Below are positions 1-35,659 of a DNA stretch of 35,659 nt, piece by piece. Source of the stretch: Elusimicrobiota bacterium (GTDB lineage: Bacteria; Elusimicrobiota; Elusimicrobia; UBA1565; UBA9628); assembly GCA_016218575.1 (NCBI GenBank), contig JACRDN010000021.1, positions 1-35,659 on the forward strand, written 5' to 3'. The notes below the pieces were generated by a model. The model ran no database searches, was not told the DNA's origin, and saw nothing but the letters and a program-made list of their open reading frames with translations. Each line of letters starts with the position of its first letter. Position 1 is the stretch's first letter. Position numbers and translations under genes: made by a program.

Positions 1-37
1 CATTTCCCTGGGTGACCACCTCTTTGCTATTCTTCAT
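1..37 (-). CDS. 5' end of a leftward gene, product unknown (partial)
   Basis: Only the first 12 codons lie in the window; they read MKNSKEVVTQGN from an ATG at 37-35. The call rests on a textbook Shine-Dalgarno sequence, AAGGAGG on the minus strand (54-48), placed 10 nt before this ATG. The product cannot be recognised from so few residues. The ribosome binding site lies inside a long stem (41-107), so translation may be controlled by leader structure. What else it could be: a chance ATG behind a purine-rich stretch, which sequence to the left would settle. Confidence 0.5.
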   Translation of the reverse strand, partial: MKNSKEVVTQGN

Positions 38-40
38 TTG

Positions 41-107
41 AGCGTAACCTCCTTGGTGGGCCAGTTCAAGCTGGCCTCTTTTGATTTCCTCAACCAAAGG
101 TTACGCT
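41..107 (-). promoter_or_regulatory. Leader hairpin sequestering a ribosome binding site
   Basis: Bases 41-50 pair with 98-107 (10 bp), a two-base bulge follows, and 53-56 pair with 94-97. Nested inside is a second hairpin, 59-64 with 71-76, with loop TTCAAG. Read on the minus strand, the AAGGAGG of the leftward gene (54-48) is wholly within the outer stem. On the plus strand the stem is followed by TTTTTGCTTTTT (107 onward), which resembles an intrinsic terminator, but no rightward gene ends here. The arrangement fits translational control of the leftward gene; no known riboswitch class was recognised. Confidence 0.5.
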
Positions 108-161
108 TTTTGCTTTTTCTCCATCAAACGGGACGCGGCCCTCTGGTCTACCGCCCGTTTT

Positions 162-170
162 TGCTATAAT
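162..170 (+). promoter_or_regulatory. Extended -10 promoter of the tRNA gene
   Basis: TGC followed directly by a perfect TATAAT (165-170) lies 9 nt before the first base of the tRNA at 180. Transcription would start around 177, giving only a few nucleotides of 5' leader. No convincing -35 box is seen, which is usual for extended -10 promoters. Confidence 0.6.
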
Positions 171-179
171 TCAAATCTC

Positions 180-251
180 GGCGCCGTAGCTCAGAGGTAG
201 AGCGGACGTTTCATAAGCGTTAGGTCGGAGGTTCGAGTCCTCCCGGCGCCA
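180..251 (+). tRNA. tRNA with CAU anticodon, probably elongator tRNA-Met
   Basis: The 72 nt fold into a full cloverleaf. A perfect 7-bp acceptor stem pairs GGCGCCG (180-186) with CGGCGCC (244-250), with discriminator A251. The D stem is GCTC/GAGC. The anticodon stem GACGT/GCGTT closes the loop TTCATAA with anticodon CAT at 212-214. The T arm is GGAGG-TTCGAGT-CCTCC. The CCA end is not encoded. The paired first base (G1-C72) and the absence of the GGG/CCC anticodon stem argue against the initiator tRNA. A lysidine-modified tRNA-Ile (CAU) cannot be excluded by eye. Confidence 0.9.
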
Positions 252-266
252 GGTTTTTGCTTTTGT

Positions 267-345
267 AGGACTCGAACCGATATTAGGCAAGGCTGAGCGC
301 GGCCGTTGCAGCGCGCGGAAGCGCGCTGCGCTCGGGCCGAGTCCT
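267..345. repeat. Palindromic segment inserted next to the tRNA
   Basis: AGGACTCG (267-274) and CGAGTCCT (338-345) form inverted ends around a GC-rich core. The core holds a 9-bp hairpin, GCAGCGCGC (308-316) with GCGCGCTGC (321-329), closed by a GGAA tetraloop. The first 12 bases (267-278) are an inverted copy of the tRNA T arm. The region 252-422 otherwise contains only the promoter and leader of the next gene. The segment may be a small non-autonomous palindromic element or a decayed tRNA. Confidence 0.55.
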
Positions 346-355
346 CCCGGCGCCA
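338..355 (+). repeat. Direct 18-nt copy of the tRNA 3' end
   Basis: CGAGTCCTCCCGGCGCCA at 338-355 is identical to the tRNA 3' end at 234-251, 104 bp upstream. Duplicated tRNA 3' ends are typical traces of site-specific integration, but only about 86 bp separate the copies here, so no functional island is present. Confidence 0.75.
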
Positions 356-358
356 AGT

Positions 359-387
359 TTGACGCTTTAGTTGCAAAAAGTTATAGT
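359..387 (+). promoter_or_regulatory. Sigma-70-type promoter of the histone-nuo operon
   Basis: TTGACG (359-364) and TATAGT (382-387) are separated by exactly 17 bp, five of six consensus matches each. Transcription would begin near 394, giving a leader of about 28 nt that includes the AAGGGGG ribosome binding site at 412-418. This is the only good promoter seen before the packed run of genes to 12319. Confidence 0.65.
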
Positions 388-422
388 AGAAGCGGTTCTT
401 ATCGCGCATCCAAGGGGGATTC

Positions 423-602
423 ATGGCCGAAACTTTCGTGGTGGTGAGCAAAATTAAGAAAATGGTCAAAGAGGCCGGTTTTCGGACCGGCGGGGACTAC
501 ATAGACGGGCTTTCCAGCAAGATCAACTCCATCGTGCAGGCCTCCATCGAGAAAGTGAAGGCGGACGGAAAGAAGAAGACCCTCGGCCTGGAAGACCTTT
601 AG
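423..602 (+). CDS. Bacterial histone-fold protein (59 aa)
   Basis: This small basic protein has the layout of a single histone fold. There is a short helix 1 (about residues 5-18, VSKIKKMVKEAG), a loop (RTGG), a long helix 2 (about 24-49) and a loop with KKKT (50-53). It ends in a short helix 3, LGLEDL. The KKKTLGLEDL end matches the archaeal histone signature RKTIKAEDI in HMfB-type proteins. The size resembles Bdellovibrio Bd0055, a bacterial histone that coats DNA. It would act as a dimer on the nucleoid. The start is fixed by AAGGGGG at 412-418 and the promoter at 359-387. It lies 21 nt before the methyltransferase gene, so it probably shares the complex I transcript. Family assignment is from motif memory, not a search. 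Confidence 0.8.
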   Translation: MAETFVVVSKIKKMVKEAGFRTGGDYIDGLSSKINSIVQASIEKVKADGKKKTLGLEDL

Positions 603-623
603 ACAAGAAAAAACATTTCGCTG

Positions 624-1637
624 ATGCAGACGTTCAGGGACTACATGGAGGCCGCGCTTTATGATCCGGAGCGCGGCTATTACGAGCGCCGAATCCCCAG
701 GCAGGATTTCTATACCGCTCCCGAGTTGCACCCCGCTTTCGCGGGGGTGCTGAGCCAGGAGCTTGTCCGTAGACTTGTCTCCTTAAAAGAGGATGGAGTC
801 CCGGGGCCTTACTCTTTGGTGGAGATGGGCTCAAGCAGTGTATCTCTCTCGAGAGATATCCTGAAAAATCTCAAGGAAAGGCACCCCAACCTCGCGCCCC
901 AGTTGCGCTACATCCTAGTAGAGCGCGCAAGGGAGAAACTCCTGGAGAGCGTCTTGGCGCTTTCAGCCTCCCACGAGCATATACTGGGTTACAGCAGGCT
1001 CGAGGACATCCTGCCCTGCAGCGGGGTATTCTTCTCCAATGAGCTCGTGGACGCCTTCCCGGTCCATCTCCTCGAGAAGCGGGAGGGGGAAATTCACGAG
1101 GTCTACGTGGAAGCCAATGGCAGCACCGCCCTTGCCGGCCTATCAAGCCCCGAGCTCAAGGCCCACGCTCAAAGCATGACGGACAATTTGCAGGAGGGGG
1201 AGCGTCACGCCGTCAACCTCGAGGCCCATCGCTGGCTCAAGACCGTCTCGGCCAAACTCAAGGCCGGCTATCTTCTGACCATCGACTACGGAAAGCGCTT
1301 CACCGGCACCCCGAACCCCCCGCGCGCCTTCTTCAGGCATCACACCGACGCCAAAGTGGCCGAGCGCCCCGGGGAAAAGGACATCACGGCCTCCGTGGAC
1401 TTCGAGGCCTTGATCCTGGAGGGGGGCAAGCTCGGGCTCGAGCTCGAGTGCTACTCCACCTTGGGCCGCTTCCTGGTGGAGGGAGGCATCGAGCGTTGGC
1501 TCCCGGATTCCTTGGAAGAGTCAGCCTCTTCCTCGCAATATAAATCCCGGGCAAAGATCAAGACCCTGCTCCATCCCGAGGGAATGGGGGAGGTCTTCAA
1601 GGTCCTGGTCCAGAAAAAGCGGGAGCTCGCGCCATGA
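624..1637 (+). CDS. NDUFAF7/MidA-family SAM-dependent methyltransferase
   Basis: The 337-aa product matches the family by its N-terminal YMEAALYDPERGYY (7-20), the DFYTAPELHPAF segment (28-39), the FFSNELVDAFPVHLL block and LTIDYG. In mitochondria NDUFAF7 dimethylates an arginine of NDUFS2, the NuoD homologue, during complex I assembly. The target arginine corresponds to Arg53 of the NuoD here (YLHRGTEKL). Location directly before nuoA, with a 4-nt ATGA overlap, supports the same role. Odd point: the SAM-binding loop, usually ExGxGxG, reads EMGSSSV (67-73) and lacks the second and third glycines. No clear ribosome binding site precedes the ATG, so coupling to the histone gene is possible. Confidence 0.85.
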   Translation: MQTFRDYMEAALYDPERGYYERRIPRQDFYTAPELHPAFAGVLSQELVRRLVSLKEDGVPGPYSLVEMGSSSVSLSRDILKNLKERHPNLAPQLRYILVERAREKLLESVLALSASHEHILGYSRLEDILPCSGVFFSNELVDAFPVHLLEKREGEIHEVYVEANGSTALAGLSSPELKAHAQSMTDNLQEGERHAVNLEAHRWLKTVSAKLKAGYLLTIDYGKRFTGTPNPPRAFFRHHTDAKVAERPGEKDITASVDFEALILEGGKLGLELECYSTLGRFLVEGGIERWLPDSLEESASSSQYKSRAKIKTLLHPEGMGEVFKVLVQKKRELAP

Positions 1638-1990
1638 TGAGCGCCTACGCCGCGGTGTACGTTTTCGTGCTCTTGGCCGTGGCCTTCGCCGCGGCGACCT
1701 TGATCGCTGCCAAGCTCCTGCGCCCGAGTGTGAGCTACGCGCGAAAGACCAGCACCTACGAGTGCGGCATGGAGGCCGTGGGCACCACCGAGGCCAGGCT
1801 CAACATCCGCTTTTACCTGTTCGCCCTCCTCTTCGTCATATTCGATGTCGAGACCCTCTACGTCTACCCTTGGGCCGTGACCGCCAAGGAGATCGGCCCT
1901 CTGGCCATAGCGGAGATGGCGGTGTTTTTAGCCATACTCTTCCTGGGCCTGGGCTACGCCTGGGCCAAAGGGGCCCTTGTCTGGGAGTGA
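1634..1990 (+). CDS. nuoA: NADH-quinone oxidoreductase subunit A
   Basis: A 118-aa membrane subunit of complex I with three transmembrane helices. It is recognised by the conserved YECGMEAVG loop (about 43-51) and the RFYLFALLFVIFDVETLYVYPWA segment, whose acidic residues sit near the quinone channel. The start ATG overlaps the methyltransferase stop (ATGA). A second in-frame ATG follows immediately, so the first residue may differ by one. NuoA packs against NuoH and NuoJ and carries the loop that moves during turnover. Size is normal for the family. Confidence 0.95.
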   Translation: MMSAYAAVYVFVLLAVAFAAATLIAAKLLRPSVSYARKTSTYECGMEAVGTTEARLNIRFYLFALLFVIFDVETLYVYPWAVTAKEIGPLAIAEMAVFLAILFLGLGYAWAKGALVWE

Positions 1991-1993
1991 CCC

Positions 1994-2566
1994 GTGGGCA
2001 TCATCATTGAGAAATTGCCGGGAATGACCAAAGGCCTGCCGGGGGGCGAGCTGCTGCTCACCACTGCGGACTACGTCATCGATTTGAGCCGCAAAAGCTC
2101 CCTTTGGCCCATGACCTTCGGCCTGGCCTGCTGCGCCATAGAAATGATGGGCTCCTACGCCTCTCGCTTCGACTTCGACCGCTTCGGGGTCATTCCCCGC
2201 GCCAGCCCCCGTCAAGCCGACGTCATGATCGTGGCCGGCACCGTGGTCAAGAAAATGGCCGAGCCCATCCTCCAAATCTACCATCAGATGCCGGAGCCGC
2301 GCTTCATCATCTCCATGGGCTCCTGCGCCAACTGCGGCGGGCCCTACTACGACTCTTATTCCGTGCTCAAGGGCGTGGACCGCATCGTTCCCGTGGACGT
2401 CTACATCGCGGGCTGCCCACCCCGTCCGGAGGCCCTCCAGTTCGCCGTGGTCAAGCTCCAGGAAAAAATAGCCAAAATGAAGCTCTCCCAAGGAGGGGGC
2501 GCCTCCCTCCAGCAGGAGAAGGGCAGCCGTGATATAGCCGCTGCTCCCGGCGCAAGCGCTGCATGA
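1994..2566 (+). CDS. nuoB: NADH-quinone oxidoreductase subunit B (N2 cluster)
   Basis: The 190-aa peripheral-arm subunit carries the terminal 4Fe-4S cluster N2, which hands electrons to quinone. The cluster ligands are visible as adjacent Cys46-Cys47 ([10 protein letters not shown]), Cys111 (GSCANCGG) and Cys141 (GCPPRPEA). It begins with GTG three bases after nuoA. Beyond the conserved core it has a roughly 25-residue Ala/Gly/Gln-rich tail (from about QGGGASLQQ) that most NuoB proteins lack; its role is unknown. The stop overlaps nuoC by 4 nt. Confidence 0.95.
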
Positions 2567-3135
2567 CGCGGGAAGAGCTGCTCGCCGCCGTCTGCGCTAA
2601 GATGCCGAATCTGGAAAGGGCTCAAATCCCTGTGAGGGACTACATCACCCTCCGCCTCAAATCCCCGGAGGAATTGATTCCAACCGTCTCCCTCCTCAAG
2701 GAGAGTCTTGGATTCGATTATCTCGAGATGATCACCACCGTGGATTGGCTGGGGCCGGTGAACCCCAAGGGCTACATCGCCAATCCCAATCCCAACGTTT
2801 TCCTGCCGGAGGGGGCGGTGCCCCAAAATTTCCCCGGTGCCACTCCCAACGTCGGCTACCGCCCGACCTTCGATATGCTCTGGACCTTGGCCAATCTCAA
2901 GGAGAAGGCCTGGGTGTTCCTGCGCCTGGAAATTCCCCGCGACAACCCCGATGTCCCGAGCTTGGCGGGCCTCTTCCAGGCCGCGGATTGGCAGGAGCGC
3001 GAGACTTTCGACCTCATGGGAGTCCGATTCGAGGGGCACCCGAACCTCGTCAAGATACTGACCCCCGATTTCATCCAGGGACATCCCCTGCGCAAGGATT
3101 ACGTCCACGTCAAGGACAAGTACGATGAAGACTGA
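2563..3135 (+). CDS. nuoC: NADH-quinone oxidoreductase subunit C
   Basis: The 190-aa 30-kDa-type subunit of the peripheral arm. The C-terminal signature [22 protein letters not shown] followed by GHPLRKDY is the family hallmark. NuoC is encoded separately from NuoD here, not fused as in Escherichia coli. ATG overlaps the nuoB stop, and the end overlaps nuoD by 11 nt, which indicates translational coupling. The middle region (about residues 62-95) contains an insert rich in Pro and Asn relative to short NuoC proteins. Confidence 0.94.
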
Positions 3136-4249
3136 AGAACGGCCAAAGGAGCTCAAGTCGGACTCCCTTTTCGTCAATCTGGGTCCCCAGCACCCCTCGA
3201 CCCACGGCGTCCTTCGCGTGGGCCTCACCATCGAGGGGGAGCTCATCACCAAGGCCGTTCCGGACATAGGGTACCTTCACCGCGGGACCGAGAAGTTGGC
3301 CGAGGTGCGCGGCTACCATCACTGCGTGGTGCTCACCGACCGCTGGGACTATGTCTCGGCCATGCCCAACAATCTGGTCTTCTGCCTGGCCGCGGAAAAA
3401 CTCATGGGCCTCAAGATACCGCCGCGGGCCAACTATTTGCGCGTGCTCATGTGCGAGTTGAACAGGATCGCCAGCCACCTCCTATTCTTCGGGACCTACG
3501 GCATAGACATCGGCGCCTTCACCCCGTTTCTCTACGCCTTCCGCGAGAGGGAGATGGTGCTCGATCTCTTCGAGATGTGCTGCGGGGCCAGGCTCACCTA
3601 CAACTACATTCGCTTGGGCGGGGTCATGGCGGACGTCTCCGAGGAGTGGACCGCCAAGACCAAGGAATTTCTAGGGTACTTCAAGCCGCGGCTGGACGAG
3701 TACGACACTTTGCTCAGCTTCAATCCTATTTTCCTGGCAAGAACCAAGGAAGTAGGGAAAATCTCGCCCCAGGAAGCCGTCAATTGGGCGCTCTCCGGCC
3801 CGAACCTTAGGGGTTCGGGCATACTTTACGACGTGCGCAAATCCGATCCCTACTCCAGCTACGAGGAATTCGATTTCCAGGTGCCGCTGGGCAAGGAGGG
3901 CTCCTGCTGGGACCGCTACTTCTGCCGCATCCTGGAAATGCGTGAGTCGCTGCGCATCTGCGAGCAAGCCTTGAAAGCCCTGCCCCCGGGCGAGACCATG
4001 GCAACGGGGGTCGCCAAAATCCCCAAACCCGCTCCCGGCGAGGCCTACGCCCACGTGGAGGGCTCGCGCGGAGACCTGGGGATTTACCTGGTGTCGGACG
4101 GCCAGGCCAGCCCCTACCGCATACACGTGAGGGCTCCTTCCTTCATGAATCTCGCCATTTTGGAGAAGATACTGGTGGGAAACAAGGTCTCCGATGTCAT
4201 CGCGATTTTGGGCTCGATAGACATTGTCCTCGGGGAGGTGGACCGCTGA
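3125..4249 (+). CDS. nuoD: NADH-quinone oxidoreductase subunit D
   Basis: This 374-aa 49-kDa-type subunit forms the quinone pocket with NuoB. The N-terminal [13 protein letters not shown] (19-31) carries the two conserved histidines (His23, His27). YLHRGTEKL (50-58) holds Arg53, the position that NDUFAF7 dimethylates in mitochondria. The C-terminal block ending in [18 protein letters not shown] is typical. The start was placed at the ATG overlapping nuoC, which keeps the whole conserved N-terminus. There are no hydrogenase nickel ligands, as expected for complex I. Together with the adjacent methyltransferase gene it forms an enzyme-substrate pair worth testing. Confidence 0.95.
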
Positions 4250-4250
4250 A

Positions 4251-5576
4251 ATGACCGAAGCGACCCCGACGCCTCCGGCCCCCAAGCCATCCCCCGCCCC
4301 CGCGGCGGCCAAGCCCGCTCCGGCGCCCAAAATCGCCATGCCCACGCCCGTCTTGAACCATTCCGCCGGCAAACTCTTGACCACGACCCGCTACTGGCCG
4401 ACCGAGCTTTGGGCCAACCCCTGGGCGAGCCCGAATTACCGACGCGGCGCGCTGATGCTGGCCGCGATCATCGGCGGCGTTCTGCTTACTGGCGCCGCCG
4501 TGGGAGAGCTGTCTCGATGGGGAGATAAAATATACGCCCTAATTGGGGCATTCGTCGCTTCCCAGGGTTGGCCCCAGAACACCGCCGAGGGCGCTTGGAT
4601 TCTTCTTAAAGCCCTGATCGTACTGCACGTCATACTAATCAACGGCCTTTGGGCCATCTGGTGGGAGCGAAAGATCTCGGCCCACATCCAATCCCGGGTG
4701 GGCCCGACCTACTCCGGAGGCTTCCACGGCTGGGCCCAAACCATTTTCGATGGGATCAAGCTCTTACTAAAGGAAGACATCACCCCGGACGCCGCCGACA
4801 AGTGGGTGCACGCCCTGGCCCCGGGCATCGTGGTAGCACCAGTGGTCGTGGCCTTCGCCCCGGTTTCCTTCGGCACGCAGCTCTCTGCCGCCAACATCGA
4901 CATCGGAGTCCTCTACGTCTTCGCTTTCGCGGGCATTTCTGTGATCGGCATCGTGATGGCGGGCTGGGCGTCGGGAAACAAGTATTCCCTGCTCGGAGGC
5001 CTGCGGGCGGCGGCCCAGATCGTGAGCTACGAGCTGCCGCGCGCCTTCTCCGTGGTTCCGGTGCTGATGTTGGCGGGCTCGCTCAACCTGGAGGCCATCG
5101 CCCTCGCTCAGGCCGGCTACTGGCACGGGCTCGTGCCCCGCTGGTTCCTGTTCTATCCCGTGGTCGGGCAGATCGCTTTCCTCATATTCCTTATCGCATC
5201 CGTGGCCGAGACCAACCGTACGCCCTTCGACATTCCCGAGGCCGAGTCGGAGCTCGTCTCGGGATTTCACACCGAATACTCGGGGATGAAATGGTCCATT
5301 TTCTTCCTGGCCGAGTATGGCTACGTGCTCCTGGCATCCTTCCTTTTGGCGACCTTCTTCCTGGGGGGAGGAGCACCTCCCCTTGCCCAGCTCGGCTTCA
5401 TCCCGAGCTGGATCTGGATGCTGGCCAAGGCCCTGCTCATGATGTTCATCTTCCTATGGACACGATGGACCTTCCCGCGCTTGAGGGCCGATCAATTGAT
5501 GGATTTCAATTGGAAATTCCTCCTGCCTTGGTCCTTCGCCAACATCGCCCTGGCCGGAGCCTATCTGCTGCTATGA
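4251..5576 (+). CDS. nuoH: NADH-quinone oxidoreductase subunit H with an unusual N-terminal extension
   Basis: NuoH links the peripheral arm to the membrane arm and forms the mouth of the quinone tunnel. The core is clear: WWERKISAHIQSRVGP (about 137-152), the GIKLLLKEDITPDAADKW loop, and AETNRTPFDIPEAESELVSGFHTEYSG. The protein is 441 aa from ATG 4251, against about 325-350 in typical NuoH. The extra ~100 residues comprise a Pro/Ala/Lys-rich stretch (about 5-35) and an added hydrophobic helix (about 65-88). An upstream TTG at 4224 would lengthen it further but lies inside nuoD, so ATG 4251, one base after the nuoD stop, is preferred. The final codons overlap nuoI. Confidence 0.93.
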   Translation: MTEATPTPPAPKPSPAPAAAKPAPAPKIAMPTPVLNHSAGKLLTTTRYWPTELWANPWASPNYRRGALMLAAIIGGVLLTGAAVGELSRWGDKIYALIGAFVASQGWPQNTAEGAWILLKALIVLHVILINGLWAIWWERKISAHIQSRVGPTYSGGFHGWAQTIFDGIKLLLKEDITPDAADKWVHALAPGIVVAPVVVAFAPVSFGTQLSAANIDIGVLYVFAFAGISVIGIVMAGWASGNKYSLLGGLRAAAQIVSYELPRAFSVVPVLMLAGSLNLEAIALAQAGYWHGLVPRWFLFYPVVGQIAFLIFLIASVAETNRTPFDIPEAESELVSGFHTEYSGMKWSIFFLAEYGYVLLASFLLATFFLGGGAPPLAQLGFIPSWIWMLAKALLMMFIFLWTRWTFPRLRADQLMDFNWKFLLPWSFANIALAGAYLLL

Positions 5577-6091
5577 TCGGCTACTTCAAGGATGTCTTCA
5601 GCGGGGCCTGGGCCATAACCCAGGGGCTTCTCGTGACTCTGCGCTACCTGTTCAAGCCCTCCGTCACCGTGCATTATCCCGATGAGAAGCTCGTGCCCTT
5701 CGAGAAGTTCCGCGGAGTGCTCCTATTCGATCCCGAGACCTGCATCTCCTGCAACCTCTGCGTCAAGGCCTGTCCCTCCAACTGCATCGCCCTCGAGAAC
5801 GCGACCAACCCGGAGACCAAGAAGAAGATCGCCAAGGTCGATTGGTATTCCATCGACTTCGGCAAATGCAATTTCTGCCGCCTGTGCGAGGAATCCTGCC
5901 CCACGAAGCCGAAATCCGTCTGGCACGCCTTGGACTACGAGCTCGTCTTCAATAAGCGCGACGAGATGGTGCGCTGTTGGAAGGCGGGATTCCCCATCAT
6001 CGGAAAATACTTCGACAGGAAGGAAAAAGCCTTCAAGGACCCCGAGGGCCAAGTCCCCATCCACAGCGTGCCGCCGCGACACCTAGGATAG
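5573..6091 (+). CDS. nuoI: NADH-quinone oxidoreductase subunit I (two 4Fe-4S clusters)
   Basis: The 172-aa ferredoxin-like subunit holds clusters N6a and N6b. Its two motifs are CISCNLCVKACP (Cys57, 60, 63, 67) and CNFCRLCEESCP (Cys99, 102, 105, 109). ATG overlaps the nuoH stop as ATGA. The open frame continues far upstream without a stop, but that part is a shadow of nuoH. In complexes without NuoEFG, NuoI is the likely entry point for electrons from ferredoxin or another partner, so this subunit is the place to look for the donor. Confidence 0.95.
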   Translation: MIGYFKDVFSGAWAITQGLLVTLRYLFKPSVTVHYPDEKLVPFEKFRGVLLFDPETCISCNLCVKACPSNCIALENATNPETKKKIAKVDWYSIDFGKCNFCRLCEESCPTKPKSVWHALDYELVFNKRDEMVRCWKAGFPIIGKYFDRKEKAFKDPEGQVPIHSVPPRHLG

Positions 6092-6093
6092 CC

Positions 6094-6606
6094 ATGATAG
6101 AGCAACTTGTTTTCTACTCCCTCGCCGCCGTCGCCGTCCTTTCGGCTCTGGGAGTCGTGACGATGAAAAACAGCGTGCACTCGGCCCTGATGCTGGGGCT
6201 TGCGCTCGCCGCCGTGGCGGGGGTGTTCGCGCTCCTGGGCGCTGACTTCCTCTTCGCCGGACAGGTCCTGATCTACGTCAGCGGCATCGCGGTCCTCATC
6301 ATGTTCGTGGTCATGCTTTTGGGGCGGACCTACGACCTGCACTTAAGGCAAGTCAACAACCAGTGGCTGGCGGGCCTCCTCATTTGCGGCATCACTTTCT
6401 CCGGACTTTGGCGCGTCATCGGGCTTTTTTCCGAGAGCCGCGCCCACAGCGCCCCAGTCCCCGGGACCAGGCTTTTGGGAAGGCTCCTAATGAGCGACTA
6501 CGCTCTGCCTTTCGAACTGATCTCCCTCATCCTGATGGCATCACTGCTCGGGGCGGTCTACTTCTCCCGAAGCGAACGTTCCCAGAGCAGCTCCACCAAC
6601 CCATGA
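6094..6606 (+). CDS. nuoJ: NADH-quinone oxidoreductase subunit J
   Basis: A 170-aa membrane subunit with five predicted transmembrane helices. The third helix segment, GADFLFAGQVLIYVSGIAVLIMFVVMLLG, is the conserved part, containing the tyrosine and the pi-bulge region that rotates during proton pumping. The true start is the ATG two bases after the nuoI stop; upstream open frame is a shadow. The loop before the last helix (ESRAHSAPVPGTRLLG) is normal in length. It ends overlapping nuoK by 4 nt. Confidence 0.94.
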   Translation: MIEQLVFYSLAAVAVLSALGVVTMKNSVHSALMLGLALAAVAGVFALLGADFLFAGQVLIYVSGIAVLIMFVVMLLGRTYDLHLRQVNNQWLAGLLICGITFSGLWRVIGLFSESRAHSAPVPGTRLLGRLLMSDYALPFELISLILMASLLGAVYFSRSERSQSSSTNP

Positions 6607-6908
6607 GCCTAGCCCATTACCTTTTCCTCGGATCGCTCCTATTCCTCATCGGCGTCTTCGGGGCGCTCACCAGGCGGAATATCCTGGGGATACTCATGTC
6701 CATCGAGCTCATGTTCAACGCCGCCAACATCAACCTCGCCGCCTTCAACCGCTTCCTCCACCCGCAGGGAGTGGTCGGCCAGGCCCTGGCCCTCTTCATC
6801 ATCACCATCGCGGCCGCCGAGCTCGTGGCGGGTCTGGCCTTGGTCCTGGCCATTTACCGAAACACCGACACCGTCTACGTCGAGGACTTCAACCTCCTCA
6901 AAGGATAG
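6603..6908 (+). CDS. nuoK: NADH-quinone oxidoreductase subunit K
   Basis: A 101-aa subunit with three helices, normal for the family. The two membrane glutamates needed for proton transfer are present in SIELMFNAANIN (Glu35) and in ITIAAAELVAGLALV (about Glu73). ATG overlaps the nuoJ stop (ATGA), and nuoL follows after three bases. Confidence 0.96.
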   Translation: MSLAHYLFLGSLLFLIGVFGALTRRNILGILMSIELMFNAANINLAAFNRFLHPQGVVGQALALFIITIAAAELVAGLALVLAIYRNTDTVYVEDFNLLKG

Positions 6909-6911
6909 CCA

Positions 6912-8888
6912 ATGCTCGAGCACGTCTATTTAATCCCTCTTATTCCTCTTCTGGCCGCGCCCATCATCCTGTTCTTCGGCAAGGAGGGGCCTCATTCCAA
7001 GATGCCCTACCTCGGCCTCGGCGCCATGGGCTTCTGCCTGGCCCAGTCCATCGGCATATTCGCCCAGGTCCTCGCCGGATCCCGCCATCTGCCCTACCAG
7101 GCCAATTGGAATTGGTTCGCCATGCCCGCGGACATGGGAGGAAAGGCCTTCTCCTACGACATGCCGATCGGCGTCCTCATCGATGGGCCGGCGGCCGTAA
7201 TGCTCGTGGTGGTGACCTTGGTGAGCTTCCTCGTCCAACTCTACTCCCTGGGCTACATGCACGGCGATCCGCGCTTCAAGCGCTATTACGCGTTCCTCTC
7301 CTTCTTCACCGCCTCCATGCTGGGCCTCGTCGTCTCGAGCAACCTCCTGGTCACTTTCTCCTGCTGGGAGCTGGTGGGCGTCTCCTCCTACCTCCTGATC
7401 GGCTTCTGGTTCGAGAAGCCCGCCCCGGCCTACGCCTCGAAAAAAGCTTTCATCACGACCAAGCTCGGAGACATGGGGCTCTACCTAGCCCTCCTTTTCA
7501 TCTTCGTGAGAGTGGGCTCCTTCCAAATCACCCAAATCCAGGAATTCGTCTCGCGCGGCTACATGGACTCGACAGCCGCCACCTTGATCGGCCTGGGGCT
7601 TCTCTGCGGGGCCGTGGGCAAATCCGCGCAATGGCCGCTATTCATCTGGCTTCCCGACGCCATGGAGGGTCCGACCCCGGTTTCCGCCCTCATCCACGCC
7701 GCGACCATGGTCGCGGCCGGCATTTACCTCGTGGCCAAGTGCTATTTCATTTACGCGGCGAGCCCCGTCGCCATGGAGGCCGCGGCGTGGGTGGGGCTCA
7801 CGACCGCGTTCCTCGCCGCCACCATGGCGCTAGTCGCCTACGACATCAAGAGGGTGCTCGCCTTCTCGACCGTCTCTCAACTGGGATTCATGATGTGCGC
7901 CTTGGGCTGCGGCGGCTACACGGCGGGACTCTTCCACCTCACCACCCACGCTTTCTTCAAGGCCCTCCTTTTCCTCGGGGCGGGCTCCGTCATCCACTCG
8001 GTGCATACCAACGACATGCGGCAGATGGGGGGACTCTCGAAAAAGATGCCGATCACCTTCACGACGATGTTCATCGGTACCTGCGCCATCGCCGGCATCC
8101 CCTTCCTGGCCGGGTATTACTCCAAGGACATGATCCTGGAAAAAGTTTTCGAGCACAATCGCTTCATGTTCGGGGTTCTGGCATTCACCGCCGCGCTTAC
8201 GGCTTTCTACATGTTCCGCCTGATCTTCCTGACCTTCCTGGGAACCGAGCGCGACCACGAGAAGCACCACCACGCCCACGAGTCCCCCTGGGCCATGACT
8301 TTCCCGCTCATGCTCCTGGCATTACTCTCCATCGTCTCCGGCTATCTCCTAGAGCGCCACCACATCTTCGCCGATTTGGTCCGTTTCGACATGCCCCATG
8401 AGCAAGCCGCGCATGGGGCCGCGCCCGCCGCGAGATTCATCGGGCTGGGGGTCACCGGCCTCGTCTTCTGTGCCATCGCGCTTGCCTGGGCCCTGTACCG
8501 GGACCCGGAGTTCAAGGCCGCGGAGGCCCTCAAGCAGCGCTTCCTCCTGGTTTTCAACCTCCTGGAGCAGCGCTACGGCTTCGACGCCCTTTTCTTGAGA
8601 CTGGTGGCCCTCTCCGACAAGATCGCGGCACTCGCATTTTGGTTTGACTCCAAGGTGCTCGACCAGTTCTTCATCGACGGATGGGGACTGCTCGCACGAA
8701 TCCTCTCTGAGATCAGCCATTTCTTCGACGCGGTTTTTATAGACCGCACCGTGGACGGCTTCGGGGGCTTAAGCGCGGACCTCGGAGCGGGCCTGCGCTC
8801 CTTGTCGAGCCGCGGCCAGGTCCAGGAATATTTGATGTACATCGCCGTGGCCGTGAGCCTTTTTGCCACCATGATCATATCCCGATGA
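6912..8888 (+). CDS. nuoL: NADH-quinone oxidoreductase subunit L
   Basis: This 658-aa antiporter-like subunit forms the distal end of the membrane arm, with about 16 transmembrane segments. The conserved core includes SYLLIGFWFEKPAPAYASKKAFI, the lysine-bearing GKSAQWPLFIWLPDAMEGPTPVSALIHAATMVAAG, and KRVLAFSTVSQLGFMM. A histidine-rich loop (ERDHEKHHHAHES, about 444-456) precedes the later helices. The C-terminal part runs through the amphipathic lateral helix and a final anchor helix (YIAVAVSLFATMII). Length is slightly above the E. coli protein (613 aa). Confidence 0.96.
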   Translation: MLEHVYLIPLIPLLAAPIILFFGKEGPHSKMPYLGLGAMGFCLAQSIGIFAQVLAGSRHLPYQANWNWFAMPADMGGKAFSYDMPIGVLIDGPAAVMLVVVTLVSFLVQLYSLGYMHGDPRFKRYYAFLSFFTASMLGLVVSSNLLVTFSCWELVGVSSYLLIGFWFEKPAPAYASKKAFITTKLGDMGLYLALLFIFVRVGSFQITQIQEFVSRGYMDSTAATLIGLGLLCGAVGKSAQWPLFIWLPDAMEGPTPVSALIHAATMVAAGIYLVAKCYFIYAASPVAMEAAAWVGLTTAFLAATMALVAYDIKRVLAFSTVSQLGFMMCALGCGGYTAGLFHLTTHAFFKALLFLGAGSVIHSVHTNDMRQMGGLSKKMPITFTTMFIGTCAIAGIPFLAGYYSKDMILEKVFEHNRFMFGVLAFTAALTAFYMFRLIFLTFLGTERDHEKHHHAHESPWAMTFPLMLLALLSIVSGYLLERHHIFADLVRFDMPHEQAAHGAAPAARFIGLGVTGLVFCAIALAWALYRDPEFKAAEALKQRFLLVFNLLEQRYGFDALFLRLVALSDKIAALAFWFDSKVLDQFFIDGWGLLARILSEISHFFDAVFIDRTVDGFGGLSADLGAGLRSLSSRGQVQEYLMYIAVAVSLFATMIISR

Positions 8889-8918
8889 AGGGGTGCGATT
8901 GACTATCGAGGAGCTTAT

Positions 8919-10379
8919 ATGAATCTACTGAGCCTGATCACTTTCATTCCGTTGCTGGGCGCGCTGTTCATCCTTTTCACCCCGAAGGAGAAGGAGAGAC
9001 TCATCCAAACGACAGCATTAGCCGCGGCGGGAGCGTCCCTCGCCCTGTCAATCATCCTCTATTTCCTATTCGACCGGACCACGCCGCAGATGCAGTTCAT
9101 GGAGCGGCTGCAGTGGATCCCGTCCCTCGGCATCAACTACGCCATGGGCGTTGACGGCCTTTCCTTCCCGCTCCTGCTTCTCACCACCTTCATGACATTC
9201 CTGGCCTTGGTGGGCTCGCTTGGGATCAAGGAGAGGATCAAGGAATACTTCTTCTGGTTCCTGGTCCTGGAGGTGGGGATGATCGGGGTCTTCGAGGCCT
9301 TGGATCTCGTCCTCTTCTACGTTTTCTGGGAGCTCACCTTGGTGCCGATGTACTTTCTCATCGGCATTTGGGGGGGGCCCAAGAAAGAGTTCGCGGCCAT
9401 CAAATTCTTCCTATACACCTTGGCCGGCTCGGTGTTCATGCTCTTGGCCATATTGGCCATCTACTTCAACACCAACCCGCACACCTTCGACATGCTCGCC
9501 CTCATGAAGGCCAACGCCCTGTGGAGCCAGAGGTTCCAGATCCTGGTATTCATCGGCTTCTACCTGGGATTCGCCATCAAAGTCCCGGCCTTCCCTTTCC
9601 ACACCTGGCTGCCCTTGGCCCACGTGGAGGCGCCCACGGCCGTGAGCGTGGTCCTGGCGGCCGTGCTCCTTAAAATGGGGGTTTACGGCCTCTTGCGGGT
9701 GTCCTACGCCATGCTCCCCCTGGGTTTTCAATGGTTCCTGCCCATTCTCATCGTGATCGCGGCCATAAACATCGTTTACGGCGCCCTCTGCGCCATGGCT
9801 CAGACCGACATGAAGAAGATGGTGGCCTACTCCTCGGTCAACCACATGGGCTACTGCCTTTTGGCCATCGCCGGGGTGACTGCCACCGGATTTTCCGGAG
9901 CCGTGCTCCAGATGATCAACCACGGCATCATCACTGGCTCGCTCTTCCTTTTGGTGGGGGTGATCTACGACCGCGCCCACACCCGCGACATCTCGGCCTT
10001 CGGGGGCCTCGCCGTGCGCGTCCCGGTGTTCGCGGGCCTGATGTTCCTGGCTTGCTTTGCCTCCCTAGGGCTGCCGGGCCTGGCGGGCTTTGTCAGCGAA
10101 TTTCTCTGCTTTCTCGGAGCCTTCGAGCGCTGGAAGGTCTACACCGCGGTCTCGGTGCTGGGAATACTGGCCACCGCGGCCTTCTTCCTGCGCATGATGG
10201 AGAAGGTCTTCCTCGGCCCCTTCAATCAGAAGTGGGCGGGGCTTGAGGACATGAGCGCGCGGGAGCTGACCTCCATCCTGCCCTTGACCGCTCTGACCAT
10301 CGTCCTGGGGGTCTGGCCGCGCTGGGCGCTCGACATCATGGACACGACCTTGATCCACATGGCCAATCTTTTCCGCTGA
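8919..10379 (+). CDS. nuoM: NADH-quinone oxidoreductase subunit M
   Basis: A 486-aa proton-pumping antiporter-like subunit. Diagnostic segments are YFFWFLVLEVGMIGVFEALDLVLFYVFWELTLVPMYFLIG with the key glutamate, GFAIKVPAFPFHTWLPLAHVEAPTAVSVVLAAVLLKMG with the lysine pair, and MVAYSSVNHMGY. A strong GAGGAG ribosome binding site (8908-8913) lies before the ATG in the 30-nt gap after nuoL. This is the largest gap inside the nuo block and the point where independent translation is best assured. Confidence 0.96.
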   Translation: MNLLSLITFIPLLGALFILFTPKEKERLIQTTALAAAGASLALSIILYFLFDRTTPQMQFMERLQWIPSLGINYAMGVDGLSFPLLLLTTFMTFLALVGSLGIKERIKEYFFWFLVLEVGMIGVFEALDLVLFYVFWELTLVPMYFLIGIWGGPKKEFAAIKFFLYTLAGSVFMLLAILAIYFNTNPHTFDMLALMKANALWSQRFQILVFIGFYLGFAIKVPAFPFHTWLPLAHVEAPTAVSVVLAAVLLKMGVYGLLRVSYAMLPLGFQWFLPILIVIAAINIVYGALCAMAQTDMKKMVAYSSVNHMGYCLLAIAGVTATGFSGAVLQMINHGIITGSLFLLVGVIYDRAHTRDISAFGGLAVRVPVFAGLMFLACFASLGLPGLAGFVSEFLCFLGAFERWKVYTAVSVLGILATAAFFLRMMEKVFLGPFNQKWAGLEDMSARELTSILPLTALTIVLGVWPRWALDIMDTTLIHMANLFR

Positions 10380-10385
10380 GGCCCC

Positions 10386-11816
10386 ATGTTCAACCTGCAT
10401 CTCATCTATCCGGAAATCCTCCTGAGCCTCATGGCTTTAGGACTGCTGATCGCGGAGCTCTTCGTGGCTCCCAAACATGGACGGCTGATGTATCATCTCG
10501 CCTGGCTGGTGTCCATCATTGCCCTCTGCGTGGTGGGATTTACCCTGTCCGACGCCTCCCATGCCCAGGGGATGGGAACGCTGTGGACGGTGGACCCCTT
10601 CAGCCAATTCTTCAAGATCATGATCCTCCTCATCACCGTGTTCTGCATTCTGATGGGGCTGGAGTACGAGGCCTTGCCGCCCCAGCACTCGGGAACCTTC
10701 GTCTGCCTCCTCCTTCTGGCCAGCTCGGGCCTCATGTTCCTGGTCTCCTCCGTGGATCTCCTCCTTACCTTCATCGCGCTCGAACTCGTCTCCATCTCCT
10801 CCTTCATACTGGCAGGCTTCGAGCGCCGCAATCCCAAATCCAACGAGGGGGCCATGAAATATTTCCTTTTCGGAGCCTTCTCCTCGGCCGTGATGGCCTA
10901 CGGCATCTCCCTCTTCTACGGCGCGACGGGGGGCACGAAGCTCATTGGCCTGGCTCAAACCAACGGGCCGGTTTTCATTCTCTCCATGCTCCTGATACTC
11001 CTTGGTTTCGGCTTCAAGGCCTCCATCGCTCCCATGCATTTCTGGGTTCCGGACGCCTACGAGGGGGCCCCGACTCCGGTCACGACCTACCTGTCCCTGG
11101 CCCCCAAGATCGCGACCTTGGGGGCGATGCTCCGCCTCTTCAGCGTGCTCCTTCCCATATCGGTCCTAGATCTTACCGTGCTCTTTTCGATACTGGCGGG
11201 GCTCACCATGATCGTGGGAAATTTTACCGCCTTCTTCCAGGAAAACGTCAAAAGGATGCTCGCCTACTCCTCGGTGGCCCAAGCCGGCTACATCCTGATC
11301 GGCATCGTCTCTGGAAACACCTTGGGGTTGGAAGGGGTGCTTCTCTACTCCTTCATTTATATCGCCATGAACCTGGGCGCCTTCGCCGTGACCCAGGCCG
11401 TGGCTCAAACAAGCCCCGAGCCCGGCCACGACCCCTATGGCCTTCAAGCCTTCAACGGCCTCTCCCGGCGCTCATTCGGCTTGGCCTTGGCCATGACATT
11501 CTTCCTTCTCTCCCTTTCCGGGATCCCCCCGATGGCGGGGTTTATCGGCAAGTTCTACATCTTTTCCTCCGCGGTCGAGACCGGGCATTACGGCCTGGCG
11601 GCCCTGGGTCTTGTCAACAGCGTGGTCTCCGTCTACTACTACATGCGCATCGCCTACCACATGTTTTTCGTGCCCTCAACCAACTCGACGCCCGTCTCGG
11701 TCGGCCCCTACCTCTACGGAAGCTTGGCCGTGGCCATAGCCGGAGTGCTCTTGTTTGGAATCTACCCGGAGCCCCTGATCGCCTCGGTGCAGGCCTCAGC
11801 GCATTATCTGCCATGA
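10386..11816 (+). CDS. nuoN: NADH-quinone oxidoreductase subunit N
   Basis: A 476-aa antiporter-like subunit with the family pattern: LLTFIALELVSISSFILAGFERRNPKSNEGAMKYFLFG, the lysine segment GFGFKASIAPMHFWVPDAYEGAPTPVTTYLSLAPKIA, and RMLAYSSVAQAGYILIG. It starts six bases after nuoM and completes the 11-subunit set. Genes for NuoE, NuoF and NuoG, which oxidise NADH in the 14-subunit enzyme, are not in this window. The stop overlaps the next small gene by 4 nt. Confidence 0.96.
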   Translation: MFNLHLIYPEILLSLMALGLLIAELFVAPKHGRLMYHLAWLVSIIALCVVGFTLSDASHAQGMGTLWTVDPFSQFFKIMILLITVFCILMGLEYEALPPQHSGTFVCLLLLASSGLMFLVSSVDLLLTFIALELVSISSFILAGFERRNPKSNEGAMKYFLFGAFSSAVMAYGISLFYGATGGTKLIGLAQTNGPVFILSMLLILLGFGFKASIAPMHFWVPDAYEGAPTPVTTYLSLAPKIATLGAMLRLFSVLLPISVLDLTVLFSILAGLTMIVGNFTAFFQENVKRMLAYSSVAQAGYILIGIVSGNTLGLEGVLLYSFIYIAMNLGAFAVTQAVAQTSPEPGHDPYGLQAFNGLSRRSFGLALAMTFFLLSLSGIPPMAGFIGKFYIFSSAVETGHYGLAALGLVNSVVSVYYYMRIAYHMFFVPSTNSTPVSVGPYLYGSLAVAIAGVLLFGIYPEPLIASVQASAHYLP

Positions 11817-12319
11817 ACAACAAGACAGCCTTCTTCGCAATCATGATTCTTTCTGTTGGAGCTCTTCACGCCGCCGCGGCCGCTCCCTCGCCGGCGCTCG
11901 ACCAGTTGGCCCTGGAGGCCGGGCGAGACCCCGGAGCGCTCACCGGGGCGGAAGGCCTCAAGGCCTCGGCCGGAACGGGTTTCACCGGAGGCGACCCGGC
12001 GCCGGCAGCAGCGCTAGCCTCGGAGCGCGCCGACGCCTGGGAGTTGGACATCCTAGGGGAAGGGGGGAGGAGCCCGGCTCCGAATTTGCGGGCGAACATC
12101 CCTCCTGTCGGTCAAGGGAAAAAAGCGGAGAAAGACAAGAAAAAATCCAGCCGAGCCAAGGAGGGCATCATCCCCTCCATGTACATCTACGGCGCCTTGG
12201 GGCTTGGGGCGCTCGCCACCGCCGCGGCCATATTCTTCTTTCCGCCGCTGTTATTCCTGGGGGGAGTCGGCGTCGGCATCGGCGGGCTTCTCTGGTACAT
12301 CAACAGCAAGTTTCAGTAA
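11813..12319 (+). CDS. Exported or membrane-anchored protein of unknown function at the end of the nuo operon
   Basis: The 168-aa product is not recognised. It has an N-terminal signal peptide (about 1-24, hydrophobic then AAAAAP), a low-complexity Ala/Gly/Pro-rich stretch (25-105), and a basic segment KKAEKDKKKSSRAKEG (about 103-118). Two adjacent hydrophobic segments end the protein (about 121-162, with FFFPPLLFLGGVGVGIGG). Its ATG overlaps the nuoN stop (ATGA), so it is translated from the same message. An accessory or assembly role for the membrane arm is possible but rests only on position. It ends overlapping the opposing gene by 7 bp, with no terminator visible. Confidence 0.75.
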   Translation: MNNKTAFFAIMILSVGALHAAAAAPSPALDQLALEAGRDPGALTGAEGLKASAGTGFTGGDPAPAAALASERADAWELDILGEGGRSPAPNLRANIPPVGQGKKAEKDKKKSSRAKEGIIPSMYIYGALGLGALATAAAIFFFPPLLFLGGVGVGIGGLLWYINSKFQ

Positions 12320-12840
12320 TAGCGGCTTGAAAAGCGCCGCACCCGAAACGCCGCCCAAAGTGCCAGCACTCCGCTCCAGCGCCATATCATGCCGCTCTGA
12401 AAATATGGGCTTGCTCCTTTCCTGAGGGCAAGCCCGGCTGTAAATAGCAGGACCCCGCAGAAAACCCACAATAGACGCGCAGTTTCGCGATCTGGCTGCG
12501 AGTTCCCTGTCCCCAGCCAGATCGTCGCGAACATGGATGATATTCCCAGCGCTATTAGGACGCCGGTTTCCAATGATAAGTCCCGCGCACCCACGATGGG
12601 AAAGCATGAAGCTCCGGCTAAAACCCCGCAGAGGATGAGCGCCGTCAATTGGGCCTTAAAGCCCTCGCCCCCGCGCCCCAGCCTCAAGAACACGCCGCTC
12701 CAAGAGAATGCCGCGGCGCCGATCCAATCCGATGAAGAGAATCCCAGGAAATGCCTTCCAAAGAATAGGAAGAAGAGGGCGAAAAATATGGCGTAGGTGG
12801 CGGTCGTGATTCTTAGGGGCTGCGCTACAGCTTCCGGCAT
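12313..12840 (-). CDS. Small integral membrane protein, function unknown
   Basis: A 175-aa protein with about five or six hydrophobic helices. Examples are ATYAIFFALFFLFFG near the start, AQLTALILCGVLAGASCFPIV, GVLIALGISSMFATIWLG, and LLWVFCGVLLFTAGLAL. No family is recognised. Its ATG overlaps the end of the upstream leftward gene by 16 bp, suggesting translation from the same message. The pattern of hydrophobic helices with charged loops favours a real gene over the opposite-strand frames. The coding sequence includes an 11-bp inverted repeat (12488-12498 with 12514-12524). Confidence 0.65.
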   Translation of the reverse strand: MPEAVAQPLRITTATYAIFFALFFLFFGRHFLGFSSSDWIGAAAFSWSGVFLRLGRGGEGFKAQLTALILCGVLAGASCFPIVGARDLSLETGVLIALGISSMFATIWLGTGNSQPDRETARLLWVFCGVLLFTAGLALRKGASPYFQSGMIWRWSGVLALWAAFRVRRFSSRYY

Positions 12841-13553
12841 ACCAGGAGCTGAAGGTAGGGGGCGTTGGTGCCCGCCACGGAGCCCGCGTTATTGTTGGTG
12901 GCCGTGATCCCTGTCGAAGCATTGTCGGTAACCTGAACATAGCCATTGGGTCCTGGAAAAGCCGCGCCTCTATTCTGCCAGGGCACGATGGTGTTATAAG
13001 CTCCCCCGTTGGCAAGATTGGCGCCCCAACCACCATGGCTGTGCTGCTGGTCGGTGATGGGATGCCAATGCCGCCCCGCCGCGCGATTTTCCAGATTCGA
13101 GAGGGCCGTTCCGGCGGTTCCGGAAAGGGCGCCTCCGGCGGGAAGCCCCACCAGGTAGCGCCCCCGAGCCGCGACCATGGGGGCCCAACCGCTGGGGCAG
13201 GAGGCCAGATCGAAGAACATCACGGCCCCCGTTGGGAGCAAGGCCTGCCAACTGGCCAGGCCGGCGGCGTCCGAGGTCAGGACCTTGCCGCTGCCCTGGC
13301 TGCCGTCCACGATCTTGACATCGCCGCGCACCTCAAGCTTCGCTCCGGGAGCGACGGTGCCGATGCCCACCGAGCCGGCGTCTCTGGCGAGATAAGCGTC
13401 GGCCGTGGTTATCATCTTGACGTAGACGCCCGACGGGGCCGGGTAATACGTCATCAAGGTCACGGACTCCGAGCCAAGGTCCTCGGCGGATGCCCCAAGA
13501 ATAAAGCACGCTAAAACCGCCGCCGCAGGATGGAAAGAAGACCCTGTTTTCAT
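12825..13553 (-). CDS. Secreted protein with MTYYPAP motif and phage-tail-collar-like C-terminus
   Basis: The 242-aa product has a signal peptide (about 1-23) followed by the motif SVTLMTYYPAPSGVYVKMITT, which I associate with a large family of elusimicrobial surface proteins. The next part, GSVGIGTVAPGAKLEVRGDVKI, resembles the repeats leading into tail-fibre or adhesin heads. The end, from PTGAVMFFDLASCPSGWAPM through RGRYLVGLP to APYLQLLVCRK, is like phage tail-collar domains that form trimers. It is probably an exported surface or pseudopilus-related protein, not a prophage gene, as no other phage genes are nearby. The start has GAGGAG (13562-13557) four bases before the ATG. Confidence 0.75.
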   Translation of the reverse strand: MKTGSSFHPAAAVLACFILGASAEDLGSESVTLMTYYPAPSGVYVKMITTADAYLARDAGSVGIGTVAPGAKLEVRGDVKIVDGSQGSGKVLTSDAAGLASWQALLPTGAVMFFDLASCPSGWAPMVAARGRYLVGLPAGGALSGTAGTALSNLENRAAGRHWHPITDQQHSHGGWGANLANGGAYNTIVPWQNRGAAFPGPNGYVQVTDNASTGITATNNNAGSVAGTNAPYLQLLVCRKL

Positions 13554-13564
13554 GCTCTCCTCGA

Positions 13565-13593
13565 AGTATAGGCCCCGCTTCAGCTCTTGTCAA
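13565..13593 (-). promoter_or_regulatory. Leftward half of a symmetric bidirectional promoter
   Basis: On the minus strand a perfect TTGACA (13593-13588) is followed after 17 bp by TATACT (13570-13565). Transcription should begin about 13558, only some 5 nt before the ATG, so most of the GAGGAG motif may lie outside the mRNA. Confidence 0.65.
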
Positions 13594-13615
13594 TGCGGCG
13601 ATTGCGATCTATACT
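13587..13615 (+). promoter_or_regulatory. Rightward half of a symmetric bidirectional promoter
   Basis: TTGTCA (13587-13592) is followed after 17 bp by TATACT (13610-13615), nine bases before the ATG at 13625. The -35 overlaps the opposing TTGACA by five bases, so both promoters share the core TTGTCAA. Confidence 0.65.
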
Positions 13616-13624
13616 ACGACGAAT

Positions 13625-14188
13625 ATGCCCCATGTCCTTCTCCCGATCGTTCTCGCCCTGGCCGCTTTCGGCCACGCCCAGACCAGGACTCTTTTCGACG
13701 ATAAAATCGCGGGAAAGGCCTTCGACTCGGCCCCCGAGGTTCCGCCTCGGCTATTCGCGGGAAGCTGGCAGCTGGAGGCGGAGGTCGAGGCGATCATGGA
13801 ACCCAACGGCCCCCAGACTTTCGTGGACCCGGGCGGCCTCAAGGACAAGTCGGGGCGTTCGCGCAGACTCGTCTTGAAAGCCGACGAAACGGGCTCCTTA
13901 TGGGTCAACATCAATAAAAGCACGCTCTCGGACGACGGCTACCGCATCGCGGTCCGGGTCCTGGGGCCCAAGCCCGAATACATCCCCGTCCGCGACCGCG
14001 ACCCCCGCACGCTTACCTTGCTCCTGCACTTCTCCGATTCGTGGGCTTACGGCGGCTACGGCTACGACAGGTACTGCGAGTGCCGCCTGCCCCGCCCCGG
14101 TCGAATGATCTGCAAGGTAAGGCTCGGCCATGACCCCGACTACAAGCAGCTCTTCTATTGGAGCCTGCGCAAGATCGCTTTCAATTAG
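13625..14188 (+). CDS. Secreted protein of unknown function
   Basis: A 187-aa protein with a clear signal peptide (about 1-18, cleavage after GHA). The mature part is rich in beta-prone segments (SWQLEAEVEAIMEPN, GRSRRLVLKADETGSLWVNI) and ends with two near-adjacent cysteines in RYCECRLPRPGRMICKV. No family is recognised. A YGGYGYDRY stretch (about 140-148) is notable. The promoter at 13587-13615 leaves only two or three bases of leader, so the message is probably nearly leaderless. It does not obviously belong to the catabolic operon that begins 29 bp downstream from its own promoter. Confidence 0.7.
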   Translation: MPHVLLPIVLALAAFGHAQTRTLFDDKIAGKAFDSAPEVPPRLFAGSWQLEAEVEAIMEPNGPQTFVDPGGLKDKSGRSRRLVLKADETGSLWVNINKSTLSDDGYRIAVRVLGPKPEYIPVRDRDPRTLTLLLHFSDSWAYGGYGYDRYCECRLPRPGRMICKVRLGHDPDYKQLFYWSLRKIAFN

Positions 14189-14202
14189 CTCGTCCAAAAA
14201 AA

Positions 14203-14211
14203 TGCTAGACT
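14203..14211 (+). promoter_or_regulatory. Extended -10 promoter giving a leaderless preT message
   Basis: TGC plus TAGACT (14206-14211) is followed by exactly six bases and then the GTG start codon at 14218. The +1 nucleotide would be the G of GTG. No Shine-Dalgarno sequence is present and no good -35 is seen. Confidence 0.5.
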
Positions 14212-14217
14212 CGGCGG

Positions 14218-15606
14218 GTGAGCGCCGAGTTGGAGCGCGTCTACCGCGAGAATTTCAAGGAAATAAAGCCGCCGCTCAAGCCCGAGGAGGCCCGGCTTGA
14301 GGCAAGCCGCTGCCTTTATTGCTACGACGCCCCCTGCGTGCGAGCCTGTCCGACCCACATAGACGTTCCCCGCTTCATCAAGCAGATCGCCTCCGATAAC
14401 CTCAAGGGCTCGGCCAAGACCATCCTCGAGGCCAACCCCCTGGGCCACTCCTGCGCCCGGGCCTGCCCCGTGGAAGTGCTCTGCGAAGGGGCCTGCGTCT
14501 ACCACGAGTGGCAGGATCATCCCATACAGATCGCCAAGCTCCAGCGCCGCGCCACGGATTACCTGCACGAGCTGGGGGGAGCCGGCCCGTTTAAGCCCGC
14601 GCCGGACAATGGGCATCGCGTGGCCGTGATCGGAGCGGGCCCGGCTGGGATTTCCTGCGCCGTGTACCTGCGCAGGCTCGGCTACGCCGTGACGATTTTC
14701 GAGAAAGAGAAGGTTCCCGGCGGCCTCAACACCTTCGGCATCGCCGAGTATAAGATGGGGCGAAAGGTCTCTCTGGCGGAAGCCAAGATGGCTTTTGCTT
14801 TGGGGGTAAAGCTCTCTTCAGGCAAGGAAGTAGGCAAGGACATATTGCCGCGAAGTCTCCTCGAGGACTTCTCGGCGATATTCATCGCCACGGGTCTCGG
14901 CTCCACCCAGCGCCTGGGCGTCCCGGGCGAGGACCTGCCCGGGGTTTGGGAGGCCCTCGCCTTCATCCGCCATGTCAAGAACCGCGAGCTTTCGGCCTTG
15001 GGCAGCAGCGCCTTGACCGTGGTGATCGGCGGGGGAAACACGGCCATAGACGCGGCCACCCAATCCAAGAGGATCGGAACCCCGCGTGTCGTCATGGCCT
15101 ACCGCCGCTCCGCCGCGGAGATGGGCGCCTACGGCTTCGAGTACGAACTCGCCAAGCAAGACGAGGCCGAGTTTCTTTGGAACTCCGCCCCCGTGCGCAT
15201 TATCGGCAGGAAGAAGGTCGAGGGAGTCGAGTTCCAAAAAACGCGGGTCAAAGGAGGAAAGCTCCACCTTCTCCCCGGTTCCCATTTCACCATTGCTTGC
15301 GATCGAGTCATCAAGGCCATCGGCCAAAGCCAGCTCCGCGATCTCGCCCAAGCCATGAATTTCAAGCTCGATAAAGACGGCAGGATCGCCGTCAACCCCG
15401 AGACTTTGCGGACCTCCGTTTCCAAGATCTTCGCTGGGGGGGACGCGATCAACGGCGGAAAGGAAGTGGTCAACGCCGCGGCCGACGGCAAGCGCGCCGC
15501 GCTCGCCATCCACCGCTTCCTGATGCCCGCGGCCGAGCTCTCCCCGGAGAACCGCTACTGGGCGCGAACCATCGAGAGCCGCCCAGCCGAGGCCCTCCAT
15601 GCCTGA
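14218..15606 (+). CDS. preT: NAD(P)-dependent dihydropyrimidine dehydrogenase subunit PreT
   Basis: A 462-aa GltD-like flavoprotein that passes electrons from NAD(P)H to PreA for reduction of uracil and thymine. The N-terminal iron-sulfur domain shows two Cys groups: Cys32, 35, 40, 44 (CLYCYDAPCVRAC) and Cys79, 83, 89, 93 (SCARACPVEVLCEGAC). An FAD motif, VIGAGPAGISCAVYLRRLG, starts near 137, and a nucleotide motif, VIGGGNTAIDAA, lies near 268. Size and order match the family. The start is a GTG without a ribosome binding site, consistent with a leaderless message. It heads the pyrimidine operon and overlaps preA by 8 nt. Confidence 0.92.
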   Translation: MSAELERVYRENFKEIKPPLKPEEARLEASRCLYCYDAPCVRACPTHIDVPRFIKQIASDNLKGSAKTILEANPLGHSCARACPVEVLCEGACVYHEWQDHPIQIAKLQRRATDYLHELGGAGPFKPAPDNGHRVAVIGAGPAGISCAVYLRRLGYAVTIFEKEKVPGGLNTFGIAEYKMGRKVSLAEAKMAFALGVKLSSGKEVGKDILPRSLLEDFSAIFIATGLGSTQRLGVPGEDLPGVWEALAFIRHVKNRELSALGSSALTVVIGGGNTAIDAATQSKRIGTPRVVMAYRRSAAEMGAYGFEYELAKQDEAEFLWNSAPVRIIGRKKVEGVEFQKTRVKGGKLHLLPGSHFTIACDRVIKAIGQSQLRDLAQAMNFKLDKDGRIAVNPETLRTSVSKIFAGGDAINGGKEVVNAAADGKRAALAIHRFLMPAAELSPENRYWARTIESRPAEALHA

Positions 15607-16861
15607 CCTTTCCGCCGACTGCGCCGGCATCCGCTCCCCCAACCCATTCTGGCTCGCCTCGGCTCCGCCCACCAATTCCGGGGAGCAGGTGATGCGGGCC
15701 TTCGAACCGGGCTGGGGCGGGGCGGTCTGGAAGACCTTGGGGGTTGACCCGCCTGTCGTCAACGTCACCTCCCGCTACGGCTCCCTCGACATCGGCGGGC
15801 AGAAAATGGCGGGCTTCAACAACATCGAACTCATCACGGACCGGCCCCTGGCGGATAATTTGAGGGAAATATACGAAGTCAAAAAACGCTTTCCCAATAA
15901 CGCCGTCATCGCATCGCTCATGGTTCCCTGCGAGCGCCAAGCCTGGCACGACATCGTGGCAAGGGTGGTGGAGGCGGGCTCGGACGGCATCGAGCTCAAT
16001 TTCGGCTGCCCCCATGGGATGTCCGAGCGCGGCATGGGCGCGGCCGTGGGCCAGGTCCCGGACTACGTGAAGATGGTGACCGAATTCGTAAAGGAGAAGT
16101 CCTCCATACCCGTCCTCGTCAAGCTGACGCCCAACGTCACCGACGTGCGCCACCCGGCCCGGGCCGCTGCCGCGGGGGGGGCCGACGGGATCTCGCTTAT
16201 CAATACCATCAATTCCGTCATGGGCGTGGATCTGGAAACTCTCAAGCCCAAATTTTCCGTGGGGGGAAAAATCGCCCATGGCGGCTACTGCGGCCCGGCC
16301 GTCAAGCCCATCGCCATGCATATGGTGAGCCAAATCGCAGCCGACCCTCAGACCCGGGGCATCCCCATCTCAGGGATAGGGGGAATCTCCACCTGGTCGG
16401 ACGCCGTGGAGTTCATGCTTCTGGGCGCCTCCTCGGTCCAACTCTGCACCGCGGTCATGCATTACGGATTCCGCATCATTTCGGAGCTGGTCTCGGGCCT
16501 CGAGGATTGGATGGACGCCAAGGGCTTCTCGAGGCTAGAGGACTTCATCGGCAAGAGCTCCGCGCACATCGTGGACTGGAACGAGCTGAATCTCCGCCAC
16601 AAGACCGTGGCCTCGATAGACCGTTCCACGTGCATCGCCTGCGACCTCTGCGCCATCGCCTGCCACGACGGGGCGCACCAGTGCATCAAGATCGGAAGGG
16701 ACCGCAAGCCCCGCGTCGTGGCCGAGGACTGCGTGGGCTGCAACCTCTGCTCCTTGGTTTGCCCCGTGGACGGCTGCATCTCCATGAAAGAGGTCAAAAC
16801 GGATCTAGCGCCCCTCACCTGGAAGGAATACTCCACATGCCTGCCGAAACCGACAATCTAA
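15599..16861 (+). CDS. preA: Dihydropyrimidine dehydrogenase subunit PreA
   Basis: The 420-aa FMN-dependent TIM barrel reduces uracil or thymine to the 5,6-dihydro form. The catalytic cysteine, equivalent to Cys671 of pig dihydropyrimidine dehydrogenase, is Cys137 in ELNFGCPHGMSERGMG. The FMN site shows ISGIGGISTWSDAVEFMLLGA. Two C-terminal 4Fe-4S motifs follow, CIACDLCAIACHDGAHQC and CVGCNLCSLVCPVDGC. It forms a heterotetramer with PreT in known systems. The direction is not set by sequence, but the dihydropyrimidinase, ureidopropionase and aminotransferase genes downstream argue for degradation. Confidence 0.94.
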   Translation: MPDLSADCAGIRSPNPFWLASAPPTNSGEQVMRAFEPGWGGAVWKTLGVDPPVVNVTSRYGSLDIGGQKMAGFNNIELITDRPLADNLREIYEVKKRFPNNAVIASLMVPCERQAWHDIVARVVEAGSDGIELNFGCPHGMSERGMGAAVGQVPDYVKMVTEFVKEKSSIPVLVKLTPNVTDVRHPARAAAAGGADGISLINTINSVMGVDLETLKPKFSVGGKIAHGGYCGPAVKPIAMHMVSQIAADPQTRGIPISGIGGISTWSDAVEFMLLGASSVQLCTAVMHYGFRIISELVSGLEDWMDAKGFSRLEDFIGKSSAHIVDWNELNLRHKTVASIDRSTCIACDLCAIACHDGAHQCIKIGRDRKPRVVAEDCVGCNLCSLVCPVDGCISMKEVKTDLAPLTWKEYSTCLPKPTI

Positions 16862-17334
16862 AGCTCCACGAGCTCTTCCAGGAGGACCAGAGGGACCGCG
16901 AGCGGGTCTACGATTCGAGCGAGGCCCTGCGCGACTTAAAGAGGCGGGACCTCTGCCGCAAGACGGCCGCGCTCGAGTTCGTGGCCTTGGACCAGGTGCG
17001 AACCCCCAAGGACCTCTACCATGCCGCCGTCATCCTCCAGCACGGGACCGACCCCCAGGACTTCCTGATGGCGCACCGCATGGCCTGCATGGCGGCCATC
17101 CAAGGCCACCAGGTGGGGCGGTGGCTGACGGCCGCAGCCCTGGACCGTTTCCTGATGGCGGTGGGGCTTGCCCAAATCTACGGCACGCAGTTCGAGCACA
17201 GCGCCCCCGACAACGCCTACCAGCTCAAGCTCCCCATAGACGACTCGCGCCTCCTCGCCTCCGAGAAGAAATTCTTCAAGGTCCCGAGCGTGATCGAGCG
17301 CCTCTCCCAGCTCAACGGAAAGATCAAGAAATAA
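16837..17334 (+). CDS. DUF6624-like protein of unknown function in the pyrimidine operon
   Basis: The 165-aa soluble, mostly helical protein has no recognised catalytic motif. The pattern LYHAAVILQHGTDPQDFLMAHRM (about 70-92) and LAQIYGTQF (about 109-117) is like the DUF6624 family, which is usually annotated as hypothetical. Assignment is from memory and moderate. Its ATG lies 25 bp inside the end of preA and it is followed closely by the ureidopropionase gene, so it is an integral part of the operon. Because all known pathway steps are already covered by neighbours, a regulatory, scaffolding or repair role is possible. Confidence 0.75.
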   Translation: MPAETDNLKLHELFQEDQRDRERVYDSSEALRDLKRRDLCRKTAALEFVALDQVRTPKDLYHAAVILQHGTDPQDFLMAHRMACMAAIQGHQVGRWLTAAALDRFLMAVGLAQIYGTQFEHSAPDNAYQLKLPIDDSRLLASEKKFFKVPSVIERLSQLNGKIKK

Positions 17335-17344
17335 CGGAGAACCC

Positions 17345-18220
17345 ATGGCACGAACGGTGAAATGCGGCCTCATCCAGACCTCCTGCGATTGGCAGATTCC
17401 CAAGCACTCGCTCTCAGACATCAAGAAGAGGATGATCAAGAAGCACGTCCCCTTGATCGAAAAAGCGGGCAGGCAAGGCGTCCAGATCTTGGCCCTGCAG
17501 GAGATCTTCTACGGCCCCTATTTCTGCGCCGAGCAGCACCCCCAATGGTACGAGACCGCAGAGCCAGTTCCGGGCCCGACCACCGAGCTCATGCAGAAGC
17601 TCGCCAAGAAGCACAAGATGGCGATCGTCGTTCCGCTTTACGAGACTCCATCCACCGGCACCTATTACAACACGGCCGTGGTGATAGACGCCGACGGTAA
17701 AATCCTCGGCAAGTACCGCAAGAACCACATCCCGCACTGCGCCCCCGGGTTTTGGGAGAAATACTATTTCAAGCCGGGAAACCTGGGCTATCCCGTTTTC
17801 CAGACCAAATACGCCAAGGTGGGAGTCTACATCTGCTACGACCGCCATTTCCCGGACGGGGCCCGCATCCTGGGCCTCAACGGCGCCGAGATCGTCTTCA
17901 ACCCCTCCGCCACCGTGGCCGGGCTCTCGGAATATCTTTGGAGGCTCGAGCAGCCCGCGCACTGCGTGGCCAACCAGTACTTCATCGGGGCCATCAACCG
18001 CGTGGGGCGTGAGAAGCCCTGGGAGATCGGGGAGTTCTACGGCCAGTCCTACTTCTGCGACCCGCGCGGGCAGATCCAGGCCATGGGCCCCCGCGACCGC
18101 GACGCTTTGGTGACAGCGGAGCTGGACCTCGACCAAATCCTCGAGGTGCGCAAGGTCTGGCAATTCTTCCGCGACCGAAGGCCGGAGACGTACCAAGAGC
18201 TCGTCCAGCAGCTGCCATAA
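17345..18220 (+). CDS. Beta-ureidopropionase (N-carbamoyl-beta-alanine amidohydrolase)
   Basis: A 291-aa nitrilase-superfamily enzyme that hydrolyses N-carbamoyl-beta-alanine to beta-alanine, CO2 and ammonia, step three of reductive pyrimidine breakdown. The Glu-Lys-Cys triad is visible: Glu53 (LQEIFYGPYF), Lys126 (KYRKNHIPH) and Cys164 (VYICYDRHFPDG). ICYDRHFPDGARILGLNGA is characteristic of this branch and of N-carbamoylputrescine amidases. Because agmatine and putrescine metabolism is encoded further right, carbamoylputrescine should be considered as an alternative substrate; the dihydropyrimidinase neighbour favours the pyrimidine role. A GGAG (17336-17339) precedes the ATG. Confidence 0.88.
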   Translation: MARTVKCGLIQTSCDWQIPKHSLSDIKKRMIKKHVPLIEKAGRQGVQILALQEIFYGPYFCAEQHPQWYETAEPVPGPTTELMQKLAKKHKMAIVVPLYETPSTGTYYNTAVVIDADGKILGKYRKNHIPHCAPGFWEKYYFKPGNLGYPVFQTKYAKVGVYICYDRHFPDGARILGLNGAEIVFNPSATVAGLSEYLWRLEQPAHCVANQYFIGAINRVGREKPWEIGEFYGQSYFCDPRGQIQAMGPRDRDALVTAELDLDQILEVRKVWQFFRDRRPETYQELVQQLP

Positions 18221-18223
18221 CTT

Positions 18224-19705
18224 ATGATCGAGGCTTTACTGGACCAGGAAATCCGCGAGCATGCGGGGGATCTTTCCCACTCGCCTTACTGGAACCCGGA
18301 CATCGCGGCCACCAGGAAGGGGGAGCGGACCTGGGCCATGAAGGACATTTGCGTCCTCTGGATCTCCATGTGCGCCTGCGTGCCGACCTATATGCTCGCC
18401 TCCTCCTTGATCGCCGAGGGCATGAATTGGTGGCAGGCGGTGCTCACGATATTTCTCGGCAACTGCATAGTCCTGGTCCCCATGGTCTTGAACGCCCACG
18501 CCGGGACCAAGTACGGGATTCCATTCCCCGTGTACTGCCGGCCGGCCTTCGGGATCCTCGGGGCCAACATCCCGGCTCTCCTTCGGGCCTTGGTGGCCTG
18601 CGGTTGGTTCGGGATACAGGCCTGGATCGGGGGCTGGGCCATTTTCAAGCTCTGCGCCATTTACCTCCCCGGCCTGGAGGCCTGGCCCCATGGCTTCTTC
18701 GGCATCAGCCTGCCGCAGCTCGCCTGTTTCCTGTTTTTTTGGGGGCTCAACATGTACGTGATTTATAGGGGAGTGGAATCAATCAGATTTCTCCTTAACA
18801 TAAAAGCTCCCCTACTCATCCTACTGGGGTTGGCGCTTCTTACATGGGCCTACCTCCAAGCCGGAGGCTTCGGGCCGATGTTCGCGGCCCCATCCGCCTT
18901 CGCTCCCGGGGGCCCCAAGGCCGGCCAATTCTGGTCCTTCTTCTTTCCGGCGCTCACGGGCATGATCGGCTTCTGGGCGACCCTCTCCTTGAACATCCCG
19001 GATTTCACCCGCTACGCCAAGTCGCAAAAGGCCCAGATCCTGGGCCAGGCCTTGGGCCTTCCCGCGACCATGGGCCTTTTTTCCTTCATAGGGGTCGCCG
19101 TCACCTCGGCCACCGTGGTCATCTATGGAGAAAGCATCTGGGACCCGGTGATCCTTCTCGCCAAATTCAAAAATCCGCTGGTCCTAGCCGTGTCCCTGGT
19201 CTCGCTCGGCATCGCCACCTTGGCCACCAATATCGCGGCCAACGTGGTGAGCCCCGCCAATGACCTGGCCAACCTATGGCCGCGGCGCATCGACTTTCGC
19301 AAGGGAGGCTACATCACCGGGGTCGTCGGCATACTCATGCAGCCCTGGAAGCTGGTGGCCGATCCCTCCGGCTATATTTTCAAATGGCTGGTGGCTTATT
19401 CCTCCCTTCTCGGCTCCATCGGGGGAATACTGATCTGCGACTATTTCCTGATCCGCCGCTGTCATTTAAGCCTTCCCGAGCTTTACGAGCCCTCGGGCCG
19501 CTATTGGTACAGGAACGGCTTCAATACCAAAGCGATTCTCGCCCTTATCCTCGGCATACTGCCCTTGATCCCGGGTTTTCTAGGAACTATCGGCGCGCTC
19601 GAGGCTCGCCCATTCTGGGTCACACTTTACCACTACGCATGGTTTATCAGCTTCGGGATTTCATTCGCGGTTTACGCGCTCGTCATGAAACGGGAGAAAG
19701 TATGA
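18224..19705 (+). CDS. NCS1-family nucleobase/hydantoin permease
   Basis: A 493-aa sodium- or proton-coupled transporter with about 12 transmembrane helices. The N-terminal NPDIAATRKGERTWAMKDICVLWISMCACVPTYMLA is typical of the Mhp1/PucI group, and TKYGIPFPVYCRPAFGILGANIPALLRALVACGWFGIQAWIG carries the conserved substrate region. Likely substrates are uracil, thymine, dihydropyrimidines or hydantoins, judged from the operon; sequence alone does not separate these. It starts three bases after the ureidopropionase stop, and its end overlaps the dihydropyrimidinase start (ATGA). Confidence 0.9.
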   Translation: MIEALLDQEIREHAGDLSHSPYWNPDIAATRKGERTWAMKDICVLWISMCACVPTYMLASSLIAEGMNWWQAVLTIFLGNCIVLVPMVLNAHAGTKYGIPFPVYCRPAFGILGANIPALLRALVACGWFGIQAWIGGWAIFKLCAIYLPGLEAWPHGFFGISLPQLACFLFFWGLNMYVIYRGVESIRFLLNIKAPLLILLGLALLTWAYLQAGGFGPMFAAPSAFAPGGPKAGQFWSFFFPALTGMIGFWATLSLNIPDFTRYAKSQKAQILGQALGLPATMGLFSFIGVAVTSATVVIYGESIWDPVILLAKFKNPLVLAVSLVSLGIATLATNIAANVVSPANDLANLWPRRIDFRKGGYITGVVGILMQPWKLVADPSGYIFKWLVAYSSLLGSIGGILICDYFLIRRCHLSLPELYEPSGRYWYRNGFNTKAILALILGILPLIPGFLGTIGALEARPFWVTLYHYAWFISFGISFAVYALVMKREKV

Positions 19706-21099
19706 GCTACGATCTGGTCATCAAGGGCGGCACGGTTCTCACGGCCTCGGACTGCTACGTCGCCGACATCGCGGTCAAGGATGGAAGAATCGCCGCCATA
19801 GGGGGTATCGCTCCCAATGGCGGCGAAGTCATTGACGCTTCCGGGGCCGTGGCCGTGCCGGGCGGCATAGACGTCCACACCCATTTCGACATGCCCTTCG
19901 GGGGCACCACCACCGCGGACGATTTCACCTCCGGCTCCTTGGGCGCGGTTTTCGGCGGGACCACCTCGGTCATAGACTTCGCCATCCAGAAGAAGGGGGA
20001 GGCCCTGGCCAAGGCTTTGGACCTCTGGCATGAAAAAGCCCAAGGGAAAAGCGCGGTGGATTACTCCTTCCACATGATCGTCACCGATCTCCCGGAGAAA
20101 CGCTTGGGCGAGATGGACCAAATGGTGAAGGAGGGCATTTCCACCTTCAAGCTGTTCATGGCCTACCCCGGGGTCTTCATGTCCGACGACGCCACGATTT
20201 TCAGGGCGATGCTGCGCACCAAGGAGAACGGCGGCATGATATGCATGCACGCCGAGAACGGGGGGGTTATAGACGTCCTCGTCCAAAAAGCCCTGGCCCG
20301 GGGAGAGATCGAGCCCAAGCACCACGCGCTCACCAGGCCCATGTCGGCTGAGGCCGAGGCCACCCGCCGGGCCATCGCCTTGGCCGAGATGGCCGGGGTC
20401 CCGCTTTACATCGTGCACCTTTCCGCCGGGGACGCCATGGAAGAGGTGCGCCGGGCCCGGGAGAGGGAACTCCCTATTTTCGCCGAGACCTGCCCCCAGT
20501 ATCTCTATCTCTCCTACGAGGACTACGAAAGGCCGGGCTTCGAGGGGGCCAAATTCGTGATGTCCCCGCCGCTCCGGCCCAAGGGCAACGAGGGTAGGCT
20601 CTGGAAGGGTCTGGCCCAGAACGCGCTCCAGGTTGTCTCGACCGACCACTGCTCCTTCTGCATGAAGCCCAAGGACAAGAAGCCAGGCAAGGATCTAGGC
20701 CTCAAGGATTTCTCGAAGATCCCCAATGGAGCGCCCGGGGTGGAGACGCGCATGCTCCTCCTCTGGGACGCGGTGCAAAAGGGGCGCCTTACCCCCAACC
20801 GCTTCGTCGACATCACGTCCACCACCCCGGCCAAGCTCTTCGGGCTTTACCCGCGCAAGGGCTCCATCGCGCCCGGGGCCGACGCCGACATCGTCTTGAT
20901 AGACCCCAAGAAAAGCCACACCTTCTCCGCGAAAAGCCACCATATCAAGGCCGACTACAACCCCTACGAGGGGACGACCGTCAAGGGCTCCATCCGTGAC
21001 GTCTTCGTTCGGGGGACCCGCATGGTGGAGCGCGACCGATTTCTAGGCAAGACCAGCCACGGCCGGTTCCTGCGCCGGGTGGCCCGATCCTTCAATTAG
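19702..21099 (+). CDS. hydA: Dihydropyrimidinase
   Basis: The 465-aa zinc amidohydrolase opens dihydrouracil or dihydrothymine to N-carbamoyl-beta-amino acids. All expected metal ligands are in place: His59 and His61 (DVHTHFDMPFGG), carboxylated Lys150 (STFKLFMAYPGVFMSDD), His183 (MHAENGGVID), His239 (YIVHLSAG) and Asp315 (STDHCSF). These positions match the characterised dihydropyrimidinases almost exactly. The start is the ATG overlapping the permease stop; the open frame upstream is a shadow of the permease gene. D-hydantoinases share this fold, so hydantoin may also be a substrate. Confidence 0.95.
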   Translation: MSYDLVIKGGTVLTASDCYVADIAVKDGRIAAIGGIAPNGGEVIDASGAVAVPGGIDVHTHFDMPFGGTTTADDFTSGSLGAVFGGTTSVIDFAIQKKGEALAKALDLWHEKAQGKSAVDYSFHMIVTDLPEKRLGEMDQMVKEGISTFKLFMAYPGVFMSDDATIFRAMLRTKENGGMICMHAENGGVIDVLVQKALARGEIEPKHHALTRPMSAEAEATRRAIALAEMAGVPLYIVHLSAGDAMEEVRRARERELPIFAETCPQYLYLSYEDYERPGFEGAKFVMSPPLRPKGNEGRLWKGLAQNALQVVSTDHCSFCMKPKDKKPGKDLGLKDFSKIPNGAPGVETRMLLLWDAVQKGRLTPNRFVDITSTTPAKLFGLYPRKGSIAPGADADIVLIDPKKSHTFSAKSHHIKADYNPYEGTTVKGSIRDVFVRGTRMVERDRFLGKTSHGRFLRRVARSFN

Positions 21100-21108
21100 G
21101 GAGAATCC

Positions 21109-22623
21109 ATGACAATCCTGACCCAACCAAGGTCCAAGAAGGCGCCCCTGGAGCTCAAGCAGCACATCGGGGGACAGTGGCTCGCCGGCAGCGGCGAGCG
21201 GGAAATTATTTCCGTGAACCCGGCCGATACGCGGGATGTCGTGGCCCGGTTTCGCGGGGCCGATAAAAGCGACGCCGCCAAAGCCCTGGACGCGGCGCAA
21301 AAGGCCTTTCCAAGCTGGAGGGGCACTCCGCCCCCGAACCGGGGGCGGATACTGGCCAAGGCCGCGCAGCTATGCCGCGAGCGCCAGGGCGAATTGGCGG
21401 CTCTCATGACCAGGGAAGAAGGCAAGATCCTAAGCGAGGCCAAGGGCGAGCTGGACAAGGGCATCACCTTGATGGAGTGGTTCGCAGGCGAGGGCCTGCG
21501 CCTGGGCGGGGTGAGCATGCCCTCGGAGCTTTCCAAGAACTTCCTCTACACGCTCCGGCAACCACTTGGAGTGGTGAGCGTCATCACCCCCTGGAATTTT
21601 CCCTTCGCCATCCCGGCCTGGAAGCTTGCCCCGGCTTTGGTCGCGGGCAACGCCGTGGTGTTCAAACCCGCCTCCTTGGTCCCGGCCATGGCCGCGAAAA
21701 TCGTCGAGATATTCGAGGAGGCCGGGCTTCCCCCCGGGGTCTTGAACCTGCTCATGGGCTCTGGCTCGGCCGTGGGCGACATCCTGGTGTCGGACCCCCG
21801 GGTGAAGGCCGTCTCCTTCACCGGCTCCAACGAGATCGGCGCCAGCGTGCACGGCATCTGCGGCCGCCGGGGAATCAAGACCACCTGCGAGATGGGGGGC
21901 AAGAACCCGGCCGTCATCTGGGAAGACGCGGACCTGGATTTGGCCTTGGGCGGTATCATGAAGGGGGCCTTCGGCTCCACCGGCCAGCGCTGCACGGCCA
22001 CCAGCCGCCTCATCCTGCACAAGAAAATAGCCGCGCCCTTCTTGGACATGCTCCTGGTCGAGATGAGGAAAATCAAGGTGGGCGACGGCATGGACCCCGC
22101 CGTGGGCATGGGCCCGGCGGTGGACAAAAATCAACTGAAGACCGATCTCGACTACATCGAGATCGGTCAAAAGGAGGGAGCCCGTTTGGTTTACGGCGGC
22201 CGCAGGCTTTCCGAAGGAAGCTTGAGCCATGGCTATTTTGTCGAGCCCACTCTGTTTACCGGCGTTCAGCCTTCGATGCGCCTCTTCAAAGAAGAAGTGT
22301 TCGGGCCAGTCTTAGCGGTCACGGAAGCTTCATCTTTTGAGGAGGCCATACATCTGTCCAACGCCGTGGACTTCGGCCTCACCTCCGCCATTTATACCCA
22401 GGACCTGACCCTGGCCATGCGCTTCGTGGACGAGATCGAGGCCGGCATGGTCCACGTCAACAGCCCCACCATCGGGGGGGAGGCCCAGGTCCCCTTCGGC
22501 GGGGTCAAGGGCTCCGGGGTGGGCGAGCGCGAGATGTCCAAGGAAGGCCTGCACTTCTTCACCGAGCAGAAGACGGTCTTCCTCGACTACACCGGCCAGC
22601 GCCGGCAGTCCAATCTCTACTGA
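21109..22623 (+). CDS. NAD(P)-dependent aldehyde dehydrogenase of the pyrimidine operon
   Basis: A 504-aa ALDH with catalytic Glu in TTCEMGGKNP and Cys in TGQRCTATSR, plus the nucleotide-binding PWNFPFAIPAWKLAPALVAGN. A GGGAGA ribosome binding site precedes the ATG. By operon logic it should oxidise malonate semialdehyde, made from beta-alanine by the next gene product. The active-site signature resembles the ketoglutarate- or succinate-semialdehyde group, not the CoA-acylating methylmalonate-semialdehyde dehydrogenases, so free malonate is a more likely product than acetyl-CoA. It could alternatively supply the missing GabD step for the putrescine genes. The gene carries several hairpins, the best at 22140-22168. 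Confidence 0.88.
   Translation: MTILTQPRSKKAPLELKQHIGGQWLAGSGEREIISVNPADTRDVVARFRGADKSDAAKALDAAQKAFPSWRGTPPPNRGRILAKAAQLCRERQGELAALMTREEGKILSEAKGELDKGITLMEWFAGEGLRLGGVSMPSELSKNFLYTLRQPLGVVSVITPWNFPFAIPAWKLAPALVAGNAVVFKPASLVPAMAAKIVEIFEEAGLPPGVLNLLMGSGSAVGDILVSDPRVKAVSFTGSNEIGASVHGICGRRGIKTTCEMGGKNPAVIWEDADLDLALGGIMKGAFGSTGQRCTATSRLILHKKIAAPFLDMLLVEMRKIKVGDGMDPAVGMGPAVDKNQLKTDLDYIEIGQKEGARLVYGGRRLSEGSLSHGYFVEPTLFTGVQPSMRLFKEEVFGPVLAVTEASSFEEAIHLSNAVDFGLTSAIYTQDLTLAMRFVDEIEAGMVHVNSPTIGGEAQVPFGGVKGSGVGEREMSKEGLHFFTEQKTVFLDYTGQRRQSNLY
22140..22168. repeat. Perfect 12-bp hairpin inside the aldehyde dehydrogenase gene
   Basis: GACCGATCTCGA (22140-22151) pairs fully with TCGAGATCGGTC (22157-22168) around the loop CTACA. 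It is intragenic and codes for KTDLDYIEIGQ. Confidence 0.85.
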
Positions 22624-22624
22624 G

Positions 22625-23944
22625 ATGGAAGCCGTTCTGGCGCCGACCACGGATGAAGTCGCGGCACTCCGGGAGAAGCATATCCTGCCTCTCCCCGGCC
22701 CCATGTATTCCAAGCCCCTGCAGATCGTCAAGGGGCGGGGGCAGTTCGTCTATGACGAAAAGGGCCGGCGGTACTTGGACGCCTTCGCCGGGGTGGCCAC
22801 GGTCTCGATCGGCCACTCCCATCCGCACTTCCTGAAGAAAATCACAGAGCAGATGCAGGAATACTTCCACACGACGTCCCTCTACCTGCATCCGTCCTTG
22901 GGGCTGTACGCCCGGCGCTTGATTGAAAAAGTTAAGCCCGCGAACCCCGAGCTCGATATGTGCTTCTTCACCAATTCCGGCTCGGAAGCCAACGAGCTCG
23001 CCGCCCTCATCGCCAAGAACCACACCGGAAGCTCGGAATTTGTCGCGCTGCGCCATGCTTACCACGGCCGCACTATGATGGCCATGGCCTTGACCGGGCA
23101 GGCCGCCTGGCGGCACTCGACCCCCTATCCCTTCGGAGTCACCCACGCCCCGGCCGATTATACCTACCGGAGACCCAAAGGGATGACTCCCAAGGAGTTC
23201 GCCCAGTATTGCGTGACCGAACTCGAGGACACCATCCGAGCCTCCACCAGCGGGCGGATCGCGGCCTTCTTCGCCGAGCCCATCAACGGCGTGGGGGGCG
23301 TGATCACCCCCGAGCCCGAATACTTCCCAGGAGCCTACGAGGTCGTGAAAAAATACGGGGGGCTCTTCATCTCGGACGAGGTCCAGACCGGGATGGGACG
23401 CACCGGCAACGACTTTCTAGGCATACAGAAATGGGGGGTGCGCCCGGACATGGTCACCCTGGCCAAGGGCCTGGCCAACGGCTACCCCATCGGGGCCGTC
23501 GTCACCACCCGGGAAATAGCCTCCTCCATGAAAGGCAAACTGCACTACAACACTTTCGGGGGCTCCCCGGTGCAGATGGCCGCGGCCGGGGCGGTGCTCG
23601 ACGTCTATGATCAGGAGAGCCTCGCCGCCAACGCCCACGAGGTGGGAAGCTACCTTTTGGACAAGCTTGGCGAGCTTGTCCAAAGGCGAGAGGCCGTCGG
23701 CGAGGTGCGCGGCAAGGGGCTCATGATAGGAGTCGAGCTCGTCAAGGACAAGAAAACCAAGGAGCCAGCCCCGGAGATGACGCTCCGAATCCTGGATATT
23801 ATGAAGGACCGCGGGGTCCTCATCGGCAAGGGGGGAATGGCCGGAAACGTCCTGCGCATAAAGCCGCCTCTTTGCCTGGCCAAGGCCGACGCCGAGGTCA
23901 TCGCCCAGGCGCTGGACGAGGCGCTGGCTCAAGAGGAGCTTTAG
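22625..23944 (+). CDS. Class III aminotransferase, AGXT2-like (beta-alanine/beta-aminoisobutyrate)
   Basis: The 439-aa PLP enzyme resembles alanine-glyoxylate aminotransferase 2 and (R)-3-amino-2-methylpropionate-pyruvate transaminase. Landmarks are TNSGSEANELA, RHAYHGRT, ISDEVQTGMGRTG and the PLP lysine in TLAKGLANGYPIGAVV. As the last gene of the pyrimidine operon it would convert beta-alanine or beta-aminoisobutyrate to the semialdehyde, using pyruvate or glyoxylate as acceptor. It begins one base after the preceding stop and ends tail-to-tail with the opposing gene, sharing the bases TTAG. A 12-bp hairpin lies near the 3' end. Confidence 0.9.
   Translation: MEAVLAPTTDEVAALREKHILPLPGPMYSKPLQIVKGRGQFVYDEKGRRYLDAFAGVATVSIGHSHPHFLKKITEQMQEYFHTTSLYLHPSLGLYARRLIEKVKPANPELDMCFFTNSGSEANELAALIAKNHTGSSEFVALRHAYHGRTMMAMALTGQAAWRHSTPYPFGVTHAPADYTYRRPKGMTPKEFAQYCVTELEDTIRASTSGRIAAFFAEPINGVGGVITPEPEYFPGAYEVVKKYGGLFISDEVQTGMGRTGNDFLGIQKWGVRPDMVTLAKGLANGYPIGAVVTTREIASSMKGKLHYNTFGGSPVQMAAAGAVLDVYDQESLAANAHEVGSYLLDKLGELVQRREAVGEVRGKGLMIGVELVKDKKTKEPAPEMTLRILDIMKDRGVLIGKGGMAGNVLRIKPPLCLAKADAEVIAQALDEALAQEEL
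23656..23684. repeat. Perfect 12-bp hairpin inside the AGXT2-like gene
   Basis: TTTGGACAAGCT (23656-23667) pairs fully with AGCTTGTCCAAA (23673-23684) around the loop TGGCG. After a bulged T55, two more pairs extend the stem outward to 23653/23686. Confidence 0.85.
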
Positions 23945-24597
23945 GGAATTTTTGAGTCAAGCATCTTCTTAATGACATATTCCCGCCGCGCTTGGGCTTG
24001 GATGCGCTTGGAGTCTTCCTGAATCCGTATCTGCGCCGCGTGTATTCTGTCATAAATCTCCGAATAGCCAGAATATTTCCTCGCGTTTTTAAGGATTCTT
24101 CCCGCGGCCTTGAGCTTCGCGAATTCACCCCAGGAGCCCGAAGCCAAGAAGAACTGCTCATCGCTCTTTAATTGATCCTTTAAAAAGGTCAGGGAACGAA
24201 CCGCCATCTTTTCCAATTCCACGATTTGCTCCAAATGTTTTTTGGCTGATTCCTCGGCATTGAAAGGAGCTTGGGCTTTTGCCTTATCCCAACTTGCCAT
24301 GATTTCATTTAAAGCGAAATTCACGAAGATTTCAAAATCCCCCACCTCCCTCGTTGCCATGTTCCGGATTTTGATGCGCTCTTCGCGCAGGAACATCTTG
24401 TCCGCTTCTGTATACCCCGATTTATAATCGTCCTCAACGACCTCTGGAGCAGGTTGCCTCTCGAGCACATAACCTGAAATAGGGTCCCGACCATCATCCC
24501 CTGGCAAGTCAGGTAGAATACCCAATGCAGACTGCAAAGCCAGGGGAACCAGCGCTACAACAACGGCGAATATCAATAGATTTTTATTCATACACAT
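23941..24597 (-). CDS. Membrane-anchored or secreted helical protein, unknown
   Basis: A 218-aa product with an N-terminal hydrophobic segment (about 5-24, LLIFAVVVALVPLALQSALG) that is a signal peptide or anchor. The rest is charged and largely helical, with heptad-like stretches (ESAKKHLEQIVELEKMAVRSLTFLKDQLKSDEQFF). No family is recognised. Two ATGs are possible (24597 and 24591). The second follows TATCTT by six bases and could be a leaderless start, though that -10 is weak. Base composition is less GC-rich than the operons on either side, suggesting a more recently acquired or fast-evolving gene. Confidence 0.65.
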   Translation of the reverse strand: MCMNKNLLIFAVVVALVPLALQSALGILPDLPGDDGRDPISGYVLERQPAPEVVEDDYKSGYTEADKMFLREERIKIRNMATREVGDFEIFVNFALNEIMASWDKAKAQAPFNAEESAKKHLEQIVELEKMAVRSLTFLKDQLKSDEQFFLASGSWGEFAKLKAAGRILKNARKYSGYSEIYDRIHAAQIRIQEDSKRIQAQARREYVIKKMLDSKIP

Positions 24598-24691
24598 AAG
24601 ATAGAGACTTATCCTGAAAATTTACAGGGCCATAGGACCTATTGGGACTTGGGCCGAAAGCACCATATGAAATTGCCGCCAAATTCTCCCC

Positions 24692-24720
24692 TTGAAAACC
24701 GGGCGATATCCCTGTATCCT
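24692..24720 (+). promoter_or_regulatory. Promoter placing the protease start at GTG 24728
   Basis: TTGAAA (24692-24697), a 17-bp spacer and TATCCT (24715-24720) lie seven bases before GTG 24728. The same TTG could be read as a start codon, but the promoter geometry suggests it is part of the -35 box and that the mRNA begins at or next to the GTG. Confidence 0.45.
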
Positions 24721-24727
24721 TAGGGCC

Positions 24728-25951
24728 GTGGCAAGAAATATCATTCTCGCCTTCATCCTCTCCACAAATATGGTTATGTCCGTGACCATATCGGCCGCGG
24801 ACACCCCCTGGTGGCAGCGGGGAAATCCCAGCGAACCTCCTCCTGAAGCGGAAATGGACAGCTGGCCCGTGATTGACCCTAGGACGATATCGGCCGAGGA
24901 ATGCCTAAAAGCCGGCGCGGCCGTTCGATCCGAGGCCTGCCTCAAATATTTTCTCGGCGCCGTCGTGCAGGTGGCGACCGAAGAGGACTCCAAGGGCGAA
25001 CCGACGAGCTGGGGAAGCGGCTTCTTCATTGATAAGGAGCTGGTGGTCACCAATTGGCATGTGGTGAAGGGGCTAAACCTCGGGCAGGAGGTGACCTTGC
25101 GCTGGCTCTTTAGGCCCGGGCCTGGAATGGCCCCGCCCAGGGGCAAGGCCGTGGTGGCGGCCAAGAATTTCTACCGGGATTTGGCGATTCTCAAGCTCAA
25201 GGAGCCTCGCTTCTCGGCCTTCCTGCAACTGGAAAGCGACCCCGGGAACATGAAAGGAATGAACGTGGCGGCCATCGGCTTTCCCGCCCGGTACATCAAG
25301 AGGGCTGAATTCGTGACCGAAGGCCAGGTGATGGCCTATCCGGTTTCGGCAAACGTGGACCAATATTGGCCCCGCAGCCTCGTCTCGATCTCGGCCACCA
25401 TATTCGGGGGAAACTCGGGAGGCCCTCTCATCTCCCGGGACAGCAAGAAGGTCGTGGGCGTCATATGCTCGAGATACGGGGACGGCTACAACGAGGCCGT
25501 GCCCGTGGATTCCCTGCGGCACTTTCTAGGACGGTTCAAGAAGGGCAAGCCCACCGCTTCAGGCTGGCTCGGGATGGAAAAATCGGCCTGGTACGAGGAA
25601 ACCCTAAAAATCGCCGGGAAGGAAATTCCCGGCTTGAAAATACTGAAGGTAAAGGCCCCCGCCGCATCCGCAAAGGATTATAAGGACGCGCCGCTAGGGC
25701 CTTACGACGAGAATGCCTGGATCGTCGCGATCAACGGCCAGGACATAAAGGCCTTAAAGGCCTGGGCCCAGCAATACGGGGACAAAAGGATATACACCCC
25801 GGCCCAGGCCGTGGCTCTTTTTTCCATGCAGTATTTCGAGGGGGACCGGCTGCTCTTGACCTTGTATAACGGCGGGCGGCTTGTGGAAAGGCCCACGGGC
25901 CTCCTGGCCCGGCCGGATAGCCCTCCCTGGGTCTTCACCTCCCAGCCATAG
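24728..25951 (+). CDS. Secreted trypsin-like serine protease (HtrA/DegP-like fold)
   Basis: A 407-aa exported protease. From GTG 24728 it has a compact signal peptide (MARNIILAFILSTNMVMSVTISAA); an upstream TTG at 24692 would add 12 residues but sits in the putative -35 box. The catalytic triad is visible as His in VVTNWHVVKG, Asp in NFYRDLAILKL and Ser in FGGNSGGPLIS. A C-terminal region (about 280-390, ASGWLGMEKSAWYEETLKI through WIVAINGQDIKALKAW) looks like a divergent PDZ domain. It probably cleaves or checks exported proteins, possibly including the small secreted proteins nearby. The next gene starts five bases after the stop. Confidence 0.85.
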   Translation: MARNIILAFILSTNMVMSVTISAADTPWWQRGNPSEPPPEAEMDSWPVIDPRTISAEECLKAGAAVRSEACLKYFLGAVVQVATEEDSKGEPTSWGSGFFIDKELVVTNWHVVKGLNLGQEVTLRWLFRPGPGMAPPRGKAVVAAKNFYRDLAILKLKEPRFSAFLQLESDPGNMKGMNVAAIGFPARYIKRAEFVTEGQVMAYPVSANVDQYWPRSLVSISATIFGGNSGGPLISRDSKKVVGVICSRYGDGYNEAVPVDSLRHFLGRFKKGKPTASGWLGMEKSAWYEETLKIAGKEIPGLKILKVKAPAASAKDYKDAPLGPYDENAWIVAINGQDIKALKAWAQQYGDKRIYTPAQAVALFSMQYFEGDRLLLTLYNGGRLVERPTGLLARPDSPPWVFTSQP

Positions 25952-25955
25952 CCGG

Positions 25956-26354
25956 ATGATACCGCCATCTTCGGCCATACGCCGCAGGCTGGGGCTCGTA
26001 TTCATCCTCTCCGGCCTTCTGCATCTGGGCTTCATGCTGCTCGCCATATTCTATTCCCAGGGCAAAATCCCCGTCCTCATCACCGCCGCCATGTGGAGCC
26101 GGATCTATTTCGGCCACTTCCTGTTCATGGTCCTGGGAGGAGCAAGCCTGCTGTTCTTTAGCTACCGCAACACGGGCCTCTTCTTTGCCCAGAACCTCGT
26201 CGAGTTCATGCTCGGGGTGGGGGCCTTCGTCATCCTGTTTTCAGCGGCGGGAGCGATTCTGGCCAAGGGGAGGGGCTCTCCCTGGATTTCATTGGGGCCG
26301 GGGGGATTTCTTCTCTACTACGGGTTCAGGCTCGCGACGCGCGGACCGGGCTGA
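25956..26354 (+). CDS. Small membrane protein, function unknown
   Basis: The 132-aa protein has about four hydrophobic helices (GLVFILSGLLHLGFMLLAIFY, HFLFMVLGGASLLFF, NLVEFMLGVGAFVILFSAAGAIL, and a weaker last one). No family is recognised. The ATG lies five bases after the protease stop, so the two are probably expressed together. It is followed by the DnaA-box palindrome that separates it from a convergent gene. Confidence 0.7.
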   Translation: MIPPSSAIRRRLGLVFILSGLLHLGFMLLAIFYSQGKIPVLITAAMWSRIYFGHFLFMVLGGASLLFFSYRNTGLFFAQNLVEFMLGVGAFVILFSAAGAILAKGRGSPWISLGPGGFLLYYGFRLATRGPG

Positions 26355-26364
26355 AGATTCGGAA

Positions 26365-26403
26365 GTTATCCACAAAAACTTCCCGGGAGTTTTTGTGGAT
26401 AAC
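26365..26403. repeat. 39-bp near-perfect palindrome with two inverted consensus DnaA boxes
   Basis: GTTATCCACAAAAACT (26365-26380) is the exact reverse complement of 26388-26403, around a 7-nt centre, TCCCGGG. Each arm contains TTATCCACA, the consensus DnaA box, at 26366-26374 (plus) and 26402-26394 (minus). It sits between convergent genes. It could also fold as an RNA hairpin, but no T-run follows the stem on either strand, so it is not a standard intrinsic terminator. Confidence 0.85.
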
Positions 26404-26982
26404 CTAGTGTAGCTGCGGCAAATTCCTGTAGCAGTTATCATAGAGGACGGGATATCCGCCCCACTTCTCATACACGACCGTCTCCCGACCCCAAGCTATC
26501 AGATTCGCAAGGCCCTCCCCCTTCGGGGCCACGGCGGCCGTTTGCGTCAAAAGCTTGCAAAAGGCGTTTTTCCAGCAGGGGTACAGATACTCAAACTCGG
26601 ACGGCCTGTATTTGATCCGCGCTCGCTTGTCCTCGGGCTCCGGCAAATACAGGAAATGCCTGGGCGACGAATAAAAATTGGCGTACAATGCCCGGTAAAC
26701 GGGCATATCCTCGGGGCCAATCTCCAGTTCATAGTCAGAGGATATGAGCCGGTAAGACCCGGCGGGAGAAATACGCCGAATCCCATTCTCGATCATTCTT
26801 TTAAGCAATTGCGCCTGCTTAAGCGCCCTCAACGCGGCGAAATAGCGTCCCATGGCGACCTTGATCTCCTCGGAGGGCTTTTGCGCGAAGGACGGCGTGT
26901 CCGTTTTGACGGCTTCAGCCCTGATTGTCGGAGAGGCCGCAACCCAGCCGGCGACGACAAAAAACGCGATGGCGCCTTGCAT
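26404..26982 (-). CDS. Secreted protein of unknown function
   Basis: A 192-aa product with a signal peptide (about 1-22, AIAFFVVAGWVAASPTIRAEA). The mature part has a helical first half and an aromatic, cysteine-containing second half (EYLYPCWKNAFCKLL, LYDNCYRNLPQLH). No family is recognised. The stop codon abuts the DnaA-box palindrome. The start codon lies six bases after an extended -10 box, suggesting a leaderless message. Confidence 0.7.
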   Translation of the reverse strand: MQGAIAFFVVAGWVAASPTIRAEAVKTDTPSFAQKPSEEIKVAMGRYFAALRALKQAQLLKRMIENGIRRISPAGSYRLISSDYELEIGPEDMPVYRALYANFYSSPRHFLYLPEPEDKRARIKYRPSEFEYLYPCWKNAFCKLLTQTAAVAPKGEGLANLIAWGRETVVYEKWGGYPVLYDNCYRNLPQLH

Positions 26983-26988
26983 GCAGTT

Positions 26989-26997
26989 TTTATAACA
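26989..26997 (-). promoter_or_regulatory. Extended -10 promoter, likely leaderless
   Basis: On the minus strand TGT plus TATAAA (26994-26989) is followed by AACTGC and then the ATG at 26982, so +1 would fall on the A of ATG. No -35 box or Shine-Dalgarno sequence is seen. Confidence 0.45.
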
Positions 26998-27052
26998 ATA
27001 ACGGGAGAGGAAGGGATGGGTCGGAGGTCCTAAGGATCAGGCGGCAAACGGC

Positions 27053-28072
27053 CTATGCTATTTCACCCACTTTTGCTTCAGCCAAAAAACGAACCGGGCT
27101 CACGCAAAAATCCTTGCCCTTGAAGCGGCTTTCCCACTCCTTCAACGCCGCGGTCCGGAACACGCGGGACATGGCGCCGCTCAGCCGCGCCCGGTGGCGC
27201 ATGGGATCGTCGGCCAGGTTCCGGAGCCTGGATAACCCCAGGCAGTCGAGGAGGGATACCGCAAATCCCTTCTCCACCGCGGCCACGGCGAGCTCTCGGC
27301 CGTCCTTGGCCCGGTAGAGGCGGTAAAAGGGATGGGCCCCGTTCCACCAGAAGCGGCCGAGACTGGGGTCCTTGCCCGTGGCCTTGAGATGGCCGAGGGG
27401 AATCACGAGCCAGGAATGAACCGCTTGTGCTAGGGAGAGCTGTAGTTGCCGCCCTTTCCCAGTTTGGCCGCGCTCGAGGAGTGCCGCCAAAATCCCGGAC
27501 ACGGCCCCCATGCTCCCAGCCAGGTCCGCGATCTGAGTCGGGGGGAAGGCGATTCTCCCCTCGGAGTTTCCCAGTCCCAGGAAGCCGCTTGCGGCCAGGA
27601 AGTTCAGGTCATGCCCGGCCTTGCGGCCCATGGGCCCCTGGGACGGATAGCCCGTGATCGAGCAGTAAATGAGCCTGGGGTTCAAGCGTTGGACGGCTCT
27701 AAAGCCGAGCCCCAGGCGCTCCATGAGGCCGGGACGAAATCCCTCCACCAGGACGTCCGAGGCTTTGATCAAGCTCTGAAGCCTTCTCATCCCTTCTCGC
27801 TTTCTAAAATCAAAGCACAGGCGCTTTTTACCTTGATTGACCATCCAATACGTGGAGCCCACGTTCCCGATCTTGGGGGGAAGATCGCGGGTCATGTCCC
27901 CGAAATGGGGAAGCTCCACCCGGGTCACTTGGCAGCCCATGTCGGCAAGGACCTGGGTGGCATAGGGGCCGGGAAGCAATTTGCTAAAATCAAGGACCCG
28001 AAGGCGGGGAAATCCCTTGAACGGGATTCCGATCCCGCCCAGAGGGCGGCCGGGCAAATTATTTTTGGGCAT
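27053..28072 (-). CDS. CaiB/BaiF family III CoA-transferase or alpha-methylacyl-CoA racemase-like protein
   Basis: The 339-aa protein carries the family N-terminus RVLDFSKLLPGPYATQVLADMGCQVTRVE, the DVLVEGFRPGLMERLGL segment and the catalytic-aspartate motif KAGHDLNFLAASG (Asp155). The TGYPSQGP..GHDLNF pattern and short length resemble alpha-methylacyl-CoA racemases more than carnitine or formyl-CoA transferases. The substrate is unknown. An ATG at 28090 would add six residues but lies inside an extended -10 box (TGA TATACT), so the ATG at 28072 is preferred. It is divergent from rocD, with overlapping control regions. Confidence 0.82.
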   Translation of the reverse strand: MPKNNLPGRPLGGIGIPFKGFPRLRVLDFSKLLPGPYATQVLADMGCQVTRVELPHFGDMTRDLPPKIGNVGSTYWMVNQGKKRLCFDFRKREGMRRLQSLIKASDVLVEGFRPGLMERLGLGFRAVQRLNPRLIYCSITGYPSQGPMGRKAGHDLNFLAASGFLGLGNSEGRIAFPPTQIADLAGSMGAVSGILAALLERGQTGKGRQLQLSLAQAVHSWLVIPLGHLKATGKDPSLGRFWWNGAHPFYRLYRAKDGRELAVAAVEKGFAVSLLDCLGLSRLRNLADDPMRHRARLSGAMSRVFRTAALKEWESRFKGKDFCVSPVRFLAEAKVGEIA

Positions 28073-28080
28073 GCAGGGCG

Positions 28081-28089
28081 AGTATATCA
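28081..28089 (-). promoter_or_regulatory. Extended -10 promoter of the CoA-transferase-like gene
   Basis: On the minus strand TGA plus TATACT (28086-28081) is followed by eight bases and then ATG 28072, giving a leader of zero to two bases. It overlaps the region just before the rocD start on the other strand. Confidence 0.45.
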
Positions 28090-29283
28090 TTGAACGACGA
28101 GACTGAAAAGCACATCCAATTGGCCGAGCGCTACGGCGCCCCTAATTACGCTCCCTTGCCCGTCGTTTTGGAGAAAGGGCAGGGTATCTACGTCTGGGAC
28201 GTGGAGGGAAAGCGCTACTTCGATTTTTTGAGCGCCTACTCGGCTCTAAACCAAGGCCATTGCCATCCCAAAATCTGGGCCGCGGCGTCGGCCCAGATGG
28301 GGAAACTGACTTTAACCTCGCGCGCCTTTCACAATACCCTTATGGGCCCTTTGCTCAAGAAAATCTGCGAGCTCACGGGCCAAGAAATGGCCCTTCCCAT
28401 GAACTCCGGGGCCGAGGCCGTGGAGACCGCGATCAAGGCCATGCGGCGCTGGGGCTATTTGCGCAAGGGGATCGCCTCCAATAGGGCCGAGATCATCGTC
28501 TGCCAGGGTAACTTCCACGGCCGCACCACGACCATAGTCGGCTTCTCCTCGGACCCGGACTCCTACTCCCATTTCGGCCCCAAGACCCCGGGATTTAAAA
28601 TCATTCCCCATGGCTCGGCCAAGGCTCTAGAGACGGCGATCACTCCCTACACTTGCGGATTCTTACTGGAGCCCATCCAAGGCGAAGCCGGGGTCAATAT
28701 CCCGCCTGCGGGCTACCTCAAGAAGGCCCGTGAGATCTGCGCCAAGCGCCGCGTGCTTTTCTGCGCGGATGAAATCCAGACCGGACTTGGCCGCACCGGG
28801 AAGATGTTTTGCGTCGAGCACGAGGCGGTCCAGCCAGACCTCATCATCCTAGGAAAGGCCCTCTCCGGAGGGTTTTACCCTATCTCGGCCGTGGCCGGCT
28901 CAAAAGAAATACTGGGCCTACTTGCCCCGGGCACCCATGGCAGCACCTTCGGCGGCAACCCCCTGGCCTCGGCGATCGGCCTGGCGGCCCTGGACGTGAT
29001 AGTCAAGGAGAACCTCCCGGCCCGCGCCGCCCAGCTCGGCCAGCATTTCTTGAAGCGCCTTAAATCATTGAAGAGCCCCTATATCCGAGAGGCTCGCGGA
29101 AAGGGACTTCTCATCGCCCTGGAGCTTAAAACCTTGGCCCGGCCCTACTGCGAGAAGCTCATGGCCTTGGGGCTTCTGGCCAAGGAAACCCACGGCACCA
29201 TTATTCGCCTGGCCCCGCCGCTCGTCATCTCCCAGAAGGAGCTCGACCAGGCCTTCGAGCTGATCAGGAAAGCCCTGGCGTAG
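28090..29283 (+). CDS. rocD: Ornithine--oxo-acid aminotransferase
   Basis: A 397-aa class III aminotransferase that moves the delta-amino group of ornithine to 2-oxoglutarate, giving glutamate semialdehyde. The N-terminus (AERYGAPNYAPLPVVLEKGQGIYVWDVEGKRYFDFLSAYSALNQGHCHPKI) is almost a signature of this enzyme. Further landmarks are GNFHGRTTTIVGFSSDPDSY, ADEIQTGLGRTGKMF and the PLP lysine in IILGKALSGGFYPISAV. Length matches Bacillus RocD. The start is a TTG; no better in-frame codon exists upstream, and only a weak purine stretch precedes it. A promoter was not identified with confidence. Confidence 0.92.
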   Translation: MNDETEKHIQLAERYGAPNYAPLPVVLEKGQGIYVWDVEGKRYFDFLSAYSALNQGHCHPKIWAAASAQMGKLTLTSRAFHNTLMGPLLKKICELTGQEMALPMNSGAEAVETAIKAMRRWGYLRKGIASNRAEIIVCQGNFHGRTTTIVGFSSDPDSYSHFGPKTPGFKIIPHGSAKALETAITPYTCGFLLEPIQGEAGVNIPPAGYLKKAREICAKRRVLFCADEIQTGLGRTGKMFCVEHEAVQPDLIILGKALSGGFYPISAVAGSKEILGLLAPGTHGSTFGGNPLASAIGLAALDVIVKENLPARAAQLGQHFLKRLKSLKSPYIREARGKGLLIALELKTLARPYCEKLMALGLLAKETHGTIIRLAPPLVISQKELDQAFELIRKALA

Positions 29284-29306
29284 CCCCCGTCCTCTGAACC
29301 GCGCTT

Positions 29307-29336
29307 TTGACAGCCCCTCCGGGAAACTGGTATAGT
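29307..29336 (+). promoter_or_regulatory. Strong sigma-70-type promoter of the gabT-patD operon
   Basis: A perfect TTGACA (29307-29312) and TATAGT (29331-29336) are separated by 18 bp, with TGG directly before the -10. The roughly 55-nt leader that follows is A/T-rich (CTTTATTTATACTTATAAAA) and has no Shine-Dalgarno sequence before ATG 29399. Confidence 0.75.
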
Positions 29337-29398
29337 GCGCAGGCAGGGCAAGTCTTCCGGTTCCATTTCTTAATTTCTCTTTATTTATACTTATAAAA

Positions 29399-30721
29399 AT
29401 GGGAAAAACAAACAAAAAATCGGCATCAGAGGCGCTTTGGACCCGAAGAAATTCCCTAGTTTCCACAGGGACGGCGGCTTACACATCCATCGTGGCCGAG
29501 CGCGCCCAAAACGCCACTATTTGGGACGTGGACGGAAAATCCTACATTGACTTCGCCGGGGGGATCGGGGCCTTGAACGTGGGGCATTGCCACCCCGCGG
29601 TGGTGGCGGCCCTGCGGGATCAAGCCGAGAAGCTCCTCCACACATCCTTCCATGTCGCGGCCTACCCCGGCTACATCGAGGTTTGCCGCAGGCTCGTCGA
29701 GATCGCGCCGGGGCCCGGCCCCAAGAAGGCCATTCTCTTCAACAGCGGCTCGGAGGCCGTGGAGAACGCGGTCAAGTTCGCCCGGGCCTTCACTAAAAGA
29801 AAAGGCGTCATCAGCTTCGACTACGCCTTCCACGGCCGCACCTTGCTGTGCCTGGCCTTGGACGGCAAGTACAAGCCCCTGCGCCAGGGCTTCGGGCCCG
29901 CCCCGGCCGAGATATACCGGGCGAGATTTCCCTACGCTTACAGGGCGCCGGAAGGAATCAAGGAAGAAAATCTCTCCCGGCACTGCTTGCAGGAGCTCGA
30001 GCGGCTATTTCTCACCGACGTCGCGGCCGAGGACGTGGCCGCGATCATCGTCGAGCCCGTCCAAGGGGAGGGGGGATTTGTCGTCACCCCGCCGGAATTT
30101 CTCCAGGGCCTGCGCCGGATCTGCGACAAGCATGGCATCGTCTTTATTGTAGATGAAGTCCAGACCGGCTTCGGGCGCACCGGCAAGATGTTCGCCATCG
30201 AGCACTCGGAAGTGGCGCCTGACCTCATGGTGGTGGGCAAGTCCCTGGGGGCGGGCATGCCCATCTCCGGCGTGGTGGGCCGAGCCGAGATACTGGACAG
30301 CGCCGCCACGGGAGCCATCGGGGGGACTTACGGCGGCAACCCCATGGCCTGCGCCGCGGCCCTGGCGGTATTCGACATCTTCAAAAAAGAAGACATCCTG
30401 GGGCGCGCCCGGCGCATCGGTAAAACCGTAGGCGAGCGTTTCGATTCCTGGCGCGAGGAAATCCCTACCGTGGGGGATTCTCGAGGCCTGGGAGCCATGC
30501 GCGCCGTCGAGCTCGTGGCGGACAAGAAAACCAAGGAGCCCCTCCCGGCCGAACGGGTCAAGGCCATCTCCCATTCCTGCGCCGAGAAGGGGCTCATCGT
30601 CATCAAGGCCGGCATCCATGAGAACGTGCTCAGGACCTTGATGCCATTAACTATCGAAGAGGAACTCCTCAAAAAAGGGCTCGACATCCTGGAAAACGCT
30701 CTCAAGGAGTTCCAACGGTGA
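29399..30721 (+). CDS. gabT: 4-aminobutyrate aminotransferase
   Basis: A 440-aa class III aminotransferase that converts GABA and 2-oxoglutarate to succinate semialdehyde and glutamate. Landmarks are WDVDGKSYIDFAGGIGALNVGHCHP, LFNSGSEAVENAVKFAR, FDYAFHGRTLLCLAL, IVDEVQTGFGRTGKMFAIEH and the PLP lysine in MVVGKSLGAGMPISGVVGRAEI. It resembles GabT/PuuE-type enzymes and would perform the last transamination of putrescine breakdown, after PatA and PatD from the same operon. A succinate-semialdehyde dehydrogenase is not encoded alongside. Its stop codon is inside an 11-bp hairpin that also covers the next start. Confidence 0.92.
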   Translation: MGKTNKKSASEALWTRRNSLVSTGTAAYTSIVAERAQNATIWDVDGKSYIDFAGGIGALNVGHCHPAVVAALRDQAEKLLHTSFHVAAYPGYIEVCRRLVEIAPGPGPKKAILFNSGSEAVENAVKFARAFTKRKGVISFDYAFHGRTLLCLALDGKYKPLRQGFGPAPAEIYRARFPYAYRAPEGIKEENLSRHCLQELERLFLTDVAAEDVAAIIVEPVQGEGGFVVTPPEFLQGLRRICDKHGIVFIVDEVQTGFGRTGKMFAIEHSEVAPDLMVVGKSLGAGMPISGVVGRAEILDSAATGAIGGTYGGNPMACAAALAVFDIFKKEDILGRARRIGKTVGERFDSWREEIPTVGDSRGLGAMRAVELVADKKTKEPLPAERVKAISHSCAEKGLIVIKAGIHENVLRTLMPLTIEEELLKKGLDILENALKEFQR

Positions 30722-30740
30722 AGCCTCGGGGCTTCACCGT
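30715..30740 (+). promoter_or_regulatory. 11-bp hairpin over the gabT stop and the next start codon
   Basis: ACGGTGAAGCC (30715-30725) pairs fully with GGCTTCACCGT (30730-30740), loop TCGG. The GTG start at 30718 and the gabT TGA at 30719-30721 are both inside the stem. Ribosomes finishing gabT would have to open it, which suggests strict translational coupling. Confidence 0.75.
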
Positions 30741-31911
30741 CGCAGTACTGGGCGCTTTCGGCCAAATGGCCGAGGCGGCCCTCCACGACCTGGCGGCCAA
30801 TCCCCGGGTCTCGCGCGTTTTGGCGGCGGACCTGAGCATCGAGAGAAGTACTGGTGTGCTCTCCAAGATCGCCCAAAGAAAAAAAATAAAGGCGATCCCT
30901 CTCGACCTCACCCGCATTGAGGGCGCATCCCGAAAACTCGCGGGCGCGGCATGCATCCTCAATGCCGCATGGTACGAGCACAACATCAAGGCCATGGACC
31001 TGGCCCTGGCGCTGAAGGCCCATTACGTAGATTTGGGCGGACTGTACCACACGACGATCAAGCAACTACGGCGAGCCGAGGAGTTCCGCAAAGCGAAACT
31101 CCTCGGAATACTAGGATGTGGTTCGACACCTGGGATTACGAATCTCATGGCGGCGGGACTTTCCGAGGGCTTCGACACGATCGAAACCGTGGGGATTTAC
31201 GACGCGAGCCACGATCCGGCCCTGAGCCAAAACCGCTTCCTGCCGCCCTTCTCGATCCGCACCATGCTGGCGGAATACGAGGCCCCGGCCCCGGTGTGGA
31301 GCAATGGAAAGCTGCGGGAAATTCCCGCCCACGGCAATAGTGAGGAGCTCGAATTCCGAGCTCCGATAGGGAGAGTCTCCGCCGGGGCCGTGATTCACTC
31401 GGAAGTTGGGACCTTGCCCGCCTTCTTCAAGGGCAAGGGCCTGAAGAATCTGGCCTTTAAGATCGCTTACCCTCAGAAGCTCAAGCAGCAGCTTGAGCTT
31501 CTCTCCGGGCTCGGGCTTTCCTCCAAAGAACCCATACAGGTCAACGCAAGCCGCGTTTCGCCCCAAGACTTCATGACGGCTTTAGCCCAAACAGCATTGC
31601 ACGGCCCCTCGGCTAACCCGCAGGATTTCGAGATCCTGCGGGTTGCGATGAGCGGCACGCGCAGCGGAAAACCGCTGCGCATCACATGGGACTGCGAGAT
31701 ACGGCCCTCCCGGACCTTGAGCGCCGGGGCGATGGGCGTGGGATTTTCCGCGGCCATAGCGGCGGACCTGATACTGAGGGGAGAGACCTTGCTCCCCTGG
31801 GGGGTGGCCGCGCCCGAGGGCACGCTCTCTCCCAAAGGCTTCTTCCGGGAGCTCAAGGCCAGGAAGGTATTCTCGCTGCGCGAGATGATGGAACATCCTT
31901 TGACGCTATGA
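30718..31911 (+). CDS. Lysine 6-dehydrogenase-like protein (saccharopine dehydrogenase superfamily)
   Basis: The 397-aa protein starts with a Rossmann motif (VAVLGAFGQMAEAALHDLA). It follows the layout of L-lysine 6-dehydrogenase: ILNAAWYEHNIKAMDLALALKAHYVDLGG, GILGCGSTPGITNLMAAGL, a catalytic middle domain with FLPPFSIRTMLAEYEAPAPVWSNGKLREIPA, and a C-terminal AAIAADLILRGE. Lysine 6-dehydrogenase removes the epsilon-amino group of lysine with NAD. In this operon it might instead act on another terminal diamine or an opine-like secondary amine; the substrate is inferred only. It overlaps gabT by 4 nt (GTGA). The gene is unusually rich in perfect hairpins. Confidence 0.8.
   Translation: MKPRGFTVAVLGAFGQMAEAALHDLAANPRVSRVLAADLSIERSTGVLSKIAQRKKIKAIPLDLTRIEGASRKLAGAACILNAAWYEHNIKAMDLALALKAHYVDLGGLYHTTIKQLRRAEEFRKAKLLGILGCGSTPGITNLMAAGLSEGFDTIETVGIYDASHDPALSQNRFLPPFSIRTMLAEYEAPAPVWSNGKLREIPAHGNSEELEFRAPIGRVSAGAVIHSEVGTLPAFFKGKGLKNLAFKIAYPQKLKQQLELLSGLGLSSKEPIQVNASRVSPQDFMTALAQTALHGPSANPQDFEILRVAMSGTRSGKPLRITWDCEIRPSRTLSAGAMGVGFSAAIAADLILRGETLLPWGVAAPEGTLSPKGFFRELKARKVFSLREMMEHPLTL
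31076..31106. repeat. 10-bp hairpin inside the lysine-dehydrogenase-like gene
   Basis: CCGAGGAGTT (31076-31085) pairs with AACTCCTCGG (31097-31106). After one C-A mismatch the stem continues with CGC/GCG around an AAA loop. Confidence 0.8.
31344..31364. repeat. 8-bp hairpin inside the lysine-dehydrogenase-like gene
   Basis: GGAGCTCG (31344-31351) pairs with CGAGCTCC (31357-31364) around AATTC. Confidence 0.75.
31475..31502. repeat. Perfect 12-bp hairpin inside the lysine-dehydrogenase-like gene
   Basis: AGAAGCTCAAGC (31475-31486) pairs fully with GCTTGAGCTTCT (31491-31502) around the loop AGCA. Confidence 0.9.
31615..31680. repeat. Two tandem perfect hairpins inside the lysine-dehydrogenase-like gene
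   Basis: AACCCGCAGGAT (31615-31626) pairs fully with ATCCTGCGGGTT (31633-31644), loop TTCGAG. Fourteen bases later GCGCAGCGG (31659-31667) pairs with CCGCTGCGC (31672-31680), loop AAAA. No T-run follows either stem. Confidence 0.9.
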
Positions 31912-31918
31912 GGTTTCT

Positions 31919-33298
31919 ATGAAAGTTTCAGCCCAAGACATACTGAAGGAGACGGAAAAAACTTTGGCTTTGGTGGCCAAGCCGGAGCTCAGCGAGGAGG
32001 ACAAAAACTGGGTCACGGAAGCCACGGCCAGCTACTACTCCAATCACGTCAACCCGGGCATCCTTGAGTACCGCAAGTCCGTCTCCACCGAATACGTCTC
32101 CGTGGAATGGGCCGACAGCGCCAATGGATTTACGGACGTGAAGGGCAAGAAGTACCTGGACCTCCTGGGAGGCTACGGCATCTTCAACGTGGGACACCGT
32201 CACCCCACCGTGGTGGAGGCGGTTTCAAACCAACTCAAGCGCCAGGCCCTGCACTCCCAGGAGCTTCTGGAGCCCTTCCGGGCGATCCTGGCCAAACTCA
32301 TCCACGACATAACTCCGGGAGACCTCCAATTCAGCTTTTTCGGAAACTCCGGGGCCGAGGCCATCGAGGGCGCCATGAAGCTCGCCATGCTTCACACGGG
32401 GCGCAAGTCCTTCGTCGCGGCCACCGCGGCCTTCCACGGCAAGACTTTGGGGGCCCTGTCGGCCACGGCCAAGGCGAAGTTCCGCCAGCCCTTTCTTCCC
32501 ATCCTTCCCGACTGCTACCACGTGCCCTACGGCGACGCCGACTACATCGAATCGGCGCTTAAAGGGGCCGACGAGGTCGGAAACGACATCGCGGGGGTGA
32601 TCCTCGAGCCCATCCAGGGAGAGGGCGGCATCAACGTCCCGCCCGACGACTACTTCCCAAGGGTCAGGGACCTCTGCGACCGCTACGGGGCTCTGCTCAT
32701 CGTAGACGAGGTGCAGACCGGCATGGGCCGCACGGGCAAGATGTTCTGCGTGGACCACTGGAACGTGGTGCCCGACATCATGTGCCTGGGCAAGGCCATG
32801 GGCGGCGGGGTGATGCCCATCGGCGCCTTCGTCTCTAACAAGACGATCTGGGAGCAGTTATTCCCGGAGCCCTGGCTGCACTCCACGACCTTCGGCGGCA
32901 ATCCCTTGGCCTGTGTCGCCGCCATCGCCAACATCCACGTTCTCCTGGAGGAAAAGCTCCCGGAGCGCGCCGAGAAGATCGGCAACGAGATGATGGCCAA
33001 AATCCGGGCCCTGCGCCGGCGCTTCCCCAAGCTCTGCATCGACGTGCGCGGCAAGGGCCTCATGATCGGCATGGAATTTCCGACCGATGCCGTCGGCTAC
33101 GAGGTGTCCAAGGGCCTCTTCGACCGGGGGGTTCTGGTGGCCGGAACCCTGTTCTCGGCCAAGACTTTGCGCATCGAGCCGCCGCTTACCCTCACCACCC
33201 AGGAGATGGGCATGGCCGTAGACACCATCGAGAAGGTCTTCAAGGAAGTCAACGCCAGGCATTTCGAAACCAAAAAAAATCCAGTGAGGAAATCATGA
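31919..33298 (+). CDS. patA: Putrescine aminotransferase
   Basis: The 459-aa protein parallels E. coli PatA (YgjG) along its full length and has the same size. Shared segments include YYSNHVNPGILEYRKSV, DLLGGYGIFNVGHRHPTVV, LHSQELLEPFRAILAKL, TAAFHGKTLGALSATAKAKFRQPF, IVDEVQTGMGRTGKMFCVDH, the PLP lysine in CLGKAMGGGVMPIGA, and the end RIEPPLTLT. It converts putrescine (and often cadaverine) with 2-oxoglutarate to 4-aminobutanal. It begins seven bases after the dehydrogenase-like gene, with GAGG shortly before the ATG, and overlaps patD by 4 nt, giving consecutive pathway steps in consecutive genes. Confidence 0.94.
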   Translation: MKVSAQDILKETEKTLALVAKPELSEEDKNWVTEATASYYSNHVNPGILEYRKSVSTEYVSVEWADSANGFTDVKGKKYLDLLGGYGIFNVGHRHPTVVEAVSNQLKRQALHSQELLEPFRAILAKLIHDITPGDLQFSFFGNSGAEAIEGAMKLAMLHTGRKSFVAATAAFHGKTLGALSATAKAKFRQPFLPILPDCYHVPYGDADYIESALKGADEVGNDIAGVILEPIQGEGGINVPPDDYFPRVRDLCDRYGALLIVDEVQTGMGRTGKMFCVDHWNVVPDIMCLGKAMGGGVMPIGAFVSNKTIWEQLFPEPWLHSTTFGGNPLACVAAIANIHVLLEEKLPERAEKIGNEMMAKIRALRRRFPKLCIDVRGKGLMIGMEFPTDAVGYEVSKGLFDRGVLVAGTLFSAKTLRIEPPLTLTTQEMGMAVDTIEKVFKEVNARHFETKKNPVRKS

Positions 33299-34800
33299 CC
33301 TCCACGACTTTGATCAAGAACAAGTCTTTGAAAATGCTCATAGACGGAAAATGGGTAAACGCCTCGCGGGGCTCGACCCGCGCCATCGTCAACCCCGCCA
33401 CGGAGGAGACCTTGGCCGAAGCCTACGAGGCCGGACCCTTGGAAGTGCACCAGGCCGTGGCCGCGGCCAAGAAAGCCTTCGACTCCGGCGCCTGGTCCGG
33501 AAAATCCCCGGCGGAGCGCTCGGCCGTGCTCTATAAATGGGCAAGCCTCATCGAAGAGAACCTGCCCCATTTGGCCGCCCTCGAATCGGCCAACACCGGC
33601 AAGCCCCTGAAGCTCGCCCGCGACGGGGACATCCCTTTCGCGGCCGACAACCTCAAATTCTTCGCCGGAGCGGCCAGGCTCCTCGAGGGAATCTCGGGCG
33701 GGGAGTATTGCCCGGGCTACACCTCCATGCTCCGCCGGGAGCCCATCGGGGTGACCGCCCTCATCACGCCCTGGAATTATCCCCTGATGATGGCGGCTTG
33801 GAAGCTCGGGCCGGCTTTGGCCGCGGGAAATACCGCGGTGATAAAGCCCTCGGAGCTCACGCCTTTGACCACCATAGAGATGGGCAAGCTCGCCCTCGAA
33901 GCCGGAATCCCGGAGGGGGTCGTCAACATCCTGACCGGGGCCGAGGACACCGGCCGGGCCCTCACCAGCCATCCGGACGTGCGCTTGGTCTCGTTTACCG
34001 GCGACACCGAGACGGGGAAGAAAATCATGCAGCAGGCCTCGGACAGCCTCAAGCGCTGCCACCTCGAGCTCGGAGGCAAGGCCCCCTTCGTCGTCTTCGA
34101 GGACGCGGACCTGGACGCAGCGGTCCAGGGCGCGGCGGTCGCGGCCTTCGTCAACGCCGGCCAGGACTGCACGGCCGCCACCCGCCTCTACGTCCACGGC
34201 TCGATCTTCAAGAAGTTCACGGAAGCGTTCCTCGGGGAGGTCGCCAAGATCCGAGTGGGGGATCCGGCCAAGGCAGACACCGACATGGGCCCCCTCGTCT
34301 CCTCGGATCATAGGGAGAGAGTGGAAGCCTTCCTTCAAAGGGCCCAAGACAAGGCCAAGGTCCTGGCGGGCGGCGGCAGGCCCCGCGGACTAAAAAAAGG
34401 CTTCTACTTCGAGCCCACCGTCATATCCGGGGCGAGCCAAGACTCAGAGCTCGTCCAGCGCGAGATATTCGGGCCCGTGGTCTGCCTTCTGCCCTTCAAG
34501 GACGAGGCAGAGGCCCTGGCCCTCTCCAACGACGTCCCCTACGGCCTGGCCGCCTCGGTATGGACCCGCGACGCGCACCGGGCTTTCCGCATGTCCAACG
34601 CCCTGCGCTTCGGCACGGTCTGGATCAACGACCACCTGCCGCTGGCCTCGGAAATGCCCCACGGGGGATTTAAGCACTCGGGGTTCGGCAAGGACCTCTC
34701 CAAGAACGCCCTCGAGGAATACACGGTCGCCAAGCACGTCATGGCGGAGCTGGGGGGGGCGGCGCGCAAGCCCTGGCACTACACCGTTCTGGGGAACTAG
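33295..34800 (+). CDS. patD: Gamma-aminobutyraldehyde dehydrogenase
   Basis: A 501-aa ALDH that oxidises 4-aminobutanal to GABA. The catalytic Glu lies in HLELGGKAPFVVFEDADLD, and the Cys in NAGQDCTAATRLYVH. The C-terminal MPHGGFKHSGFGKDLSKNALEEYTVAKHVM is characteristic of PatD/betaine-aldehyde-type amino-aldehyde dehydrogenases. ATG overlaps the patA stop. It supplies GABA for the GabT encoded at the head of the operon. The stop shares CTAG with the stop of the opposing uridine kinase gene; a 6-bp GC hairpin follows at 34800-34814 without a T-run. Confidence 0.93.
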   Translation: MTSTTLIKNKSLKMLIDGKWVNASRGSTRAIVNPATEETLAEAYEAGPLEVHQAVAAAKKAFDSGAWSGKSPAERSAVLYKWASLIEENLPHLAALESANTGKPLKLARDGDIPFAADNLKFFAGAARLLEGISGGEYCPGYTSMLRREPIGVTALITPWNYPLMMAAWKLGPALAAGNTAVIKPSELTPLTTIEMGKLALEAGIPEGVVNILTGAEDTGRALTSHPDVRLVSFTGDTETGKKIMQQASDSLKRCHLELGGKAPFVVFEDADLDAAVQGAAVAAFVNAGQDCTAATRLYVHGSIFKKFTEAFLGEVAKIRVGDPAKADTDMGPLVSSDHRERVEAFLQRAQDKAKVLAGGGRPRGLKKGFYFEPTVISGASQDSELVQREIFGPVVCLLPFKDEAEALALSNDVPYGLAASVWTRDAHRAFRMSNALRFGTVWINDHLPLASEMPHGGFKHSGFGKDLSKNALEEYTVAKHVMAELGGAARKPWHYTVLGN

Positions 34801-35486
34801 CGGGCGGAGCCCGCAGCACCGAGCGCAATCGCGGAGATGCTTTCCCGCTCATGCGCCAGCTCTGGTGTTGACAGCCTCTCGCGCAGGAGCGCGGTGAGAC
34901 GCCCGGGGAAATCCTTGTCCTCTGCCTGCCGCCACACCCATGTGGCGTGGGCGGCCGAGGGAGCCACGTGGATGTCGTGCATGGGCTTGACGCAGTGCTC
35001 GTAGAGGCGCAAAGTCTCCTCCAGATCCACCCTTCTTTCCCTCGAGTCGCGGCGGATGCGGCGCATGAGCCGCACGTCGTCCGGAGCCTGGATGTAAACC
35101 GCCCACTCCATGAGGCCGCGCAGGCGGGGAGCTTGAAGGGTGAACAACCCCTCCAGGATCAAGACGGGAGCCGGCTCCACCTTGCGGGTCTGCTTGAGGC
35201 GGGAATGGGTGGCGTAGTCGTAGCGGGGAGCCTCCACCGGCCGGCCGGCCAAAAGCTCGGCCAAATGGCTGACGAGAAGCGAGGTTTCGATGGATTCGGG
35301 GTGGTCGAAATTGAGCTTGCGGCCCTCTTCGGGGCTTAAGCCCCCGTTATCGTGGTAGTACCAGTCCTGGCAGATGATGGAGACCGGAACCCCGAGGCTC
35401 TCCTTGAGGCGGCGGGCCAGCCACGATTTCCCGGAACCGCTTCCGCCCGCGATTCCCAAGCAAATCGGCTTGCGCTCGAAACCCAC
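34797..35486 (-). CDS. udk: Uridine kinase
   Basis: The 229-aa P-loop kinase phosphorylates uridine and cytidine. Walker A is GIAGGSGSGKSWLARRL (about 11-27). The substrate segment DWYYHDNGGLSPEEGRKLNFDHPESIE and ILEGLFTL are typical of the Udk/phosphoribulokinase group. It starts with GTG at 35486, five bases after an extended -10 TATAAT, so the message is probably leaderless. The C-terminal ~15 residues are Ala/Ser-rich and may be nonessential. Placed against the pyrimidine degradation operon, it provides the salvage route for nucleosides, although it is transcribed separately. Confidence 0.88.
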   Translation of the reverse strand: MGFERKPICLGIAGGSGSGKSWLARRLKESLGVPVSIICQDWYYHDNGGLSPEEGRKLNFDHPESIETSLLVSHLAELLAGRPVEAPRYDYATHSRLKQTRKVEPAPVLILEGLFTLQAPRLRGLMEWAVYIQAPDDVRLMRRIRRDSRERRVDLEETLRLYEHCVKPMHDIHVAPSAAHATWVWRQAEDKDFPGRLTALLRERLSTPELAHERESISAIALGAAGSAR

Positions 35487-35491
35487 GAGAA

Positions 35492-35500
35492 ATTATACCA
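35492..35500 (-). promoter_or_regulatory. Extended -10 promoter of udk, likely leaderless
   Basis: On the minus strand TGG plus a perfect TATAAT (35497-35492) is followed by TTCTC and then the GTG start at 35486. No Shine-Dalgarno sequence is possible in the remaining space, and no good -35 is seen. Confidence 0.55.
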
Positions 35501-35550
35501 AAGATGGCCGCGTGGTCGTTAGGGCTCGCAATGAAATAATATGACCAACT

Positions 35551-35654
35551 GGCAGGCCCAGATTCGAGTTGATTTCGAGGCGCGAGGAGGGAGCAATGCC
35601 GCAGCGCATTGTGACCGACGAGCAACGAAGAAATCGGCCGAAGATGGGCCTGCC
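35551..35654. repeat. Long imperfect inverted repeat, structured RNA or palindromic element
   Basis: GGCAGGCCCA (35551-35560) is the exact reverse complement of 35645-35654. Inward, a GA opposite GA is followed by TTCG/CGAA. Then GTTGATTTC pairs with GAAATCGGC, including two G-T pairs. A central hairpin, CAATGC/GCATTG, closes the centre near 35600. A strong GAGGAGG (35584-35590) before an ATG at 35596 opens a short frame (MPQRIVTDEQRRNRP) that runs off the window and may be fortuitous. No known RNA family was recognised; a dispersed palindromic element is the main alternative. Confidence 0.6.
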
Positions 35655-35659
35655 CGGAG

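Follow-up and report, generated by a model that had tools for sequence, protein, structure and literature searches.

A 59-residue histone is encoded at the head of the complex I (nuo) genes of an Elusimicrobiota bacterium, and this position recurs through many families of the phylum. The order histone - methyltransferase - nuo was part of the original prediction for this DNA, and it is both present in the window and conserved in relatives. The genomic linkage of a bacterial histone with complex I appears to be new; a literature search found no paper connecting the two, supplementary figures lying outside that search. The protein itself belongs to a known family, within which it has a signature of its own, so that the novelty lies in its conserved respiratory context. 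The window is the whole stretch of DNA analysed, 35,659 nt of contig JACRDN010000021.1 (assembly GCA_016218575.1), and all coordinates are window positions. The accompanying survey covered one phylum, as 341 Elusimicrobiota genomes of 100 genera, in which genomes (G), loci (L), families (f1-f29) and genera (g) carry working labels, not taxon names. The features of the locus are as follows.

58..77, plus strand: intrinsic-terminator-like hairpin upstream of the locus, from a consensus scan, which is not evidence of function
165..170, plus strand: TATAAT, candidate -10 element of the tRNA promoter, read directly
180..251, plus strand: tRNA with a CAT anticodon, called tRNA-Met (ARAGORN)
359..387, plus strand: candidate sigma-70-type promoter before the histone, TTGACG-17-TATAGT, weak at 10 of 12 consensus matches
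412..418, plus strand: ribosome-binding-like AAGGGGG, read directly from the sequence
423..602, plus strand: alpha3-type bacterial histone by sequence, conservation and predicted fold; ATG start, 59 aa, MAETFVVVSKIKKMVKEAGFRTGGDYIDGLSSKINSIVQASIEKVKADGKKKTLGLEDL
624..1637, plus strand: MidA/NDUFAF7-type SAM-dependent methyltransferase homologue (PF02636, E=8.8e-38), starting 21 nt after the histone stop
1634..1990, plus strand: nuoA (NCBIfam; PF00507)
1994..2566, plus strand: nuoB (NCBIfam)
2563..3135, plus strand: nuoC (NCBIfam)
3125..4249, plus strand: nuoD (NCBIfam)
4224..5576, plus strand: nuoH (NCBIfam)
5573..6091, plus strand: nuoI (Fer4 domains; start chosen by eye)
6094..6606, plus strand: nuoJ (PF00499, E=2.1e-32; start chosen by eye)
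6603..6908, plus strand: nuoK (PF00420, E=6.8e-27; start chosen by eye)
6912..8888, plus strand: nuoL (NCBIfam)
8919..10379, plus strand: nuoM (NCBIfam)
10386..11816, plus strand: nuoN (NCBIfam)

The short frame at 423-602 had been proposed to be a real histone gene, and it is upheld as one by its relatives throughout the phylum, by codon-position bias, by sequence matches to the Bdellovibrio histone HBb and the Leptospira histone HLp, and by its predicted fold. Two outcomes had been named that would refute the proposal, a model lacking the histone fold and an ORF missing from relatives; both were looked for, and neither came about. A first round gave 25 relatives at 63-83% identity on named contigs, whose titles almost all refer to Elusimicrobia or Endomicrobia; the profile survey of the phylum then brought matches in 98 of 341 genomes, spread over 60 of the 100 genera. 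In 97 of the 98 the match is to the nuo-linked subfamily; the remaining genome, G181, holds only a weak match of another type. Substitutions relative to members of the same family fall 430/192/1027 on codon positions 1/2/3 (26/12/62%), showing that the reading frame is under protein selection. The frame is short and the Pfam and NCBIfam scans returned no model matching the 59-aa protein, as would be the case for a chance open reading frame, and the missing match was not taken as evidence against a histone; with phylum-wide conservation, codon bias and fold all opposed to it, a chance frame has already been refuted and is close to inconceivable.

On sequence and predicted fold, the 423-602 product is a single-domain alpha3-type bacterial histone. 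Among solved structures, its best phmmer match is HBb (Bd0055) of Bdellovibrio (E=4.5e-8, residues 1-54), followed by HLp (E=1.9e-7) and by 9f2c, titled HTkC of Thermococcus (E=7.7e-4). The AlphaFold2 monomer model, built from an alignment of 26 relatives with a mean pLDDT of 88.6, predicts helices at 2-17, 24-48 and 56-58, the last a one-turn alpha3. The five solved structures ranked highest for this model by Foldseek are HLp, HBb and HTkC entries (TM 0.75-0.77, rmsd 1.3-1.5 A, probability 1.00), so that the model has a histone fold and, at a TM of about 0.76, comes closest among solved structures to alpha3 histones of bacteria and archaea; the E-values of these matches are no better than 2e-3, a weakness to be expected with a protein of this length. 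Elusimicrobiota histones have been reported before (Hocher et al. 2023, PMC10627809; Schwab et al. 2024, PMC11390915), and the protein family is therefore not new. The second of these surveys placed them with the bacterial dimers, alpha3 histones having a single fold, an alpha3 of 3-4 residues, a shortened alpha2, an RKT...D motif in loop 2 with an RD clamp, and alpha1 lysines 11, 13 and 17 (PMC11390915). The present protein agrees in its single histone fold with alpha3 at residues 56-58 (AlphaFold2, Foldseek) and in alpha1 lysines K10, K12 and K16, held by 96-97 of 97 members; in loop 2 the K-T and D are kept in 96-97 of 97 and the clamp Arg is mostly Lys. The DUF1931 or pseudodimeric type does not apply, the 59-aa chain holding one histone fold. 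A second Elusimicrobiota histone type was found with the same profile at loci L131-L135 (G174, G212, G196, G325 and G204); its histone-fold sequence has the classical GRKT in loop 2 and no R-T-G in loop 1, and it is mostly more basic than the nuo-linked subfamily and lies outside the nuo cluster.

The subfamily alignment gives a distinct residue signature. V7, S9, K12, K16, R21, S31, T53 and D58 are invariant in all 97 members, K10 and K52 are present in 96 and K13 in 89, and position 51, that of the RD clamp, is Lys in 91 and Arg in 6. The end KKKTLGLEDL had been read as the counterpart of archaeal RKTIKAEDI, a reading that holds up in the near-complete retention of K52, T53 and D58. The archaeal nucleosomal histone HMfB ends in a motif that we take to be KTIKAED, and the corresponding motif here is KTLGAED. 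In an alignment by eye R21 falls on the sprocket R19 of archaeal histones, but compared with HMfB the present protein is shorter, with a shorter alpha2, a one-turn alpha3 and no archaeal-type tetramerisation region. The sprocket Arg has been reported as not conserved in bacterial histones (Hocher et al., PMC10627809), and a subfamily that keeps an Arg in the sprocket position in every member while the clamp Arg has gone to Lys should be useful for tracing histone evolution.

The closest protein of solved structure by sequence is HBb of Bdellovibrio bacteriovorus (PDB 8fvx, 8cmp, 9ezz, 9f0e), which is likewise about 60 aa long and tailless, with an alpha3 histone fold, an S9-K10 motif and KT in loop 2, at 40-42% identity in structural alignment. 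Relative to HBb, one residue is missing from loop 1 and one is added in loop 2 (alignment and inspection by eye), Arg stands at the N22 position, Lys replaces the RD-clamp Arg and Glu replaces R57. Ten main DNA contacts have been named for HBb (PMC11317129). Here S9, K10, K12, K16, K52 and T53 are kept in 96-97 of 97, and T8, N22, S24 and R57 have become V8, R21, G23 and E57. Non-specific DNA binding and bending are demonstrated for HBb, and its contact residues are retained in part in the Elusimicrobiota protein. The top fold match is HLp, the face-to-face histone of Leptospira perolatii (PDB 9qt0-9qt2), with which the loop 1 region GFxTxGDxxDGL is shared. HLp forms its tetramer through R49, N53 and R55 (PMC12701072). 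A by-eye reading of the HLp alignment and residue table found no such conserved set here, which sets the subfamily apart from the face-to-face tetrameric histones (HLp, HTkC; HLp numbering) and makes a dimer the likelier form. The genomic setting differs as well, since the HLp gene adjoins smc/map rather than nuo and only the Elusimicrobiota gene, in comparison with that of HBb, sits in a respiratory gene cluster.

From these comparisons we consider it probable, taking the proposal as a whole, that the protein is a DNA-bending nucleoid histone that acts alongside HU and whose dose tracks the respiratory operon. It would form a homodimer, bind the DNA backbone without sequence preference and bend it, by analogy with HBb, and would be translated from the head of a unit running tRNA(CAT) - histone - midA - nuoABCDHIJKLMN. 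At the head of a respiratory transcription unit its dose would rise and fall with complex I, and co-expression with respiration is presumably what selection preserves. Against this proposal were counted the changed strong HBb contacts and a net charge of only +3. HU was found in 315 of 341 genomes, so that the histone is an addition to HU, and its candidacy as an HU replacement was ruled out.

Linkage was evaluated by comparing histone positions with NuoA positions across the phylum, using strong NuoA matches. Among the matches listed, 70 genomes hold both, and in a raw count of 64 of these nuoA follows the histone in the same orientation, no more than about 1.3 kb away. Three of the six exceptions are on contigs that stop shortly after the histone gene, where the remaining sequence starts midA (G207, G208) or menG (G162); with contig ends allowed for, the raw count rises to 67 of 70, again among the matches listed, and the true exceptions are G111, G327 and G334. 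The conservation of gene order on which the original prediction was to be judged is thus seen. Alpha3 histones have been stated to be single-gene operons (Schwab et al. 2024 survey, PMC11390915), a generalisation from which the gene order of this subfamily departs. Between histone and nuoA the intervening slot holds midA in families f1, f2, f3, f12, f14 and f15, the menaquinone-synthesis gene menG/UbiE in f4, f6, f9, f10 and f11 (NCBIfam UbiE at 2e-55 for one), and it is empty in f5 and in a few more. Genes 5' of the histone at L001, L012, L022 and L083 (f4, f5, f9, f10) resemble cysteine synthase and a JAMM-type protease, read by eye as a possible sulfur-metabolism cluster.

The linkage might also be neutral, with an ordinary nucleoid protein profiting from a strong tRNA or rex promoter and nuo lying downstream by inherited order, uncoupled from it; this is a quite possible reading, though not the one we expect. 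Within one class, inertia can keep a gene order in place; many genomes have a tRNA 22-150 nt before the histone, and 27 histone-bearing genomes have no strong NuoA among the matches listed. Yet nuoA linkage survives across many families whether the slot holds midA, menG or no gene, and with differing upstream neighbours, which supports a dose tied to respiration, and adjacency to rex recurs in f25, where nuo is elsewhere or absent. Counted against a respiratory dose were the many genomes of family f8 with nuo and without this histone; nuo is often present in f8 and the histone almost never, and most f8 nuo loci looked at are divergent, with NuoD about 38-41% identical. Co-loss gave a mixed pattern, histone and nuo both being lost in genus g9 and others and the histone outlasting nuo in G203, G215 and G218-G220, and it was dropped as proof of coupling.

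The respiratory operon of the window had been drawn from 624 to 12319. Its nuo genes are indeed there, but nuoN ends at 11816, and 12319 is the end of an overlapping frame. No nuoE, nuoF or nuoG is found in this nuoABCDHIJKLMN operon, and its link to NADH is thus not established. The genome has a further complex I-like locus (L152, G000:C18:15000-34900), which is without a histone; it carries subunits of the NuoF, A, B, C, D, H, I and M/N types, among them the only NuoF-type match. Elsewhere in the window, 14218-16858 and 18224-19702 hold a pyrimidine-degradation-like pair, with Fer4_20/Pyr_redox and DHO_dh/Fer4_21 domains, and then a nucleobase permease. Human NDUFAF7 methylates a complex I subunit (PMC3829151), and the 624-1637 methyltransferase is a homologue of such complex I assembly proteins, not an obvious histone-modifying enzyme. 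The latter role was considered and is unsupported, given the target of NDUFAF7 and the presence of menG in the same slot in several families. The shared neighbourhood of midA or menG and nuo could also suggest that the histone fold itself was repurposed away from DNA, for instance as an assembly factor for complex I or the quinone pathway. This is very improbable, for the basic, DNA-facing residues are invariant and the gene is retained in the 27 genomes noted above, which shows that it is not a dedicated complex I factor.

Returning to the proposed nucleoid histone, gene spacing suggests that it is co-transcribed with the respiratory genes, in line with the shared promoter of the original prediction. 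Histone and midA stand 21 nt apart in the window and 9-34 nt apart in most f1 genomes, and in G185, G186, G172 and G179 a midA-homologous frame overlaps the histone stop, the true midA start codon being uncertain there. Most genomes of f1, f2, f3 and f15 have a tRNA with a CAT anticodon ahead of the histone in the same orientation. In the window the gap from tRNA to histone is 171 nt and contains the promoter-like 359-387, a candidate only slightly above chance (1 found against 0.5 expected in shuffles); in G203, G205, G198 and f3 the gap is only 22-50 nt, so that a separate promoter would hardly fit there, if at all. The 3' end of the window's tRNA, gagtcctcccggcgcca (235-251), is repeated about 100 bp downstream at 337-353, with an inverted copy, taggactcgaacc, between the repeats and a strong predicted hairpin in 252-358 (z about -2); the 235-353 repeat region resembles a partial tRNA duplication or an insertion remnant.

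In sister families the histone occupies the same head position and is followed by menG; sometimes rex comes before it, and there its supply would come under NADH/NAD+ control. The gene rex lies directly upstream of the histone in six genomes, with gaps of 5-54 nt: L022 in G002 (f5), L012 in G166 and L060 in G168 (f10), L014 in G170 (f11), and L092 in G327 and L062 in G328 (f25). The f25 genes were identified by Pfam in G328 and by similarity in G327, and a phylum scan with the Rex N-terminal family matched the same places. Sites were scored against what we take to be the Rex operator consensus. In G170, TTGTGATGTGTTTCACAA at the rex start has one mismatch from it, with none of 2000 shuffles as good, first-order composition being preserved only approximately in these shuffles; G002 and G168 have sites with three mismatches (P 0.009 and 0.024), and G166, G327 and G328 have nothing clearly better than shuffles. 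Low-threshold matches in other loci are estimated to be near chance level. No Rex gene was found in the genome of the window and no Rex operator in the region, so Rex control of the window's own operon was rejected, and redox control stands as a lead from sister lineages, not as a claim for this genome.

First position in a multi-gene operon, together with rex adjacency in some genomes and the low net charge, would also suit a local regulator, a histone-fold protein whose main target would be its own operon, by autoregulation or control of nuo, in the manner of specialised histone-fold transcription factors. Such a role is unlikely: the conserved residues are those of general backbone binding (PMC11317129), and the gene is kept where nuo is missing.

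In summary, bacterial alpha3 histones have so far been described as stand-alone genes, and the control of their dose is a standing question. A subfamily whose gene stays fixed beside those for respiration throughout one class offers a testable entry to what bacterial histones are for, and raises the question of whether histone supply follows respiration or redox state. More speculatively, and as a suggestion that we hold rather doubtful, the Elusimicrobiota histone could be part of energy-sensing circuitry, its synthesis coupled to the genes for complex I and menaquinone, and to Rex in some lineages, with chromatin compaction following the redox or respiratory state. From its near-exceptionless position beside complex I in one large part of the phylum, these bacteria may switch DNA packaging in step with energy metabolism.
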